DNA from: Gammaproteobacteria bacterium
GTDB lineage: Bacteria; Pseudomonadota; Gammaproteobacteria; JAABTG01
Direction of reading: 5' to 3'
Length of the DNA stretch: 64,000 bases
NCBI GenBank assembly: GCA_017999615.1
Contig: JAGNLM010000001.1
Location: 678,739-742,738 of the forward strand
In this document: piece after piece, positions 1 through 64,000 of the stretch
Position numbering within the stretch: the first letter of the stretch is position 1
Layout: every line of letters starts with the position of its first letter
The notes under the pieces: model-generated
What the model saw: only the letters and a program-made list of their open reading frames with translations
Told to the model about the DNA's origin: nothing
Database searches by the model: none
Position numbers and translations under genes: made by a program

Positions 1-291
1 ATCCTGCTGCTGCTCGCCTGCGTGCTGACCGCGGCGGGGGTCTGGATCGAAAAGGGGATGGGCCTCGTCATCCCCGGCTTCGTGCCCACCACCATGGGGG
101 AGGTCTACGAGTACCTGCCGAACTTCCTCGAGGTAAGCGTGGCGCTCATGGTCTGGGCCGTGGGGCTGCTGCTCGTGACGGTGATGATGAAGATCGCCGT
201 CGCGGTGGAGTGCGGCGACATGCGCGACCGCAAGGCGGCGGACAGGACCGTCGACGTCCCGCCGGCTTGCGCTGAGCCCGCGGCGTCATAG
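1..291 (+). CDS. NrfD/DsrP-like membrane subunit, C-terminal part
   Basis: The frame is open from base 1, so this is the 3' end of a gene that starts outside the window. About 96 residues remain. They contain two hydrophobic stretches and the segment GVWIEKGMGLVIPGF followed by PTTMGEVYEYLPNFLEV, which is typical of the last helices of NrfD/PsrC/HybB-type quinone-interacting subunits; DsrP of sulfur-oxidising or sulfate-reducing complexes ends in a very similar way. Such proteins anchor periplasmic or cytoplasmic iron-sulfur subunits to the membrane and exchange electrons with the quinone pool. The hydrophilic tail after the last helix (residues 70-96 of the fragment) is not diagnostic. Family assignment is fairly safe; the choice of DsrP over other NrfD proteins is an inference that needs the upstream genes. 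Confidence 0.65.
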   Translation: MLLLLACVLTAAGVWIEKGMGLVIPGFVPTTMGEVYEYLPNFLEVSVALMVWAVGLLLVTVMMKIAVAVECGDMRDRKAADRTVDVPPACAEPAAS

Positions 292-309
292 AGGACGAGA
301 CGGAGGGTT

Positions 310-335
310 GTCGGCGGGCTTTACAGCCTGCCGAC
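310..335 (+). terminator. Hairpin downstream of the NrfD-like gene
   Basis: GTCGGCGGGC pairs with GCCTGCCGAC across a six-base loop (10 bp stem with one G-T pair), 19 bases after the stop codon. The bases that follow (GACCCCTTCTTTC) are pyrimidine-rich but lack a clean T run. It probably ends the upstream transcript. The interval 292-633 otherwise holds only the promoter at 484. Confidence 0.55.
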
Positions 336-483
336 GACCCCTTCTTTCGTGACGTTTCTCATGCCTTCCAATGGGTTGCAGGCCTGTTCGGAACCTTCTT
401 CCGAGCTTTGGGCCCTGAACCTCCGTCGGCAGTCTTGACGGGGGCTGCCCGATATCTCCTGTAACCCCAGGAAATCTCTCGCC

Positions 484-499
484 TGGTGCAGAATTTGCA
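484..499 (+). promoter_or_regulatory. Sigma-54 (-24/-12) promoter of the exosortase substrate gene
   Basis: TGGTGCAGAATTTGCA matches the sigma-54 consensus TGGCAC-N5-TTGCA in all key positions: GG and GC are separated by exactly ten bases and the -12 TTGCA is perfect. Transcription would start near 510, leaving a leader of about 120 nt before the ATG at 634. Many PEP-CTERM genes are known to be controlled by RpoN with the PrsK/PrsR two-component system; no prsK or prsR lies in this window. Confidence 0.75.
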
Positions 500-633
500 G
501 CTTCTTTCCGCAAGCAGGTGTGACGGGTTTCACAGAAGATTTGATCCTCCGGTCACGAGACCAGAGAATGGCCCCGCTCCTGCGGTTGAAGTGGCGGTGG
601 CAGGGAAGCATAGGCTCGATGGGAGTGAGTGGC

Positions 634-1311
634 ATGAAAAAGGCGGGTGTTCTCACAGGTTTGCTGGCTGGTCTGCTGGTGGCGTTCGGCCCGGCCCGCG
701 CGGATTTCGTGAAGTACGTGGAGTACTCGGGTTACAGTTCCTCGACCGACGGGTTTTTCGAGCCGGGCGGCACCTACGCCGACGGCAACAAGCTGGTCAT
801 CGGGCTGAGCAACTTCACGGCCGACGGCGCTGCCGTGATCAATGCCTTCGACACGTTCTCCTTCTACGCGAAGGCGCCGGCCGGTTTCTACATCACGCAC
901 GTCGAGTACAGCGAGTCTGGCCTTGGCAGCAACACCGGCGGCGCTGTGGCGCTTGCGACCGGCTCCATTGTCGTGGATGGAGTGTCCTACAGTCTCGCGT
1001 CGACGATCCTGCCCTCGTCCCCCCTGCCGAGCACCCAGACCTGGAGCCTCGGCGGCTTTGCCATTCCTGTCTACGCCCCGGTGACGGAGGGTGAGCAGGG
1101 ACCCGTATCCATCCAGGTCACGAACAGCCTCGTGGCGGTGGACGTGCCGGGTGGAAATGCCAGCATCACCAAGGATTCGGCGTTCATCATCGCCCAGCTT
1201 GCCGAGATTGCAGCGGTCCCGCTCCCGCCGTCGCTGTGGCTGCTGGGCTCGGCCCTGTTCGGCGTCGGGCTCCTGAGTCGGCGTCGGAACCGCGTCGGGA
1301 GTGAAGGCTGA
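634..1311 (+). CDS. VPLPA/PEP-CTERM sorted surface protein
   Basis: A 225-residue secreted protein. It has an N-terminal signal peptide (MKK, hydrophobic core, cleavage near ARA-DF) and a C-terminal sorting signal: VPLPPSLWLLGSALFGVG, a hydrophobic helix, then the basic cluster LSRRRNR. This three-part tail is recognised by exosortases, which are thought to cleave near the proline motif and attach or release the protein at the cell surface. The VPLPP form points to the VPLPA class rather than the canonical VPEP class. The middle region (residues 25-195) is rich in Gly, Ser and Thr and shows no domain I recognise. The ATG at 634 was chosen over in-frame starts at 520 and 619 because GGAG at 622-625 is correctly spaced and the signal peptide then begins at once. 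A sigma-54 promoter lies upstream and the rest of the exosortase locus follows. Confidence 0.85.
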   Translation: MKKAGVLTGLLAGLLVAFGPARADFVKYVEYSGYSSSTDGFFEPGGTYADGNKLVIGLSNFTADGAAVINAFDTFSFYAKAPAGFYITHVEYSESGLGSNTGGAVALATGSIVVDGVSYSLASTILPSSPLPSTQTWSLGGFAIPVYAPVTEGEQGPVSIQVTNSLVAVDVPGGNASITKDSAFIIAQLAEIAAVPLPPSLWLLGSALFGVGLLSRRRNRVGSEG

Positions 1312-1486
1312 CGATCATCACCCTCTCATGGGGTATGCCCCTTTAGGGGGGCTTGGCCGCACCGACCGGAGGGCAGGTCGGCCGGCGCATCGGATGAGGA
1401 GCCAGATACCAACCGGTCCCCGGGAAGGGGCCCGGGACGGGAGGGGAGGCGCCAGGACCCCGACCGGCCTGTGAGGAGCCCTTGAG

Positions 1487-1513
1487 ACCCCGCTTCGGCG
1501 GGGTTTTGTTTTT
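1487..1513 (+). terminator. Rho-independent terminator after the sorted protein gene
   Basis: ACCCCGC-TTCG-GCGGGGT is a perfect seven-base-pair stem with a stable TTCG tetraloop, followed by TTTGTTTTT. It separates the substrate gene from the export operon. The interval 1312-1486 contains other GC-rich dyads (for example CCGACC/GGTCGG near 1361-1381) but no gene. Confidence 0.85.
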
Positions 1514-1638
1514 GTGGCAGGCATCGCTCCCGGCCGCAGAATGGATGCCTGGCCTCAAGAACCGGAGCCGACGCACGCAATTAGACGCATCTGTTGCTAA
1601 ACTGTGGCAAGTCAGGCGGTGGGGCAAGCGAGGCAGCG

Positions 1639-2304
1639 ATGGACGCGACGGCGATGCGAGCGGTGACCTGGCAGCGGACCGGTGAGGCGGTTGCCGGCGT
1701 TCTGGTGCGGGTGATGGCGTGGGGGCGGTACCTGGTCGGCGCACCCGTGGTGCTCGCCGGGCTGACGGTGGCCCTGCTCGGGACCCCCGCGGCGCAGGCC
1801 CAGGAGACGGCGGTCGCCAGCGAGTACCTGGTGCGCCCCGGTGACATCCTCCAGGTCTCGGTCTGGAAGGAGCCCGAGCTGACCCGGGAGCTCCTCGTGC
1901 GGCCCGACGGCGGCTTCTCGTTCCCACTGGCCGGCCAGGTCCACGCCCAGGGGCGGCCGGTCGCGGACATCGAGCAGGAGATCAAGTCCCGAATCGAGCG
2001 CTACATCCCCGAGCCGGTGGTGACCGTCTCGGTGATGAAGGTGCTCGGCAACAACGTCAACGTCGTCGGCAAGGTCAACCGGCCTGGCGAGTACATCATG
2101 AACGGTCCGGTGGACGTCATGAAGGCCATCAGCATGGCGGGGGGGACGACGGTCTTCGCCGACCTCGACGACATCGTGGTCCTGCGCCGCGAGGTCGACG
2201 GTTCCCAGAGCGCCATCCCCTTCGATTACACGGAGGTGGAGGCGGGCCGGCGACTGGAGCAGAACATCCAGCTGCAGGCCGGCGATGTCGTGGTGGTGCC
2301 CTAG
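1639..2304 (+). CDS. Polysaccharide export outer-membrane protein (Wza/EpsE-like)
   Basis: About 221 residues. After a signal peptide (hydrophobic core VVLAGLTVALLGTPAAQA) comes a polysaccharide-export (Poly_export) domain that begins SEYLVRPGDILQVSVWKE and then a SLBB domain with GKVNRPGEYIMNGPVDVMKA. Members form the outer-membrane channel through which capsule or exopolysaccharide leaves the cell. There is no lipobox cysteine, unlike classical Wza; this is common in short exosortase-associated versions. ATG 1639 has GCGAGG upstream; GTG/ATG at 1711/1714 would give a more compact signal peptide, and a TTG at 1594 is also in frame, so the start is uncertain. It is the first gene of an export operon whose next genes follow in the same direction. 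Confidence 0.85.
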   Translation: MDATAMRAVTWQRTGEAVAGVLVRVMAWGRYLVGAPVVLAGLTVALLGTPAAQAQETAVASEYLVRPGDILQVSVWKEPELTRELLVRPDGGFSFPLAGQVHAQGRPVADIEQEIKSRIERYIPEPVVTVSVMKVLGNNVNVVGKVNRPGEYIMNGPVDVMKAISMAGGTTVFADLDDIVVLRREVDGSQSAIPFDYTEVEAGRRLEQNIQLQAGDVVVVP

Positions 2305-2343
2305 CCGGACGGGTCCGGCGCACCTCACCTTCGAGCGGACGGC

Positions 2344-3651
2344 GTGACACTGCCCCGACCGCAGGGTGCCCCCCCGGCAGCGAGAGCGACCCGGGCGTTG
2401 GCGGCTGCCGTCATCCTTCTCCTGCCTCTGGCTGCGCTCGCCGACGAGTGGTCGGCGCGGCCCCGGATCAGCTCGCGGCTGGTCTACGACGACAACCCGC
2501 GGTTGTGGCGCGACCACACCAACGACGCACTGGGGGTCGTCACCGAGGCCGCCGTCGACCTGGGCTGGTCGGACGGGGCGAGCCAGCTCACCTTCACCCC
2601 GCGGCTGCGTCACAACGAATACGGATCCGACCACCCGGAGCTCGACAGTCTCGACCAGTACTACACCCTGAGCGGCACGACGAGCACCGATCGCGCGAAG
2701 TTCGGCCTGAGCGCGAGCGCCAGCTTCGCCACGGTCCTCTCCACCGAGGACGTGGTGGAGGAGACGGGTGGCCGCGAGCGGCGCGACCGCAAGGTCGACC
2801 GCGACAGCCTCAGCATCACACCGTCCTTCTCCTACGTCCTGAGCGAGCGCAACACGCTCGGCATCGACTTCACCGCCTCCGATGTCGACTACCAGGGGCC
2901 GGGCTACCACGACTACCAGTTCTACACCGCCAACCTCTCCCTCGGCCACGCGCTCAGCGAGCGGGATACGGTGAGCGCCATCGTCTACCTGTCCCGGTAC
3001 GACCGCACGATGCTCGAATCGGGGACCACCCTGCGGGTCCCCTTCGGTGGCGGCTCGCTGCTGGTCCCGGTGCGGGGCGACGTGGACGCCACGACCGACA
3101 GCATCGGCGCCCAGGCGGGCTACGAGCGTGCGCTCACCGAGACCCTGAAGGGCCGGGTCGCCGCGGGTGTGGTGCGCTCCGAGCTGAGCGCCGAGAAGGC
3201 CCGGTTGCCATGGGGTCTCGGCAGCGTGGAGCTCGTCGAGGACAGCACGGACTGGGGCCAGCTCCTCAACTTGAGCCTGAGCGAGAAGCTCGAGCGGATG
3301 ACGTGGGACCTCGCCGCCTCGCGGACCCTCAGCCCGACGGGCGACGGCGTGCTGGTACGCAGGGACGAGGTGAGCGGTGGCCTCACCCGGGAGCTTGCCC
3401 CCCGCACCTCGGGCCGGCTGCGGCTCGTCGGGTTCCGGGAGGACGGTCTCAAGAGCAGCGTGGACTACTCGGACCGCAAGTACGCTCGCCTCGAAGCCGG
3501 CGTCAGCTACCGCCTGACGCCGTTCTGGACGCTGTCCGGGCAGTACCAGTTCCGTTACGAAAAATACGAGTACGCGGACGACGGCGCCAACTCCAACGCC
3601 TTCTGGCTCAGCATCGGCTACCAGGGCGACAAGTGGGCGGTGTCCCGGTAG
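2344..3651 (+). CDS. Exosortase-system outer-membrane beta-barrel protein
   Basis: A 435-residue protein with a GTG start and a signal peptide ending near LAALA-DEW. The rest consists of alternating amphipathic strands, with many Tyr/Trp/Ser and acidic residues (for example SSRLVYDDNPRLWRD and YQFRYEKYEYADDG), and ends in a barrel-like strand close to the C-terminus. The pattern fits the family annotated as PEP-CTERM system-associated outer-membrane protein, which sits beside the export and chain-length genes in many exosortase loci. It is probably a porin-like or secretin-independent conduit or scaffold for the polysaccharide; its exact role is unknown. It lies 39 bases downstream of the export gene and 85 bases before the chain-length gene. 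Confidence 0.75.
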   Translation: MTLPRPQGAPPAARATRALAAAVILLLPLAALADEWSARPRISSRLVYDDNPRLWRDHTNDALGVVTEAAVDLGWSDGASQLTFTPRLRHNEYGSDHPELDSLDQYYTLSGTTSTDRAKFGLSASASFATVLSTEDVVEETGGRERRDRKVDRDSLSITPSFSYVLSERNTLGIDFTASDVDYQGPGYHDYQFYTANLSLGHALSERDTVSAIVYLSRYDRTMLESGTTLRVPFGGGSLLVPVRGDVDATTDSIGAQAGYERALTETLKGRVAAGVVRSELSAEKARLPWGLGSVELVEDSTDWGQLLNLSLSEKLERMTWDLAASRTLSPTGDGVLVRRDEVSGGLTRELAPRTSGRLRLVGFREDGLKSSVDYSDRKYARLEAGVSYRLTPFWTLSGQYQFRYEKYEYADDGANSNAFWLSIGYQGDKWAVSR

Positions 3652-3736
3652 AGTCTTCCCTCAAGCTCCCGGCCCCTCCGGCCGAGAACCCAGCGTACGG
3701 CACCGGCCGTGCCCGCATCGCCGCACCGACAGAACC

Positions 3737-5482
3737 ATGGACCAAGACGTCAAGACCCTGCACGACTATCTGAGCGTCGTAGGCCGCCGCAAGTCGCAGA
3801 TGCTGTGGGCGGGGCTCCTCATCCTGGCGGCGAGCCTTGCCGTCGCGTTCGGGCTGCCGCCGGTGTACCGGTCGACCGGCACCATCCTGATCGAGCAGCA
3901 GGAGATCCCGGTGGAACTGGTGCGGTCCACCGTCACCAGCTACGCGGACGAGCGCATCCAGGTCATCGGCCAGCGGGTGATGACCAGCGCCAACCTGCTC
4001 GGCATCATCGACAAGTACGGCCTGTACCCCGACGAGCGCAAGCGCGAGCCCGCGGAGGTCGTGGTCGAGGACATGCGCGGGGACATCAAGGTCGATATGG
4101 TGAGCGCGGAGGTCGTCGACCCGCGCACGGGGCGCCCCACCCAGGCCTCGATCGCGTTCACGGTCTCCTACGAGAGCCGGTCTCCCCAGCTGGCCCAGCG
4201 GGTCTCGAACGAGCTGGTGTCGCTGTACCTGAACGAGAACCTGAAGACCCGCGCCCAGCTCGCCTCGGACGCCGCGAAGTTCCTCGCCGAGGAGGGCAAG
4301 CGCCTGTCGGAGCAGATCGCGGAGCTCGAGAAGAAGCTCGCGGAGTTCAAGGAGAAGAACGCGGGTCTCCTGCCCGAGCTCGCCCAGCTCAACCTGCAGA
4401 TGATGGACCGCACCGACCGCGAGATCCTCGAGGTGGAGCGCCAGATCAGCTCCCTCGAGGAGCGCAAGATCCTGCTCCAGGCCCAGCTCGCCCAGGTCAA
4501 CCCCATGGAGAAGCTGGTCGCGGAGACCGGCGAGCGGATCCTGGGGCCCGCGGACCGCCTGAAGGTCCTGCAGAGCCAGTACGCGAGCCTCAGCGCGCTC
4601 TACGGCCCCGATCATCCCGACGTGGTCAAGACCCGCAAGGAGATGCGTGCCCTCCAGGCCCAGGTCGGCGGCGCGGACGCCTCCTCGGACCTGCAGCGCC
4701 GGCTCGACGGGGCCCGGGCAGAGCTGGCCGCGGCGGGGCAGAAGTACGGCCCGGAGCACCCCGACGTGCGGCGCGCCCAGCGCAGTGTCGCGAGCCTGGA
4801 AAGAGAGCTGGCCCAGGCGGGTGTCCGGCGTGGCAGCGTGCGCTCGAGCGCGCCGCCCGACAACCCGGCCTACGTGCAGTTGCAGGCCCAGGTCAACGCC
4901 GCGGACACCGAGCTGAAGACCCAGCGCAGCAAGCGCGAGGAGCTGAAGCAGAAGCTCGCCGAGTACGAGAATCGCCTCACGCAGGGCCCCCAGGTCGAGC
5001 GTGAGTACCGGGCGCTCACCCGGGACTACGAGAACGCGGTGGCGAAGTACCAGGAGATCAAGGCGAAGGAGATGCAGGCCCAACTCGCGGAGTCGCTCGA
5101 GACCGAGCGCAAGGGCGAGCGCTTCACGCTCATCGAGCCGCCCCTGCTGCCCGAGGAGCCGGTGAAGCCGAACCGGCTGGCCATCGCCTTCCTCGGCCTG
5201 GTGTTCTCTTTTGCGGGCGGCATCGGCAGCGCGGCGGTCTCGGAGAGCCTCGACACCACCGTGAGGGGCCGAGCCGCGGTGGCGGAGTTGCTGGGCGCAC
5301 CGCCGCTCGCGAGCATCCCGCGCATCGAGACCGACCGGGAGCGCCGGCGCAGGAATCGCCGCCCGGTGTGGTGGGTTCTGGGTCTGCTCGTGCTCCTCGC
5401 CGCGGCGGCGTTGTTCGTGCACCTGTACGTGATGCCGCTCGACGTGGCGTGGTACGTGGCCATGCGGCGGATGGGGTTGTAG
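3737..5482 (+). CDS. Polysaccharide chain-length determinant (Wzz-like, exosortase type)
   Basis: A 581-residue inner-membrane protein. A transmembrane helix lies at about residues 22-40, followed by the Wzz domain (VYRSTGTILIEQQEIP). A very long coiled coil (about 175-460, rich in E/K/L/Q) contains a GNVR-type region and two SALYGPDHPDV/KYGPEHPDV motifs. A second transmembrane helix lies near residues 475-500 and a third near 540-565. Such proteins set chain length and pair with the tyrosine kinase encoded next. It corresponds to the PEP-CTERM-associated chain-length family, which is longer than enterobacterial Wzz. The duplicated GPEHPDV motif within the coil is worth noting. ATG 3737 fits the family N-terminus. 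Confidence 0.9.
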   Translation: MDQDVKTLHDYLSVVGRRKSQMLWAGLLILAASLAVAFGLPPVYRSTGTILIEQQEIPVELVRSTVTSYADERIQVIGQRVMTSANLLGIIDKYGLYPDERKREPAEVVVEDMRGDIKVDMVSAEVVDPRTGRPTQASIAFTVSYESRSPQLAQRVSNELVSLYLNENLKTRAQLASDAAKFLAEEGKRLSEQIAELEKKLAEFKEKNAGLLPELAQLNLQMMDRTDREILEVERQISSLEERKILLQAQLAQVNPMEKLVAETGERILGPADRLKVLQSQYASLSALYGPDHPDVVKTRKEMRALQAQVGGADASSDLQRRLDGARAELAAAGQKYGPEHPDVRRAQRSVASLERELAQAGVRRGSVRSSAPPDNPAYVQLQAQVNAADTELKTQRSKREELKQKLAEYENRLTQGPQVEREYRALTRDYENAVAKYQEIKAKEMQAQLAESLETERKGERFTLIEPPLLPEEPVKPNRLAIAFLGLVFSFAGGIGSAAVSESLDTTVRGRAAVAELLGAPPLASIPRIETDRERRRRNRRPVWWVLGLLVLLAAAALFVHLYVMPLDVAWYVAMRRMGL

Positions 5483-5603
5483 GGGGCCACGGCGGCGGGT
5501 GGGGGAGCTCGGACCCACCCCATGCGGGCGGTTGACGGTTCGCCGGCATCCCGCCGCGCGGTCCTGGCGGTAGCGTGCCTGAATCGAGCGAGTCCGAGAG
5601 ACC

Positions 5604-6443
5604 ATGGAACGAATCAAGCAAGCCCTCGAGAGAGCCCGCCTGGAGCGCGGCGAGGCACCGTCGCCGGGGATGCCCCCTGCGGGAATGCCGCTGTCCGGTG
5701 CGGGGACCGCGCGGCGCGCCCCAGCAGGCGCCGAGCCCGTCAAGGTCACCTACACCGAGACCCGCACCTTCCAGCCGCCCCTCGCCATCCTGAGGGCCAA
5801 CCGGATCCTCGGCGGCATCGAGGAGCCCTCCGTGCTCGCGGCGTACAAGATGCTGCGCACGCAGGTCCTGCAGCGCATGAAGGAGAAGGGCTGGCGGGCG
5901 CTCGCCGTCACCAGCGCGGGGCCGGGGGAGGGCAAGACGCTCACCGCGGTCAACCTCGCGATCAGCCTTGCCCGCGAGGTCAACCACACCGTGCTGCTGG
6001 TGGACCTCGATCTGCGCAACCCCTCGGTGCACGAGTGTTTCGGCTTCCAGCCGGAGAGGGGGGTGGCGGACATCGTCCTGCAAGGAGTCCCGGTCTCGGA
6101 GGTGCTCATCCACCCCGGGATCGATCGCCTGGTCGTGCTGCCGGGGCGTGAGCCCCTGGCCCATTCCTCCGAAGTGCTGTCCTCGCCCGCGATGCTCGCC
6201 CTGGTGCAGGACCTCAAGCACCGCTACGCGAACCGGATCGTGCTGTTCGACCTGCCGCCGCTGCTCTCGGCCGACGACGCGGTCGCCTTCGCCCCGCACG
6301 TGGACGCCGCGCTGCTGGTGGTGGAGGAGGGCAAGACCACTCGTGACGAACTCACTCGCGCGGTTGGTTACCTGCGCAACACCGAGCTGCTCGGCACCGT
6401 CCTGAACAAGTCCGAGGAGTCCGTCGCCGGGTACTATTACTGA
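5604..6443 (+). CDS. Exosortase-locus tyrosine autokinase (BY-kinase)
   Basis: A 279-residue cytoplasmic P-loop kinase. Residues 1-45 are a basic, Pro/Gly-rich leader. The BY-kinase signatures follow: Walker A SAGPGEGKT (104-112), Walker A' LLVDLDLRNP (131-140) and Walker B VLFDLPP. The protein ends in GYYY, a short tyrosine cluster that is the likely autophosphorylation site. It would phosphorylate itself and cycle with the chain-length protein encoded just upstream to regulate polymer export. The closest known group is the PEP-CTERM-associated tyrosine kinase. The next gene starts 8 bases after the stop, so the two are co-transcribed. Confidence 0.9.
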   Translation: MERIKQALERARLERGEAPSPGMPPAGMPLSGAGTARRAPAGAEPVKVTYTETRTFQPPLAILRANRILGGIEEPSVLAAYKMLRTQVLQRMKEKGWRALAVTSAGPGEGKTLTAVNLAISLAREVNHTVLLVDLDLRNPSVHECFGFQPERGVADIVLQGVPVSEVLIHPGIDRLVVLPGREPLAHSSEVLSSPAMLALVQDLKHRYANRIVLFDLPPLLSADDAVAFAPHVDAALLVVEEGKTTRDELTRAVGYLRNTELLGTVLNKSEESVAGYYY

Positions 6444-6451
6444 CGAACGCG

Positions 6452-7333
6452 ATGTACGAGACGCACTTCGGCTTTCGCGAGAAACCCTTCTCGCTGCTCC
6501 CCGACCCGGGCTTCCTCTACCTCGGGCGCCGGCACAGCATGGCCCTCGCCATGCTCCAGTACGGCGTGCGCAGCCAGGCGGGCTTCACGGTCATCGCGGG
6601 CGAGATCGGCTCCGGGAAGACCACCCTCATCCGCCACCTGCTCGACCAACTCGAGTCGGACGTCACCGTCGGCCTCATCTCCAACACGCACAGCTCCTTC
6701 GGGGAGCTCCTCGAGTGGGTCCTGCTCGCCTTCGGCATCCCGCACCAGGGGCTCGACAAGGTCGCGCGTCACCACCGCTTCACGGAATTCCTGATCAGCG
6801 AGTATTCGAAGCGCCGGCGCACCGTGCTCATCATCGACGAGGCGCAGAACCTGGCGCCCGAGACGTTGGAGGAGCTGCGCATGCTCTCTAACATCAACGC
6901 CGACAAGAGCCTGGTGCTCCAACTCGTCCTGGTGGGTCAGCCGGAGCTGCGCATGTTGCTCCGCCGACCCGGTCTCGAGCAGTTCGCGCAGCGGGTCTCG
7001 GTGGCCTATTATCTCGAGGCGCTCTCTCTCGAGGAGACCGTGGCCTACGTGCGCCACCGGCTGAAGGTCGCTGGCGGCAATCCGCGGCTCTTCGACAGCG
7101 ACGCGCTGGAGTGGGTCCACCGGGCCAGCCGGGGTGTGCCGCGGGTCGTCAACACCATCTGCGACATGGCATTGGTGTACGCGTACGCCAGCGGTCAGAC
7201 CCAGGTCGACCGTGCCACTGTCGAAGAGGTGGTTCGCGACCGCGTGGCGACGGGTCTGTTCACTGCCCCGCAGGACGAAGAGCGCGAGCCTGCGCGCCTC
7301 GGCGACACCCAGAAGCTTCGCCCGGTGGGGTGA
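6452..7333 (+). CDS. Exosortase-system ExeA-like AAA ATPase
   Basis: A 293-residue AAA+ ATPase of the ExeA/GspA type. Walker A is GEIGSGKTT (50-58) and Walker B is VLIIDE (125-130). The N-terminus YETHFGFREKPFSLLPDPGFLYL is the family hallmark and the C-terminal half carries the lid region with GVPRVVNTICD. Homologues in exosortase loci are annotated as PEP-CTERM-associated ATPase; ExeA in type II secretion helps insert the secretin through peptidoglycan. This copy lacks the peptidoglycan-binding domain of ExeA. It likely powers assembly of the export machinery. It forms an operon with the kinase gene. Confidence 0.9.
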   Translation: MYETHFGFREKPFSLLPDPGFLYLGRRHSMALAMLQYGVRSQAGFTVIAGEIGSGKTTLIRHLLDQLESDVTVGLISNTHSSFGELLEWVLLAFGIPHQGLDKVARHHRFTEFLISEYSKRRRTVLIIDEAQNLAPETLEELRMLSNINADKSLVLQLVLVGQPELRMLLRRPGLEQFAQRVSVAYYLEALSLEETVAYVRHRLKVAGGNPRLFDSDALEWVHRASRGVPRVVNTICDMALVYAYASGQTQVDRATVEEVVRDRVATGLFTAPQDEEREPARLGDTQKLRPVG

Positions 7334-7362
7334 AAAGCGCTCGATCCGCTCCCGGGTGAGTC

Positions 7363-8334
7363 ATGGGGACGCGCCGGTACATCCTGGGCTGGACGGAGGA
7401 GGGACGCATCGCGCCCCAGGACGCCCGGCGCGCGCTGCGCACGGCCGGGGCGCTGCCGACCGGCCCCCAGTGGCGGCAGTTCGTCGCCCGCTTCCTCATC
7501 TGGCTCGGCACCGCCCTGGTCGCGGCCGGGGTGGTCCTGCTCCTCGTGTACAACTGGCAGATCCTGGGGCGCTTCGCGCGCCTCGCGGTGGTCGAGGGAC
7601 TGTTCGCCGCGGTGCTGGGGGTGATCGGTTGGTTCGGGCTCGCGCGGATCGAGGGTAAGCTCGCGCTCCTCGGGGCGGCGGTGCTGGTGGGGGCGCTGCT
7701 CGCACTCGTCGGTCAAACCTACCCGACCGGCGCCGACAGCCACGGACTGTTCGTCGCCTGGGGCCTCGCGCTCGTGCCGCTCGCCGCCGTCGGCGGGATG
7801 CCGACCCTGTGGCTGCTCCTGCTGGCCGTCGCGAACGGGGCCTTCCTCGCCTACTTCAGGGCCTTCGGCGGGCTCTTCGGCGTCCCCCTGGGCGTGGAGG
7901 GGCTGCTCTGGGCGCTCGTCGCCCTGAACACCGCCGTCCTGGTGCTCTGGGAGGTGCTGGCCTGGGTCGGGGCCGCCGGGCGCTGGGGCCCGCGCCTCGT
8001 GGGAGTCGTGTCGGGGGGGCTGGTCACGGGGCTCGCGCTCTGGAGCATCGTCGACCCCGCGGGGGGATCGGGCTGGGGGGTGCCGGCCTGGATCCTGTGG
8101 CTCGGGGCCGTCTACGCCGTGTACCGGCGCGTCATCCATGACGTGTTCCTGCTGGCGACGGCGGTGTCCTCGATTGTCCTGGTCGCCGCAACCTTCCTCA
8201 TCTGGCGCGCCGACATCCCCGAGTCGAACGCCCTTCTGATCGTCAGCCTGGTGGTGATTGGCGTCTCGGCGGCAGGCGCGCGCTGGCTGCGCGCGGTCTC
8301 GGCAGAGGAGCCCTCGGAGGAGGAGCCCCGGTGA
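7363..8334 (+). CDS. DUF2157 polytopic membrane protein
   Basis: A 323-residue protein. It has a soluble N-terminus (about 45 residues, rich in Arg, with WTEEGRIAPQDARRAL) followed by about eight to ten hydrophobic helices, beginning FLIWLGTALVAAGVVLLLVYNW. This is the DUF2157 pattern. DUF2157, DUF4401 and GDYXXLXY proteins are commonly encoded side by side, as here, and no function is established; a role in envelope homeostasis is a guess. The stop overlaps the next start by four bases (GTGA), which indicates translational coupling. The trio interrupts the exosortase locus without an obvious link to it. Confidence 0.8.
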   Translation: MGTRRYILGWTEEGRIAPQDARRALRTAGALPTGPQWRQFVARFLIWLGTALVAAGVVLLLVYNWQILGRFARLAVVEGLFAAVLGVIGWFGLARIEGKLALLGAAVLVGALLALVGQTYPTGADSHGLFVAWGLALVPLAAVGGMPTLWLLLLAVANGAFLAYFRAFGGLFGVPLGVEGLLWALVALNTAVLVLWEVLAWVGAAGRWGPRLVGVVSGGLVTGLALWSIVDPAGGSGWGVPAWILWLGAVYAVYRRVIHDVFLLATAVSSIVLVAATFLIWRADIPESNALLIVSLVVIGVSAAGARWLRAVSAEEPSEEEPR

Positions 8335-9407
8335 GCGCACCCACCCGCGCCGAAGTCTGGTCGCGGATCGCGGCGGCCGGGATCGTCACCGGCGAGGTGC
8401 CGCCGCACCGCCCCCGCGTGCCCTGGTACGTGCGCCTGCTCCAGGGGGTCACCGGCTGGCTCGGGGCGCTCTTCCTGCTCGCCTTCCTCGGGAACACCTT
8501 CTCCTTCCTCTTCACCGACGCGGTGGGGGCGTTCCTCGTGGGCGCGGCGGCCTGCGTGGGCGCGGCCATCGGCTTCCGGCGCTATCCGGAGAGCGACTTC
8601 GCGGGCCAGCTCGGGTTCGCAGTCAGCCTCGCCGGCCAGTCGCTCCTCGGCTACGGCTTCTGGCAGCTCCTCGGGGAGCACTTCGGGCTCCTGGCCGTGG
8701 CGATGGTCACGGTCGAGATCGGGCTCTTCATCCTGGTGCCGAACTATGTGCACCGGGTCTGGAACGCCTGGGCGGCGGCGTTCTTCGCCTGGCACGCACT
8801 GTTGCAGTTGGGGCTCGGGCCCCTGGGGCCGGGGCTGCTGACGGCGGCCCTCGCCTGGATGTGGCTCGAGGAGCCCGAGCTCGCCCACTACGGCGAGCGG
8901 GCCCACGCGGCGGCCTGGGGGCTCGCGCTCGCGACCCTGCAGTTCCCCATCTGCGGACGGCGGGTGTGCGACCTCACGGTGCTCCTCGGCTGGCCTGGCG
9001 GTGACTCGCTCGGGGTCTGGGTCGAGTGGGCGGGCTCGGTACTGCTCGTCGTGGTCCTGGTCGCGGTGGTCTGGCGGCTCCTGAGGCGCGAGGGCCACTC
9101 GCTCTCCACCCGCCCGGGGGCGGTCGCGCTCGCCGGCGCGAGCATCCTCGCCATCACGAGCCTCAAGGCCCCGGGTTTCTCCCCGGCAATGGTGGCGCTC
9201 CTCGCGGGCTTCTCCGCCGGTTCCCGGCAGCTCACGGCGCTCGCCGTCTTCGCGCTGGTGGCGTACCTGACCCGCTACTACTACGCGCTCGAGGCCCCGC
9301 TCCTCGACAAGGCACTCCTGATGATGATCACCGGCGGCGCCCTGCTCCTGGTCGCCCTGGCCCAGCGTGAGCTCTGCACCTGTGGGCTCGAAGAGGACTG
9401 CGGGTAA
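8331..9407 (+). CDS. DUF4401 polytopic membrane protein
   Basis: A 358-residue protein that starts with a GTG overlapping the preceding stop. About ten hydrophobic helices follow a short cytoplasmic N-terminus (SAPTRAEVWSRIAAAGIV). The C-terminus has YYYALEAPLLDKALLMMITG and then ALAQREL, typical of DUF4401. It is the second gene of the conserved DUF2157-DUF4401-GDYXXLXY trio. The stop codon lies inside the first unit of a 15-base repeat that also encodes the start of the next protein. No catalytic residues are recognisable. Confidence 0.8.
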   Translation: MSAPTRAEVWSRIAAAGIVTGEVPPHRPRVPWYVRLLQGVTGWLGALFLLAFLGNTFSFLFTDAVGAFLVGAAACVGAAIGFRRYPESDFAGQLGFAVSLAGQSLLGYGFWQLLGEHFGLLAVAMVTVEIGLFILVPNYVHRVWNAWAAAFFAWHALLQLGLGPLGPGLLTAALAWMWLEEPELAHYGERAHAAAWGLALATLQFPICGRRVCDLTVLLGWPGGDSLGVWVEWAGSVLLVVVLVAVVWRLLRREGHSLSTRPGAVALAGASILAITSLKAPGFSPAMVALLAGFSAGSRQLTALAVFALVAYLTRYYYALEAPLLDKALLMMITGGALLLVALAQRELCTCGLEEDCG

Positions 9408-9510
9408 CGCCATGGGCTCGAACGCCATGGGTCCCAACGCCCTGGGTCGCAGCGTCCTGGGCCGCAGCGCCCTGAGCCGCAGCGCCCTGGGCCCCAACGC
9501 CATGGGCCGC
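9406..9510 (+). repeat. Seven 15-bp tandem repeats at a gene start
   Basis: Seven consecutive 15-base units of the form [A]ACGCC[A/C]TGGG[N]C[N]N run from 9406 to 9510 (the first unit is AACGCCATGGGCTCG). They encode the pentapeptides NAMGS, NAMGP, NALGR, SVLGR, SALSR, SALGP and NAMGR. The first unit includes the stop codon of the DUF4401 gene. Three of the units carry an in-frame ATG, so the copy number changes both the N-terminal length and the number of possible start codons of the downstream protein. Confidence 0.9.
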
Positions 9511-9996
9511 TGGGTTGCCGTTCTCGTCGGCCTGCTCGTCCTGGGCGCCGTCAACTACACGGTCTACCAGCGCGAGCGGCTTCTCCGGGGCGGAGAGCTG
9601 GTGCTGTTGGAGCTTGCGCCGGTGGATACCCGGGACCTGAAGGAGGGGGACTTCCTCGCGCTCCGCTTCCGCGTCGTGGACGAGGCGTTCGGCAGGGGTA
9701 ATCTCGTTGGGGTGAACGGCGAAGGTCGTCTGGTGCTGGACCTCGACCCCTACCAGATTGCGAGCTTCGTGCGCTTCGACGACGGCACGCCGCTCACCGT
9801 GGACGAGATGGCGGTGCGATTCCGGGTGCGCATCGGCGAGCCGACGATCGGGGCCAACGGCTTCCAGCTCCGCGAGGCCAACGCCCAGCGCTACGCCGCG
9901 GCCCGCTACGGGGAACTGCGGGTCGACGCGGCGGGCGAGGCGATCCTGGTCGACCTGCGGGACCAGTACCTCGCGAGCCTCGGCGGGCCGTGGTGA
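9412..9996 (+). CDS. GDYXXLXY-type anchored protein with repetitive N-terminus
   Basis: About 194 residues from ATG 9412. The first 33 residues are encoded by the 15-bp repeats; then comes one transmembrane helix (WVAVLVGLLVLGAVNYTVYQRE). A periplasmic domain follows, containing ELAPVDTRDLKEGDFLALRF, the variant of the GDYXXLXY motif that names the family. The protein is the third member of the DUF2157-DUF4401 trio; function unknown. Start choice is uncertain: a GTG at 9367 overlaps the upstream gene, and ATGs at 9412, 9427 and 9502 all lie in the repeat. AAGAGG at 9391-9396 is the only Shine-Dalgarno-like sequence nearby and is rather far from 9412. ATG 9502 would drop the repeat entirely. 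Confidence 0.75.
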   Translation: MGSNAMGPNALGRSVLGRSALSRSALGPNAMGRWVAVLVGLLVLGAVNYTVYQRERLLRGGELVLLELAPVDTRDLKEGDFLALRFRVVDEAFGRGNLVGVNGEGRLVLDLDPYQIASFVRFDDGTPLTVDEMAVRFRVRIGEPTIGANGFQLREANAQRYAAARYGELRVDAAGEAILVDLRDQYLASLGGPW

Positions 9997-10054
9997 GCGG
10001 GGCGGGCGAAGTGCCCCGCGCGGAGTGTGGCACCGAGCTCAGAAGCCATAGGGA

Positions 10055-10639
10055 ATGACCGAGATGGCCACTCGCGCCGAAGACCTGATCCGCCGCCACC
10101 GCTACACGGTGGAGGAGTTCCTGCGTATGGGCGAGGCAGGGATCCTGCGGGCGGACGAGCGGGTCGAGCTGATCGAGGGAGAGATTGCCGAGATGGCACC
10201 GATAGGAAGTCGGCACGCCGGGACAGTGAAGCAGATAGGCGCCATCCTGATGCGGACCGTGGGTGAGGGCGCCATCGTGTCCGTGCAGGACCCGATCATC
10301 CTGGGACCTCGCTCGGCTCCTCAGCCCGACCTCGCCCTGCTCCGGCCGCGGGCGGATTTCTACAAGGCCGCCCACCCGCAGGCCAAGGACGTGCTGCTCG
10401 TCATCGAGGTGGCCGACACCACCCAGCGCTACGACCGCCAGGTGAAGCTCCCGCTGTACGCCCGTCACGGGGTCCCGGAGGTGTGGCTGGTGGACCTGGA
10501 GCAGAATGCGATGGAGGTCTTCCGCGAGCCCAGCGCGGACGGCTACCGGCACGCAGAGCGCCTGGCCGATCTCACCAGCGTGTCCGTGGCGGGGCTGCCC
10601 GGCGTGGTCGTCGACCTGCGCGAGCTGTTCCGCTCGTAG
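10055..10639 (+). CDS. Uma2-family (DUF820) putative endonuclease
   Basis: A 194-residue protein of the Uma2/DUF820 family with a PD-(D/E)XK nuclease fold. The N-terminus has the typical YTVEEFLRM and ELIEGEI segment. The catalytic pattern is visible as QPDLALLRP, then LLVIEVADTT, then QVKLPLYARHGVPEVWLVD, giving the D...E...K order. These proteins occur in many copies in some bacteria, often as mobile or defence-associated genes; their natural substrate is not known. ATG 10064 is an alternative start. It stands between the DUF trio and the polysaccharide block and has no partner gene here. Confidence 0.85.
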   Translation: MTEMATRAEDLIRRHRYTVEEFLRMGEAGILRADERVELIEGEIAEMAPIGSRHAGTVKQIGAILMRTVGEGAIVSVQDPIILGPRSAPQPDLALLRPRADFYKAAHPQAKDVLLVIEVADTTQRYDRQVKLPLYARHGVPEVWLVDLEQNAMEVFREPSADGYRHAERLADLTSVSVAGLPGVVVDLRELFRS

Positions 10640-10649
10640 GCTCCCTGCC

Positions 10650-10685
10650 GAGAACGCTGAGTACGCCGAGTACGCCGAGGACGTC
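10650..10685 (+). repeat. Degenerate 9-bp tandem repeat after the Uma2 gene
   Basis: GAGAACGCT, GAGTACGCC, GAGTACGCC, GAGGACGTC: four 9-base units, two of them identical, start 11 bases after the stop codon. The interval 10640-10863 holds no gene. Similar GAGTACGCC-type tracts occur in intergenic regions of other genomes; no function is known. Confidence 0.7.
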
Positions 10686-10863
10686 CTGTTCTGCTTCCGA
10701 GCCCCGACGGCCTGACGACGCGGAGGGCGCTCGGCGATACCCCTTCAACGGATTCATCTACTCGTAGTCGGTCCGCAGCAACGCACAGCAGTATGCGGTC
10801 CGGGCACAATCGCGTCAGCAATCGGCAAAGGGCATGGTCTGCTCGGACGCAGGTGCGTAACAC

Positions 10864-12273
10864 ATGGATCACAGCAAGTATTCCCCGGCAAGCACGCATC
10901 GTGCGCGCCCCGACGGTGTGACGATGGGGGGAATGACGGGTACCCGAGAAGCCCAAGTACTGCCCTCAGCGCAGTCGCCCCAGGGCTCCTCGTGGCTGTT
11001 TCTGCTACCACTTAGTGCGGCGTTAGTCGCCGCAACGGTGAGCCTTGGGCGCGTCAGTGGCAACGCTTCGACCGCAGGTGGGATACTGGAGGGCGACCTG
11101 CGCAGAGCTCTTCTGTTTGGCCCTATTTACGCGTTTGCGGGGCTGTTGCTGCTTCGACGGCCCACACAGGCATTGAACCTGGCTCGGACGCAGCCGGCCC
11201 TGTGGGCACTAATCGCGTATGCTGCGCTATCTGCCGTATGGTCGAGCTATCCAGGCGCGGTGATGACATTCGCCGGCCATATGCTTGGCTACGCATTCAT
11301 CGCAATGGCGGCGTCCATTGCTGCGAGAGGGTCCGCGGGTATCGTCGCGAAGACCCTCTGGATCCCCGGTTTTTCCCTCCTGATTGCCACCATTGTCCTC
11401 GTCTGGGGACAGCCACGGCTCGCAATCATGGAGATCGGAGATCAGTTTCGCTGGGCGGGGCCAACGTTTCACCCGAACATCCTCGGCGTGGTCTCGCTGC
11501 TGACGACATGGGCCAGCATTGTTCTCATAACCAAGGGCGGGAGTGTCTGGAGGACTCTCATCGCAAGTGGCAGCGCGTTATTGGCTGCGGTGTGCCTTCT
11601 TGGCAGCAACAGCGTGACCTCCGCCATACTTTCCGGAGCGCTTTGGGTGTTTTTGTTTCCGATGCTCCTGATTGCTCATTCCCCCACCGGATCTCGAAGA
11701 TTGATGTGGGCCGTTGCGCTTTTCGGGATGCTCATGGGCTTCCTGTGGCTCACGTTAACCGCGCCGGAGTTGTTGACGTGGGATAAGCTTATGGCGGCTC
11801 TCGGTCGCACGAAGAACCTGACCGGAAGACTCGCGCTGTGGGAAGCGGGATGGAAGGCATTCCTGGCGCGTCCACTTGAGGGATGGGGTTTCGATTCCCT
11901 GGCTAGTGTGACCACCGTCCAAAGGCTCGGGGTGGGTCAGTTGCATAACGGCTACATCGATGTGCTCGTCCGAGGAGGAGTTGTGGCCGGCATGTTGACA
12001 CTGGCCTTCCTCTGGACAACGGCGCGGAATCTCTGGCTCGTCCGGCGGACACGCCGCGCGGACGCGACGGCCTTCGCGGCAGCTTTGGTTGCCGTCCTGA
12101 TGCACAACGTTACAGAAGGGTCCCTTGTTCGCAGTCCTCACCCAATATGGCTGCTGGCGTGTGTGGTGGCTTTCCAGGTATCCGCGATGAGACACGCAGT
12201 CCCGAATGTGGGGGACTCACGTGCCCAGGAGGTCCCCAGGCGACATCTGTCTCCCAGAATCCAGCATCCCTGA
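10864..12273 (+). CDS. O-antigen ligase/Wzy-like polymerase membrane protein
   Basis: A 469-residue integral membrane protein with about eleven hydrophobic helices. A long periplasmic loop before the last helices contains GRTKNLTGRLALWEAGWKAF, then GWGFDS and QLHNGYIDVLVRGGV. This loop with its R...E and HNG motif is the Wzy_C signature of O-antigen ligases and polymerases. In this context, beside a flippase and glycosyltransferases, polymerase is the more likely role. The first 20-25 residues are hydrophilic; internal ATGs at 10924 and 10933 are alternative starts. From here to about 19400, codon use is less G+C-rich than in the flanking genes, as is usual for horizontally exchanged polysaccharide genes. 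Confidence 0.85.
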   Translation: MDHSKYSPASTHRARPDGVTMGGMTGTREAQVLPSAQSPQGSSWLFLLPLSAALVAATVSLGRVSGNASTAGGILEGDLRRALLFGPIYAFAGLLLLRRPTQALNLARTQPALWALIAYAALSAVWSSYPGAVMTFAGHMLGYAFIAMAASIAARGSAGIVAKTLWIPGFSLLIATIVLVWGQPRLAIMEIGDQFRWAGPTFHPNILGVVSLLTTWASIVLITKGGSVWRTLIASGSALLAAVCLLGSNSVTSAILSGALWVFLFPMLLIAHSPTGSRRLMWAVALFGMLMGFLWLTLTAPELLTWDKLMAALGRTKNLTGRLALWEAGWKAFLARPLEGWGFDSLASVTTVQRLGVGQLHNGYIDVLVRGGVVAGMLTLAFLWTTARNLWLVRRTRRADATAFAAALVAVLMHNVTEGSLVRSPHPIWLLACVVAFQVSAMRHAVPNVGDSRAQEVPRRHLSPRIQHP

Positions 12274-12283
12274 GGACCTCAGT

Positions 12284-13534
12284 GTGGGTTTGAGGAGCAA
12301 CCTGCTGCTGAGTGTCCTAGACCAAGGAGTAGTCAGCGCGACCAACTTTGGTGTGGCGCTGCTGCTGGTTTACCTCGCACCAAAGGAGAGCTATGGGCTA
12401 TACGCTCTCGGGTTCGGATTGATCACCCTGGTGACCAGTATCGGCAACGCCCTCGTGGTGACGCCCATGACGGTAAATGCGCCGAGACTGGAGGTCGGCG
12501 CGCAGGACGCGTACTGCAAGAGCTTGTTGGCGTCGGAGGCACTCGCGGCGTTTCTCATCGCCGGTCTCGTCGGCACGGTCGTAGGCGTCGCGATGCTCAC
12601 GGGGCTCGTGGAATTAGACGACGGGCTCTTCTGGACGGCAATTGCCTTTGCGGGGGCTGGTGTTCTGCTCCATGAGTTCTTTCGTCGCTTCTTCTTCCTG
12701 AAAGGCAACGCCCGGAACGTCCTGATCATGGATTTCGCTCTTGGCCTGGGATTCCTTTCCGCCCTCGCGGTCGGTGGTGTCTCGGGACTCGAGCGGATGC
12801 ACACGTGGGCCATAGTCTTCTACGGCACATCAGCCGGGCTGATCGCGCTTTTCGTCGCGCGCACCGGGGCGCTGCCTGCCTTTGCTGGATGGAGCCAGTC
12901 GCGGAGGAACCTTCTGGAGGCCTGGACCGATGGGCGATGGGCCCTCGCTGGCGTCACTGTGACCTGGGTTCAAAGCCAAGCGTACGCCTACGTTTTGGCA
13001 GTCATGCTTGGAACCGCAAGCCTCGCTGAGGCAAACGCCGCACGGCTCCTTTTTGCTCCGGTGGCAATGCTCGGTACGGGCCTGATGAACGCCGTTATGC
13101 CGGAGTCGGTGAAGCGCAAGGCGAGGGGGGACGGACCGGGAGCCGAGCGGGTTGCGCGCCGTATGCTGGCCGTGCTGCTCTTGCTTACGGGCCTTTATAC
13201 GGTGGCGGTGGCGGGCGGGCAGCGCGCCCTGGTCGGATGGGTCCTTCCTGAAGATTACGCTGGTGTTGGGCCATACGTTCTGACCTGGGCGGCGGTGGTG
13301 TTACTCCAGGCGGTTCGCGCGAACTCGTCCATGCTGCTTCAGGTCTTCCGGCAGTTCCGGGCGATTACCGTCGCCAACGCCTGGACGGCCCTCCTGGTCG
13401 TTGTGCTGACCCCAGGGCTCATTCACTTCTACGGTGTTGGGGGCGGCATCTCGGCTCTTGGGGTCGGAGAACTGGCCCTCGGCCTGCTTCTGTGGAGAGC
13501 CTTCTCACATGTCCGTAGATTCGATGCGGGTTGA
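12284..13534 (+). CDS. Polysaccharide flippase (Wzx-like)
   Basis: A 416-residue protein with about twelve hydrophobic helices from residue 5 onward (LLLSVLDQGVVSATNFGVALLLVYLAP). The pattern is that of the Wzx/MOP polysaccharide-transporter superfamily, which flips undecaprenyl-linked repeat units across the inner membrane. I chose GTG 12284 because GAGGA at 12272-12276 is ideally spaced; the longer reading from 12206 would overlap the upstream gene and add an unlikely hydrophilic leader. The stop overlaps the following glycosyltransferase gene by 26 bases. Confidence 0.85.
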   Translation: MGLRSNLLLSVLDQGVVSATNFGVALLLVYLAPKESYGLYALGFGLITLVTSIGNALVVTPMTVNAPRLEVGAQDAYCKSLLASEALAAFLIAGLVGTVVGVAMLTGLVELDDGLFWTAIAFAGAGVLLHEFFRRFFFLKGNARNVLIMDFALGLGFLSALAVGGVSGLERMHTWAIVFYGTSAGLIALFVARTGALPAFAGWSQSRRNLLEAWTDGRWALAGVTVTWVQSQAYAYVLAVMLGTASLAEANAARLLFAPVAMLGTGLMNAVMPESVKRKARGDGPGAERVARRMLAVLLLLTGLYTVAVAGGQRALVGWVLPEDYAGVGPYVLTWAAVVLLQAVRANSSMLLQVFRQFRAITVANAWTALLVVVLTPGLIHFYGVGGGISALGVGELALGLLLWRAFSHVRRFDAG

Positions 13535-14423
13535 TATCTGCATCGCGACGTTCCGGCGGCCGGCGCAACTGGCGGTGCTTCTTGAAAGTCTTTTGAAACA
13601 GCGGCTTCCCGAGGGTGTGAGTCTTCGAATCATTGTCGTCGACAATGACAGGCTGGCATCGGGAATGTCCACGGTGGAGCGGTTCGCCGGGGACTGTCCG
13701 TGGCCTGCGGTCTATGTGGTGGAGCCCGAGGCCAACATTTCCCGCGCCAGGAACCGCGGGCTCTCCATGGCCGATGGGACCTACGCGGCCTTCATTGATG
13801 ACGACGAGGAGGCCGATCCCGAGTGGCTTGCCGAGTTGCTCGGCGCGGCGCGACGGTATGCTGCAGACGTTGTATTTGGTCCGGTCATCCCGGTGTATCC
13901 GGAAGGCACTCCGCGCTGGATCATTCGTGGTGAGTTTTTTGACCGTCCGAGGTTCCCAAGCGGCACTCAACGCCCACATGGAGGTTCAGGTAACGTGCTT
14001 TTGTCCCTCTCGGCAGCGCCGTTGTCCGTGAGCCAGTTCAACGAAGGCTTCGGTCGCACAGGCGGAGAAGACACGGAGTTCTTCTGGAGGACCCATCAAA
14101 GCGGGGCTCACATGGTGTGGTGCGATTCGGCCCGTGTCTACGAGAAGGTTGAGCCGGAGCGGATGCGAGTGGGGTGGCTTGTGCGGCGCGCCTTTCGGGG
14201 CGGGCAGATGTACGGAAGGATCTTCATGGGGCGGACGAGCCTCGCAAGAAAGGCGCCGTGGGCGCTTCAGCGCGTCGCCTTTCTCAGCGTTGCCATGGCA
14301 GCCTTACCGATCGCTTGGCTTGGCGGCAGGGCGAGAGGGGTCCGGATCCTACAGAAGGCGGCGGCGAACCTCGGTCAGCTTTCGAGCGTGAGCGGCCGCT
14401 ACTACGAAGGCTATGGCCATTAG
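13509..14423 (+). CDS. Family 2 glycosyltransferase
   Basis: A 304-residue GT-A-fold enzyme. The N-terminal nucleotide-sugar region starts VDICIATFRRPAQLAVLLESL, followed by IIVVDND, then EPEANISRARNRGLSMADG and the metal-binding cluster FIDDDEEADPEW. Later FGRTGGEDTEFFWR contains the GEDTEF acceptor-side motif typical of the family. It adds one sugar to the lipid-linked repeat unit on the cytoplasmic face; donor and acceptor cannot be read from sequence. A C-terminal hydrophobic segment (AFLSVAMAALPIAWLG) suggests membrane attachment. GGAGAG at 13493-13498 supports the start; ATG 13524 is possible. The end overlaps the next gene by 11 bases. Confidence 0.85.
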   Translation: MSVDSMRVDICIATFRRPAQLAVLLESLLKQRLPEGVSLRIIVVDNDRLASGMSTVERFAGDCPWPAVYVVEPEANISRARNRGLSMADGTYAAFIDDDEEADPEWLAELLGAARRYAADVVFGPVIPVYPEGTPRWIIRGEFFDRPRFPSGTQRPHGGSGNVLLSLSAAPLSVSQFNEGFGRTGGEDTEFFWRTHQSGAHMVWCDSARVYEKVEPERMRVGWLVRRAFRGGQMYGRIFMGRTSLARKAPWALQRVAFLSVAMAALPIAWLGGRARGVRILQKAAANLGQLSSVSGRYYEGYGH

Positions 14424-15861
14424 CGTAATTCCGCCAGCGGTGACCCTTCGGCCATGCACAACTGCTCGGGTGCGTGCATCTTGTGTGACTCCTCGGAGGG
14501 GCCTGCGCGTTGCGAATAGCATAGTCTTCAGGGGCGCTTGCATTGGTCTGCGAGAGTTGTGGGGCTCTTTGCGGAATGCAGGAGCGCCTTGTCGCGCGTG
14601 GGTCGCGGTGCTGATGTGCTTTGTCTCTGGTGTAGGGGGCTCCGCGGAGCTCTCTGCCGAGACACTTCGGCGCTCCGGAGAAGCGGTGACCCTTGACTAC
14701 TTTGGGCTTCACATGCATCGAGTGCACACGGTGACGCCCTGGCCGTCGGTGTCGTTTGGGAGCTGGCGGCTCCTCGATGCATACGTAAACTGGTTCAACT
14801 TGGAGCCAAAGCGCGGTCAATGGGACTTTAAGACACTTGACCGGTATGTGCAGCTCGGGGAGCAACACGGTGTCTCGCTTCTACTTCCGCTTGCGTTTCC
14901 TCCCTCGTGGGCGTCTAGAAGTCCTGGGGAGAAGGGAGCATATGGAGCCGGGAGTGCCGCGCCGCCGCGGGATCTTGGCGAGTGGCGTCAGTACGTCAGG
15001 GTTGTGGCGGAGCGATACCGACAGAGCATAAATGAGTTCGAAATCTGGAATGAGCCGAACCTGCGAAACTTTTTTAGCGGAAGCCAAGATGACCTTGTTC
15101 TGTTGGCACGTGTGGCGCATGAGACGCTACGAGAGGTCACTCCAAGAAGCCGGCTTGTGTCTCCGAGCGTGACGGGTGGAGTAGAGCACGTGAAGTGGCT
15201 GGATTCCTACCTTGAGCGCGGGGGGGGGCAGTATGCGGACGTGGTTGGGTTTCACTTCTACGCGCCACAGAAGGAGCCAGAGGCGATGTTGCCTCTGATC
15301 AGGGACGTGCAGGCAGTGATGAAGAGGCGAGGGCTTCAGGAAAAGCCTCTGTGGAACACAGAGAGCGGGTGGTGGATAGCGAATACAGACGGAACTCCGG
15401 AAGAGGTTGCCGTCCACCCCTCTTGGAGGCGTCTCGACCCGGAACTGGCGGCAGCATACGTGGGTCGGGCATTGATACTGGGTTGGGCGGCCGGCCTGGA
15501 CCGCTTCTACTGGTACGCGTGGGACAATTACAGCATGGGGTTGATAGAACCCGGTCGAAAGACCATGAAGCCAGGGGCCGTGGCTTACGCTACGACGGTT
15601 GACTGGCTGTTGGGAGCGGTTGTTTCGGAGTGCGTGCGGAGACCGGAGGGGCTGTGGGTGTGCGAATTGTCCAGAGGGGTGGAGGAGGCATTGATTGTCT
15701 GGACTGAGAGGGGAGAGAAGGAGTTCATGTTGCCCGCTGAGTGGAAGGCTGAAAGGTTCGATACGATACTCGGCGAAGCACGGAAGATAGCTCCTGGAAG
15801 TCGGTCGGTTACCGTTTCGGAGGCTCCGCTCCGAATCGTTCGAGCGATTCATGGGCGGTAA
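14413..15861 (+). CDS. Secreted GH39-like glycoside hydrolase
   Basis: A 482-residue TIM-barrel glycosidase. A hydrophobic signal segment lies at about residues 62-78 (WVAVLMCFVSGVGGS). The clan GH-A catalytic pair is visible: acid/base E214 in IWNEPN and nucleophile E317 in NTESGW. The spacing and the VNWFNLEPKRGQWDFKTLD segment resemble GH39-type enzymes, though GH5/GH30 cannot be excluded. Glycosidases inside exopolysaccharide loci usually trim or release the polymer in the periplasm. The long, poorly hydrophobic leader before the signal segment suggests that the true start may be a later alternative codon; ATG 14413 is kept because GAAGG precedes it and it overlaps the upstream gene. About 210 bases without a gene follow the stop. 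Confidence 0.8.
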   Translation: MAISVIPPAVTLRPCTTARVRASCVTPRRGLRVANSIVFRGACIGLRELWGSLRNAGAPCRAWVAVLMCFVSGVGGSAELSAETLRRSGEAVTLDYFGLHMHRVHTVTPWPSVSFGSWRLLDAYVNWFNLEPKRGQWDFKTLDRYVQLGEQHGVSLLLPLAFPPSWASRSPGEKGAYGAGSAAPPRDLGEWRQYVRVVAERYRQSINEFEIWNEPNLRNFFSGSQDDLVLLARVAHETLREVTPRSRLVSPSVTGGVEHVKWLDSYLERGGGQYADVVGFHFYAPQKEPEAMLPLIRDVQAVMKRRGLQEKPLWNTESGWWIANTDGTPEEVAVHPSWRRLDPELAAAYVGRALILGWAAGLDRFYWYAWDNYSMGLIEPGRKTMKPGAVAYATTVDWLLGAVVSECVRRPEGLWVCELSRGVEEALIVWTERGEKEFMLPAEWKAERFDTILGEARKIAPGSRSVTVSEAPLRIVRAIHGR

Positions 15862-16074
15862 GTCGTTCTAGGCATGGAAGTGCTGCGGAAGAATGGTTCG
15901 GGTTGCGTCGGCCGTCTAAACATTGGACACGGCTGGGGACGCGTTCAGATCTTCGGAACATGTGGTGCGACTGCAGAGGGCGTCGCGGGTTTGTGCTTGT
16001 ATTTCTGGTGTCGTGAGTTGTCGAGCGTGTGCACAAAGGTGGACCTGTTTTAGACGGTCGGGGCGAAGAGAACG

Positions 16075-17205
16075 TTGTCTAGAGTGGTCATCGTCCAGCG
16101 TGTTGTCCCCCATTATCGGGTCGCATTTCTAGACGGGTTGCATGACCGTCTCTGGCGTTCTCTAGGGGTCGAACTCGTGATTATCTATGGGCAGGAACGC
16201 GCTGGTACGGTACCGCGTTCCGAGGTATATGAGCGGCCCTGGAGTGTCCGGATCGTAAATCGCTACCTTCGGGTTGGAGAGACGGACTTAACTTGGCAGC
16301 CCTGCCTGTCGTGGATGGCAGGCGCAGACTTGGTGGTCGTTGAACAGGCGAACCGGCTGCTTTTGAATTACCTCCTGATTGCCCGGCGGAGTGTTGGGCT
16401 GGGTCGGTTGGCATTCTGGGGGCACGGTAGGAACCTTCAGAGAGCTGTTGGAGGCGGGTTCCGTGAGACATGGAAGCGGCTTACAGTGGCGAATGTTGAC
16501 TGGTGGTTTGCCTATACGGAACACACAAGGCAGTACCTGCGCGGGGTGGGAGTTCCTTCCGCGCGGATAACAGTCGTTAACAACGCGATCGATACGGCTG
16601 AGTTGTCGCAGGCCGCTGTTTCTTTGCAGGACAGGGAGCTCTACGCGCTGCGGACGGGGCTTGGGATTCGGAGTGAGCGCGTAGGCGTGTACTGTGGGGG
16701 GATCTACCCGGGGAAGCGACTGGACTTTCTGATTGAGGCCGGGGACCGTATCCGGTCGGACCTGGGTGACTTCGAGTTGGTTGTGGTTGGGGACGGCCCT
16801 TCGGCCAGCTTTATCGTTGATGCGTCCGTTTCTCGCTCGTGGCTGCATTACGTGGGTGCCCGGTTTGGGCGTGATCGCGTGCCTTACCTCCAGCTCGGAA
16901 AACTCATGATGATGCCTGGGCCTGTAGGGCTGGTCATACTTGATTGCTTCGCGCTGGGCATTCCTCTGTTTACCACGGACCTGGCGACCCACGGGCCGGA
17001 GATCGCGTACCTTCAGGCGGGCATCAACGGAGTGATGACGGCGAACAATACGCGGGCATACGCCGACGCCGTTGTGGCGTACTTCGGCGACCCGGACCAG
17101 CAGGCGGCGCTCGCGGGCGGGTGCCTTGAGAGCGCCCGGCGATACACTCTTGAGGGGATGGTGGATCGGTTCGCGGATGGGATTATGCGCTGCCTCGCCA
17201 CCTGA
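16075..17205 (+). CDS. Family 4-type glycosyltransferase
   Basis: A 376-residue GT-B enzyme. The N-terminal Rossmann domain begins VVIVQRVVPHYRVAFLDGL. The interdomain region has RITVVNNAIDTAEL and the C-terminal domain has GVYCGGIYPGKRLDFLIEAG, ELVVVGDGPS and the donor-site region PVGLVILDCFALGIPLFTT. This is the GT4 pattern, but the usual E-x7-E motif is reduced (LVILDCFALGIP). It would add a sugar to the repeat unit. The start is a TTG at 16075; GTG 16084 is an alternative with better spacing from GAAGAGA. The stop is three bases before the next start. Confidence 0.8.
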   Translation: MSRVVIVQRVVPHYRVAFLDGLHDRLWRSLGVELVIIYGQERAGTVPRSEVYERPWSVRIVNRYLRVGETDLTWQPCLSWMAGADLVVVEQANRLLLNYLLIARRSVGLGRLAFWGHGRNLQRAVGGGFRETWKRLTVANVDWWFAYTEHTRQYLRGVGVPSARITVVNNAIDTAELSQAAVSLQDRELYALRTGLGIRSERVGVYCGGIYPGKRLDFLIEAGDRIRSDLGDFELVVVGDGPSASFIVDASVSRSWLHYVGARFGRDRVPYLQLGKLMMMPGPVGLVILDCFALGIPLFTTDLATHGPEIAYLQAGINGVMTANNTRAYADAVVAYFGDPDQQAALAGGCLESARRYTLEGMVDRFADGIMRCLAT

Positions 17206-17208
17206 CCA

Positions 17209-18420
17209 GTGCGCATCCTTCAGGTCCACAACCAATACCGGATACGGGGCGGCGAGTGCCGGGTCGTGGACACTGAGCGGACGCTTCTGCAGCGAGCCGG
17301 GCACACGGTGGAGTTGTTTGGAAGGCGAAGTGCAGACCTCGAGGGTTCATCCGCTCTGCGGAGACTTGAAGGACTTGCACGGACACCCTGGAACAGGGCT
17401 ACCGCCCGAGCCCTCGCGGGCGTGGTCAGGCGGGACAGGCCGGATGTGGCCCACGTCCACAACGTCTTTCCGCTGATCTCGCCGTCGGTGTATGCGGTGC
17501 TGGCGGCGCTTGGCGTCCCGGTCGTCCAGACGGTCCACAACTTCCGTTTGTTTTGCCCTAACGGCCTCTTCTTCAGGAGCGGCCAAGTCTGCGAGGAGTG
17601 CCAGACCAGAGGCCTCTTCTCGGCGGTTCGGCGGCGATGCCTGCACGGCAGCTTCCTGGTGAGCGCCGCCTACGCAGGTGGGGTATGGATGGCGTGGAGG
17701 AGGGGCCTCTTGCGGAACGCCGTCACCCGCTTCATCGCGCTGAGCCAATTCGGCGCGGAAAGGCTTGTTGGCCGGGGGCTCCCACCGAGCCGGGTGACGG
17801 TCCTCGGAAACTTCGTCGAGCGATTCGCAGAAGGCCCTGTGCGAAAGGGGGACTACGTCCTCTACTTGGGGCGCCTCAGTCCCGAGAAAGGCGTCATGAC
17901 CCTCCTTGAGGCGGCAGGGCGGCTCCCGGACATGCAGTTGCGGATTGCTGGCGCCGGGCCACTGGAAGATGAGATTCGGCGGTGGGTGGTTTCTCATCCC
18001 GAAGCTAAGGTGCGGCTTGAGGGAATCGTGGCGGGAGAAGTGAAGGAACGTCTGATTCAGGAAGCGCTGTGCACCGTGGTGCCCTCAGAGTGCTTCGAGA
18101 GCTTTGGGCTCAGCGCGGCGGAATCCCTCTCTCTCGGTACGGCAGTTGTCGCAACTCGGATGGGTGGCTTGCCGGAACTGGTCGAGAACGGAGTGACGGG
18201 GGTCATCTGCGAGCCGGGTGATCCGGAGAGCCTGGCGGGAGCACTCGCGACGCTCGTAAACGAGCGTGGGCGTGCTGAGGCCATGGGGAAGGAAGCCGTG
18301 GCATCGGCGCGTGTCTACCTCAGTCCAGAAAGGCATCTCAGGGGATTGCTAGGCATCTATCGGCGCGCTGTCGTGGCTAAAGGCAGGGCGGGCGAGAGAG
18401 GGAGGAGCGGTGAGCCTTGA
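17209..18420 (+). CDS. Family 4 glycosyltransferase
   Basis: A 403-residue GT-B retaining glycosyltransferase with a GTG start. The N-terminal domain starts MRILQVHNQYRIRGGECRVVDTE, the usual GG-loop, followed by HVHNVFPLISPSVY and VQTVHNFRLFCPNGLFFRSG. The C-terminal GT4 domain has YVLYLGRLSPEKGVMTLLEA, RIAGAGPLEDEI and the E-x7-E motif ECFESFGLSAAESLSLGTAVVA. All catalytic landmarks are present. A Cys-rich stretch (CEECQTRG...RRRC, about residues 126-145) is seen in related enzymes and may bind a metal. It is co-transcribed with the preceding glycosyltransferase. Confidence 0.9.
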   Translation: MRILQVHNQYRIRGGECRVVDTERTLLQRAGHTVELFGRRSADLEGSSALRRLEGLARTPWNRATARALAGVVRRDRPDVAHVHNVFPLISPSVYAVLAALGVPVVQTVHNFRLFCPNGLFFRSGQVCEECQTRGLFSAVRRRCLHGSFLVSAAYAGGVWMAWRRGLLRNAVTRFIALSQFGAERLVGRGLPPSRVTVLGNFVERFAEGPVRKGDYVLYLGRLSPEKGVMTLLEAAGRLPDMQLRIAGAGPLEDEIRRWVVSHPEAKVRLEGIVAGEVKERLIQEALCTVVPSECFESFGLSAAESLSLGTAVVATRMGGLPELVENGVTGVICEPGDPESLAGALATLVNERGRAEAMGKEAVASARVYLSPERHLRGLLGIYRRAVVAKGRAGERGRSGEP

Positions 18421-18618
18421 TCATCGATACGATGCCTCTTGTCCGTGTTCGCAGGGGAAGAGGCGTGTGCATCACCTCTGGCCGCCGCTCACAAGCGTGG
18501 CGGTGCATTGGCTTGCGAGGAAGCCCGAAGGAGCGCAGGTGTGAGGTCCGAGGCGGGATTGGAGAAGGAAGGGCAGTGTTACAGGAGCCGGGGCGACTTC
18601 AGACGGCCCGAGGGGAAC

Positions 18619-19404
18619 GTGCCGCCTTCTGTAGCAGTCGTGCGGCTGCGTGGAGTTCCGTTTCCGAACACCGATTATGATGCGGTGCTGGCGGTATTCT
18701 CGGAGTGGTTGCGCGGGGTGCGAACGCCCCGGCAGGTCTGCACCGTGAACGTTCACACCTTTGTCACGGCGCTCCGGGATGAGAGACTCTCGGAGGTCTT
18801 TCGCCGGGCGGCGTTGCTGACCATGGATGGGCAGCCGATCCGCTGGTACGCGAACTTGGTGCACCGAGCTGGGGTGCGGGAGACGGTCGCCGGACCCGAA
18901 TTGATGCTGCGCTGCCTCGACAAGGGGCGGGCATTTGGATGGCGACACTACCTTCTCGGTGGCCGCCCAGAGGTATTGGTCGCATTGCAGAAAAGAGCGG
19001 AAGCATTATGTCCAGGCGTTCTGATCGTCGGAAGCGAGGCACCGCCCTTTCGGTCGCTGACGGTGGAAGAGGAGTCTGGCATTGTAGAGCGGATCAATGC
19101 AGCGCAGGCCGACTTTCTGTGGGTTGGCCTGGGGGCACCGAAGCAGGAGTTCTGGATATCGAGGAATCTCCACCGGGTTCGGGTGCCTGTTCAGGTTGGG
19201 GTGGGTGCCGCGTTCGATTTTCACTCGGGGACGATACCGCGCGCGCCGGCGTGGGCGAGCCGACTGGGGATGGAGTGGATGTACCGAGCACTTCACGACC
19301 GGCGTCTCTGGCACCGTTATCTCAGCACGAATCCGGCCTTTGTCGGCATGCTCTTGAACGACTTGGTGCGCAGCCGGTTGGGGAGACTGCGGGATGACTC
19401 ATAG
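18619..19404 (+). CDS. WecG/TagA/CpsF-family glycosyltransferase
   Basis: About 261 residues from GTG 18619. This matches the usual length of the family (240-260), whereas the longer open frame from 18439 has a low-complexity, non-family leader. Core motifs are LRGVPFPNTDYDAV, CTVNVHTFVTALRDERL, the MDGQPIRW loop with the catalytic Asp, FLWVGLGAPKQEFW and GVGAAFDFHSGTIPRAP followed by GMEWMYR. Members transfer ManNAc(A) or similar sugars to lipid-linked acceptors early in repeat-unit assembly. AGGGG at 18611-18615 supports the chosen start; GTG 18541 is an alternative. The end overlaps the exosortase start by 11 bases. Confidence 0.85.
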   Translation: MPPSVAVVRLRGVPFPNTDYDAVLAVFSEWLRGVRTPRQVCTVNVHTFVTALRDERLSEVFRRAALLTMDGQPIRWYANLVHRAGVRETVAGPELMLRCLDKGRAFGWRHYLLGGRPEVLVALQKRAEALCPGVLIVGSEAPPFRSLTVEEESGIVERINAAQADFLWVGLGAPKQEFWISRNLHRVRVPVQVGVGAAFDFHSGTIPRAPAWASRLGMEWMYRALHDRRLWHRYLSTNPAFVGMLLNDLVRSRLGRLRDDS

Positions 19405-21001
19405 AGATTCAGACACGCAAGCCATGACAGAAGTCAGGGTCCGGGGATGGAGGGTGGGCCTGGCGGGTTGGCTTGCGATGGGGATTGCTGTGTTCCTGTT
19501 GGCCGTCGCCTACTGGGCGGCCTTCGAAGAGCTGCTCTTTCGCTGGGAGACGATTCAAGAGTACAGCCACGGCTACTTCATCCCGCTCATTGCCCTCTTC
19601 CTCGCCTGGCAGAAGAAGAACGAGCTGGCGGAGCTGCCGTTGGCAGGCTCTGGATGGGGCCTGGTGCTGCTGGTCCTGGGTGTCCTGCTCTACGCCCTCG
19701 GCACGCTGAGCACCATCTTCGTCGTCGTCCACTACTCCCTGTTGGTGGTGTTGACGGGACTCGTGTTGACTCTGCTCGGTTGGCGCGGGCTGGGGCTGCT
19801 CTGGCCGGCGCTCCTTGTTTTGGTCTTCATGATCCCGCTGCCGAACTTTATCTATCAGCAGCTCTCCGGAAAGCTTCAGCTGATCTCCTCCGAGATCGGG
19901 GTCGTCATCATCCGTGCCCTCGGCATGAGCGTGTACCTGGAAGGGAACATCATCGACCTCGGGGCGATGAAGCTCCAGGTGGTCGAGGCCTGCAATGGCC
20001 TGCGGTATCTGTTCCCGCTGATGAGCTTCGGCTTCCTCGCGGCCTACTTCTTCCACGCCCCGCTGTGGCAGCGGCTGCTGGTGTTCTTCTCCACCATCCC
20101 GATCACGGTGCTCATGAACAGTTTCCGCATCGCGGTCACCGGGGTGCTGGTGGAGAACTACGGCACCGAGCACGCGGAGGGCTTCCTGCACGACTTCGAA
20201 GGTTGGGTCATCTTCATGGCCTGCGTGGCCATCCTGCTGGCGGAGATGTGGCTGCTGAACCGCTTCTTCAGCAAGGAGCGTCGGCCCTTCCGGGAGGTGT
20301 TCGGGATCGACTTTCCGGAGCGGCTGCCGAAGCCGGCGGAGACCCGGGTGCGCCGGCTGCCGGCGACCTTCCTCGCCTCGGTGGCGGTGCTGGCGGTGGC
20401 GGCGGCGCTCTCGGTCGGACTCGCGAACCGTACGGAGGCAATCCCGGCCCGGGCGGAGTTCGTGGACTTCCCGGTGGCGCTGGGGGAGTGGACGGGCCGG
20501 CGGGAGACGCTCGACCTGGACGTGCTGGCGGAGCTGGAGCCGACGGACTATGTCATCGCCGACTTCCAGACCCCGAGTGGAGAGTGGGTTGACTTCTACT
20601 CGGCCTACTACGAGTCCCAGCGCGCCCAGGCTTCGGCCCACTCGCCGCGCTCCTGCATCCCGGGCGGCGGCTGGCTCATCGCGGACCTCTCGGAGCGGGA
20701 GCTTCCTGGGGTGTCGGTGAACGGCCAGCCCCTGGTGGTGAACCGGGTCGAGATCGCCAAGGGGGACTTCCGTCAGGTGGTGTACTACTGGTTCCAGCAG
20801 CGCGGTCGGGTGATGACCAATGAGTACCTGGTGAAGTGGTACCTGCTCTGGGACGCCGTTACCCGCAGGCGAACCGACGGGGCGATGGTGCGTCTGACGA
20901 CCCAGGTGCGCCCGGGCGAGGCGCCGGAGAAGGCGGACGAGCGCCTGGCGGCCTTCGCGCGGGAGGTGGTGCCCCGGCTCGAGGCGTTCGTGCCGAACTA
21001 G
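19394..21001 (+). CDS. Exosortase fused to an EpsI domain (XrtD/XrtA-like)
   Basis: A 535-residue protein of two parts. Residues 20-295 form a polytopic exosortase with the catalytic Cys200 in VEACNGLRY, Arg245 in MNSFRIAVTG and His266 in AEGFLHDFEGW. Residues 320-535 form a periplasmic EpsI-type domain after one more helix (ATFLASVAVLAVAAALSVGL), with SPRSCIPGGGW and VYYWFQQRGR. Exosortases cleave the C-terminal sorting signal of PEP-CTERM-class proteins; EpsI is linked to the polysaccharide. Such fusions are known for the VPLPA-specific class (XrtD), which agrees with the VPLPP tail of the protein at 634-1311. ATG 19424 is an alternative start. The next gene follows after six bases. Confidence 0.9.
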   Translation: MTHRDSDTQAMTEVRVRGWRVGLAGWLAMGIAVFLLAVAYWAAFEELLFRWETIQEYSHGYFIPLIALFLAWQKKNELAELPLAGSGWGLVLLVLGVLLYALGTLSTIFVVVHYSLLVVLTGLVLTLLGWRGLGLLWPALLVLVFMIPLPNFIYQQLSGKLQLISSEIGVVIIRALGMSVYLEGNIIDLGAMKLQVVEACNGLRYLFPLMSFGFLAAYFFHAPLWQRLLVFFSTIPITVLMNSFRIAVTGVLVENYGTEHAEGFLHDFEGWVIFMACVAILLAEMWLLNRFFSKERRPFREVFGIDFPERLPKPAETRVRRLPATFLASVAVLAVAAALSVGLANRTEAIPARAEFVDFPVALGEWTGRRETLDLDVLAELEPTDYVIADFQTPSGEWVDFYSAYYESQRAQASAHSPRSCIPGGGWLIADLSERELPGVSVNGQPLVVNRVEIAKGDFRQVVYYWFQQRGRVMTNEYLVKWYLLWDAVTRRRTDGAMVRLTTQVRPGEAPEKADERLAAFAREVVPRLEAFVPN

Positions 21002-21007
21002 ACACCC

Positions 21008-22636
21008 ATGAACAGCATCCTGATTCCCGTGATGGCGCTCGCCATCAGCATGGTGGTCATCCCCGTCATGCTGCGCGTCGCGCCCGCGCTCGGGCTGGTC
21101 GACCGGCCGAGCGCGCGCAAGGTGCACAGCGTGCCCATGGCGCGGGTCGGGGGCTGGGGCATCGTACTGGGCGCCGTGGTGCCGGTGATGGTCGGGCTCT
21201 CGCTCGAGGACCCCGTCGTCCAGACCTACCTCTGGGGTGTGCTGGTGCTGCACGCCTTCGGCACCTGGGACGACTCCCGCGAGGTCGGGCACTACTGGAA
21301 GTTCCTCGGGCAGTTCATCGCCGTGCTGCCGGCGGTGACCTACGGCGGGCTGGTGGTCGAGGAGCTGCCGTTCATGGAGCTCGGCAGCCTGCCGCAGGAG
21401 GTTGCCGTCCCGTTCACGGCGCTGGCGATGGTCGGCGTCATCAACGCCATCAACCACTCGGATGGGCTGGACGGGCTGGCGGGGGGCGAGGCGCTGCTCA
21501 CCCTGCTGGCGATGGTGCTGCTGGCCGTCGTTGCTGGTGGCAACCGGACGGTGGTCATCGGCCTCGCGGCGATCGGCAGCACGCTCGGGTTCCTGCGCTA
21601 CAACACCCACCCGGCCCGGCTCTTCATGGGCGACTCGGGCAGTCAGTTCCTGGGCTTCACCGTCGCCTTCCTGGCCATCCTGCTGACCCAGAAGGCGAAT
21701 CCCGCGATCGCGCCGGCGAGTGTCGCGCTCATCCTGGGCTTGCCAGTGGTGGACATCGTCACGGTGCTGGCCCAGCGCATTCACGGAGGCATGAACTGGT
21801 TCAAGGCGACCAAGAACCACATCCACCACCGGCTCCTCGACTTTGGGCTCAGCCACTACGAGGCGGTGGTCATCATCTACTCGGTGCAGGCGCTCTACGT
21901 GCTGACGGGGGTGGTGCTGCGCTACGCCGACGACGCGCTGATCCTCGCCGTCTATATGGCCTACAACGTGGCGCTCTTCGCGGTGCTGCTGGGGCTGAAG
22001 AAGCGCGGGTGGCAGGTGCGGGCCGACGAGCCGACCCCTCTGGGGCAGGCGCTCGCCATTGCCCGGACGAACCAGTGGTGCCGCAGGCTGCCGCTCTACG
22101 TGTTGGCGGTGGCGTTGCCGGTGTTCGTGATGGGTCAAGGGCTGGTTGTCTCGGTGGTGCCGCGGGACTTCGGGGTAATGGGGGCAGTGCTTCTGGTGGT
22201 GCTTGCGACCGAGCTGGTGTTGCGACGCTCGGTGAACTCGATCACGGTGCGCGGGACCGTCTACGCCACCCTGACTTTCCTGGTCTATCTCTCCGTGCAT
22301 TACTCGCCGGACCCGTTCGGCCACTGGTCGCCGCCGGAGGTGGCGTTCTTCGTGCTGGTTGCACTCGCTGTTGCGTTGACCGTGCGCTGTTCCCGCCAGG
22401 ACACCTTCCGCACCACGCCCATGGACTACCTGATGGTTTTCGTGCTCCTGGTGCTGGGCGTTCTGCCCCACGACCTGTTCGGGGAGGGGGCGGCGACCGA
22501 GATCGTCATGAAGGGGATCATCCTGCTCTACGCGAGCGAGCTGTTCCTGCACGAGGTCTCCCGGCGTTGGAACCCCGTGAGCCTTGGCACCCTCGTCGCG
22601 CTGGGGGTCATGGCGTATCGGGGTCTTGCAGGCTGA
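21008..22636 (+). CDS. Undecaprenyl-phosphate sugar-1-phosphate transferase (WecA/MraY family)
   Basis: A 542-residue polytopic enzyme that would start repeat-unit synthesis by moving a sugar phosphate, probably GlcNAc-1-P, from UDP-sugar to undecaprenyl phosphate. All family motifs are present: Asp88-Asp89 in GTWDDS, NHSDGLDGLAGG (149-160; usually NxxNxxDGLDGLA), FMGDSGS (207-212) and the HIHHRLLD cluster (271-278). The C-terminal 200 residues add several extra helices beyond the WecA core (about 350 residues), so the protein is unusually long; their role is unknown. It is the last gene of the main polysaccharide transcript and is followed by an elaborate terminator. Confidence 0.88.
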   Translation: MNSILIPVMALAISMVVIPVMLRVAPALGLVDRPSARKVHSVPMARVGGWGIVLGAVVPVMVGLSLEDPVVQTYLWGVLVLHAFGTWDDSREVGHYWKFLGQFIAVLPAVTYGGLVVEELPFMELGSLPQEVAVPFTALAMVGVINAINHSDGLDGLAGGEALLTLLAMVLLAVVAGGNRTVVIGLAAIGSTLGFLRYNTHPARLFMGDSGSQFLGFTVAFLAILLTQKANPAIAPASVALILGLPVVDIVTVLAQRIHGGMNWFKATKNHIHHRLLDFGLSHYEAVVIIYSVQALYVLTGVVLRYADDALILAVYMAYNVALFAVLLGLKKRGWQVRADEPTPLGQALAIARTNQWCRRLPLYVLAVALPVFVMGQGLVVSVVPRDFGVMGAVLLVVLATELVLRRSVNSITVRGTVYATLTFLVYLSVHYSPDPFGHWSPPEVAFFVLVALAVALTVRCSRQDTFRTTPMDYLMVFVLLVLGVLPHDLFGEGAATEIVMKGIILLYASELFLHEVSRRWNPVSLGTLVALGVMAYRGLAG

Positions 22637-22716
22637 ACACCACCACCACGAGGGGCCTCGCGCGCGTACGCTACGCGCGCGCGGGGGTATGGTGGTAACT
22701 GTGGTGGTGGTTTTTA
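22636..22716 (+). terminator. Nested hairpin terminator after the polysaccharide operon
   Basis: An outer stem pairs AACACCACCACCAC (22636-22649) with GTGGTGGTGGTTTT (22701-22714). Inside it CGCGCGCGTA and TACGCGCGCG form a second perfect stem. A run TTTTT follows the outer stem. A third, smaller dyad, AGATCTAG/CTAGATCC, comes directly after (22718-22738). The combination is far larger than needed for simple termination. Confidence 0.7.
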
Positions 22717-22818
22717 GAGATCTAGGTTTTTCTAGATCCCTTACTCTGAGGTAGGTTCTGGATCGCGCGCGCGGATCTTTACCGCGCAGTTTCGGAGCGA
22801 CGGGTGTGCGCACAGGGT

Positions 22819-22893
22819 GTCCCGTCTGCGGGACGGGGGTGTACCGTTCTGGGACGCGTCGGGTTTTTGACGCCGGGTGTCCCGTTCTGGGGC
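22819..22893. promoter_or_regulatory. Three GTCCC-N-GGGAC dyads, possible activator sites
   Basis: GTCCCGTCTGCGGGAC (22819-22834) is a perfect dyad. GTACCGTTCTGGGAC (22841-22855) and GTCCCGTTCTGGGGC (22879-22893) are one-mismatch versions; the last two share CCGTTCTGGG. Their centres are about 22 and 38 bases apart. They lie 115-190 bases upstream of the sigma-54-like element at 23008, a normal distance for enhancer-binding proteins. Confidence 0.4.
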
Positions 22894-23007
22894 GCCAGGG
22901 GTTCCATTCCAGGGCGGTCCACCGGGGATGGGACGGCGCTCCGCTCGGGTGGCGGGGAGGGTGGACCGGCGCGAAGAGCCATGCAGCGAAGGCGAGGGAC
23001 GGGGTCA

Positions 23008-23023
23008 TGGGGGTGAGCTTGCG
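23008..23023 (+). promoter_or_regulatory. Possible sigma-54 promoter upstream of gmd-fcl
   Basis: TGGGGGTGAGCTTGCG has GG and GC exactly ten bases apart and a perfect TTGC at -12, but the -24 half matches only TGG of TGGCAC. A start near 23035 would give a leader of about 230 nt that includes the inverted-repeat element. Confidence 0.35.
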
Positions 23024-23100
23024 GTTTTTTGTGTGGCTGCTAGTATGTCGATTACGCATCAACCTCCACGAGTATGGCCTGATGATTGCTCATCCGCAAG

Positions 23101-23198
23101 GAAATGGGGACATTCTGGTTTTCAGGCCGATGGAGCCGGGCGCTCTGCGGCGCGGGGTAGCCCTCGAGGAAACATGAAAACCAGAATGTCCCCATTTC
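23101..23198. repeat. 98-bp inverted-repeat element (copy A)
   Basis: A perfect 24-base inverted repeat: 23101-23124 (starting GAAATGGGGACATTCTGG) pairs with 23175-23198, with a 50-base GC-rich centre. The arms match those of the element at 25329-25412, with only the centre differing. No transposase is encoded, so it looks like a non-autonomous REP/MITE-type element. Confidence 0.9.
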
Positions 23199-23268
23199 GG
23201 TGCTTTGCGGTCTGGAGCGCGGGGAGCCAGAATGTCCCGACTTCCTCCATGCGCCGCGAGAGCACCCC

Positions 23269-24366
23269 ATGACCCACAACGGCAACGTCGCGCTGATCAC
23301 CGGCGTCACCGGGCAGGACGGCGCCTACCTCGCCGAGCTTCTGCTGGAGAAGGGCTACACGGTGCACGGCGTCAAGCGCCGGGCGTCTTCCTTCAACACC
23401 GAGCGCGTCGACCACCTGTACCAGGACCCGCACGAGCGCGGGCGGCGTTTCATCCTGCACTACGGGGACCTCACCGACGCGACGAACCTCATCCGCGTGG
23501 TGCAGGAGGTGCAGCCGGACGAGATCTACAACCTCGCGGCGCAGAGCCACGTGGCGGTGTCGTTCGAGACCCCGGAGTACACGGCCAACGCCGATGCGCT
23601 CGGCACGCTGCGCCTGCTCGAGGCCATCCGCATCCTGGGGCTGCAGGGCAAGACCCGCTTCTACCAGGCCTCCACGAGCGAGATGTTCGGCAAGGTGCGC
23701 GAGGTCCCCCAGAGCGAGACCACGCCGTTCTACCCCCGGAGTCCTTACGGCGCGGCCAAGGTGTACGCCTACTGGATCACCGTGAACTACCGCGAGGCGT
23801 ACGGCATGCACGCCTCGAACGGGATCCTCTTCAACCACGAGGGCCCGACCCGCGGCGAGACCTTCGTCACCCGCAAGATCACGCGCGCGGTGGCCCGCGT
23901 GAAGCTCGGGCTGCAGGAGCGGCTCTTCCTCGGGAACCTGGACGCGCGGCGCGACTGGGGCCACGCGCGAGACTACGTGCTGGCCCAGTGGCTCATCCTG
24001 CAGCAGGACGAGCCGGACGACTACGTGATCGCCACGGGGCGCCAGTGGGCGGTGCGGGACTTCGTCGACGCGGCGTTCGCCGAGATTGGCGTCAAGCTCG
24101 AGTGGCGGGGTAGCGGGGTCGAGGAGAAGGGGGTCGACGCGAAGACTGGAAAGGTGCGGGTGGAGGTCGACCCGCGCTACTTCCGCCCGACCGAGGTCGA
24201 GACCCTCCTCGGCGACCCGGCGAAGGCGAAGCGCAAGCTCGGCTGGGAGCCCCGGATCACGCTCGAGGAGATGGTCGGCGAGATGGTGCGCGAGGACCTG
24301 AAGGCCGCCGAGCGGGACTCGCTCTGCCGGCGCGAGGGGTACTGGACCCCCGACCACCACGAGTGA
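23269..24366 (+). CDS. gmd: GDP-mannose 4,6-dehydratase
   Basis: A 365-residue short-chain dehydrogenase/reductase that converts GDP-D-mannose to GDP-4-keto-6-deoxy-D-mannose with bound NADP. The N-terminal [10 protein letters not shown] (11-20) is the dinucleotide-binding loop. Catalytic residues are Thr136 and Glu138 in QASTSEMFG and the Tyr160/Lys164 pair in [12 protein letters not shown]. Conserved GDP-mannose contacts such as [17 protein letters not shown] are also present. Length and motifs match Gmd closely. ATG 23269 gives the normal N-terminus; the open frame extends 69 bases upstream without support. The gene pairs with the GDP-fucose synthase 52 bases downstream and supplies the exopolysaccharide with a 6-deoxyhexose. 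Confidence 0.95.
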
Positions 24367-24418
24367 AGGGGGACAGGGGGAGGGTTGGCCCGCCCCTTCG
24401 ACCGACGAGGACTGCGCG

Positions 24419-25390
24419 TTGATTCCACGGGAAGCAAAGATCTGGGTGGCAGGGCACCGGGGCCTGGTGGGCTCGGCCATCGTCCGGGCGCTGCAGGCGC
24501 GCGGCTACGAGCGGGTCGTGACCCGCACGAGCGCGGAGCTCGACCTGCGCGAGCAGGCCGCGGTGCGCGCCTTCTACGCGGCAGAGCGGCCGGAGTACGT
24601 GTTCGTCGCTGCGGCGAAGGTCGGCGGGATCCTCGCGAACGACACCTACCCGGCCGAGTTCCTCTACGACAACCTGATGATCGAGGCGAACGTCATCCAC
24701 GGCGCCCACGCGGCCGGGGTGAAGAAGCTCCTCTTCCTCGGCAGCACCTGCATCTACCCGAAGCTCGCGCCCCAGCCGCTGCGCGAGGAGTACCTCCTGA
24801 CCGGGCCGCTCGAGCCCACCAACGAGTGGTACGCGGTCGCCAAGATCGCCGGCATCAAGCTCTGTCAGGCCTACCGGCGGCAGTACGGCGCGCACTTCAT
24901 CGCCGCCATGCCGACCAACCTCTACGGCCCGGGCGACAACTTCGATCTCGCCAGTTCGCACGTGCTCCCGGCGCTTCTGCGCAAGTTCCACGAGGCGAAG
25001 GTCGCCGGGGCCCCCGAGGTGGTGGTGTGGGGCAGCGGCACCCCGCGGCGCGAGTTCTGCCACGTGGACGACTGCGCCGAGGCCTGCCTGCACCTGATGC
25101 AGACCTACGACGACGCCGAGATCGTGAACGTCGGCGTCGGCGAAGACGTGAGCATCGCCGAGCTCGCGGCCCTGGTCGCGAAGGTCGTCGGCTACGCGGG
25201 CGCCATCGTCTACGACCGCTCCCGCCCCGACGGCACCCCGCGCAAGCTGGTCGACGTCTCGCGCATCACCGCCCTTGGCTGGCGCGCCCGCATCCCGCTC
25301 GAGCAGGGGATCGCCGACACCTACGCCTGGAAATGGGGACATTCTGGTTTTCAGGCCGATGAGACGGGCCGAACGGAGCCCTCGCCCTGA
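24419..25390 (+). CDS. fcl: GDP-L-fucose synthase with repeat-derived C-terminus
   Basis: A 323-residue epimerase/reductase that turns the Gmd product into GDP-L-fucose with NADPH. The nucleotide-binding loop is [11 protein letters not shown] (10-20). Catalytic Ser109 and Cys111 lie in LGSTCIYPK, and Tyr138/Lys142 in [11 protein letters not shown]. The start is a TTG at 24419, with no better codon nearby. The last 19-20 residues, from about W304 to the stop, are encoded by the inverted-repeat element at 25329-25412: the TGA at 25388-25390 lies in its right arm. The element has thus replaced the original end of the gene. Because total length is still close to the usual 320 residues, the enzyme is probably active. 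Confidence 0.93.
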
Positions 25391-25412
25391 AAACCAGAAT
25401 GTCCCCATTTCC
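25329..25412. repeat. 84-bp inverted-repeat element (copy B) at the end of fcl
   Basis: A perfect 27-base inverted repeat: 25329-25355 (starting GGAAATGGGGACATTCTGG) pairs with 25386-25412, with a 30-base centre. The arms equal those of copy A at 23101-23198 plus three extra bases. It supplies the last codons and stop of fcl and could act as a terminator-like hairpin between fcl and the next promoter. Confidence 0.9.
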
Positions 25413-25417
25413 GAGGT

Positions 25418-25426
25418 TGCTATAAT
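25418..25426 (+). promoter_or_regulatory. Extended -10 promoter for the TPR lipoprotein gene
   Basis: TGCTATAAT is a perfect extended -10 element of a sigma-70 promoter. A start near 25433 would give a leader of about 27 nt to ATG 25460. A -35 box at the right distance would fall in the repeat arm and is not convincing, as is usual for extended -10 promoters. Confidence 0.65.
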
Positions 25427-25459
25427 CCCTCCACCCTCAGGGACACCGGAGTCGCACAC

Positions 25460-27850
25460 ATGACTGGACGTTCTCGCCTCGCTCGGCTCGCCATTCTCTC
25501 GGTCCTCGCGGCCGCCCTCGTCGCTTGCGGCGGTGCGGAGGACCGCAAGGCGCGGCACCAGGAGCGCGGGGACGCGCTCTTCGCGGAGGGCAACTACGAC
25601 AAGGCCCGGATCGAGTACAAGAACGTCCTGCAGATCGACCCCAAGGACGTGAAGGCCCGGGTGGGGCTTGCCCAGACGCTGGAGAAGCTCGAGCAGTGGC
25701 GCGAGGCCGTGGGGCACTACCGGGCGGCGGTCGAGGCCGACCCGCAGAACCTCCAGGCCCGGGTGCAGCTCGGGCGGCTGTTCCTGCTCGGCAACGCGCT
25801 CGACGAGGCGGACAAGCTCGCCGGTGAGGCGCTCGCCCTCAGCGCCGGGAGCGCCGATGCGCTCGCCCTGCGCGGTGGGGTGAAGATGCGCCGGGGCGAC
25901 GTGGACGGCGCGATCGCGGACGGCGACGCCGCGCTGAAGTCTGACCCCGCCAACACCCATGCGCTCTCGCTCCTGGCCTCGGCCTACGCGAACAAGGGGG
26001 ATGCCGGGAAGGCGACCGAGCTCCTCGAGCGGGCGGTCGCGAGCAGCCCGAAGAACGCCAACCTGAGGATGGCGCTGGCCGGCGTCTACATCCAGAAGAA
26101 GGAGCCCGACCGGGCGGTGAAGCTCTTCCAGGACCTGGTGGACCAGGACCCCGAGAGCCTGACCCACCGGATCCGCCTCGCGGCGCTCTACACCGGCCTC
26201 AAGCGCCTGGACGAGGGCGAGAAGGTCCTGCGCGATGCGATCGCCCGCAAGCCCTCGGACGTGCAGGCGCGGCTCGCGCTCGCCGAGTTCCTGGCCTCCC
26301 AGCGCGGGCGGGACGTGGCCGAGGCGGAGCTGAAGGCCCAGATCGAGAAGGATCCGGCGGCCTACGCCCTGCGCTTCGCTCTTGCCAAGCTCCACGAGTC
26401 CGCGGGCCAGCTCGAAGAGGCGAAGAAGGTCTACGAGGAGCTCATCGTCAGGGCACGCCTCGAGCCCCAGGGCCTCGAGGGGCGTACCAAGCTCGCCCGC
26501 CTGCTCGCCCGCCAGAACGACCTTGACGGGGCGGCTCGCCGGCTCGAGGAGGTGCTGAAGCAGAACCCCAAGGACGAGGACGCGCTGGTGCTGCGCGGAA
26601 GCCTCGCCATGGTGCGCAACGAGCCCACCAAGGCCATCGCCGACTATCGCGCGGCGTTGAAGGGCCAGCCGAGCTCGGCCAACATCCTGACGCTTCTCGC
26701 CCGGGCGCACCTGGCGAACAACGAGCTCCAGCTGGCGGAGGAGAATCTGCGCCGCGCGGTCGACGTGGACCCCGCGAACATCGCGTCGCGGTTGACCCTG
26801 GTCCGCTTCCTGGTCCAGACGAACAAGGCCGACACCGCCATGGAGCAGGTGGAGGCGGCGTTGAAGGCCTCCCCGGGCAACGCGAGCGTGCTCGAGATGA
26901 AGGCGCGCATCCAGCTGGCCCGTCGGGACTGGGACGGGGCCGTGGCCACGGCGAAGGCGGTGGCACAGGCCGCGCCGAAGCACCCCCTCGGCCAGTACCT
27001 CGAAGGCCTCGCCCAGCAGGGCAAGGGTGACCACGCCGCGGCCGTCGCGCTCTTCGAGCAGGCGATGGAGCGTGCCCCGAAGGCGGTCGAGCCGTTGACC
27101 GCGCTCGTCCAGACGCTGTTGATCGCGAAGAAGCCCGACCAGGCGCTCGCGCGCCTCGACAAGGTCATCGCGGCGCAGCCCGAGAGCGCGCTCGCCTGGA
27201 ACCTGAAGGGCGAGGTGCTGCTCTCCCAGAAGAAGAGCGCGGAGGCCGAGGCGGCGCTCAAGAAGGCCGTGGAGCTTGCCCCGAAGTCGGCGGTCGCGTA
27301 CCGGAATCTCGCCATTGCGGACCTGCTCTCGGGAGACGCCGAGGGCGCGGTGCAGGCCTTCCGCGAGGGGGTGGACGCGACCGGCGGCCAGGCCGCGCTG
27401 CGCTTCCAGCTGGCGAGCCTCTACGAACAGCTGGGGCGCTACGACGAGGCCATTGGCGAGCACGAGGCGATGCTGAAGGCGAGCCCGGACTCGCTCGCGG
27501 TCGCCAACAACCTGGCGATGCTGCTGGTGAGCTACCGCACCGACGCGGCGAGCCTGAACCGCGCGCGGGAGCTCGCGGCGAAGCTCGAGGGCAGCGACAA
27601 CGCCGCTTTCCTCGACACCCTGGGCTGGGTCCAGTACCGCAAGGGCGAGCTCGACCCGGCGCTCGCGAACCTGAAGAAGGCGCTCGAGAAGGAGCCCGGG
27701 TCGGCGATCATGCACTACCACCTCGGCATGGCCTACCACGCGAAGGGTGATGCGGCCCGGGCGAAGGAGCATCTGCAGAAGGCGGTCGCGGGTGACTCCC
27801 GCTTCGTGGGCGTCGAGGAGGCCAAGGCGACGCTCGCCAAGCTGAAGTAG
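25460..27850 (+). CDS. prsT: Exosortase-system TPR lipoprotein (PrsT-like)
   Basis: A 796-residue lipoprotein. The signal peptide ends in the lipobox LVAC with Cys23 as the lipidated residue. The remainder is a continuous array of about twenty tetratricopeptide repeats, for example GDALFAEGNYDKARIEYKNVLQIDPKDV and GMAYHAKGDAARAKEHLQKAV. This is the PEP-CTERM system TPR-repeat lipoprotein (PrsT) pattern, nearly always found with exosortases; it probably scaffolds assembly of polysaccharide or sorted proteins at the membrane. The gene has its own extended -10 promoter and ends the exosortase region. A GC-rich hairpin without T run (27861-27881) separates it from recC. Confidence 0.9.
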   Translation: MTGRSRLARLAILSVLAAALVACGGAEDRKARHQERGDALFAEGNYDKARIEYKNVLQIDPKDVKARVGLAQTLEKLEQWREAVGHYRAAVEADPQNLQARVQLGRLFLLGNALDEADKLAGEALALSAGSADALALRGGVKMRRGDVDGAIADGDAALKSDPANTHALSLLASAYANKGDAGKATELLERAVASSPKNANLRMALAGVYIQKKEPDRAVKLFQDLVDQDPESLTHRIRLAALYTGLKRLDEGEKVLRDAIARKPSDVQARLALAEFLASQRGRDVAEAELKAQIEKDPAAYALRFALAKLHESAGQLEEAKKVYEELIVRARLEPQGLEGRTKLARLLARQNDLDGAARRLEEVLKQNPKDEDALVLRGSLAMVRNEPTKAIADYRAALKGQPSSANILTLLARAHLANNELQLAEENLRRAVDVDPANIASRLTLVRFLVQTNKADTAMEQVEAALKASPGNASVLEMKARIQLARRDWDGAVATAKAVAQAAPKHPLGQYLEGLAQQGKGDHAAAVALFEQAMERAPKAVEPLTALVQTLLIAKKPDQALARLDKVIAAQPESALAWNLKGEVLLSQKKSAEAEAALKKAVELAPKSAVAYRNLAIADLLSGDAEGAVQAFREGVDATGGQAALRFQLASLYEQLGRYDEAIGEHEAMLKASPDSLAVANNLAMLLVSYRTDAASLNRARELAAKLEGSDNAAFLDTLGWVQYRKGELDPALANLKKALEKEPGSAIMHYHLGMAYHAKGDAARAKEHLQKAVAGDSRFVGVEEAKATLAKLK

Positions 27851-27887
27851 AGGAGGGCGACGCGCCGGCCCTGCCGGCGCGAGCGCC

Positions 27888-30800
27888 GTGCTGCGCCTCT
27901 ACCGCGGGAACCGACTCGAGCGTCTGGCCGACCGGCTGGCGGAGGTCCTCGCGGACCCCGCCGGCCTGCCGCTCGCCCCCGAGACGGTGGTGGTGCAGGG
28001 GCCGGGGACGGCACGCTGGGTCGCAGCCCGGCTCGCGGCCCGGCTCAGGGTCTGCGCCAACGTCCGGTTTCCCCAGCCGGCCGCGTTCATCTGGGATTGC
28101 TTGCGCACGGTCCTGCCGGACCTTCCCGCCGGTTCCGCCTACGAGCCCGAGCGGCTCCTCTGGCGGGTCTTCGGACTCCTCGAGCGGGTGCGCGGGGAGC
28201 CCGGGTTCGCGGCCCTCGGTCACTACCTCGAGGGCAGCGACGAGCTGAAACGCCTGCGCCTCGCCGGGCGCCTCGCGGCGACCCTGGACCAGTATCTCGT
28301 GTACCGCCCGGACTGGATCCGGGACTGGGAGCGGGGCGGGGGCGAGGACTGGCAGGCGCCGTTCTGGCGCCGGCTGGTGGCCGAGGGCGGCCGGGGCCAC
28401 TGGGTGCACGCCCAGGACGCCTTTCTCTCGGCGCCTCTCTCGGCGCCGGCGCTCCGCTCTGCGCTGCCCTCGCGGGTCGCCGTCTTCGCCCTGCCGACCC
28501 TCTCCCCGAGCTACCTCGCGCTCCTCGCGCACCTGGCCGGCCTCCTCGACGTCCACCTCTTTCTCCTCGACCCCTCGCGCGAGTACTGGTCCGACATCGA
28601 GTCGCCCGGGGCGACGGCGCGCCGGCGCGCCCGCTGGCGGCGCGAGGGTCGCTCCGACGCGAGCGGGTACTACGCGCTCGGCCACCCGCTGCTCGCGTCG
28701 CTTGGGCGCATGGGCCGGGAGCTCCTCGACCAGGTGCTGGAGTACGACGCCGAGGAGGAGGACCTCTGGGAGGACCCGGTAGGGGACCTGGCGGCGCGTC
28801 TGGCGGCAGGTCTGGCGGCGGGCTCGGCGGGAGGCCCGCTGGGGGCAAGCGCGGCGGAGCCGGCGGAGTGGCCGGCCGCGCCCTCTCGGCTCCGGCTCCT
28901 GCAGCGGGACGTGCTCGAGCTGCGCAACCGGGGCCGCGAGCCCGATGCGCCGTTGCTTCCCATCCCGCAGGGAGACCGCTCGCTGCAGGTGCACGCCTGC
29001 CACGGGCCCCTGCGGGAGGTGCAGGTGCTGCACGATGCGCTCCTCGATCTCTTCGAGCGCCTGCCTGGGCTCGAGCCCCGGGACGTGCTGGTGCTCGCGC
29101 CCGACCCGGACGTCTACGCCCCGCACGTCGAGGCGGTGTTCGGGGCGCTCGGGGACGAGCGCTACATCCCCTGGTCGGCCGCACGCCGGGACCCGGCGGC
29201 CGGTGCCCCGGCGGTGGCCGCCGTGCTGCAACTGCTGGACCTGCCGGCGAGCCGTCTGCCCGCGAGCGAGGTGCTCTCGCTCCTCGAGGTCGCGGCCGTC
29301 GCTCGCCGTCTCGCGCTCGACGAGGCGGCGGTGGAGGCCCTGCGCGGTTGGGTCCGGGAGTCGGGGGTCCGCTGGGGGCTCGACGCCGAGGCACGGTCCG
29401 AGGCCGGCCTGCCGGCCCTCGACGAGACGACCTGGGCGTTCGGGCTGCGCCGGCTCTTTCTCGGCTACGCCATGCCGGAGGACGCGGGGCTCTTCGCGGG
29501 GGTGCTGCCCTGCCCGGGTCCGGAGGGGTCCTCCGCCCCCTGGCTCGGCGCGCTCGCGGCGCTGGTGGAGCGCCTGGGCACGTGGCGCCAACGCCTCGCC
29601 GGGCGCTATCCGGCGGGGCGCTGGGCGGCGCTCCTGCGGGAGCTGGTGGACGACTTCCTCGTCCCGACCGACGACGAGGAGGAGGCCCGGCTCCTGGAGC
29701 TGGGCGAGGCGGCGCTCGGGGTGGCGGACGCGGCCCTCGGGGCGGGCTACACGGGCACATTCGCGCGGGAGGTGTTCCGGGAGCGGCTCATCGACGCCCT
29801 CGCGGGACACCGGGGCGCTCCGCCGGTCCTGGCGGGTGGGGTGACCTTCGCCGGCCTCGGGCAGCTGCCGGGCGTCCCCGCCCGGATCGTCTGGCTCCTC
29901 GGCATGAACGGCGCGGACTTTCCCCGGACGGAGCGCCCGCCCGGCTTCGACCGGATGGCCCGCCAGCGTCTGCGGGGCGACCGCTCGCGCCGGGACGAGG
30001 ACCGCCAGCGCTTCCTCGACGCGCTGCTCGCGGCGCGCGACGTGTTCGCGGTGAGCTACGTGGGGCGCAGCGCCCGGGACAACGCCCCGATGGTCCCCTC
30101 GGTGGTGGTGAGCGAGCTCCTGGACTACGTGCAGCAGGCCTTCCCGCCAGAGGCCCCCCGCGGGGCCCCTGGGGGCGCCGGTCTCGTCACCGAGCACCCC
30201 CTGCAGCCCTTCAGCCGGCGCTATTTCGACGGCGGCGACCCGCGGCTCTTCAGCTATGCCCGGGAGTGGCTCCCCGAGCGGATCGGGGCGCCGGCCGGCG
30301 CGGGGGCAGTGACCTCGACCGGGCCCACCGCCCGCGCCATCCCCACCGGCACCCCCGCCCTGGGCAGCTTCGTGCGCGCTGCCCTGCCGCTCCCGGAGGA
30401 GGCGGGGCGGGAGATCGAGCTCGGCGCGCTCGAGCGGTTTCTCGAGAACCCCGCGCGCCACTTCCTGCGCGAGCGGCTCGGGGTGCGACTGGCGGCGGCG
30501 GAGGCTGCGCCGCAGGACGCGGAGAGCTTTCGCCTGGACCGGCTCGCGGCCTACCGGCTGCGCGGCGAGGCCCTCTCCGCGGCGCTGGCGGGGCAGGGCC
30601 TGGAGGAGGCCGTCCTTCCGCTCGCCGCGGCCCGGGGCGACCTGCCCCTCGGGCCGGTGGGCTCGCTCGACTTCGCGCGCGGGACCGCGGGGGTCCCGGA
30701 CCTCGCCGCAGTCCTGCGCCCGGCCCTGGCCCGCACCCTGCCGGCCCTCGAGGTGGACCTCGTCCTCGACGGCTTCCGGCTCCGGGGGTGGCTGAGCGGC

Positions 30801-31299
30801 GTTACCCCCGGGGGCCTCGTCACGTACCGTGTCGGGAAGGTCGGCGCGAAGGACTGCCTGCGGCTCTGGGTCCGGCACCTCGCCCTCTGCGCGCTGGCCC
30901 CGGCGGGTGTCTCACTCGCGAGCCGGCACTTCGGGGAGGACGGAGAGCTCGCGCTCGGTCCGGTGGCCGACGCTCGAGCGCAGCTCCGCGCCCTCGCCGG
31001 GGCCTGGCGCGAGGGCCTCGCGGCCCCGCTGCCCTTCTTCCCCGAGACCTCGCTCGCCTGGGCGCGTGCCGAGCGCACCGGGACTCCCGAGGGGGACTGC
31101 TGGCGGGCGGCGCGCAAGCACTGGCACGACGGGTACCAGGACCGGGGCGAGGCCCTCGATGTCTGGGTTGCGGTCGCCTTTCGCGACTGGGAGCCACCCG
31201 ACGCGGCCTTCGTCGCCGCGGCCCGCGCCGTGGCGGGGCCGTTGCTCGCGGCCGAGGCGGCGGGGCCGTCGGGGCAGCCCGAGGTGACGGGAGGGAGCG

Positions 31300-31313
<14 letters not shown>
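27888..31313 (+). CDS. recC: Exodeoxyribonuclease V gamma subunit (RecC)
   Basis: A 1141-residue protein (E. coli RecC has 1122) with a GTG start. The N-terminus LRLYRGNRLERLADRLAEVL matches RecC. It carries an inactivated helicase-like first half (VQGPGTARWVAARLA, without a working P-loop) and the family segment VWLLGMNGADFPRTERPPGFD before the C-terminal nuclease-like fold. RecC recognises Chi and holds RecB and RecD in the RecBCD complex, which repairs double-strand breaks and degrades foreign linear DNA. The gene overlaps recB by 14 bases, and the order recC-recB-recD is that of many gammaproteobacteria. Confidence 0.95.
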
Positions 31314-34910
<3,597 letters not shown>

Positions 34911-34914
<4 letters not shown>

Positions 34915-36836
34915 CCCTCGCCTGGCTCGACGAGGCCGAGAGGGCAGGGCGGCTGCGGCCCCTCGACCAGCACTTCGCCCTGCAGCTCCTCGCGCTCGCC
35001 GAGCGCGTGGAGGGGGCCGCGGGCCTCGCGCGCCCGCGCTCCTCGCCGTTGGCCGGCGGGGGGCGCGCGGCGCTCGCCCTGGCGGCGGCGCTCGTCAGCC
35101 GCACGACCGGGGAGGGGCACGTCTGTCTCGACCTCTGCGCGGCGGCCGGACGGGCGCCCTTCGGCGACTCGGTCCCGGGCCTGCGGGCGCCGGAGCTCCG
35201 GGAGTGGCGGGAGGCGCTGGGGGCGAGCGGGGTGGTGGGGGCGTCCGGCGAGAGCACGCCGCTGGTGCTGGACGGGCGGGACCGGCTCTACCTCGCCCGC
35301 TACTGGCGCTTCGAGCACGACCTGGCTGCGGCGCTGCGCGAGCGTGCCTCGGGCTGGGCCGCAGGCGTCGACCGCGCCCGCCTCGCGGCGGATCTGCGCC
35401 GGCTCTTTCCCGCGCGCGCCGAGGGTCAGGTCGATGGGCAGGCGGTCGCCGCCGCGTTGGCCGTGCTGCGCCGCCTCACCGTCATCTCGGGGGGGCCCGG
35501 AACCGGCAAGACCCGGACGGTCGCGGCGATCCTGGCGCTCGCGGCGGGTCAGGCGGCCGGGCGGCCGCCCCGGGTGGCCCTCGCGGCCCCGACCGGGAAG
35601 GCCGCGGCGCGGCTCGCCGAGTCGGTGCGCCGGGCCAAGCAGGACCTGCCGCTCTCCGAGGCCGAGCGGGCCGCCCTGCCCGAGGAGGCGACCACCCTGC
35701 ACCGGCTCCTCGGCGCGCGCCCGGGCCGGACCGGCTTCCGGCACGACGCGGGGAGCCCCCTGCACCTGGACCTGCTGGTGGTGGACGAGGCGTCCATGGT
35801 GGACCTGCCTCTCCTCGCCCGCACCGTCGCGGCGCTGCCCGGCGAGGCCCGCCTCGTCCTCCTGGGCGATCGGGACCAGCTCGCCTCGGTCGAGGCGGGC
35901 GCGGTGCTCGGGGACGTCTGCGGCCGGGGTGGGCATCCCGGCTATTCCCCCGAGCTCGCGCAGACCCTGGCGGAGGTGCTGGGGGTGGGTGCCGGGCAGG
36001 TGCCCTCGTCAGCGGCTCCCGGGCGCCCGGTCGCCGACGCCCTGATCTTCCTGCGCCGGAGTTACCGTTTCGGTCCGGAGAGCGGCATCGGGGCCCTCGC
36101 AGCGCGGGTCAACGCGGGGGACACGGCGGGCGTGCTCGCGCTCCTCTCGGCTGTGCGGGCGCAGGACGGGCGCGAGCCTCCCGGCCTCCGTCACCGGACC
36201 GTGGGGGAGGGCGAGCGGGCCGCGCAGGTCGAGCGCCTCGTGGTGCCGAGGTTGCGAGGGGTGATCGAGGCCCCGGGGCCCGCCGAGGCCCTCGCGACGC
36301 TCGGGTCCTTCCGGGTGCTCTGCGCCCTGCGCGAGGGCCCCTGGGGGGTCGGCGCGTTCAACGAGCTGGTGGAGCGGGCGTTGCGGCGCGCCGGGCTCGT
36401 GCCGCGGGACCGGGAGGCCTACCGCGGCCGCCCAGTGATGGTGACCCGCAACGACTACGCCACCGGGCTCTTCAACGGCGACGTGGGGGTGTTCTGGCCG
36501 GACACCGCCGCCGGGGGCGCCCTGCGCGTCTTCTTCCCGGCCCCCGGGGGTGGGCTGCGCGCGCTCCTGCCGGCACGTCTGCCGGCCCACGAGACGGTCT
36601 ACGCCATGACCGTGCACAAGAGCCAGGGCTCGGAGTTCGACGAGGTGCTCCTGGTGCTGCCGGAGCGCGTTTCGCCGGTGCTGACGCGCGAGCTCCTCTA
36701 CACCGCGGTCACCCGCGCGCGGGCCGGCGTGGAGATCTGGGGTCCGGAGGCCACCGTCGCGGCGGCCGTGGGGGCACGCGTGGAGCGCGCCTCGGGCCTG
36801 CGTGACGCGCTCTGGGGCGACGCCCCTGCGGCGTGA
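34911..36836 (+). CDS. recD: Exodeoxyribonuclease V alpha subunit (RecD)
   Basis: A 641-residue 5'-3' helicase of superfamily 1B. Walker A is ISGGPGTGKTRTV (192-204), Walker B LLVVDEASMVDLPLL, then LLGDRDQLASVEAGAVL and the C-terminal AMTVHKSQGSEFDEVLLVLP and LLYTAVTRARAGVEIWG. The ATG at 34911 overlaps the recB stop, and an in-frame extension upstream to 34326 lies wholly inside recB and is not used. Together with RecB and RecC it forms the fast 5'-strand motor of the repair complex. Confidence 0.95.
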
Positions 36837-36877
36837 GGTTGGCGCGGTCTCCGATCCGCTCGAGGGCGCGCGGGTCG

Positions 36878-36898
36878 CTCGGGCGGCGCGCGCCCGAG
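36878..36898. terminator. GC hairpin between convergent genes
   Basis: CTCGGGCG and CGCCCGAG form a perfect 8-bp stem around GCGCG between the ends of recD and the convergent minus-strand gene. No T run is present on either strand, so its role as a bidirectional terminator is tentative. Confidence 0.35.
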
Positions 36899-36905
36899 GC
36901 GCGGG

Positions 36906-37364
36906 TCAGGGCAGGGTCGGGCCGATGGGCACGGGGGGCGTCTCCACGGTCTCGACGCTGCGCGTGGTGATCTCCTTCAGCACGCCGCCGCCCTTGACCG
37001 AGCCCGAGACCTTCGCGTCGTCCCGTGCCATGCGCTCGCAGTCGGCGCGCCGCTCGGCGGGCAAGCCCTGGCAGCGGCGGCGGGCGTTCTCCTCCAGGGT
37101 GCGCGGGTCCTCCTGGTTCTGGAGCTGTCCCCGGCGCGCCTCGGCGCGGGCGCCTTCCGCCTCCTTGAGGCACGTCTCCCGGCTCTCGCGCGAGAACTTC
37201 GTGAGACAGCCCGCGCGCTCCAGCTGGTACCTCGCCTCGATCGAGTCGAGCTGGGCGAGGCGTTCGTCCGCCAGAGCGGGTGTGGGCACCAGCACGGGCG
37301 AGAGGACCAGGGCCGTGGCGAGCCCGAGCGCGCCGAGGTGCGCCGAGTGGGGAAATCTGCTCAT
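36906..37364 (-). CDS. Small secreted protein of unknown function
   Basis: 152 residues. The signal peptide has its hydrophobic core at LGALGLATALVLSPVLVPTPALA with cleavage before DERL. The mature part is charged and helical, with four cysteines arranged as two near-pairs (C-x8-10 in AGCLTKF...ETCLKEAE and RRRCQGLP...ADCERMA), suggesting two disulfides in a periplasmic helical protein. The last 30 residues are Pro/Val/Thr-rich. I do not recognise the family. It points away from phoB and shares the intergenic space containing the Pho box, but nothing shows that it is under PhoB control. Confidence 0.6.
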   Translation of the reverse strand: MSRFPHSAHLGALGLATALVLSPVLVPTPALADERLAQLDSIEARYQLERAGCLTKFSRESRETCLKEAEGARAEARRGQLQNQEDPRTLEENARRRCQGLPAERRADCERMARDDAKVSGSVKGGGVLKEITTRSVETVETPPVPIGPTLP

Positions 37365-37553
37365 GGGACCTCCTGAGGGGAGACCGGTGGATTTCGCGTC
37401 GCGCTGCGCAGCTCCCCGAGCCCCACTCTACACCCGGTGTCTATCCTTAAGACATCCGCGAAGACGCTCGCGAAGGTACTCGCGAAGACACTCGTGGCTC
37501 GAGGGATCCGTTCAGGGCGTCCCTCGAGGGCGCCTGGCACCGGCTCGCCGGTG

Positions 37554-37587
37554 CTGTCACTGGCCTGTAACATTAAGGCCGTGTAAT
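37554..37587 (+). promoter_or_regulatory. Pho box and -10 of phoB
   Basis: CTGTCAC-TGGC-CTGTAAC (37554-37571) is a 7-4-7 Pho box close to the consensus CTGTCAT-N4-CTGTCAT. TGTAAT at 37582-37587 lies ten bases further on, exactly where a PhoB-dependent promoter has its -10. This predicts autoregulation of phoBR under phosphate starvation. Confidence 0.8.
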
Positions 37588-37613
37588 GGGCGCCGAACGT
37601 GGCGTTCAATCCC

Positions 37614-38297
37614 ATGGGCAAGGACATCCTGATCGTCGAGGACGAGACAGCCATCCGTGAGATGGTGAGGTTCGCCGTTGCCCGCGCGGGATTCGAGCCG
37701 CGCGAGGCTGCGGACGCCCACCAGGCAGAGGTCCTGATCGCGGACCGCATACCCGATCTGATCCTGTTGGACTGGATGTTGCCGGGGACGAGCGGCATCG
37801 ACCTCGCGCGCAGGCTCAGGCGGGCGGAGAGCACCCGTGCCGTGCCGATCATCCTCCTCACCGCCCGGGGCGAAGAGGAGGACAAGGTCAGGGGGTTCGA
37901 GGTCGGGGTCGACGACTACGTCACCAAGCCTTTCTCCCCGCGGGAGCTGGTGGCGCGGATGTGGGCCGTGCTCCGGAGGGCCTCTCCGGGGGGCGAGGAG
38001 GACCGCATCGAGCTCGGCGACCTGCTCCTGGACAACGCGAGCCACAGGGTGAGCGTCGGCGGCGCGGAGCTGCACCTCGGGCCGACGGAGTTCAGGCTGC
38101 TGCACTTCTTCATGACTCACCCCGAGCGGGTCTACAGCCGCAGCCAGATCCTCGACCGGGTCTGGGGCGGCAACGTGTACATCGAGGAGCGTACCGTCGA
38201 CGTGCACATCCGCCGTCTGCGCAAGGCCCTGGAGCCCTCGGGCCACGACCACGTGCTGCAGACGGTGCGTGGCTCCGGCTACCGTTTTTCGGCTTGA
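37614..38297 (+). CDS. phoB: Phosphate regulon response regulator PhoB
   Basis: A 227-residue OmpR-type response regulator. The receiver domain starts [16 protein letters not shown], the phosphoacceptor is Asp53 in [10 protein letters not shown], and the conserved Thr and Lys lie in [10 protein letters not shown] and [10 protein letters not shown]. The winged-helix domain has [23 protein letters not shown] and [16 protein letters not shown], nearly identical to enterobacterial PhoB. It activates genes with Pho boxes when phosphorylated by PhoR. GTG 37599 is an alternative start; ATG 37614 matches the family N-terminus. phoR begins within a few bases of its stop. Confidence 0.95.
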
Positions 38298-38299
38298 CC

Positions 38300-39664
38300 G
38301 TGGGCGGGAACCCTTGGGCTGCCGAGATCGGCCGCTTCGTGGCCTTGCTCGCGGGCGCCCTGGTCCTGGGGCAGCTCGCCGGCCACCCGCTGGAGGCCCT
38401 GCTGGTGGCGGCGCTCGCCTACGCCGCTTCGCTCCTGCTGCAACTCCACCGTCTGGAGCGCTGGATCCGGGCGGGGAAGAAGTCCCATCCGCCACCCGCT
38501 CGAGGCATCTGGAGCGAGCTCTACCAGCAGGTCCACCGGCTCCACCTGCGGGCGCGCAAGCGCAAGCGCAAGCTCGCCAACGCCCTCAAGCGCCTGCGCC
38601 AGTCGGTGGCGGCATTCCCGGACGCCGCGGTCATCCTGGACGGCGAAGACGGGATCGAGTGGTTCAACGCGGGGGCCGGCCGGCTGCTCGGCCTGAAGAT
38701 GCCCGAGGACCTCGGGCAACGCGTGACGAACCTCGTGCGCCACCCCCTGTTCCAGGATTTCCTGGAGGGCAGGGGGGAGCCGGGAGCGATCGAGATCCCT
38801 TCGCCGGAGGACGAGCACCTGGTCCTCTCGATCACCCTGATCCGCTACGGCGCGGACCAGCGCCTGCTACTCGCGCGGGACGTCTCCCACCTGGCGCGCC
38901 TCGAGCAGGTGCGGCGCGACTTCGTGGCCAACGTCTCCCACGAGCTGCGCACGCCCCTCACCGTGATCACCGGCTACCTGGAGACGCTGGAGGACGAGGG
39001 GGACGAGCTCCCGCCCGTCTGGCAGCGCTCCGTGCAGGCCATGTCCGAGCAGGCGAACCGCATGACCCATCTGGTGCAGGACCTGCTGCTCCTCGCCCGC
39101 CTGGAGTCGGACGGCGATCCCGCGAGCCCACACGAGCCCGTGGCCGTCCCCGCGATCCTCTCGGGCCTGGAGGAGGAGCTGCGGCTCCGGAGCGCCGGGC
39201 GCCATCGGATCGAGTCCAGCGTCGACGGCCGTCTGTGGCTCGCCGGTGACGCGCAACAGCTGCGCGGCGTCTTCAACAACCTGCTGGAGAACGCCCTGCA
39301 GTACACCCCCGACGGCGGCCAGATCAGCCTGCGTTGGTACCCGGACGAGGCCGGCGCCCACTTCACGGTGCGGGACACCGGCATCGGCATCGCGCCGCAG
39401 CACATCTCGCGCCTGACCGAGCGGTTCTTCCGCGTCGACGCGGGGCGCTCCCGGGCGCGGGGCGGGACCGGGCTCGGGCTGGCCATCGTCAAGCACGCCC
39501 TGAGCCACCACGGAGCCCATCTGCGGATCGAGAGTGCGCCGGGGGTGGGCAGCTCGTTTACCTGCGACTTTCCGCCGGCGCGGGTTTTGGAACCGCCGGA
39601 CGGCGACCTGGAGCCCGGCTCCATCGGTGAGCCGCGAGCATCGGCACCAGCGAGGGATTCATGA
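38300..39664 (+). CDS. phoR: Phosphate sensor histidine kinase PhoR
   Basis: A 454-residue membrane histidine kinase. Two hydrophobic helices lie at about residues 8-48, followed by a basic linker (LRARKRKRK), a PAS domain ([24 protein letters not shown]), the dimerisation/phosphoacceptor helix with His214 in [15 protein letters not shown], and the ATPase domain with N box [13 protein letters not shown]1 DTGIGIAP and G2 [12 protein letters not shown]. It phosphorylates PhoB when phosphate is scarce and is kept silent by PhoU and the Pst transporter. The start is GTG 38300 or TTG 38294, which overlaps phoB; neither has a clear ribosome site, suggesting coupling to phoB. The stop overlaps phoU by four bases. 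Confidence 0.92.
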
Positions 39665-40377
39665 CCACGCCTGCAGACGTCACGCACCACATCTCGCGCC
39701 GGTACAACCGGGAGCTGGAAGACATCCGCACCCGGGTGCTGGCCATGGGCGGGCTGGTGGAGCGCCAGCTCGTGGACGGGATCAAGGCGCTGCTCACGTG
39801 CAACGCCGAGGCCGGCGCGCGCGTGGCGCAGCAGGACTACAAGGTGAACGCCATGGAAGTGGCGATCGACGAGTCCTGCACCCTCACCCTGGTCCGACGG
39901 CAGCCGGCAGCGAGTGACCTGCGTCTGATCATGGCGGTCATCAAGACCATCACGGACCTGGAGCGGATCGGCGACGAGGCCGAGGCGATCGGGCGGATGG
40001 CTCAACAGGTGTCCGATACGGGCGGGATGACCTGCCAGATCATGCACTCCATCGATCACCTGGGGAACCGGGTGGTCACCATGGTCCACGACGCCCTGGA
40101 TGCGTTCGCGCGCATGGACGTGGACGCGGCGCTCGTCACGATGCGCTCCGACGAGGAAGTCGACAGGGAGTACGAGGCGGTGATGCGCGAGCTCAGCACC
40201 TACATGATGGAGGACCCTCGATACATCGGGCAGTTCCTGAACGTGTGCTGGTCGGCGCGCGCCCTCGAGCGGATCGGAGACCACGCGAAGAACGTCTGTG
40301 AGTACGTGGTGTACCTGGTGAAGGGCAAGGACATCCGACACACCGCCCGGGAAGAGCTCCCTCGGCTGGAGGAGTGA
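39661..40377 (+). CDS. phoU: Phosphate signalling protein PhoU
   Basis: 238 residues forming two PhoU three-helix bundles. The repeats carry the metal-binding consensus E(D)xxx[28 protein letters not shown] in the first half and [22 protein letters not shown] in the second. PhoU links the Pst transporter to PhoR and silences the regulon when phosphate is plentiful. The ATGA overlap with phoR indicates coupled translation; pstS follows with its own Pho box. The order phoB-phoR-phoU differs from pstSCAB-phoU clusters of enteric bacteria. Confidence 0.93.
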
Positions 40378-40388
40378 AGATCTCGCTC

Positions 40389-40423
40389 CTGACACGAAGC
40401 CGTAACATCCCGCACGTCATAAT
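40389..40423 (+). promoter_or_regulatory. Pho box and -10 of pstS
   Basis: CTGACAC-GAAG-CCGTAAC (40389-40406) has the 7-4-7 layout of a Pho box, each half one base from the half-sites upstream of phoB. CATAAT at 40418-40423 follows after eleven bases and would be the -10. The leader to GTG 40513 is about 80 nt and ends in a strong GGGAGG ribosome site. Confidence 0.72.
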
Positions 40424-40512
40424 CCCCCGCAGCAGACACCGCCCCGGCTGCCGATGGCGCCCCAGGCGGTGGTGCATCCTCGACTTCAGAACGGACATCG
40501 GGAGGTTTCATC

Positions 40513-41565
40513 GTGCGCAAGAACACCACTCTCATCGCGACGGCCATCGCCGCCGTCCTCTGGGCGCCCGTAAACCAGGCCCAGATCTCTCGCGACTACA
40601 TCTACATCGTCGGTTCCTCGACCGTGTTCCCATTCTCCACCGCGGTGGCGGAGCGCTTCGGCAAGGGATCGAAGTTCAAGACCCCGAAGGTCGAATCGAC
40701 CGGTTCGGGCGGTGGCATCAAGTTGTTCTGCGAGGGCGTCGGCGTGCAGCACCCCGACGTCACGAACTCTTCGCGCCGGATCAAGAAAGGTGAGGTGGAG
40801 ACCTGTGCCAAGAACGGCGTCACCGACATCACCGAGGTGAAGATCGGCTACGACGGCATCGTGTTCGCGAACTCGAAGAAGAGCGCACCCATCCAGTTGA
40901 GCCTGAAGGACATCTATCTCGCCCTCGCCAAGGTCGTGCCCGATCCGAAGGGCGGCGACCAGATGGTCCAGAACCCCTACAGGACCTGGAAAGAGGTGAA
41001 CGCCGAGCTTCCCGACAAGAAGATCGAGGTCCTCGGGCCGCCGCCGACCTCGGGCACGCGCGACGCCTTCGTCGAGCTCGCGATGGAGGGCGGCTGCAAG
41101 AAGGTGCCCGTCTGCGCGGGGCTCGAGAAGACCGACAAGAAGGCCTTCGAGGCCGCGTTCAAGGCCATCCGTGAGGACGGTGCCTTCATCGAGGCAGGCG
41201 AGAACGACAACCTGATCGTGCAGAAGCTCGAGGCCAATCCCAACGCGTACGGCGTCTTCGGCTACAGCTTTCTCGACCAGAACGGGGACAAGATCCAGGG
41301 CGCGCGGATCGACGGCGTGGCCCCGGACTACGATTCGATCTCTTCCGGCAAGTATCCGGTCGCGCGCTCCATGTACTTCTACGTGAAGAAGGTCCATGCG
41401 GACGTGATCCCGGGCGTGCGCGAGTTCGTCGCGGAATTCACGAGTGACAAGGCGTTCGGCCCCGAAGGCTATCTCGCGGACAAGGGTCTGATCGCTCTGC
41501 CGGACGACCTTCGCAAGAAGGTGCGGGACGACGCGAAGGCCCTGAAGTCGCTCGTCCTCGACTGA
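40513..41565 (+). CDS. pstS: Phosphate-binding protein PstS
   Basis: A 350-residue periplasmic binding protein. The signal peptide ends near PVNQA-QIS. Phosphate-binding loops are YIVGSSTVFPFS at the N-terminus, STGSGGGIKLFCEGVG, and PPPTSGTRDAFVELA. It matches the PstS/SphX branch that has Cys pairs (CEGVG...C and GGCKKVPVC). It captures phosphate for the PstCAB importer, yet pstC, pstA and pstB are not in this window, so the transporter must be encoded elsewhere. The start is GTG with GGGAGG eight bases upstream, and a Pho box precedes it. Confidence 0.92.
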   Translation: MRKNTTLIATAIAAVLWAPVNQAQISRDYIYIVGSSTVFPFSTAVAERFGKGSKFKTPKVESTGSGGGIKLFCEGVGVQHPDVTNSSRRIKKGEVETCAKNGVTDITEVKIGYDGIVFANSKKSAPIQLSLKDIYLALAKVVPDPKGGDQMVQNPYRTWKEVNAELPDKKIEVLGPPPTSGTRDAFVELAMEGGCKKVPVCAGLEKTDKKAFEAAFKAIREDGAFIEAGENDNLIVQKLEANPNAYGVFGYSFLDQNGDKIQGARIDGVAPDYDSISSGKYPVARSMYFYVKKVHADVIPGVREFVAEFTSDKAFGPEGYLADKGLIALPDDLRKKVRDDAKALKSLVLD

Positions 41566-41570
41566 GCGCC

Positions 41571-41589
41571 TCCGGGCGCGGCGCCCGGA
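41571..41589. terminator. Hairpin between convergent pstS and fdhE
   Basis: TCCGGGCGCGGCGCCCGGA can fold into a 7-bp stem with a five-base loop. It sits in the 37-base gap between two convergent genes. It lacks a T run. Confidence 0.4.
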
Positions 41590-41602
41590 CCCGGGCGGGG
41601 TC

Positions 41603-42544
41603 TCAGCCGGGGCCGGGCGTGAGCAGCGGATTCCCGCCGAATCGGGTGTAGCCCGCCTCGGTCATCTGCAGGTCCAGGGCGACGGATGCCAGGTCGTCGG
41701 CGGCTGGCTCGAGGCCCGGGTCTCGCTCCACGTGGAGGATCTTGAGGTAGGTGCGGCACCCCTCGCAGGCCTCGGCCTGCACCGCCGGACGGCGGCGCGC
41801 GGCCTCGCGTCGCTCGGAGCGCGCGTCGGCCGCCGGTACCGGATGGACCGGGGGGACCGGGTGGGGAGCCTCGGATTCCAGGGCGTAGTACGCCAGGTCC
41901 TTCGCCGAGTCGCAGGCGACGCACTTGGCGCGGACCAGGTGCCACTGGCTCGCGCAGAGGGGGCACACCAGATAGCGCAGGCTGTGGGTCTCCCCGCCGC
42001 TCAGCACGACACTCGCGAGGGGCCGGGACCCGCAGGCGGGGCAGAGGCTCGGTGGCTCGACGCGGGGGAAGGCGCCAGCCCCGAGGGTGGTGGTCAGGTG
42101 GACCCAGTAGACCTGCAGGGCCGCGGCGACGAGGGGCACGTAGGCGGGCTCGACGGCCTCGAGGTCGCCGGCGAGGAGATGGGCCGCGACCTCTTCGATC
42201 GCATTCTCTCCCAGCGCCGCCAAGCGGTCGATGGCGAGCCGGGCGGCCCCGGGCAGATCGGCCGGCTCCCGGGCCCGGGCGAGGATCTGCCGTAACGCGT
42301 CGCGCCAGGCCTCCGCGCGCGGCCAGCTCGCGGCTGAGAGTGGCGGCAGGCCGTGCCCCCGGGCGAGCGCCAGGTCCCGCTCCGTCGGCAGGGGGACCTC
42401 GGGAAAGGCGTCCAGCGCCGCCTGCTGGGCCTCCGCGAGGGAGGCCAGGAAGCGCAGGTAGTCGCCCAGGGCGTGACCTTGCGCGAGATGGCGCAGGCGC
42501 GACGCCCGCCGGGCGAAGAGGGCGGTACGCTCGGGGAGGAGCAC
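41603..42544 (-). CDS. fdhE: Formate dehydrogenase accessory protein FdhE
   Basis: 313 residues with a GTG start preceded by GGTGAG. The C-terminal half carries four Cys pairs (CPAC, CPLC, CVAC, CEGC) that form two rubredoxin-like iron sites, the hallmark of FdhE. The N-terminal half is helical. FdhE helps assemble and activate membrane-bound selenocysteine formate dehydrogenases. It starts one base after the stop of the cytochrome subunit gene and is the last gene of the formate dehydrogenase operon. A stretch of Pro/His/Arg (about 225-250) between the third and fourth Cys pairs is longer than in E. coli. Confidence 0.88.
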   Translation of the reverse strand: MLLPERTALFARRASRLRHLAQGHALGDYLRFLASLAEAQQAALDAFPEVPLPTERDLALARGHGLPPLSAASWPRAEAWRDALRQILARAREPADLPGAARLAIDRLAALGENAIEEVAAHLLAGDLEAVEPAYVPLVAAALQVYWVHLTTTLGAGAFPRVEPPSLCPACGSRPLASVVLSGGETHSLRYLVCPLCASQWHLVRAKCVACDSAKDLAYYALESEAPHPVPPVHPVPAADARSERREAARRRPAVQAEACEGCRTYLKILHVERDPGLEPAADDLASVALDLQMTEAGYTRFGGNPLLTPGPG

Positions 42545-42545
42545 C

Positions 42546-43175
42546 TCACCGTTCGTGGGTCACCTCCCGGTACCACCCCGGGTGGTGGTGCTTCGCCCAG
42601 GCGCGGCTGACCTTCCCCCGGATCATCGCGGTCAACGAGCCCGCGGTCCAGATGGACGCGGTCACGTGGACGATGATGGAGAGGATGAGCACCCAGGCCG
42701 TGAGCGCGTGGGCCAGCACCGCGATCCGCCGCTGCTCCACCGTGAACTGTTCGGCGAAGTACGGCTCCCAGATCACGACGCCCGAGGCGAGGAGCACGAG
42801 CATCCCCAGCAGCAGGACCCAGTACAGCACCTTCTGGCCGCCGTTGTATCTCCCCACCGGCGGGATCCCCGACGCGTCGTGAGCGAGCACGCGGCGCACG
42901 CGGGCGAGCCACTTCAGGTCAGCGCCGGTGATCACGTTGCTGCCCATGAGCGGCAGGGCGAAGCGGGCGAACACCAGGAGCCACAGCACCCCGATGAAGG
43001 GGTGCAGGATCCGGTTCCACTGGCCGCCGCCGAGCAGGTTGGCGAGCCAGGACATCGCCGGGTGGAAGAGGGCGAGTCCCGAGAGCGTGAGCACGAGGAA
43101 CGAGATGGCCGTGACCCAGTGGGCGGTGCGCTGACTCCCCGTGTACCGTTCGATCCGGTCGTTGCGTGTCGTCAT
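42546..43175 (-). CDS. fdnI: Formate dehydrogenase cytochrome b556 (gamma) subunit
   Basis: A 209-residue membrane protein with four transmembrane helices. Haem-ligand histidines are visible in RTAHWVTAISFLVLTLSG (first helix), RILHPFIGVLWL, VLAHALTAWVL and SIIVHVTASIW. This is the FdnI/FdoI type of di-haem cytochrome that accepts electrons from the iron-sulfur subunit and reduces menaquinone or ubiquinone. The gene lies between the beta subunit and fdhE, with three-base and one-base gaps. FdnI versus FdoI cannot be decided from sequence alone. Confidence 0.9.
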   Translation of the reverse strand: MTTRNDRIERYTGSQRTAHWVTAISFLVLTLSGLALFHPAMSWLANLLGGGQWNRILHPFIGVLWLLVFARFALPLMGSNVITGADLKWLARVRRVLAHDASGIPPVGRYNGGQKVLYWVLLLGMLVLLASGVVIWEPYFAEQFTVEQRRIAVLAHALTAWVLILSIIVHVTASIWTAGSLTAMIRGKVSRAWAKHHHPGWYREVTHER

Positions 43176-43178
43176 GGC

Positions 43179-44090
43179 TCACCTCCCGCCCGTCGGCGGC
43201 TGTACGCCACCCGGGCCGCCGGGGCCGGGCTCGCTCTCCTCATGGACCTCCTCGGGCCCGCTCTTCACGTAGAAGAGGAACCCGCCGAGGGCCGCGAGAC
43301 CGAGGGCCGCGAGACCGATGGGCCTCGCGATGCCCTTCCACAGCTGGACCCACGGGCTGATGGTCGGGTCCTTCGGCAGGCCGCTGTAGAGCTCCGGCTG
43401 GTCGGCACGCGGCAGCACGTACATCACGTGCGTGCCGCCCACCCCCTGCGGGTCGTAGAGCCCCGCGTGGGCGAAGCCCCGCTCCTTCAGCTCGGCGACC
43501 CGCCCGGCGGCGATGTGGACCATGTCCTCCTTGGAGCCGAAGCCGATGCAGCCGGTGGGGCAGCTCTTCACGCAGGCGGGCTCGAGCCCCACCGCGACCC
43601 GGTCCGAGCAGAGCGTGCACTTGTAGGCCCGGTTGTCCTCCTGCGAGAGCCGCGGGATGTGGAACGGGCAGCCCATGAGGCAGTAACCGCAGCCGATGCA
43701 GTGCTCGGAGTGGAAGTCCACGATGCCGTTCGCGTACTGGACGATGGCGCCCGGCGACGGACAGGCCTTCAGGCAGCCCGGGTCGGCGCAGTGCATGCAG
43801 CCGTCCTTGCGGATGTGCCACTCGAGACGGCCGTCTGCGGTCTGCGCCTCGTGGAAGCGCATTACGGTCCAGGACTTCGCGCTCAGGTCCGTCGGGTTGT
43901 CGTAGGTGCCGTGACAGACCCCGATCTCGTCCCTGAGGTCGTTCCACTCCAGGCAGGCCGCCTGGCAGGCCTTGCAGCCGATGCACCTCGAGATGTCGAT
44001 GAGTTTCGCCACCTCCGCGGGCGTACGGACGCCGGGAGGTGGCACCGTGGTGGCCGAGCGTCGCTCGATGTCGAGTGATTGCAGTGCCAT
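43179..44090 (-). CDS. fdnH: Formate dehydrogenase iron-sulfur (beta) subunit
   Basis: 303 residues. Four [4Fe-4S] cluster motifs are visible: [43 protein letters not shown] and CTLCSD...[10 protein letters not shown]. One transmembrane helix lies near the C-terminus ([19 protein letters not shown]), which anchors the subunit as in FdnH/FdoH. The Pro/Gly-rich last 25 residues are variable. The start is the ATG at 44090, preceded by GAGGACACCC; the longer open frame upstream to 44315 lies within the alpha-subunit gene. It carries electrons from the molybdenum subunit to the cytochrome. Confidence 0.93.
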
Positions 44091-44101
44091 GGGTGTCCTC
44101 C

Positions 44102-47100
44102 TCAGGCCTTTTCCAGGTTGACCAGGAAGGCCTTGTACTCCGGCGTCTGGACGTTGGCGTCGCCCACGTAAGGGGTGAGCGTGTTGGCCAGGAAGCCCGG
44201 CCGGGTCACGCCTTTGAAGCCCCAGTGCAGCGGGATGCCGACCGTGTGCACGCGCTTGCCTGCGACGTCGAGGGAGCGCACTCGTTGGGTTACCACCGCG
44301 ACCGCCGTGATCCACCCCCGTTTCGAGGTCACCTTCACCTTGTCACCGTTCTTCACCCCCTTCTCGCGGGCGAGCTCCTCGCCGATCTCGACGAACATCT
44401 CCGGTTGCAGGATGGCGTCGATGACCGCGTGCTTGGTCCAGAAGTGGAAGTGCTCGGTGAGCCGGTAGGTGGTGGCGACGTAGGGGAACTGGTCCGCCTT
44501 GCCGAAGGTGTTCCAGACCTCCGGGAATACGCGGGCCACCGGGTTGCTGACGACCTTCGGGTGCATGGGGTTCGTCCCGATGGGCGTCTCGAACGGCTCG
44601 TAGTGCTCGGGGAAGGGGCCCTCGGCCATCGCGCCGCGGCCGAAGAACCGTGCCACCCCCTCCGGCAGCATGATGAAGGGGTTCATCCCGCTGTCGGGAC
44701 CGGCGTCGACCTTGAAGTCCGGGACGTCGAACCCGGACCACCGGGCGCCGTCCCAGGCGATCAGCCGGCGCTTCGGGTCCCACGGCTTTCCGGAGGGGTC
44801 GCAGGACGCGCGGTTGTAGAGCACCCGGCGGTTGGCTGGCCAGGAGAAGGCCCAGCCGAGCGTGTTGCCGAGCCCGCTCGGGTCCGCGTTGTCCCGGCGC
44901 GCCATCAGGTTTCCCTTCTCCGACCAGGCCCCGGTCCAGATCCAGCAGCCGCAGGCGGTGCTGCCGTCGTCCTTGAGCTGGGCGAAGCCGTCCACCTGTT
45001 GCCCCGCCTTCAGCAGGACCTTCGTGGGGTCCCTGGCATCGGCCTGGTCCGCGAGCGCCTTGCCGCTGAACTCCTTCGCCAGCTCATCGGGCGCGGGTGA
45101 CTCGGGGACCGCGTACTTCCAGGCGAGGTTCAGGATCGGGTCGGGGAGGGTGCCCCCTTCCTTGCGGTACAGCTCCCGGAGCGCGAGGAACATCCCCGCG
45201 ATGATCTCCGCATCGGGCCGGGCCTCGCCCGGCGCCGGCGCGCCCTTGTAGTGCCACTGGAGCCAGCGGCTGCTGTTCACGAGCGAGCCGTCCTCCTCGG
45301 CGAAGCAGGTCGAGGGCAGGCGGAAGACCTCGGTCTGGATCTTCTGGGGGTCGACGGGGTTCAGGTCCCCGTGGTTCTCCCAGAAGGTCGAGGTCTCGGT
45401 CGCGAGCGGATCGATCACGACCAGGTACTTCAGCTTCGCCAGCCCGTCGGCGACGCGCGCCTTCTCCGGCAGCGAGGCGAGCGGGTTGAAGCCCTGGCAG
45501 ATCCACCCGTTCACCTTGCCCTGGTGCATCATCTCGGTGAACAGCAGAGCGTCGTAGGTCTTGTCGAGCTTCGGCAGCCAGGCGTAGCCGAACTCGTTCT
45601 CCCGCGTCGCGGCGTCGCCGTACCAGGACTTCATCAGGCTGACGAAGAACTTCGGGTAGTTCTGCCAGTAGGACATCTGGTTCGGCCGGATCGGCTTCAG
45701 CGCCCGGGCCGCGAGGTACGCCTCGAGTGTCTGCTCCTTCTCGCCCGGCAGCGTCAGGTAACCGGGCAGCGAGTTGGAGAGCAGGCCGACGTCGGTGAGG
45801 CCCTGGATGTTGGAGTGCCCGCGCAGGGCGTTGACGCCGCCGCCCGCCATGCCGATGTTGCCGAGCAGGAGCTGGACCATCGCCATGGTGCGGATGTTCT
45901 GCGATCCGACCGTGTGCTGGGTCCAGCCGAGTGCGTACAGGATCGTGAGCACCCGGTTCGCCGGAGCGGTCGACCCGATCCACTCGCACACCTTCAGGAA
46001 CTGGTCCTTCGGCGTGCCGGTGATCTCGCTCACCTTCTCCGGCGTGTAGCGCGCGTAGTGCGCCTTCATCAGGTTGAAGACGCAGCGCGGGTCCTGCAGC
46101 GTTTCGTCGACCCGCGCGTGGCCGTTCTCGTCGAGCTGGTAGTTCCAGGTCGCCTTGTCGTAGGCGCGCTTCCCGGCGTCGTAGCCGGTGAACAGCCCGT
46201 CCTCGAAGCGGAAGTCCTCGCGCACGAGGAACGTCGCGTCGGTGTAGGCCTTGACGTACTCGTGCTGGATCTTGTCGTTCGCGAGCAGGTAGTGGATGAC
46301 CCCGCCCAGGAAGGCGATGTCGGTGCCCGCCCGGATCGGTACGTAGAGATCGGCGACCGCCGCGCTTCTCGTGAAGCGCGGGTCGACCACGATGAGCTTC
46401 GCCTGGTTGTGCGCCTTCGCCTCCGTGACCCACTTGAACCCGCAGGGGTGGGCCTCGGCGGCGTTGCCGCCCATGATCAGGATGACGTTGGCGTTCTTGA
46501 TGTCGACCCAGTGATTCGTCATCGCGCCGCGGCCGAACGTCGGGGCAAGACTTGCCACCGTCGGGCCGTGTCAGATGCGCGCCTGATTGTCGACCGCCAG
46601 CAGCCCCAGGGAGCGGACGAATTTGCCCGTGATGTAGCCCGACTCGTTGCTGGAGGCCGAGGCCGCCAGCAGGCCCGTGGTGAGCCAGCGGTTCACCGTC
46701 AGGCCCTCCGCGGTCCGGGTCGTGAAGTTCTTGTCCCGGTCGTCCTTCATCAGCCGCGCGATCCGGGCGAACGCGTCGCCCCACGAGATCCGCTGCCACT
46801 GGTTGGAGCCGGGGGCGCGGTACTCGGGGTACCTGAGCCGGTTGGGGCTGTGCACGAAGTCGAGCAGCGCCGCGCCTTTCGGGCAGAGCGTGCCGCGGTT
46901 CACCGGGTGGTCCGGGTCGCCTTCGATGTGGATGATCTCGGGCTTGGCGTTCTTCGCCCTGTCGCCGAGCGAGTACATGAGCAACCCGCATCCCACGGAG
47001 CAGTAGGGGCAGGTGTTCCTCACCTCGGTGGCCCGCGTGAGCTTGTAAGCGCGAACTTGCGCGAGCGCTGGCCCCGGTGCGAACCCCAGCATGGCGGCGC

Positions 47101-47164
47101 TGGAGCTCCCGAGTCCGGCGCCGGTCAGCTTCAGGAACTGCCGTCGGTTGACGTCGATGGCCAT
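44102..47164 (-). CDS. fdnG: Selenocysteine formate dehydrogenase-N alpha subunit
   Basis: About 1020 residues, with an in-frame TGA at 46571-46573 read as selenocysteine at residue 198 (E. coli FdnG has Sec196). Sequences on both sides are continuous FdnG: DNQARI before, then [20 protein letters not shown] after. The N-terminus holds a twin-arginine signal ([10 protein letters not shown]), then the [4Fe-4S] motif [11 protein letters not shown]...CPKG. The rest is a molybdopterin-guanine-dinucleotide oxidoreductase with WKYAV...ELAKEF and a C-terminal MGD domain ([23 protein letters not shown]). It oxidises formate in the periplasm. The start at 47164 has GGGAGG upstream. Selenium machinery (selA-D) is needed and lies outside the window. 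Confidence 0.95.
46535..46573 (-). promoter_or_regulatory. SECIS hairpin of fdnG
   Basis: Just downstream of the UGA, GGCA-AGUCU-UGCC (46544-46556) forms a short apical stem whose loop carries GUCU, as in known bacterial SECIS elements bound by SelB. The distance from the UGA is as expected for fdnG-type genes. Confidence 0.75.
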
Positions 47165-47359
47165 CGTTTCCTCCCGCCTGGTGTGGACCTCTGGAGGGGC
47201 TCGGCCGCAGGGGAGGGGGGGTACGGGACTTCCCCTCGTGCCCGGGCCTTCCGCCCAGAAGAATAGCACCTGGGGGAGAATGCGATTAACGTGAATTAGT
47301 ATCTTGCCAGAGACTGATGGACCACCCAGCCTCAGACCGCTTGGGCGCTCGCAGGGATT

Positions 47360-47413
47360 CCGCGGCCGACGCCCATGCCGCGGCCGACGCCCATGCCGTG
47401 GTCGACGCCCATG
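47360..47413. repeat. Three 18-bp tandem repeats
   Basis: CCGCGGCCGACGCCCATG occurs at 47360-47377 and 47378-47395 exactly and at 47396-47413 with two changes; a fourth partial unit (CCGCGGGCGG) follows. On the minus strand one frame reads GMGVGR-type hexapeptides from ATG 47413 and stops after about 26 codons. It could be a very small gene or a decayed C-terminus; no ribosome site is evident. It lies between the formate dehydrogenase promoter region and the DUF190 gene. Confidence 0.85.
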
Positions 47414-47431
47414 CCGCGGGCGGCTCTGGAA

Positions 47432-47749
47432 TCAAACCTCCCCGGTCATGCCGAACTCGATCGGAGTCTTGATGTAGAAGATGTTGATACTCTCTTCGCG
47501 CAGTTTCTCGAACAGGCGACTCGCATCCTCCTGGCTGATGGCCATCACGATCTCGATGGGCTGCTCTGCCAGGTCGAAAAAGTGCGCCGAGTGCAACTTG
47601 CGGTCATGACCGAAACCCTCCGTGGCAGCGATCAATGTGGCGCCAGCCACCCCGAGCTTGCGTGCCTCGTGGATCAGCCACTCGCCCAGAGGAAGATTGC
47701 CGTGACGACGATCCTGCTGCGTGAAGAATGTCAATTGATAGCCTTGCAC
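47432..47749 (-). CDS. DUF190 protein
   Basis: A 105-residue cytoplasmic protein of the DUF190 family, with a ferredoxin-like/PII-like fold. Recognisable segments are LTFFTQQDRRHGNLPLGEWLIHEARKLG and GATLIAATEGFGHDRKLHSA, followed by FDLAEQPIEIVMAI. DUF190 genes very often follow crcB, as here (10 bases downstream of the crcB stop), and the protein probably regulates or senses for the fluoride channel; its ligand is not known. The last residues run into a region of tandem repeats. Confidence 0.88.
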   Translation of the reverse strand: MQGYQLTFFTQQDRRHGNLPLGEWLIHEARKLGVAGATLIAATEGFGHDRKLHSAHFFDLAEQPIEIVMAISQEDASRLFEKLREESINIFYIKTPIEFGMTGEV

Positions 47750-47759
47750 GTTCGTCTCC

Positions 47760-48143
47760 TCAAATGCGCTTCAGCAGGGCCACAGTCCAGAGCCCGAGCA
47801 AAGTCATCACGAGCGAGCCAACGACGTGGATACCGATTGCGGTCATTGCCCAGATCAGTCGGCCCTGTTGGATGAGCGTGGTGACTTCCGCCGAGAAGGT
47901 CGAGAAGGTTGTCATGCCGCCCAGGAACCCGGTGATGATTAGCAGTCTCCATTCAGGCGCGATGCCCGGATGGTTGGCGAAAATGGCAAGCGCCACGCCG
48001 ATCAGGTAGCCGCCCAGGAGATTGGCGGCCACGGTTCCGGGCGGGATGGTGGGAAAGACAGCGTTCAGCGAAGTGCCGAGCAACCAGCGCGTAACGGCAC
48101 CCATGGAAGCGCCCAGGCTGATGGCGAGAATGGAGCTCAGCAT
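47760..48143 (-). CDS. crcB: Fluoride channel CrcB/Fluc
   Basis: 127 residues with four transmembrane helices. Signature segments are [15 protein letters not shown] at the N-terminus, [19 protein letters not shown] (the GT...N motif of the pore) and [17 protein letters not shown] (the TTFSTF phenylalanine-rich stretch). Two subunits form an antiparallel dual-topology channel that expels fluoride. ATG 48143 gives the usual length; the open frame continues upstream with no family similarity. I looked for a fluoride riboswitch upstream and did not find one. Confidence 0.92.
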
Positions 48144-48287
48144 CGTTTCTGTCCTTTTGTTGACCGTGTCCGTACGGGCGCGCCAGAGCCCGGATGGCCA
48201 GCGCAGACTTCCCCCACCTGTGAATCCCCCACCCCGGCTGGGTACGCAAAAAAGAACGCTAGCAAGCAAATTGTCGCGCGGCCAGCT

Positions 48288-48791
48288 TCATTCCGCATCC
48301 CCGGGAAGTTCGGTCGCGCCTATCCAATAGCAGAGCAGTGGCGCGGGAATGCGCATGATCTGCGTGGCCGACGTCGTTGCGCCCGGTGCCGATTCGGCGG
48401 TAGACACCGGCAAACCCGGCATCGGCCCGAAGTCGTCCAGCGACTTTGTGACGACATAGCCGCGCGCGATTCGCTTGGCTTGGCACAACTCGATCAGGCC
48501 CTTGAGCTCGCGCGCGCCGGTGTGCTGGACGCGGTACTTCACCGCGAAGGGGATCAGTTCGCCACCGACTTCGGCGACGAGATCGACCTTGTGTTCGCGC
48601 TTGCCGTGCCAGTACGAGAAGCGCACGTTCTGCGCGCACCAGCGGGCGAACAGGTGCTTGAACACGGCCGTCTCGGTGGCCACGCCCAGCGCCGCCGCAT
48701 CCGCCGCGCGGCGGAGTCGGTCCCGCTGCTGGGGCGTCATCCGCAATGTGATGCGCACCCGGTCAGGCGATGTCTCGTTCTTTTCCTCCAT
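48288..48791 (-). pseudogene. DUF4143-type ATPase remnant with a foreign N-terminus
   Basis: 167 codons. Residues 1-35 (EEKNETSPDRVRITLRMTPQQRDRLRRA) look like a ribbon-helix-helix or short regulatory segment. From about residue 42 the protein resembles the C-terminal half of AAA+ ATPases with a DUF4143 domain: ETAVFKHLFARWCAQNVRFSYW, then EHKVDLVAEVGGELIPFAVKY and IARGYVVTKSLDDFG. The ATPase domain (about 250 residues) is missing. In the PD-(D/E)XK-like core the usual E-V-K appears as A-V-K. It is most likely a fusion or deletion remnant left by turnover of the adjoining island, though a short expressed protein cannot be excluded. Confidence 0.6.
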
Positions 48792-48817
48792 CGGGGCACC
48801 TTAGCCCTGAGCCCAAT

Positions 48818-49138
48818 TCAGGCCATCACGACCTGGGCGCGCACCTCGACCTTCAGGGCGCGCTTGATGGCGGCGAAGATCGCGGACACGTTGGTCATGG
48901 TCGGGTTCCCCGACTTCGACAGCATCCGGTGCAGGCTCTTGGCCGGCTTGTGGATCTCATCGGCCAGCGCCTCGAAGCCCACGGTGGCGTTGACGAGGTC
49001 GCGCAGGATCAGCTTGGCGGACTCCGGCTCGCCGTTGACGAACAGGGTGATGGCCTCGTCCAGCAGGGCTTCGGCGAAGGCCGGATCGCTCTGCACGCGC
49101 GCGGCCACGGTCTCTTTGAAGTCACGGGTCAGTGCCAT
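48818..49138 (-). CDS. HigA-like antitoxin (HI1420 family)
   Basis: A 106-residue helix-turn-helix protein of the addiction-module antidote type. The first helices (FKETVAARVQSDPAFAEALLDEAI and LFVNGEPESAKLILRDLVNATVGFEALADE) precede the DNA-binding part with KPAKSLHRMLSKSGNPTMTNVSAIFAAIKR. The SGNPT motif is typical of these antitoxins. It starts one base after the toxin stop, so the order is toxin then antitoxin, as in higBA. It would neutralise the toxin and repress the operon. Confidence 0.85.
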   Translation of the reverse strand: MALTRDFKETVAARVQSDPAFAEALLDEAITLFVNGEPESAKLILRDLVNATVGFEALADEIHKPAKSLHRMLSKSGNPTMTNVSAIFAAIKRALKVEVRAQVVMA

Positions 49139-49139
49139 G

Positions 49140-49481
49140 TCACTTCGCTCCTTTGTGGGTTGATGCCTTGCGGTGCTTGTAGTCCTCCCACAGCGCCACC
49201 GCCTGGTCGATGTCCTGCTGCTGACGCTTCTTGGTCCCGCCGCCGATCAGGATGACGATCTTCAGGCCGTCCTTGGCCAGGTAGATGCGCAGCCCCGGAC
49301 CCCAGTCGATCTTGTATTCGCCGATGCCACGGAACCACTCGACGTTGGACAGGTTGCCCTGCTCCATTCGGCTCACGGCTACTCGCACCTTGGCAGCGGC
49401 CACGGCTTCCAGCGAGCCGAACCACTCACCGAAAGGGCTGTCGCCATCGGCCAGCAGCAGTTCTTTGATCTGGTAGGTCAC
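49140..49481 (-). CDS. RelE/HigB-like toxin (HI1419 family)
   Basis: 113 residues from GTG 49481. The RelE-superfamily core is visible: SPFGEWFGSLEAVAAAKVRVAVSRME, LSNVEWFRGIGEYKIDWGPGLRIYLA and KIVILIGGGTKKRQQQDI. These are ribosome-dependent mRNA interferases, and the basic Lys/Arg cluster GGGTKKRQQQDI is the likely active-site region. No strong ribosome site precedes the GTG; the open frame runs further upstream without family similarity. It pairs with the antitoxin gene one base downstream. Confidence 0.82.
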   Translation of the reverse strand: MTYQIKELLLADGDSPFGEWFGSLEAVAAAKVRVAVSRMEQGNLSNVEWFRGIGEYKIDWGPGLRIYLAKDGLKIVILIGGGTKKRQQQDIDQAVALWEDYKHRKASTHKGAK

Positions 49482-49878
49482 AAGGCAAATGGTAACGTAA
49501 ATGTGCCTATTGTGCGAGCACGAGGATGCCGCCGGTACCGTTCGATGGTTGGCCGGTCTCCACGGTTGACGGTGAACCGCCGCGCGAAAGTCGTTGATTT
49601 TGCGAGGCCAGGCGCTGCGCCCACCCGCAGGCCGAACAGAGAAAAGAGACGGCTCTGCCCCGGGAAGTGGCCGATTCCGGGCTTCGTGGCGAGCCCGCAC
49701 CCGCAGCACAGACGGCCGGAACCCCGCGTGGTGCGGGGATCGCAGGCGAAAAAAAGGGCCCGGAGATCATCCGAGCCCTTGTAGATGGTGGCGGATGGTT
49801 GACCATGTGCCGACTGACCTCCCGAGCTTATGAGCATTGGTGCGGGTTGCTGAGGGCAGACGACTACAGGCGGCCTGC
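49482..49878. other. Gap between the toxin-antitoxin pair and the defence operon
   Basis: About 400 bases without a convincing gene. It holds the minus-strand terminator at 49749-49780 and otherwise only short overlapping frames with no family likeness. Base composition shifts here from the flanking G+C-rich chromosome to the island. Confidence 0.5.
49749..49780 (-). terminator. Terminator of the defence operon
   Basis: On the minus strand AAGGGCTCGGA and TCCGGGCCCTT form an 11-bp stem with one G-T pair around a five-base loop, followed by a run of T (plus-strand A run 49749-49755). It lies about 100 bases beyond the last gene of the hsd operon. Confidence 0.85.
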
Positions 49879-50886
49879 CTATTTCACCGACGCCACGGCT
49901 TGGGTGGCGTGCTTCACGACCTCAACGATCTTCAGCCCGCCATCAGGGGCCGATTCGTTTTCCAAGTAACCGGACGGCGTGATGGCAAAAATCGACTTGG
50001 TGGTTTCCATCAGTACCGCATTACGAGCGGCATCGTCGCTGGCCGCCTTGGTGAAGGCCTGGAATGTTCGCAGCGCATTTGCCCTATGCTTGTTAATCGC
50101 GCTTTGGTGCCGTGCCGCCTTGTAGAGACGGCCACACCAGATCGTTGCGGTGAAAAGCAAGCCCAGAATCACGACCTTCGAAGTAAAGAGCTGGATGACT
50201 TGCGGTGTGGTGGCATCTGGCTTGACCGGAACGAAGACCATGAGCAGAGATGCCAGGATCGTCACTGCCGCCAACCCTGCAGTCGTCTTGAGCCATTTCT
50301 CGGCGCTCAGGTCCTGCGCATCCGCCTCGGCATTGAAGTCCGCTGTGAAATGTGCGACGCCAACGCTGGCTGCCGCCTCACGAGCAGCCACGATGATGTC
50401 ACCAATTTCCCCTCGCCGCTGCTCGATATCCTTTTTGGTGCCCTCCACCAACTGCCCAGCCTCCTCAACGGAGCGGGTCAGCTCATTGATGTTCCGCTGC
50501 ACATCACCCTTCTGATAGGCGAGGTACGGAATGTACAAATGCGCCGCCGTAAAGAACTGGTCGGCCTGGCTCTTGACCTGGTTAACCAGTTGATCGCGCG
50601 CTCCTGTCGGGTTGCCTGACTCAATAGAGAAAGCCCGAATTTGCTCAAGGCTCTGCTTGATCGGCGGCAACGTACTGACGATTTGCTGCGTTGGTCCGTC
50701 AGGCAGCAGATCCAAGGGCAGCAGTTTGAACTGGTTCAGCATCGAGTACGTGCGTTCCAACTCCGGACGGCAGCTCTCGAAGTTGATCTTTCCCCAGTCG
50801 GGGTTGATGAGCAGTTCGTCGACGGGCGACTGGGTGCAGTCGTTGATCAACTCTCGAAACTGTTTAGTCAGCGCTTCAGCAGCCAT
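49879..50886 (-). CDS. Two-helix membrane protein in the hsd operon
   Basis: 335 residues; family not recognised. Residues 1-195 are soluble and mostly helical, with a coiled coil at about 125-175 (NINELTRSVEEAGQLVEGTK). Two transmembrane helices follow at about 200-220 and 236-254, separated by a short loop (PVKPDATTPQVIQLF). A basic helical tail (RLYKAARHQSAINKHRANALRTF) and a small domain close the protein. It is the last gene of the operon, directly abutting the preceding stop. Membrane proteins with coiled coils at the end of defence operons often act as pore-forming or membrane-damaging effectors; this is inference from context only. Confidence 0.7.
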   Translation of the reverse strand: MAAEALTKQFRELINDCTQSPVDELLINPDWGKINFESCRPELERTYSMLNQFKLLPLDLLPDGPTQQIVSTLPPIKQSLEQIRAFSIESGNPTGARDQLVNQVKSQADQFFTAAHLYIPYLAYQKGDVQRNINELTRSVEEAGQLVEGTKKDIEQRRGEIGDIIVAAREAAASVGVAHFTADFNAEADAQDLSAEKWLKTTAGLAAVTILASLLMVFVPVKPDATTPQVIQLFTSKVVILGLLFTATIWCGRLYKAARHQSAINKHRANALRTFQAFTKAASDDAARNAVLMETTKSIFAITPSGYLENESAPDGGLKIVEVVKHATQAVASVK

Positions 50887-51894
50887 TTATCTGATCTCCC
50901 TGGACTTCGTATCACCATTTCCAGCGAGATCTTGTTCGACACTTTTGTAGCCACCTATCGCCGTACCGGATTTGAATCCGGCGGATGATCGTTTTGCAGA
51001 GTAGGCGCCATCAAATACCTCGAGGCCAAGCCCGATATCCCAGACGTAATCGCCAAACCGAACAAACCGGTCGTGGCCGTCATCGCGGAAGCCCGTATTC
51101 GGAACCATAAAAACTTTTATTCGCTTGATATTTTTGCGCGGTAACTTGCCAAATACCACGCGCAGTTCCGCCTCAATGTCGTCGATAGTTTTCCTGTTCT
51201 CTCCTGACAGATCAGCAGTCCAGGCGGAATAAATCGTGACGTGCCGGTGGCCGGTGGCATCGGTATCCAGTAGCCGCAGGAACCGTTCAAGCCCCGAAAG
51301 TCTGGTCTGCGGGCAGGCCATGTGTTGACCAATGGCATACCGATCAACGACGCTTATAAGTTTGATTGGTGCGATTGCCAAGGCCTTGAAGCGCGTATCC
51401 CAGGTGGCCAGAAACGTATCTCCTGCTTCGATGTGCTTGCCCGCCAAGGTAGTCGCAGCCTGAAAAGCCTTGGCTTGTCCCACGGCAAGAAGACGGCAGA
51501 CTGAAACATCAATGCCATTGCCCGGCCGCAGCGCCTCATCACACTCATCATCGAACCCAAACTCGACCTCGGCACGGGTGTCGTCGACCAACGCCAACTG
51601 CGCCACACTAGCGAAATCGCCAAGTGTTGCTGCCGACACACTGCCACTCCACTGCGGCGTGGTTAGTAGAGGAGCTCGCTCCAACACTTCTTGCCAGCGT
51701 GGGCGGACGTTTTGCGGTAAGGCCTGAACAGCTTCGTGCAAACGTGATGCAGGCAGGGAATCACCATCGTGCGCAAGCAATCCGGTCCGTTGCCACACAT
51801 CGAGTAGCCCGTTGTAACAGGCACGCTTCTGTGTAGGCGTCCATGCCTGGTCTGGTGCAAGGCTGTCAGCGTCGATCACGAAGGGCACCAGCAT
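50887..51894 (-). CDS. Unknown protein with HDR motif (MIT_C/PLD-like?)
   Basis: 335 residues. The N-terminus, MLVPFVIDADSLAPD, has the hydrophobic strand plus two Asp that resembles the start of PIN-like nucleases. A middle region (about 110-210) is rich in alternating strands. Near the C-terminus RDDGHDRFVRFGDYVWDIG is followed by LEVFDG. The HDR and the G-x-G-L pattern recall the MIT_C/phospholipase-D-like domain of MITD1-type proteins, but only weakly. Without a search neither assignment is safe. It is translated with its neighbours: two bases after the ATPase gene and directly adjacent to the membrane-protein gene. In this setting it is the best candidate for a catalytic effector. Confidence 0.65.
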   Translation of the reverse strand: MLVPFVIDADSLAPDQAWTPTQKRACYNGLLDVWQRTGLLAHDGDSLPASRLHEAVQALPQNVRPRWQEVLERAPLLTTPQWSGSVSAATLGDFASVAQLALVDDTRAEVEFGFDDECDEALRPGNGIDVSVCRLLAVGQAKAFQAATTLAGKHIEAGDTFLATWDTRFKALAIAPIKLISVVDRYAIGQHMACPQTRLSGLERFLRLLDTDATGHRHVTIYSAWTADLSGENRKTIDDIEAELRVVFGKLPRKNIKRIKVFMVPNTGFRDDGHDRFVRFGDYVWDIGLGLEVFDGAYSAKRSSAGFKSGTAIGGYKSVEQDLAGNGDTKSREIR

Positions 51895-51896
51895 TC

Positions 51897-53753
51897 TCAG
51901 CGCCCCCCGAATTTTTCATGGAAAGACTCTTCGAAGAATCCGCCCGGCCATTCATCAATGAAGTCGCCTTCTTCATCGATGCGCAGCTCAATGAAACGGC
52001 TGCCGCGCGCCAAGGGTTCAACAAAGACGACTCCGACGTCATTGGGGCTTATCTTTCCTTCACGGATTCGACGCATCAGGCGCAAAATCAAATGCTCACT
52101 GTGGGTCTCCAAGATGAATGTGTTCTTGCGTTCGCGCAACGCAGCCTCGATGAAAACGTCGCCCAGCTCGGCCTGGAGCGCCGGATGCAAGTGGATTTCT
52201 GGCTGTTCCATCGCCAATAGCTTCCCGCGCGAACCATAGGCCAGCACCAATACTGGCAAGACCTGAGAGATACCAATACCGACATCGCGGTGGGTGACGA
52301 TTGTGTTTTTTCGGACGTCGCGCAGCACCAACTCTTCAAGTACCCCACCAGATTTCGCCGCCGTAGCAAGTTGGGCGAGAGAATTTGCGAGAAACTCCGC
52401 TTCTTGCTCGGGTGCATTCAGAATTGATGCATCGCTCAGGGTGAGTGCAAGCTGAGCGAGGGCTTCCTCACTGACGCTGCCAGAGCCATCCGGCTCCAGT
52501 TCCCTACGGGAACCTATTTCAAACGCCTCCATCAACCATTCGTCGATCTCAGTACCACCTCCGCGCCCTGGTTGCGCATATGTCGGATCGCGGCGCTTGG
52601 ATTCGTTGTGCAATGCAACGTAGCGCTCTGTCACAGCATCGACAAGCCACTGAGTCACGTCAGGCTGCGCGAAATGCTTGACAACTTCGAGCCGATAAGG
52701 CGTCTTCAATTTATCGGAACTCAGCCAGCCATTTACGGCCTCCCGCACAGCATCGTCGCGACGCACGACGTCCCAGGCATAACCGCCGCCGGCATACCAA
52801 TTGGCGTCTTCATGTTCGGCAAAGGCTAGATGGCGTGGGGGGAAAGAGCGCAGCGGACCAAGGTACTGCAGCTGCTTGAGATCGTCGGCCAGCGCATCGG
52901 CCAGTCCCTTAATTAAGTCGTTCAATGTGCGGGGCAGGACGAATCGGACAGCTTGCGCGATGTCTTCCTTACGGTTGCCCTTGCTGACGGGGAACAACAT
53001 ACTAACTGGCGAGATATCGCCGCCGTCGGTCTTGGGCAGTTCCACACTAGATGGGAGGAACTGATCGACGCGCACCACGAGTTCCGGCAGCAGTGAGGAG
53101 ATGGCCTCATTGGCGCCTTCAAAATCTTCAGGGCGCATTTCTTCGGACGTGGTTTGCGCCTCAACGATGGCTTTCAGTACTTGGCGAAATACGGCATGGT
53201 CGCTGGCGAGGCGGTCCAGACGAAGGTGACCAGCGTGGACATCTGATCGCAAGGTCGCTGGGCGGCGGCTCATGCGCAGCAACTCAGCGCCGTCGGCGGT
53301 GATCTCGATGGAGTCCACCCGGGGCTCCGCACCCGGCTTTGGGCGGTCCTGATCGTCCAACTCAATGCCGAGGGCGATGTTCAGGGCCACGCTGCTGACC
53401 GGGGCCAGCAGTTGTGCCAGTCGCTGATCCTTGCCTTGGGCCAGTGATGACACCTTGATTTCAGCACCCCATTCCACGCGCTTGTTCAGTTGCCCACGGT
53501 GCACGTACTGACGAAAGCCGCCAAGGTCAATGGCGCTGCCGCCCACGTCCGTGTGGTGGACGTCCAGACGGGCCAGACTGCGCTTTTCTCGACCGAACTG
53601 TGCTTCGTGCGCCAGCGCAAGGCTGTGAATGAAGCTGGACTTGCCGGCGCTGTTGGGGCCGAAGATCAGCGTGATCGGCTTGAGTGGGATGCGCTGGGTA
53701 TCAGCAAAGGCCTTGAAGTTGCCCACGCGCAGGGCTTGAAGGCGGCGAGTCAT
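51897..53753 (-). CDS. AAA/OLD-like ATPase with DUF3696 C-terminus
   Basis: A 618-residue ABC/SMC-class ATPase. Walker A is GPNSAGKSS (32-40), preceded by LRVGNFKAFADTQ. The C-terminal half holds the signature and Walker B region, MEQPEIHLHPALQAELGD, and the switch LETHSEHLILRLMRRI. The last residues, EWPGGFFEESFHEKF, are the DUF3696 tail. There is no TOPRIM nuclease domain, so it is not a full OLD protein. Such ATPases pair with separate effector genes in several defence systems. It starts with ATG 53753, overlapping the hsdS stop by four bases, so it belongs to the restriction operon. Confidence 0.85.
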   Translation of the reverse strand: MTRRLQALRVGNFKAFADTQRIPLKPITLIFGPNSAGKSSFIHSLALAHEAQFGREKRSLARLDVHHTDVGGSAIDLGGFRQYVHRGQLNKRVEWGAEIKVSSLAQGKDQRLAQLLAPVSSVALNIALGIELDDQDRPKPGAEPRVDSIEITADGAELLRMSRRPATLRSDVHAGHLRLDRLASDHAVFRQVLKAIVEAQTTSEEMRPEDFEGANEAISSLLPELVVRVDQFLPSSVELPKTDGGDISPVSMLFPVSKGNRKEDIAQAVRFVLPRTLNDLIKGLADALADDLKQLQYLGPLRSFPPRHLAFAEHEDANWYAGGGYAWDVVRRDDAVREAVNGWLSSDKLKTPYRLEVVKHFAQPDVTQWLVDAVTERYVALHNESKRRDPTYAQPGRGGGTEIDEWLMEAFEIGSRRELEPDGSGSVSEEALAQLALTLSDASILNAPEQEAEFLANSLAQLATAAKSGGVLEELVLRDVRKNTIVTHRDVGIGISQVLPVLVLAYGSRGKLLAMEQPEIHLHPALQAELGDVFIEAALRERKNTFILETHSEHLILRLMRRIREGKISPNDVGVVFVEPLARGSRFIELRIDEEGDFIDEWPGGFFEESFHEKFGGR

Positions 53754-55015
53754 GGCAGTGCCTCCAGTTCCTTTGGCATTGGCAGATTCAGCGCGCGGGC
53801 CTGTTGGGCCATCTCTGCCAACAGTTCCCGCAAATGGCCCTCCCGCCATTGGGCGGTGAGTTGGCCGGAAAAGGCGTGTAGTAGCAAAGTGGAAAACGTG
53901 GCTTCCAACTGCTCTGCTGCGCTATCAGCTTTTGTGAGCACCTGCTCAATTTCCTTAGCCAGCTTGCCAAACTTCTGTTGCAACGGTTGAGGGGGCTCAG
54001 GAGTCAAAAGGCCGGAATACTCTTGGCCATTGATGTTGGGCTGCCCTGCAACACGTTTATGCGATTCAACCCAGCCTCGGTAATAAGCCGTTCGAGTCAC
54101 CCCAAAGACGAACCACGGGTCAACTGCTCCAGATCGGAATTGGAACCGAATCAGGTACCCTGCAAATGCGCATGGACCATCATCCGGACGATATATGTAC
54201 GTCTTGCCCACGGTATTACCACTTCTTGCAAAGAGTACATCGCCGTCGTGCAGCAGGTATCGCCGCCAATCATCGGAATCGAGGGAAACGCTCTCTTTTT
54301 CAGAGAGAGTTCCATTGTCCCGAATATCGGTGATTCGCACATAGCGAGGCATGACACCTTTTCTTGGACAAGCACTGGCATTTGCGCCGTACTCAGGCCG
54401 CTGATCGGCTAGATCGCCAAGCGGCTTCATTGGCCATCCCATCGGATTCGTCGCAGGGTCGCCGAACATCTTGAGGAACAGTGCAGGCAGGATGCGGGCG
54501 GCCTTGGCGTCGGCTTCGCGACGCAGGCGGCGCAGACGGTTGGCTTCGTCGAGAAGTTCGACAATGCGAGATTGCTCTCTTGGCGACGGAATCGGTGCCT
54601 CATGCGCCCAGAACCAATCCATGACCACGCGCGGCATCTTGGCTCCAGCAACGTGGTGTGACGCCTGATTTACGAATCCGGGGGAGCGCAGGTAATACGC
54701 CAGAAAACGAGGATTTAGCGTTTTCGGGTCCGGGCGCAATGGAATCAACTCAGTGGTGGCAATTCCTGCTTCGTCAGGAACCGCCACTTTGTTCAAATAG
54801 GGCCGCAACTTCGAATAGAGCACATTACCCGTGTCGAAGTTGAACGTCGATGTCCCAGCATCTGAGGCTGCGGCATAGCGCTTTTCGACAATTTCACCGG
54901 ATTCGCTTTCGATCTGATCCAGTGAGAGTTGCCACACTTGGTCGTCAGGCGCGAAGGCGATTTGCGCTGTGACGGGCGGAGCGACCTTACGCAGTGGTGC
55001 GGTAAGCCATGTCAT
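53750..55015 (-). CDS. hsdS: Type I restriction specificity subunit HsdS
   Basis: 421 residues with two target-recognition domains, each followed by a conserved helix. The first ends in IPSPREQSRIVELLDEANRLRRLR (about 140-170) and the second in LTPEPPQPLQQKFGKLAKEIEQVL (about 355-380). The TRDs contain LRPYLNKVAVPDEAGIATTEL and ILFARSGNTVGKT-like segments typical of HsdS. The two TRDs set the two halves of the recognition sequence; which sequence cannot be read here. It overlaps hsdM and the ATPase gene by four bases each (ATGA). Confidence 0.92.
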   Translation of the reverse strand: MTWLTAPLRKVAPPVTAQIAFAPDDQVWQLSLDQIESESGEIVEKRYAAASDAGTSTFNFDTGNVLYSKLRPYLNKVAVPDEAGIATTELIPLRPDPKTLNPRFLAYYLRSPGFVNQASHHVAGAKMPRVVMDWFWAHEAPIPSPREQSRIVELLDEANRLRRLRREADAKAARILPALFLKMFGDPATNPMGWPMKPLGDLADQRPEYGANASACPRKGVMPRYVRITDIRDNGTLSEKESVSLDSDDWRRYLLHDGDVLFARSGNTVGKTYIYRPDDGPCAFAGYLIRFQFRSGAVDPWFVFGVTRTAYYRGWVESHKRVAGQPNINGQEYSGLLTPEPPQPLQQKFGKLAKEIEQVLTKADSAAEQLEATFSTLLLHAFSGQLTAQWREGHLRELLAEMAQQARALNLPMPKELEALP

Positions 55016-56655
55016 CGTGGCAACTCCTCCAGCAACTTCTCCAACCCTGCTACCACCTTGCGGTAGTCACCCAGCACCTCGGCAACCAGCTCACTAGGAT
55101 CTAAATCGCTGGTCTTTTCCGCGACGCGTGGTTTCCATTGACCGGCACCCAGGTTGTAGTCGCCCTCGGCCAGCTTCTCGCGGGTGGTCCACCAGCAGGT
55201 GGGCTCCTTACTGCCGTGTGCCAGCAGGGTGTTGGCCTCCAGCCCCGGCGGGATGGTGTAGCCACTGGCCTTGTAAGCCTTCCACTGCGCGAGCAGGTCG
55301 GGAATATCATTCTTTTCAGGCGTTTCCACGCGGCCGCCACCGGAAATCTTGTCCGGGTCGTAACCGTCATTGCGCACCTCGTAAAACCAGACCTTGTCCA
55401 GGCGCTTGGCGGCTTCGGAGGCTGGTTTGCGGAACACCAGCACGGCGGTCTTTACTCCGGCGTAAGGCTTGAAGACGCCAGCTGGCAGGCTGACGACGGC
55501 CAGCAGGTCGAAGTCGTGAACCAGCTTTTTACGCAGTTCCACGTGCGCCCCGGTGGAGCCGAATAACAGCCCTTCGGGCACTACCACCGCACAGCGGCCA
55601 CCGGGCGCAAGGTGCTGCATCATCAGTGACATGAACAGCAGTTCGCTTTTCTTGCTGTTGGTGGGCAAGTCGGCGCGGATGGAGTCCTTGGGCAATTGGC
55701 CTGCGAAGGGCGGGTTGGCCAAGATGACTTTGTAGCGGCGCCGCAGATCGTCCTCGGTCAGGCCGCCCATGTCGGAGAGCGAGTTGGCGCGCTTGAGCTT
55801 GGCGTGGCGGATGCCGTGCAGCACGAGGTTCATCATGCTGATGCGCAACATCTGGCGCGACACATCGGTGCCGTACACCGATGCTTCGAGCAGGCTCCAA
55901 TCCGGAATTTTTTCGCCCGCGCCCTTGCGGTAGGTTTGCAGGCGTGGGATTTCAGCCTTCAGCTCAGCCAGCGACTTACCCTTCTTCTCTAGCCAGTCCT
56001 CGCCATAGATGGGGTATTCGCTGATGTGATCAGAATATTTGGCCAGCAGGTAGTCCACAGCATCGATCAGGAAACCGGCAGTGCCCATCGCAGGGTCGAA
56101 CATCGAATCGCCGATGTCCGGGTCAACCATCTCGACCATAAATGCACGGATCTGACGCGGCGTGCGGAACTGTCCGTTGAGCGAACTGGAGCCCAAGTGC
56201 ACCAACAGGTATTCGAAGATGTCACCCTTCACATCCGGGCCAAGCTTGCGGAATTCGAATCCGTCCAACTCGTCGATCACCTGCTTCAGCACGTTGGGGT
56301 CGACGATTTCCAAGACCGCGTCGCGGAAGTATTCCGCCACCTCGGGCTCGTCTTTAGCCAGCGAAGCCATGTAAGGGAAGACTTCGTCGCGGATGAAGTC
56401 GCGCAGGTCGGTACCGCTCTTAAAGCGCCAGTTACTCCAACGGTAGCGCTCGGACTGTGCGGGATAAAGTAGCGCGGCGTTGCCGCCGGTGGCACCAAGG
56501 CGAGCGCGCAGCTCGCGGTCGGACTCCTCTTCGTCTAGCAGCTTCAGGAAGATGAGGTAGGAGATCTGTTCGATGTAGGTGACCGGGTTCGTCACACCGC
56601 CTGCCCAGAGGATGTCGGTGATGTGATCGAGCTTGCGGCGTAATTGGTGATTCAT
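55012..56655 (-). CDS. hsdM: Type I N6-adenine methyltransferase HsdM
   Basis: A 547-residue gamma-type adenine methylase. The N-terminal HsdM helical domain is followed by the AdoMet site DPAMGTAGFLIDAVDYLL and the catalytic motif ILANPPFAG (N-P-P-F). Downstream regions GGRCAVVVPEGLLFGS and LLAVVSLPAGVFKPYAGVKTAVLVF are conserved across the family. With HsdS it methylates host DNA. The ATG at 56655 is 26 bases after the hsdR stop. Codon use is less G+C-rich than in the recBCD region. Confidence 0.95.
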   Translation of the reverse strand: MNHQLRRKLDHITDILWAGGVTNPVTYIEQISYLIFLKLLDEEESDRELRARLGATGGNAALLYPAQSERYRWSNWRFKSGTDLRDFIRDEVFPYMASLAKDEPEVAEYFRDAVLEIVDPNVLKQVIDELDGFEFRKLGPDVKGDIFEYLLVHLGSSSLNGQFRTPRQIRAFMVEMVDPDIGDSMFDPAMGTAGFLIDAVDYLLAKYSDHISEYPIYGEDWLEKKGKSLAELKAEIPRLQTYRKGAGEKIPDWSLLEASVYGTDVSRQMLRISMMNLVLHGIRHAKLKRANSLSDMGGLTEDDLRRRYKVILANPPFAGQLPKDSIRADLPTNSKKSELLFMSLMMQHLAPGGRCAVVVPEGLLFGSTGAHVELRKKLVHDFDLLAVVSLPAGVFKPYAGVKTAVLVFRKPASEAAKRLDKVWFYEVRNDGYDPDKISGGGRVETPEKNDIPDLLAQWKAYKASGYTIPPGLEANTLLAHGSKEPTCWWTTREKLAEGDYNLGAGQWKPRVAEKTSDLDPSELVAEVLGDYRKVVAGLEKLLEELPR

Positions 56656-56680
56656 GTCTTTTTCCTAATTTCGATCGGCG

Positions 56681-58942
56681 CTACGCCACCAGGACGGATT
56701 GGTTGATCTCGTCCATCACGTTGCGCAGACCCTGCTCGCCAAACAGTTCGATGCCGATGTTGGCGGCGTTGAGAATGGACAGCGGCGGGGCGAACAGGTC
56801 GTCGAGCGAAACCTTGCCTTTCACCAAGCCACGGTTCTTGAGCAGCGCAAGATATTGCGCCTGCTCGGGGGTAAGGTTCTTGGCCACGAGCCAAGCGCGG
56901 AAGTTATCCTCCACGCGCTCCTCGCGGCTCTTGATCTTGAGCATGCCCAGCGCGGCGCGGATGAAGTCCACCAAGTTGCCACCCGGGTTGCGGTAGGCCC
57001 GGCGCAGGTTGTCTTCATTGAAGTAACGCTGCGGTTGGTTCAGGCGCTGGGCGAGTTGAGCCTCTTCTTCTTCCGACAGCGCATCGCCCGCTTTGACCTT
57101 GGCGATGATGGGATCGGCCTCCGCCTCCTGCTGGACGGTGGTTTCCCAATCTGTCACGTAATCGCGCTTGTCGACGCGCTCGCCGTCCGGACCCACCTCG
57201 ATGTAGTGGACTGCGTCCAGCCATTCGTCTTCTAGGCCAAGCTCAATCAGCTCCCGCGGCGTCTTGCCACCCGGTTGTTTGGGCTTGGGTGCGTAACCAC
57301 CGCCACTGCTGCCGGAGAAGATGTCGGTGTCCGAGTCGTTGAAATACTCGTGGTTGCGGAAGAAGTCGTAAATGACGAACTTCTCTTTGCCGATGTGCGG
57401 TGCTGTACGTGTGCCACGCCCACGCATCTGTTGATAGAGGATGGGGCTACGCACTCGGCGGCACATCACAAGATGCAGCACCTCGCGGCAATCAAAGCCC
57501 GTGTCGAGCATGCCCACGCTGACTGCGACCATGGGCAGATCTTCCTGTTTGAAGCGGCGGATCAGGTCGTCTGCATTGGCCACGTCAGAAGTGATGACCT
57601 CGGCGTAGCGACCCTTGTGCTCGGGATGCAGGTCATTCAGGTATTGCGCCAGCCGTGCCGCGTGGTGCTTGGTGATCGCAAACACTACCGACTTACCAGG
57701 ACCGTTCTTTTGTCCCGGCGCCAACTCCTTGTAGCTCTGCCAGGCCAGTCGGTCGAACTCCTCCATCATCAGCCTGTTGCTGGCCTCGTTGGTCCACTTG
57801 CGCTCGAACTCGGCTGGATCGTAGTGCTCCTCATCGACCTTGGCGCCTTCGGACACCAAGGTGGTGATGCCGGTGGCGAATTTGTAGGGCACGAGAAAGC
57901 CTTCCTTGAAGGCCTCCTGGATCGGGTAGGAGTAGTCTGGCGTGTCGTCCTTGCAGTGATAGAACTGGAACGTGTTGCGCTCGATGTAAATGGCCGGGGT
58001 GGCGGTGAGGCCGATGTGCAGTGCATCGAAGTGCGAAAGCGCAGCCTGCCACGCGCCGTAGATGGAACGGTGGCATTCGTCCATCACGACCACATCAAAG
58101 TAGCCGCTGGTGAACTCGTGATAGCGGCCAATCATGGTTTGCAGCAGGCACACGGTAACCTGCTTTTCCTGCCGGACCATTCCGGGCTTGAGCCAATAGC
58201 TGGAATAGCCGGGGAGCAAATCCTGAATGGCCTCGATGGCCTGCTTGGCAAGCTGATCGCGGTCGACCAGGAACAGGACGCGCTCGGCCTGCCCAGCCTG
58301 CACGAGGCGCTTGAGGTAAAGCGCGATCAGATCGGTCTTGCCGCAACCAGTGGGCAACTCGATCAGGAAGCGACGCTTGCCCAGTTCAACCGTGCGGTCA
58401 AGCGCCTGCATGGCCTCCTTCTGGTAGGGGCGCAGGGAGCGCGTCTCACCCTGGCGCATGTAGGTGTCCGGGATCGGCACCGTGGCCAGTGGCTTGCGTT
58501 CGGCACGCATGTGAACCAAACGCTCCAGGTCGCGCCGGGAGAAGAAGGAGTTGACGATGCGGGCATCGTCGTTCTGGTAGTCCCAGAAATAGATCAGTTC
58601 GCCGTTGGTGAGGAAAATGAACGGCGCACCGATTTGCTTGGCGTAGGGCAGCGCTTGCTGCTTGGCGGTGTAGGGCTGAATGGCCTGCTTTTTGGCCTCA
58701 ATGATGGCCAACGGGCGACCACGCTCGTCCAGCAAGACATAGTCGGCACGGCCTGTAGGAATGGCGTCGCCATCCGACGTGCTGAAAACAGTGGGTTGCG
58801 CCCCCAGCTCGGCCACGAAATGACCGCCTGCGACTTTGACCTCGGTGAGCACCTGGGACTTGTCTGCCGGATTCCAGCCGGCAGCGCGCAGCTGATCGTC
58901 GATCAGGATGCGTGCGTCGGTTTCTTTGTTCTGGGCGTTCAA
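56681..58942 (-). CDS. hsdR: Type I restriction endonuclease subunit HsdR (EcoEI-like)
   Basis: 753 residues. The N-terminal nuclease has the PD-(D/E)XK set Asp67 (GRADYVLL), Glu82 and Lys84 (LAIIEAKKQ). The superfamily 2 motor follows with Walker A PTGCGKT (197-203), DECH (288-291), LTATP and MRGRGTRTAP. The C-terminal 200 residues match the EcoEI_R C-terminal domain, which binds the methylase core. The start is TTG 58942, with GGAG upstream; an upstream ATG reads into a stop after three codons. The first gene of the operon, it lies 37 bases downstream of the predicted start of a sigma-54 promoter. Confidence 0.93.
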   Translation of the reverse strand: MNAQNKETDARILIDDQLRAAGWNPADKSQVLTEVKVAGGHFVAELGAQPTVFSTSDGDAIPTGRADYVLLDERGRPLAIIEAKKQAIQPYTAKQQALPYAKQIGAPFIFLTNGELIYFWDYQNDDARIVNSFFSRRDLERLVHMRAERKPLATVPIPDTYMRQGETRSLRPYQKEAMQALDRTVELGKRRFLIELPTGCGKTDLIALYLKRLVQAGQAERVLFLVDRDQLAKQAIEAIQDLLPGYSSYWLKPGMVRQEKQVTVCLLQTMIGRYHEFTSGYFDVVVMDECHRSIYGAWQAALSHFDALHIGLTATPAIYIERNTFQFYHCKDDTPDYSYPIQEAFKEGFLVPYKFATGITTLVSEGAKVDEEHYDPAEFERKWTNEASNRLMMEEFDRLAWQSYKELAPGQKNGPGKSVVFAITKHHAARLAQYLNDLHPEHKGRYAEVITSDVANADDLIRRFKQEDLPMVAVSVGMLDTGFDCREVLHLVMCRRVRSPILYQQMRGRGTRTAPHIGKEKFVIYDFFRNHEYFNDSDTDIFSGSSGGGYAPKPKQPGGKTPRELIELGLEDEWLDAVHYIEVGPDGERVDKRDYVTDWETTVQQEAEADPIIAKVKAGDALSEEEEAQLAQRLNQPQRYFNEDNLRRAYRNPGGNLVDFIRAALGMLKIKSREERVEDNFRAWLVAKNLTPEQAQYLALLKNRGLVKGKVSLDDLFAPPLSILNAANIGIELFGEQGLRNVMDEINQSVLVA

Positions 58943-58988
58943 GTCAGTACTCCATGATTACAAATTTTTTTGTTAGTGACAGGCTATA

Positions 58989-59004
58989 AGCACATGCCGT
59001 GCCA
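58989..59004 (-). promoter_or_regulatory. Sigma-54 promoter of the hsdRMS operon
   Basis: On the minus strand TGGCACGGCATGTGCT has a perfect -24 box (TGGCAC), exact GG-N10-GC spacing and GTGC in place of TTGC at -12. It begins two bases after the stop codon of the sigma-54 activator gene and points to hsdR, giving a leader of about 37 nt. GTTGGC is duplicated immediately upstream. Restriction operons are rarely RpoN-dependent. Confidence 0.75.
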
Positions 59005-59005
59005 A

Positions 59006-60502
59006 CTAGCCAACTCCGTATTTCTGAAGCCAGTTACTAAGGGTCTGATAGCTGCCAATCCCAAGGATTCGGGCGGCCTCGGACTTATTGCCGTGCGTCT
59101 GAGCCATGGCGCGCTCAAGGTAGTGGCGCGCGACGTCTCCAATGATGTCCGGCAGTGAAATCGCCTGATCCAGAGGGCGGCCGAGGATGGTGTCAGCCTT
59201 TGGAGCGACCGTTACAGCCAAAGACTCGGCCACGTCCTGCGTGGTGATCTTGTCGCCCACGGCCCAAATGCTGGCACGCAGCAGTGTGTTGTGGAGTTCC
59301 CGAACGTTACCAGGCCAAGAGTGCTGAATCAGAAGGTTTCTTGCGGAAACATCTAATTTCTTGTGCTTGTAACCCGGCTGCGACGCAGCCTCGGCATTGA
59401 TGGAGGCCAGCATCGAGTCGATCAGCATGTTGAGATCACCCTCACGCTGGCGCAGAGGGGGCAGGAGCAGCACCCCTACGGCTAAGCGGTGGAAAAGGTC
59501 TTCCCGGAATCGACCCTCCCTGATCTCATCGGGCAGGACTCGATTCGTGGCGGCGATAACGCGGATATCGATGGGCTTGGCCCGTGTGGCGCCGACACGG
59601 GTAACTTCACGCTCCTGCAAGACCCGCAGCAGCCTGACTTGAGATGCCAGCGGCAGTTCGCCGATCTCATCGAGGAACAGGGTGCCGCCATCGGCCGACT
59701 CGAAGTAACCAGCCCGAGCTGCGGTAGCGCCGGTGAATGCGCCCTTCTCATGGCCGAACAGTTCTGCATCAACCAGTTCTTGAGGGATAGCGCCACAGTT
59801 GACTGCGACGAACGGCTTTGCGTTGCGTGGACTGGCCTGATGGATAGCGCGCGCGAACAACTCTTTTCCGGTTCCGGATTCGCCCTGGATGAGCACGGGC
59901 ACATCGCGAACCGCCAAGCGATGCGCCATCGCCACGGTGCGTTTCATTGCAGCGCAGCGGTGGACGATTGCAGTGAAAGCTGGACTTTCGGGCGGCACGC
60001 CCATCATCAGGCGAGTCAGAGCCTCATCTGCCTGCTTGTCAGCAACAGGCACAAACTCGGCCGACAACTCAAAGGGAATGCTGACCTCTTTGACACCGTG
60101 CTCCCGCGAAGACTCGATCAGTTTTGCAGCGTACCGAGTCTTGGCAAGCAGCAGCCAGATGGCTGCCATGGCCGGAGTGCCTGGGCTCAGATGAAACACT
60201 AGGTCGCCAAAAGGTGAAGCACGCTTGACTTCCTCGATCACGCCGACGGCAGCACGGAAGATCTCTTCAAAACTGGTTGGACTGGTGAGCTTGGCTTGAT
60301 GTGACGTCACCGGCACTGACGACTGCCGTCCAACCCACTGGGCGTACGCACGGGTCTTCTGGATGCTGTGATCGGACAGCAGGTGCAATGCATCAAAGGG
60401 GAACGCCTGGAGCGCGCCCAAGATGGGCCCTTGCTCATCGGAGCCTCCGGCCTCCCCAGCGCGCAGGTCAGCATTGCCTAGCCAAGCCAGCAAAATTGCC
60501 AT
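59006..60502 (-). CDS. Sigma-54 activator with CARF-like sensor domain
   Basis: 498 residues. Residues 1-155 form an N-terminal domain with LLAWLGNAD at the start and [20 protein letters not shown] (103-122). The S-x-GT-p pattern and strand order resemble CARF domains, as in RtcR, which bind cyclic oligonucleotides or RNA ends. The AAA+ domain is complete: Walker A GESGTGKE (207-214), the sigma-54-contacting GAFTGA loop (254-259), Walker B LFLDEI (275-280) and the arginine-finger region REDLFHRL. A Fis-type helix-turn-helix ([20 protein letters not shown]) ends the protein. No response-regulator domain is present, so the signal is likely a ligand. It lies directly upstream of the hsd operon and its sigma-54 promoter. 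RtcR itself usually flanks rtcBA, which are absent here. Confidence 0.85.
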
Positions 60503-60536
60503 AGATTAGAAGATTTTCAATGCAATCACAAGAAAT

Positions 60537-60542
60537 ATTGTA
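60537..60542 (-). promoter_or_regulatory. Possible sigma-70 -10 of the activator gene
   Basis: On the minus strand TACAAT matches five of six bases of a -10 box, 34 bases before the activator's ATG. The -35 region is weak. The surrounding sequence is AT-rich, unlike its neighbours. Confidence 0.35.
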
Positions 60543-60630
60543 CTTTGATCGGGATTGATTGAACAGCAGCTTGGCTTCTTGATCGTTCAGCGCGTGAATG
60601 GTGGCGTCATCCATCAACCCGGAGCCCACC

Positions 60631-60834
60631 ATGACCACCCAGACCACCGCCATCGACGCCTATCTCGCCCGCGCCGCAGCCATCTACATCAAGTTCGCCC
60701 GGCTACAGCAACTGGCCGGCGACCACTTCGGCCATGACCCTGACGCCATCCACTGGGGCCACGTCGGGGACCTCGGGCGGGTGGATCAGGCGCTGGATGA
60801 CCTTCTGGCGATCTTCGACGGCCAGGCCAAGTGA
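60631..60834 (+). CDS. Small protein of a mobile element, unknown function
   Basis: 67 residues from ATG 60631, preceded by GGAG. The protein is mostly helical with a His/Asp-rich middle (GDHFGHDPDAIHWGHVGDLGRVDQALDDLL). No family recognised. It overlaps the following frame and probably forms a transcript with the DUF3489 gene. It diverges from the activator of the defence operon, with about 130 bases between them. Confidence 0.6.
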   Translation: MTTQTTAIDAYLARAAAIYIKFARLQQLAGDHFGHDPDAIHWGHVGDLGRVDQALDDLLAIFDGQAK

Positions 60835-60842
60835 CGGAGGCC

Positions 60843-61331
60843 ATGATGGAGACCCTGCTCAAACTCTCCCCGGCCCAAAGCCTGCTGCTCCGCACTGCCG
60901 CCCGCCGTCCTGATGGGCGAGTGATCCCGCCCGACACGCTGCGCGGCGGCGCACGGGTCAAGGTGCTGACCTCACTGCTGCAGCGCGGGTGGATCGAGCC
61001 TGCCGACAGCGGCCACGTCATGACCGACGCGGGCTACGCGGCCATCGGCCAGCAACGGCCCATGCCGCCGGATGACGTCCAGCCGATGGACGCCACCGAC
61101 GACTTCCAAGTTCTGGAGGGCATCCCAATCCGCCCTGGCACCAAGCTGGCCGCACTGGTGATGGCGCTACGCCGCCCGCAAGGCGCGACCAGTCTCCAAC
61201 TGATGCTGGCCACCGGCTGGCAACAACACACCGTGCGCGGAGCCATCTCCGGGATGCTGCGCAAGAAGCTGGGCCTGAACGTGGTCTTGGCGCACAATGA
61301 ATCCGGCGAACGGGTGTACAGGGTGGTTTGA
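60843..61331 (+). CDS. DUF3489 protein
   Basis: About 162 residues. The N-terminal 75 residues (LSPAQSLLLRTAARRPDGRVIPP and RVKVLTSLLQRGWIEPADSGHVMTDAGYAAIG) form a small winged-helix-like unit. The C-terminal part, PGTKLAALVMALRRPQGATSLQLMLATGWQQHTVRGAISG, is DUF3489. Such proteins are common in phages and integrated elements and are thought to be DNA-binding. CGGAGG at 60836-60841 favours ATG 60843 or 60846 over GTG 60831. The next 900 bases hold no gene but several repeats. Confidence 0.8.
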   Translation: MMETLLKLSPAQSLLLRTAARRPDGRVIPPDTLRGGARVKVLTSLLQRGWIEPADSGHVMTDAGYAAIGQQRPMPPDDVQPMDATDDFQVLEGIPIRPGTKLAALVMALRRPQGATSLQLMLATGWQQHTVRGAISGMLRKKLGLNVVLAHNESGERVYRVV

Positions 61332-61382
61332 TCTGCCGCCAAGGGTGTCCAGTTTCTTGAGGCCCTGCGGATACCCCGGCGT

Positions 61383-61481
61383 GTCTGACGCATCGGACAC
61401 AGCTCCACGTAACTCTCTATACGCGTGCGCGTGTGCGCGCCTCACGGAAAGTTACGACAACCTGTGTCCGATGCGTCAGAC
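61383..61481. repeat. Perfect 20-bp inverted repeat
   Basis: GTCTGACGCATCGGACACAG at 61383-61402 is exactly complementary to 61462-61481. Inside it CGTAACT (61408-61414) pairs with AGTTACG (61450-61456), and an alternating GCGC/GTGT tract lies at the centre. Each outer arm is itself a rough dyad (TGTC...GACA), so both could be binding sites for one dimeric protein. Confidence 0.9.
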
Positions 61482-61533
61482 GGTGCGCAAAGGCTCGTGG
61501 GCCGATTTCTGCAACCCAGCCAGCGAATCGGCT

Positions 61534-61725
61534 GCAAACCCGCGCCAGCATTGAGTTTTCTTTCCTGGCCGTTTTTCGCTTGGCCGGGGTGCAAACCTGC
61601 GAACCGGGTACGCACCAAGGTTCGCACCTTCCGCGTTGCGGCCATCCCGCGCAGGCCCGCGCTGACCGGGCTTTCGCCCCCCTTGCCCACACACTGCCAG
61701 GTGCGAACCGCAAACCCTGCAAACC
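61534..61725. repeat. Iteron-like GC[A/G]AACC heptamers
   Basis: Direct copies lie at 61534, 61591, 61599, 61703, 61710 and 61719, plus one inverted copy at 61619-61625. Several are spaced by 7-9 bases. Together with the downstream primase-like gene they resemble the iterons of plasmid, phage or satellite origins. Confidence 0.5.
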
Positions 61726-62235
61726 TTGTTTTATAGTCGGACGGTGGCGAAATTCTGCGCTCGCGCCCCCCGCATGGCGATTCGGGCGGGAAGGACCCCT
61801 TTTGCATGGGCTGCGGTGGCGGGCGCCGCGCTCGGGCACCTGAAGATCCTTGCCTCCGGCACAGAAGGGGGGTTTGGTGACTTTAGTGGGTTTACTTCCC
61901 CCTGCTCTATATAAATGCCATCTGCCAAATCGCTCGCGTAAGGATGGAAACACCCCCCTAATCCTACAAACCCACCCTTGAGCCGGGCTGGGAAGGCGAG
62001 CACGAAAGGGGCTTGCGCTCCGCATGCAAGCGCCGAGTTCGGGCCCGATCGAGAAATAACGTGTTTTAGCGGAGGTCAGGGGAGAAGGTCGGCCATCAGC
62101 GGCAATCCATTGAATACGCGACCTTTTCCTCGATTTTCAATCTCCCATACTGTCACTCCATGAGCATCACGACGGATCGCCGAGCCCCATCGAGGGGCCG
62201 GTCGGTCAGTGATCACCACCCTCAGGAGGACAGCA

Positions 62236-62427
62236 ATGCATCTCACCCCGCAACAGCTCGCGGCCCGCTGGCAGATCAGCGAGAAGACCTTGGAGCGCTG
62301 GCGCCGCCGGGGGACTGGACCGCACTTCCTGCGCGTCGTCGGCCGCGTGCTGTATCCGCTCGAAGCCGTCCAGGCGTGTGAAGCCCAAGGGCTCGTCGCG
62401 CGGCCGTGTCAGGAAGCCCGTTCGTGA
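62236..62427 (+). CDS. AlpA-like helix-turn-helix regulator
   Basis: 63 residues from ATG 62236, with AGGAGG eight bases upstream. The whole protein is an excisionase/AlpA-type winged helix: [48 protein letters not shown] carries the LAxRW...S..TLxRWR..G.GP.F...G..V.Y recognition pattern. In integrative elements such proteins control excision or early transcription. Its stop overlaps the next start (GTGA). Confidence 0.85.
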   Translation: MHLTPQQLAARWQISEKTLERWRRRGTGPHFLRVVGRVLYPLEAVQACEAQGLVARPCQEARS

Positions 62428-62678
62428 GCGGCCCCGCTTCCCCCTCTCGTCGTCGCGTACGGTACTTCAAGCGCGAGGTACAACGCGCGCTGGCCAACGG
62501 GGGTATGCCGCGGTTCCTGGATGCGCTCTTTGGCGTCGGCGCCTGGACCTACGACCCCGTCGAGAAACTCTGGATCGTGCCCGATCGCAACGCTTCCGGG
62601 CCGGGGCGCGAGTACTACTGCATCCAGATTACCGGCGACTGGTTCAAGGCGCGGCTCTCCGACGAGGAGTGCTCATGA
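62424..62678 (+). CDS. Small protein between HTH and replication genes
   Basis: 84 residues from GTG 62424. The protein is basic at the N-terminus (SRRRVRYFKREVQRALANG) and has an aromatic C-terminal half (GAWTYDPVEKLWIVPDRN and YYCIQITGDWFKARLS). No family recognised. It is coupled at both ends by four-base overlaps, so it belongs to the same replication-type operon. Confidence 0.65.
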   Translation: MSGPASPSRRRVRYFKREVQRALANGGMPRFLDALFGVGAWTYDPVEKLWIVPDRNASGPGREYYCIQITGDWFKARLSDEECS

Positions 62679-64000
62679 CCGTCCCGAGCGCACAGCCGAT
62701 CCGCTTCACCGTGTTTCACGCGCAGCAACCGCGGCGACTCTCGAAGGCCTTTCGCCTCGCCGCCGACGGCACGCTGACCCGTGAGCCGGGTGGCGTGTTG
62801 GTCAGCGGACGGGCGCGGCAAGTGGCGGTGACGAGCCTGGCCGAGTTCGCCTCGGTCCTGACCGCACTCACCCCTGCCAACGCCGCCGCTTTCGGCATCA
62901 CCCGATTCGCAACCGTTCGCATCGTCCCCAAGCGCGAGGCCCATCACCCGAATCTCCTCCATCGCCCTTGCGAGCAGCCGATCGTCTCTCGCACCCGCGA
63001 ACACTTTGACTGGCCTGCTGGCCCGGGCCTGATGATGCTCGATTACGACCCTGCCCCGGGATGCGAAGCACTCGCCCCGCAGGCGTGGCGCGAGCTCCTG
63101 TACGCCGTGTGGCCGCAACTGCAACACGCCCCGCACCTGTGGCGTCCGTCGGCCTCGTCGTGCATCGAGAACACTGAGACGGGCGAAGTCCTGCACGGGA
63201 TCACGGGGCAACGCCTCTACATCGTCGTCGCCGACGCGACCGACATCCCCCGGGCAGGCCAAGTGCTGGTTGATCGACTGTGGCTCGCGGGTCACGGCCG
63301 CTTCGATGTCTCGCGCTCGGGCGCCTTGCTCGAACGCACCGTCGTCGATGCAGCCGTGTGGCAACCCGAGCGGCTGGACTTCTGCGGCGGTGCGCAGTGC
63401 GAACCGCCCCTGGTGCAGCGCCTGTGTGATCCGGTGATCGTCAACGATGATGCACCGCCGATCGATACGGTCGCCACCCTGGCCGAACTCAGCGCGGCCG
63501 AGCGAGCCCAACTCGCGGCGCTCAAGCGCGCACTGGAACTGGAGCCCGATCTTCAGCATGAAGTGAGCCTTGCCCATGCAGCCTGGGTCGAGGAACGTCT
63601 GACGAGTTGGCAGCGCCGCCATCCGCAAGCGGATGCAGAGAGCGGTCGCAAGCTCCTGCTGCGCGCGGTGCGCGACAAGCGCCTGATGGGGGACTTCGAT
63701 CTGGTGCTCGATGACGGCGAGCGCGTCAGTGTCGGCGCGATGCTCGACGATCCGGAGCGCTATCACAACCGCCGCTGCGCCGATCCGCTGGAGCCCGACT
63801 ACCAGCACGATGCGCGCATCGCGTGGATCAACCTGCGCAATGCCGGTCGCCCCTATATCTATAGTCACGCACACGGCGGCACGCGCTACACCCTACATCG
63901 CCCTGCACGCACGCTGCGCCTGGTCGGCGGCGAGTTGCACCGGTTGGTGCGCAGCGTACTCGACCTGATGCGGCTCGACGGCACCGCGTTCGACCGCGGT
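62675..64000 (+). CDS. Primase/replication-like protein of a mobile element, 5' part
   Basis: The frame opens with ATG 62675, overlapping the previous stop, and is open for 442 codons to the end of the window. The N-terminal half has GLMMLDYDPAPG (an acidic strand-turn typical of primase/polymerase active sites), SSSC-like PSASSCIENTETGEVLHG and GQRLYIVVADATDIPRAG. Later comes RKLLLRAVRDKRLMGDFDLVLDDGE and RPYIYSHAHGGTRYTLHRPA, the region found before the helicase part of phage/plasmid primases. An ATPase domain would be expected further on. It probably replicates the element or its excised form. Assignment rests on motif resemblance only. Confidence 0.7.
   Translation, partial: MTVPSAQPIRFTVFHAQQPRRLSKAFRLAADGTLTREPGGVLVSGRARQVAVTSLAEFASVLTALTPANAAAFGITRFATVRIVPKREAHHPNLLHRPCEQPIVSRTREHFDWPAGPGLMMLDYDPAPGCEALAPQAWRELLYAVWPQLQHAPHLWRPSASSCIENTETGEVLHGITGQRLYIVVADATDIPRAGQVLVDRLWLAGHGRFDVSRSGALLERTVVDAAVWQPERLDFCGGAQCEPPLVQRLCDPVIVNDDAPPIDTVATLAELSAAERAQLAALKRALELEPDLQHEVSLAHAAWVEERLTSWQRRHPQADAESGRKLLLRAVRDKRLMGDFDLVLDDGERVSVGAMLDDPERYHNRRCADPLEPDYQHDARIAWINLRNAGRPYIYSHAHGGTRYTLHRPARTLRLVGGELHRLVRSVLDLMRLDGTAFDRG

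Follow-up and report, generated by a model that had tools for sequence, protein, structure and literature searches.

A predicted cos site and an origin-like palindrome in a gene-free stretch of a putative phage satellite from a gammaproteobacterium

Introduction

What function can be assigned to a gene-free stretch of about 900 bp which contains a perfect inverted repeat and a cluster of short repeated motifs, and which lies upstream of the genes coding for an AlpA-like regulator and a primase-like protein? The question is raised by positions 61383-61725 of the window, i.e., the whole stretch of 64,000 nucleotides analysed here, which originates from contig JAGNLM010000001.1 of a gammaproteobacterial genome (GenBank assembly GCA_017999615.1). 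According to the initial annotation, the stretch could serve as the replication origin or control region of an element comparable to satellite phages such as P4, with GC[A/G]AACC heptamers acting as iterons bound by the primase-helicase. P4 possesses an origin bound by its primase-helicase (alpha/ori) and carries the cos of its helper; P4-like satellites contain psu/sid/delta genes, and the PICI of Gram-negative bacteria a tyrosine integrase.

The heptamers and the inverted repeat are two different things. Very probably, this stretch devoid of genes constitutes the cis-acting core of a phage satellite, with a minus-strand cos site (61534-61798) and a probable phage-type origin (61383-61481). 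This reading rests on the position, spacing and conservation of the repeats, on their co-variation with TerS, on the match to a mapped phage end and on the absence of detectable packaging genes.

Features of the gene-free stretch

The perfect 20-bp inverted repeat occurs exactly as reported in the initial annotation, and the seven GC[A/G]AACC heptamers were confirmed at their places (Table 1), all within 192 bp and, with the exception of that at 61619, on the plus strand. Their clustering is far beyond chance (P(≥7) = 4.3e-12, or 1.4e-9 after correction for 333 windows): 27 heptamers occur on both strands of the remainder of the 64-kb window, corresponding to 0.08 expected per 192 bp, and the second-densest 192-bp stretch contains 2. 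GCAAACC and GCGAACC are the other-strand readings of GGTTTGC and GGTTCGC, two repeat kinds known from the phages described below, and the array is mixed in type, with four GGTTTGC and three GGTTCGC. The conserved block to which the heptamers belong extends past 61383-61725, up to the predicted cosN core.

Eight open frames of 61-202 aa between the stop of the DUF3489 gene (61331) and the AlpA-type gene (62209) gave no Pfam match, in agreement with the initial description of a gene-free stretch upstream of the AlpA-like and primase-like genes. A search of Rfam over 60400-62700 yielded a single chance match and no RNA candidate. The inverted repeat is rare, yet its length is not unique, because the window contains two longer perfect ones, of 27 bp (25329-25412) and 24 bp (23101-23198). 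These are two copies of one hairpin (GGAAATGGGGACATTCTGGTTTTCA and its complement), with loops of 50 nt at 23101-23198 and 30 nt at 25329-25412, and are unrelated to the 20-bp inverted repeat of the cos region.

Table 1. Features of the putative satellite in the window.
Feature	Position	Strand	Remarks
Probable defence cargo: type I restriction-modification (HsdS, HsdM, HsdR) and RtcR/PspF-type CARF regulator	53750..60502	-	
78-aa protein, PHROG 14596 (E 4.6e-16)	60598..60834	+	Partner of the DUF3489 gene
DUF3489 protein (PF11994, PHROG 10315)	60831..61331	+	
Origin-like palindrome	61383..61481	strandless	20-bp perfect arms (GTCTGACGCATCGGACACAG, 61383-61402; reverse complement, 61462-61481); 59-nt loop rich in alternating GC
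Distal TerS-type repeat GGTTTGC	61534..61540	-	
Distal repeat GGTTTGC	61591..61597	-	
Distal repeat GGTTCGC	61599..61605	-	
Distal repeat GGTTCGC	61619..61625	+	Inverted relative to the other repeats
Proximal cosB repeat 3, GGTTCGC	61703..61709	-	
Proximal cosB repeat 2, GGTTTGC	61710..61716	-	
Proximal cosB repeat 1, GGTTTGC	61719..61725	-	First base at nt 46, counted from the left cohesive end as predicted; same position in RcKemmy
Predicted cosN core, GGGTCCTTCC-N15-GCGGGGGGCGCGAGCG	61758..61798	-	PWM score 65.7 bits
Predicted 11-base 5' overhang, GGGGGCGCGAG	61760..61770	-	Placed by analogy with RcKemmy
AlpA-like (HTH_17) regulator	62209..62427	+	Probable start ATG 62236
90-aa protein of the AlpA-primase unit	62406..62678	+	Conserved, 77% in A. 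evansii
DNA primase (PHROG 16593/29234)	62675..64000	+	Runs past the window, 614 aa in total

The cos site and its phage counterparts

By DNA search, positions 61700-61814 were found to possess a 73% copy on another contig (C7) of the same genome. This copy lies inside a prophage, upstream of ParB-methylase genes which are followed by the genes of TerS (PHROG 57) and of a GpA-type TerL. Along the direction of the terminase, the prophage displays a GC-rich conserved block, the repeats, the methylases, TerS and TerL, an order which corresponds to the succession cosN, cosB, terminase given for lambda in the accessible part of PMC9026076. The letters of the overhang predicted for the window are identical to those of this resident prophage.

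The site is widespread among phages. Searched with a spacer left free at 5-30 bases, the pattern GGGTCCTTCC-N-GCGGGGGGCGCGAGCG matches at least 120 stretches of IMG/VR. Among the matches listed, the spacer measures 15 bases in 118 and 14 bases in 2; a ParB-methylase gene accompanies all 88 sites having at least 1 kb downstream, a DUF6362 gene 108 of the 109 having at least 1 kb upstream, and TerS 19 of the 20 having at least 6 kb downstream (the exception being L017), and the repeats located downstream of the conserved block are GGTTTGC, GGTTCGC or GGTTACC. Compared by DNA with named phages, the 910-bp gene-free stretch showed no similarity, and a 59-nt cos query gave only weak matches to 11 phage records and one plasmid, none of them covering 80%.

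Mapped ends of phage genomes provide a further landmark. The TerL of the C7 prophage shares 56% identity with that of RcKemmy and the other Rhodobacter cluster RcC phages, whose genome ends were mapped from read ends and carry an 11-base 5' overhang (PMC8601537, accessible part). The RcKemmy record ends with CTATGCG and begins with GGGGGCGGAAGCGCG, and joining the end to the start rebuilds the conserved cos layout. A cos position weight matrix (PWM) trained on the IMG/VR phage sites, with RcKemmy left out, has its best match in the RcKemmy record exactly over this join (31.8 bits, the next match scoring -3.3), and the best score reached in 20 letter-shuffled 64-kb windows, read on one strand, was 4.0 bits, as compared to 65.7 bits for the window site. 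The repeats of RcKemmy, of the GGTTTCC type, begin at base 46 of the genome, and the first repeat of the window also starts at nt 46, counted from the predicted end. This distance holds in 119 of 150 phage sites, the others having nt 45 (29 sites) or no repeat (2 sites). Among 37 satellite sites it holds in 34, one having nt 65 and two no repeat. Many satellite sites diverge from those of phages between cosN and cosB, with CTACCG or CCACCG versus TAGCG. RcOceanus, whose record is opened at gene 1, contains the cos site intact at an internal position, with GGTTTCC repeats; inspection of the ends of S-CBS3 by eye revealed no such site.

The heptamers of the window are taken as TerS sites because their position, spacing and type match those of cos sites, and their interpretation as the cosB, i.e., the predicted terminase-binding part, of a minus-strand cos is close to certain as far as sequence comparison goes.

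Two additional observations concern the surroundings of the phage sites. A second conserved block, TAGTATTTCAGCTATCTTCTGGACAG, occurs 60 bases before cosN in many phages (e.g., L009, L011, L024) and is absent from the window satellite; it possibly corresponds to a cosQ-side element or a promoter. In phages such as L007, L024 and L219, a DUF3489 gene oriented in the opposite direction lies between cos and TerS; in satellites, this gene is found beside cos.

Repeat class and terminase recognition

Among the 55 phage loci possessing both cos and TerS (16 of which were aligned), the N-terminal helix-turn-helix (HTH) of TerS varies mainly at a few residues of the second helix, and these residues follow the repeat: GGTTACC is associated with H-V-K in 20 of 20 cases, GGTTCGC with D-A-R in 9 of 9 and GGTTTGC with D-T-H in 25 of 26. 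The concordance amounts to 54 of 55 phages, the best of 20,000 shuffles, which ignore kinship, reaching 35. In L219, the sole exception, the repeat counts are tied, with one GGTTTGC, one GGTTCGC and two AGTTCGC. Outside this set of 55 phages, RcKemmy pairs H-T-G with GGTTTCC. Many natural phages are distributed in four terminase classes, readable from three residues and two bases. On a simple reading, to which RcKemmy also conforms, residue D or H would correspond to G or C at base 6 of the repeat, and T, V or A to T, A or C at base 5; the contributions of the separate residues are not separable because the third residue varies too.

A quick TerL tree contains at least eight changes of repeat type where two would do. 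Because 20 of its forks are open and the well-supported branches taken alone force one change per class, a repeated joint switching of the repeat and the TerS helix is no more than suggested. In one TerS structure model (mean pLDDT 66, and about 81-85 in the HTH part), the variable residues open the second HTH helix (positions 24-32); in the lambda TerS DNA-binding domain, the second helix is the recognition helix (PMC9026076, accessible part). A Foldseek search with this model returned nothing at E ≤ 0.001, and a PDB sequence search with TerS only weak matches, mostly to Cro.

Satellite-type loci across genomes

A total of 56 cos loci was considered: the window, the locus of A. evansii (L191) and 54 further stretches (L192-L245), the latter representing all other cos sites found in two sets of genomes, 369 from the window class and 395 from the A. 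evansii family, except that on C7 in the window's own genome. Reversed-pattern controls of both genome searches gave no match. DUF6362, methylase, TerS or TerL genes are present in 30 of the 56 loci, and none of them in the other 26, which include the window; no TerS homologue was found in these satellite-type loci.

Proteins of RcKemmy devoted to packaging and structure, used as queries at E 1e-4, detected TerS and TerL in all 20 prophage controls drawn from the 30 phage-type loci, the portal protein in 18 and gpW in 12, and gave no match in 27 regions covering all 26 satellite-type loci (two regions overlap others, and the window side ends with the contig); for capsid and tail genes the comparison is a weak test, because one distant phage was queried and the controls gave TerS, TerL, portal and gpW only.

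The 25 satellite-type loci other than the window share a recurrent set of genes, comprising a serine recombinase (18 loci), DUF2924 (18), DUF3489 (19) and its 78-aa partner (16), together with an AlpA-type gene similar to the two used as queries (10). The recombinase is missing in seven, in some of them perhaps owing to the ends of the stretches, and L211, L216 and L235, which contain little or none of this gene set, may be relics. The primase kind of the window occurs in two loci only, those of A. evansii (primase 87% identical) and of genome G507 (L205, primase 93% identical to that of A. evansii), which are the nearest relatives of the window unit; in both, cos lies between DUF3489 and the AlpA-primase unit, with type I restriction genes beyond. 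The cargo of the A. evansii satellite (L127, 2131-3851) comprises DarT together with a macrodomain protein, the two likely forming a DarT/DarG toxin-antitoxin pair. Two different cos satellites occur in each of two genomes, L202 and L203 in G668, and L204 and L205, about 27 kb apart, in G507.

Clear ends were recognized in G751, where direct repeats beside tRNA-Ala(CGC) delimit an element of 19.3 kb. The duplicated stretch consists of exact pieces of 25, 20 and 15 bp at one offset, and the recombinase, DUF2924, two cos sites, DUF3489 and type I restriction genes lie between the repeats. In five of the six relatives searched for element ends, these were not delimited by any repeat longer than 16 bases. 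A tRNA or tmRNA gene occurs in 13 of 24 satellite stretches scanned, namely tRNA-Ala(CGC) in seven, tRNA-Met in three, tmRNA in two and tRNA-Thr in one. L008 was considered as a further satellite and discarded, as phage-like left-arm genes were recognized in it by eye.

There is strong reason to regard the 26 loci devoid of phage packaging genes as cos-type phage satellites. The satellite setting proposed by the initial annotation is in keeping with the AlpA-type gene, with a primase which is longer in relatives and with the absence of packaging genes. Five genomes contain both a satellite and a phage-type cos locus, and in four of them the repeat class of the resident prophage is also found in the satellite cos: the genome of the window (C7, GGTTCGC), G541 (GGTTTGC), G501 (GGTTACC) and G433 (GGTTTGC). 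In the fifth, G450, repeats are lacking from the satellite-type site (L235).

Paired cos sites of different class

Two cos sites on opposite strands occur in 11 of the 26 satellite-type loci, distributed in ten genomes; because these loci are related, they do not represent eleven independent events. In all eleven, the first exact repeat is GGTTTGC at one site and GGTTACC at the other, although, in the case of L242, the array of GGTTACC repeats opens with a variant one and the GGTTTGC site is weak (22.3 bits). The paired sites are separated by 4.5 to 8 kb, or by 177 bases in L214.

Two cos sites in one satellite are not new, since EcCICFT073 and SaPIbov4 possess two each (PMC6092414, accessible part). 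In such two-cos PICI, cos1 matters most, though both sites are functional when cloned (PMC6092414, PMC6739421, accessible parts). In the literature searched, in which most subscription papers were out of reach, we found no report of paired cos sites belonging to two terminase classes. As judged from the repeats, we incline, by a narrow margin, to the view that two-cos satellites hedge on their helpers, phages with a TerS of the D-T-H class (GGTTTGC) and of the H-V-K class (GGTTACC) both being able to package them. With opposite orientations, packaging from one cos would not end early at the other. The single array of the window, mixing GGTTTGC and GGTTCGC, might similarly be open to two terminase classes, and the helper class of the element is uncertain because of this mixture.

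The elements could alternatively derive from prophages which kept their cos and lost everything else. The window copy is indeed damaged, and DUF3489 and the recombinase type are common to phages. However, elements of similar gene order and devoid of phage packaging genes recur in other genomes, one relative has the clear ends of a 19.3-kb element, and a second cos of another class in 11 loci is unexpected from random decay, which makes prophage decay improbable.

The origin-like palindrome

Copies of the window palindrome occur in the satellite L242 (96%), also right after DUF3489, and in phage loci, at 76-84% in 19 and at 72-73% in two more (two duplicate stretches being left out); the exact 20-mer is absent from IMG/VR. 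Among 19 satellite-type loci searched just downstream of cos, a palindrome with 14 or more perfect pairs was found only in the window and L242. Some palindrome is present upstream of 98 of the 143 phage and satellite cos sites with enough upstream sequence, and reaches a score of at least 15 in 70, including the two satellite-type loci L206 and L216. As many as 66 of these 70 palindromes start within 60 bases past the stop of a long open frame, mostly that of a primase-helicase where the product is given, and most of the 70 lie about 1.2-1.4 kb before cosN.

The arms consist of two tandem short repeats of one type, and the type tracks the C-terminus of the preceding protein, with an identity of 0.71-0.99 within a palindrome type and 0.28-0.49 between types (up to eight loci per type), CTGACGC versus CTGACGG (0.74) being the exception. 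Such features would be expected of an origin to which the C-terminal domain of the primase binds, as in P4. The palindrome of the window is of the CTGACGC kind and that of the C7 prophage of the GTGACGG kind; the former follows DUF3489, and the primase of the window belongs to another family than the phage primase-helicases. From these resemblances, the inverted repeat is probably an origin of phage type.

The proposal that the entire stretch serves the element as its replication origin, with the heptamers as iterons bound by its own primase, draws on the adjoining primase gene and on the origin-like palindrome. It is nevertheless very unlikely: the same heptamers occur at the same distance from cosN in phages, beside a primase of a different family, they follow the recognition helix of TerS, and no cos was found in the sequence inspected around six more distant relatives of the primase (in G158, G154, G251, G003, Thiocystis and Yoonia), the best score being 6.3 bits versus 65.7. 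With no cos found near these distant relatives, the satellites are not defined by the family of their primase. The origin suggested by the initial annotation is thus probably right for the inverted repeat, because palindromes follow the phage primase-helicases, and wrong for the heptamers, whose position, spacing and type are those of TerS sites in cosB; the comparison with P4 is better for packaging than for iterons. That the heptamers are operators for the AlpA-type or DUF3489 regulator, the cos likeness being a by-product of shared control regions, is suggested by their location upstream of the AlpA-type gene and is most improbable, as neither the overhang block, nor a spacing of 46 nt, nor the match to the mapped phage end would be expected of operators.

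Proposed functioning and comparison with known satellites

Under the preferred reading of a satellite with a helper-type cos, we infer the following course for a copy still active. The cos would have been copied from, or be common to, phages of a widespread group whose terminase is lambda-type (GpA). With a helper active in the cell, TerS would bind the heptamers via its N-terminal helix-turn-helix, TerL would nick cosN by cuts 11 bases apart, and the satellite DNA would be packaged into helper phage particles. The inverted repeat at 61383-61481 would be recognised by a primase-helicase and act as a replication origin. Besides its own AlpA-type regulator and primase, the satellite would carry a type I restriction system, and integration would be achieved by a serine recombinase such as that seen in relatives.

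With RcKemmy (cluster RcC; PMC8601537), the window element has in common the cosN, the repeats at a fixed distance, the 11-base overhang, which is predicted in the window, and, as far as the related phages are concerned, the GpA-family terminase, but the repeats are GGTTTCC in RcKemmy and GGTTTGC/GGTTCGC in the window, and the TerS-TerL genes which follow cos in phages are lacking from the window element. EcCICFT073 of E. coli and its Gram-negative kin among the PICI (PMC6092414, PMC6739421, PMC9026076) resemble it by AlpA, a primase-replication gene, the absence of terminase and a helper-like cosN. However, the cosB of PICI is unlike that of the helper and is read by an Rpp-TerS complex (PMC6092414, PMC6739421, PMC9026076), whereas the cosB repeats of the present satellites are of helper type, the two-cos relatives pair two terminase classes in opposite orientation, and relatives of the window element possess a serine recombinase. 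P4-like satellites (see PMC8628076, PMC9122126) similarly combine an AlpA-type regulator, a primase and defence cargo, and differ in that the present helper group has a lambda-type terminase and the relatives a serine recombinase. The PICMI of Vibrionaceae (PMC10803314) share AlpA, a small replication set and the absence of capsid remodelling genes; in contrast to the window element, of which cos is the central feature, no cos or pac was found in them and headful packaging is suggested.

What is new here is the existence of cos-type satellites with helper-type TerS sites, often with two cos of different class; the parts themselves are ordinary. The choice of helper by satellites, and the escape of phages, are usually studied pair by pair. 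Because the classes of phages are readable and satellites bear matching sites, the helper range becomes testable from sequence, and the portable cos pattern offers a way to find satellites with restriction systems.

Gene content and state of the window copy

The type I restriction genes and the CARF regulator upstream of the DUF3489 gene probably belong to the element, judging from its relatives. The regulator itself (59006-60502), located beside the restriction genes, is an RtcR/PspF-type CARF sigma-54 activator (PADLOC, E 1.6e-199).

Primases related to the 614-aa protein of the window are longer (at least 915 aa, and 1001 aa). Their additional portion contains a Walker A-like GSGKS motif, read by eye, and gave no domain in Pfam. 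A primase-like gene without helicase had been named in the initial annotation as evidence against its origin proposal; the window primase does lack a helicase, though only because it is cut short. Downstream of it lies a transposase gene with an rve domain, presumably IS21-like, within which the contig (C1) ends, 1363 bases past the window. Neither a recombinase nor a second cos belonging to the window copy was found, and a gene common to 13 of the 25 other satellite-type loci gave nothing when searched in the window's own genome. The copy looks damaged and may be defective or no longer mobile, because of its short primase, the transposase, the contig end and the recombinase and second cos which were not found.

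Contig C8 was considered as the missing right part of the element and rejected, its genes fitting another prophage better. It contains, at 1-7400 (L266, G000:C8), an AlpA-type gene, a 159-aa protein, a serine recombinase and DUF2924, with tRNA-Ala(CGC) nearby. Its early module is prophage-like and probably belongs to a further phage of the same kind, resident in the genome of the window.
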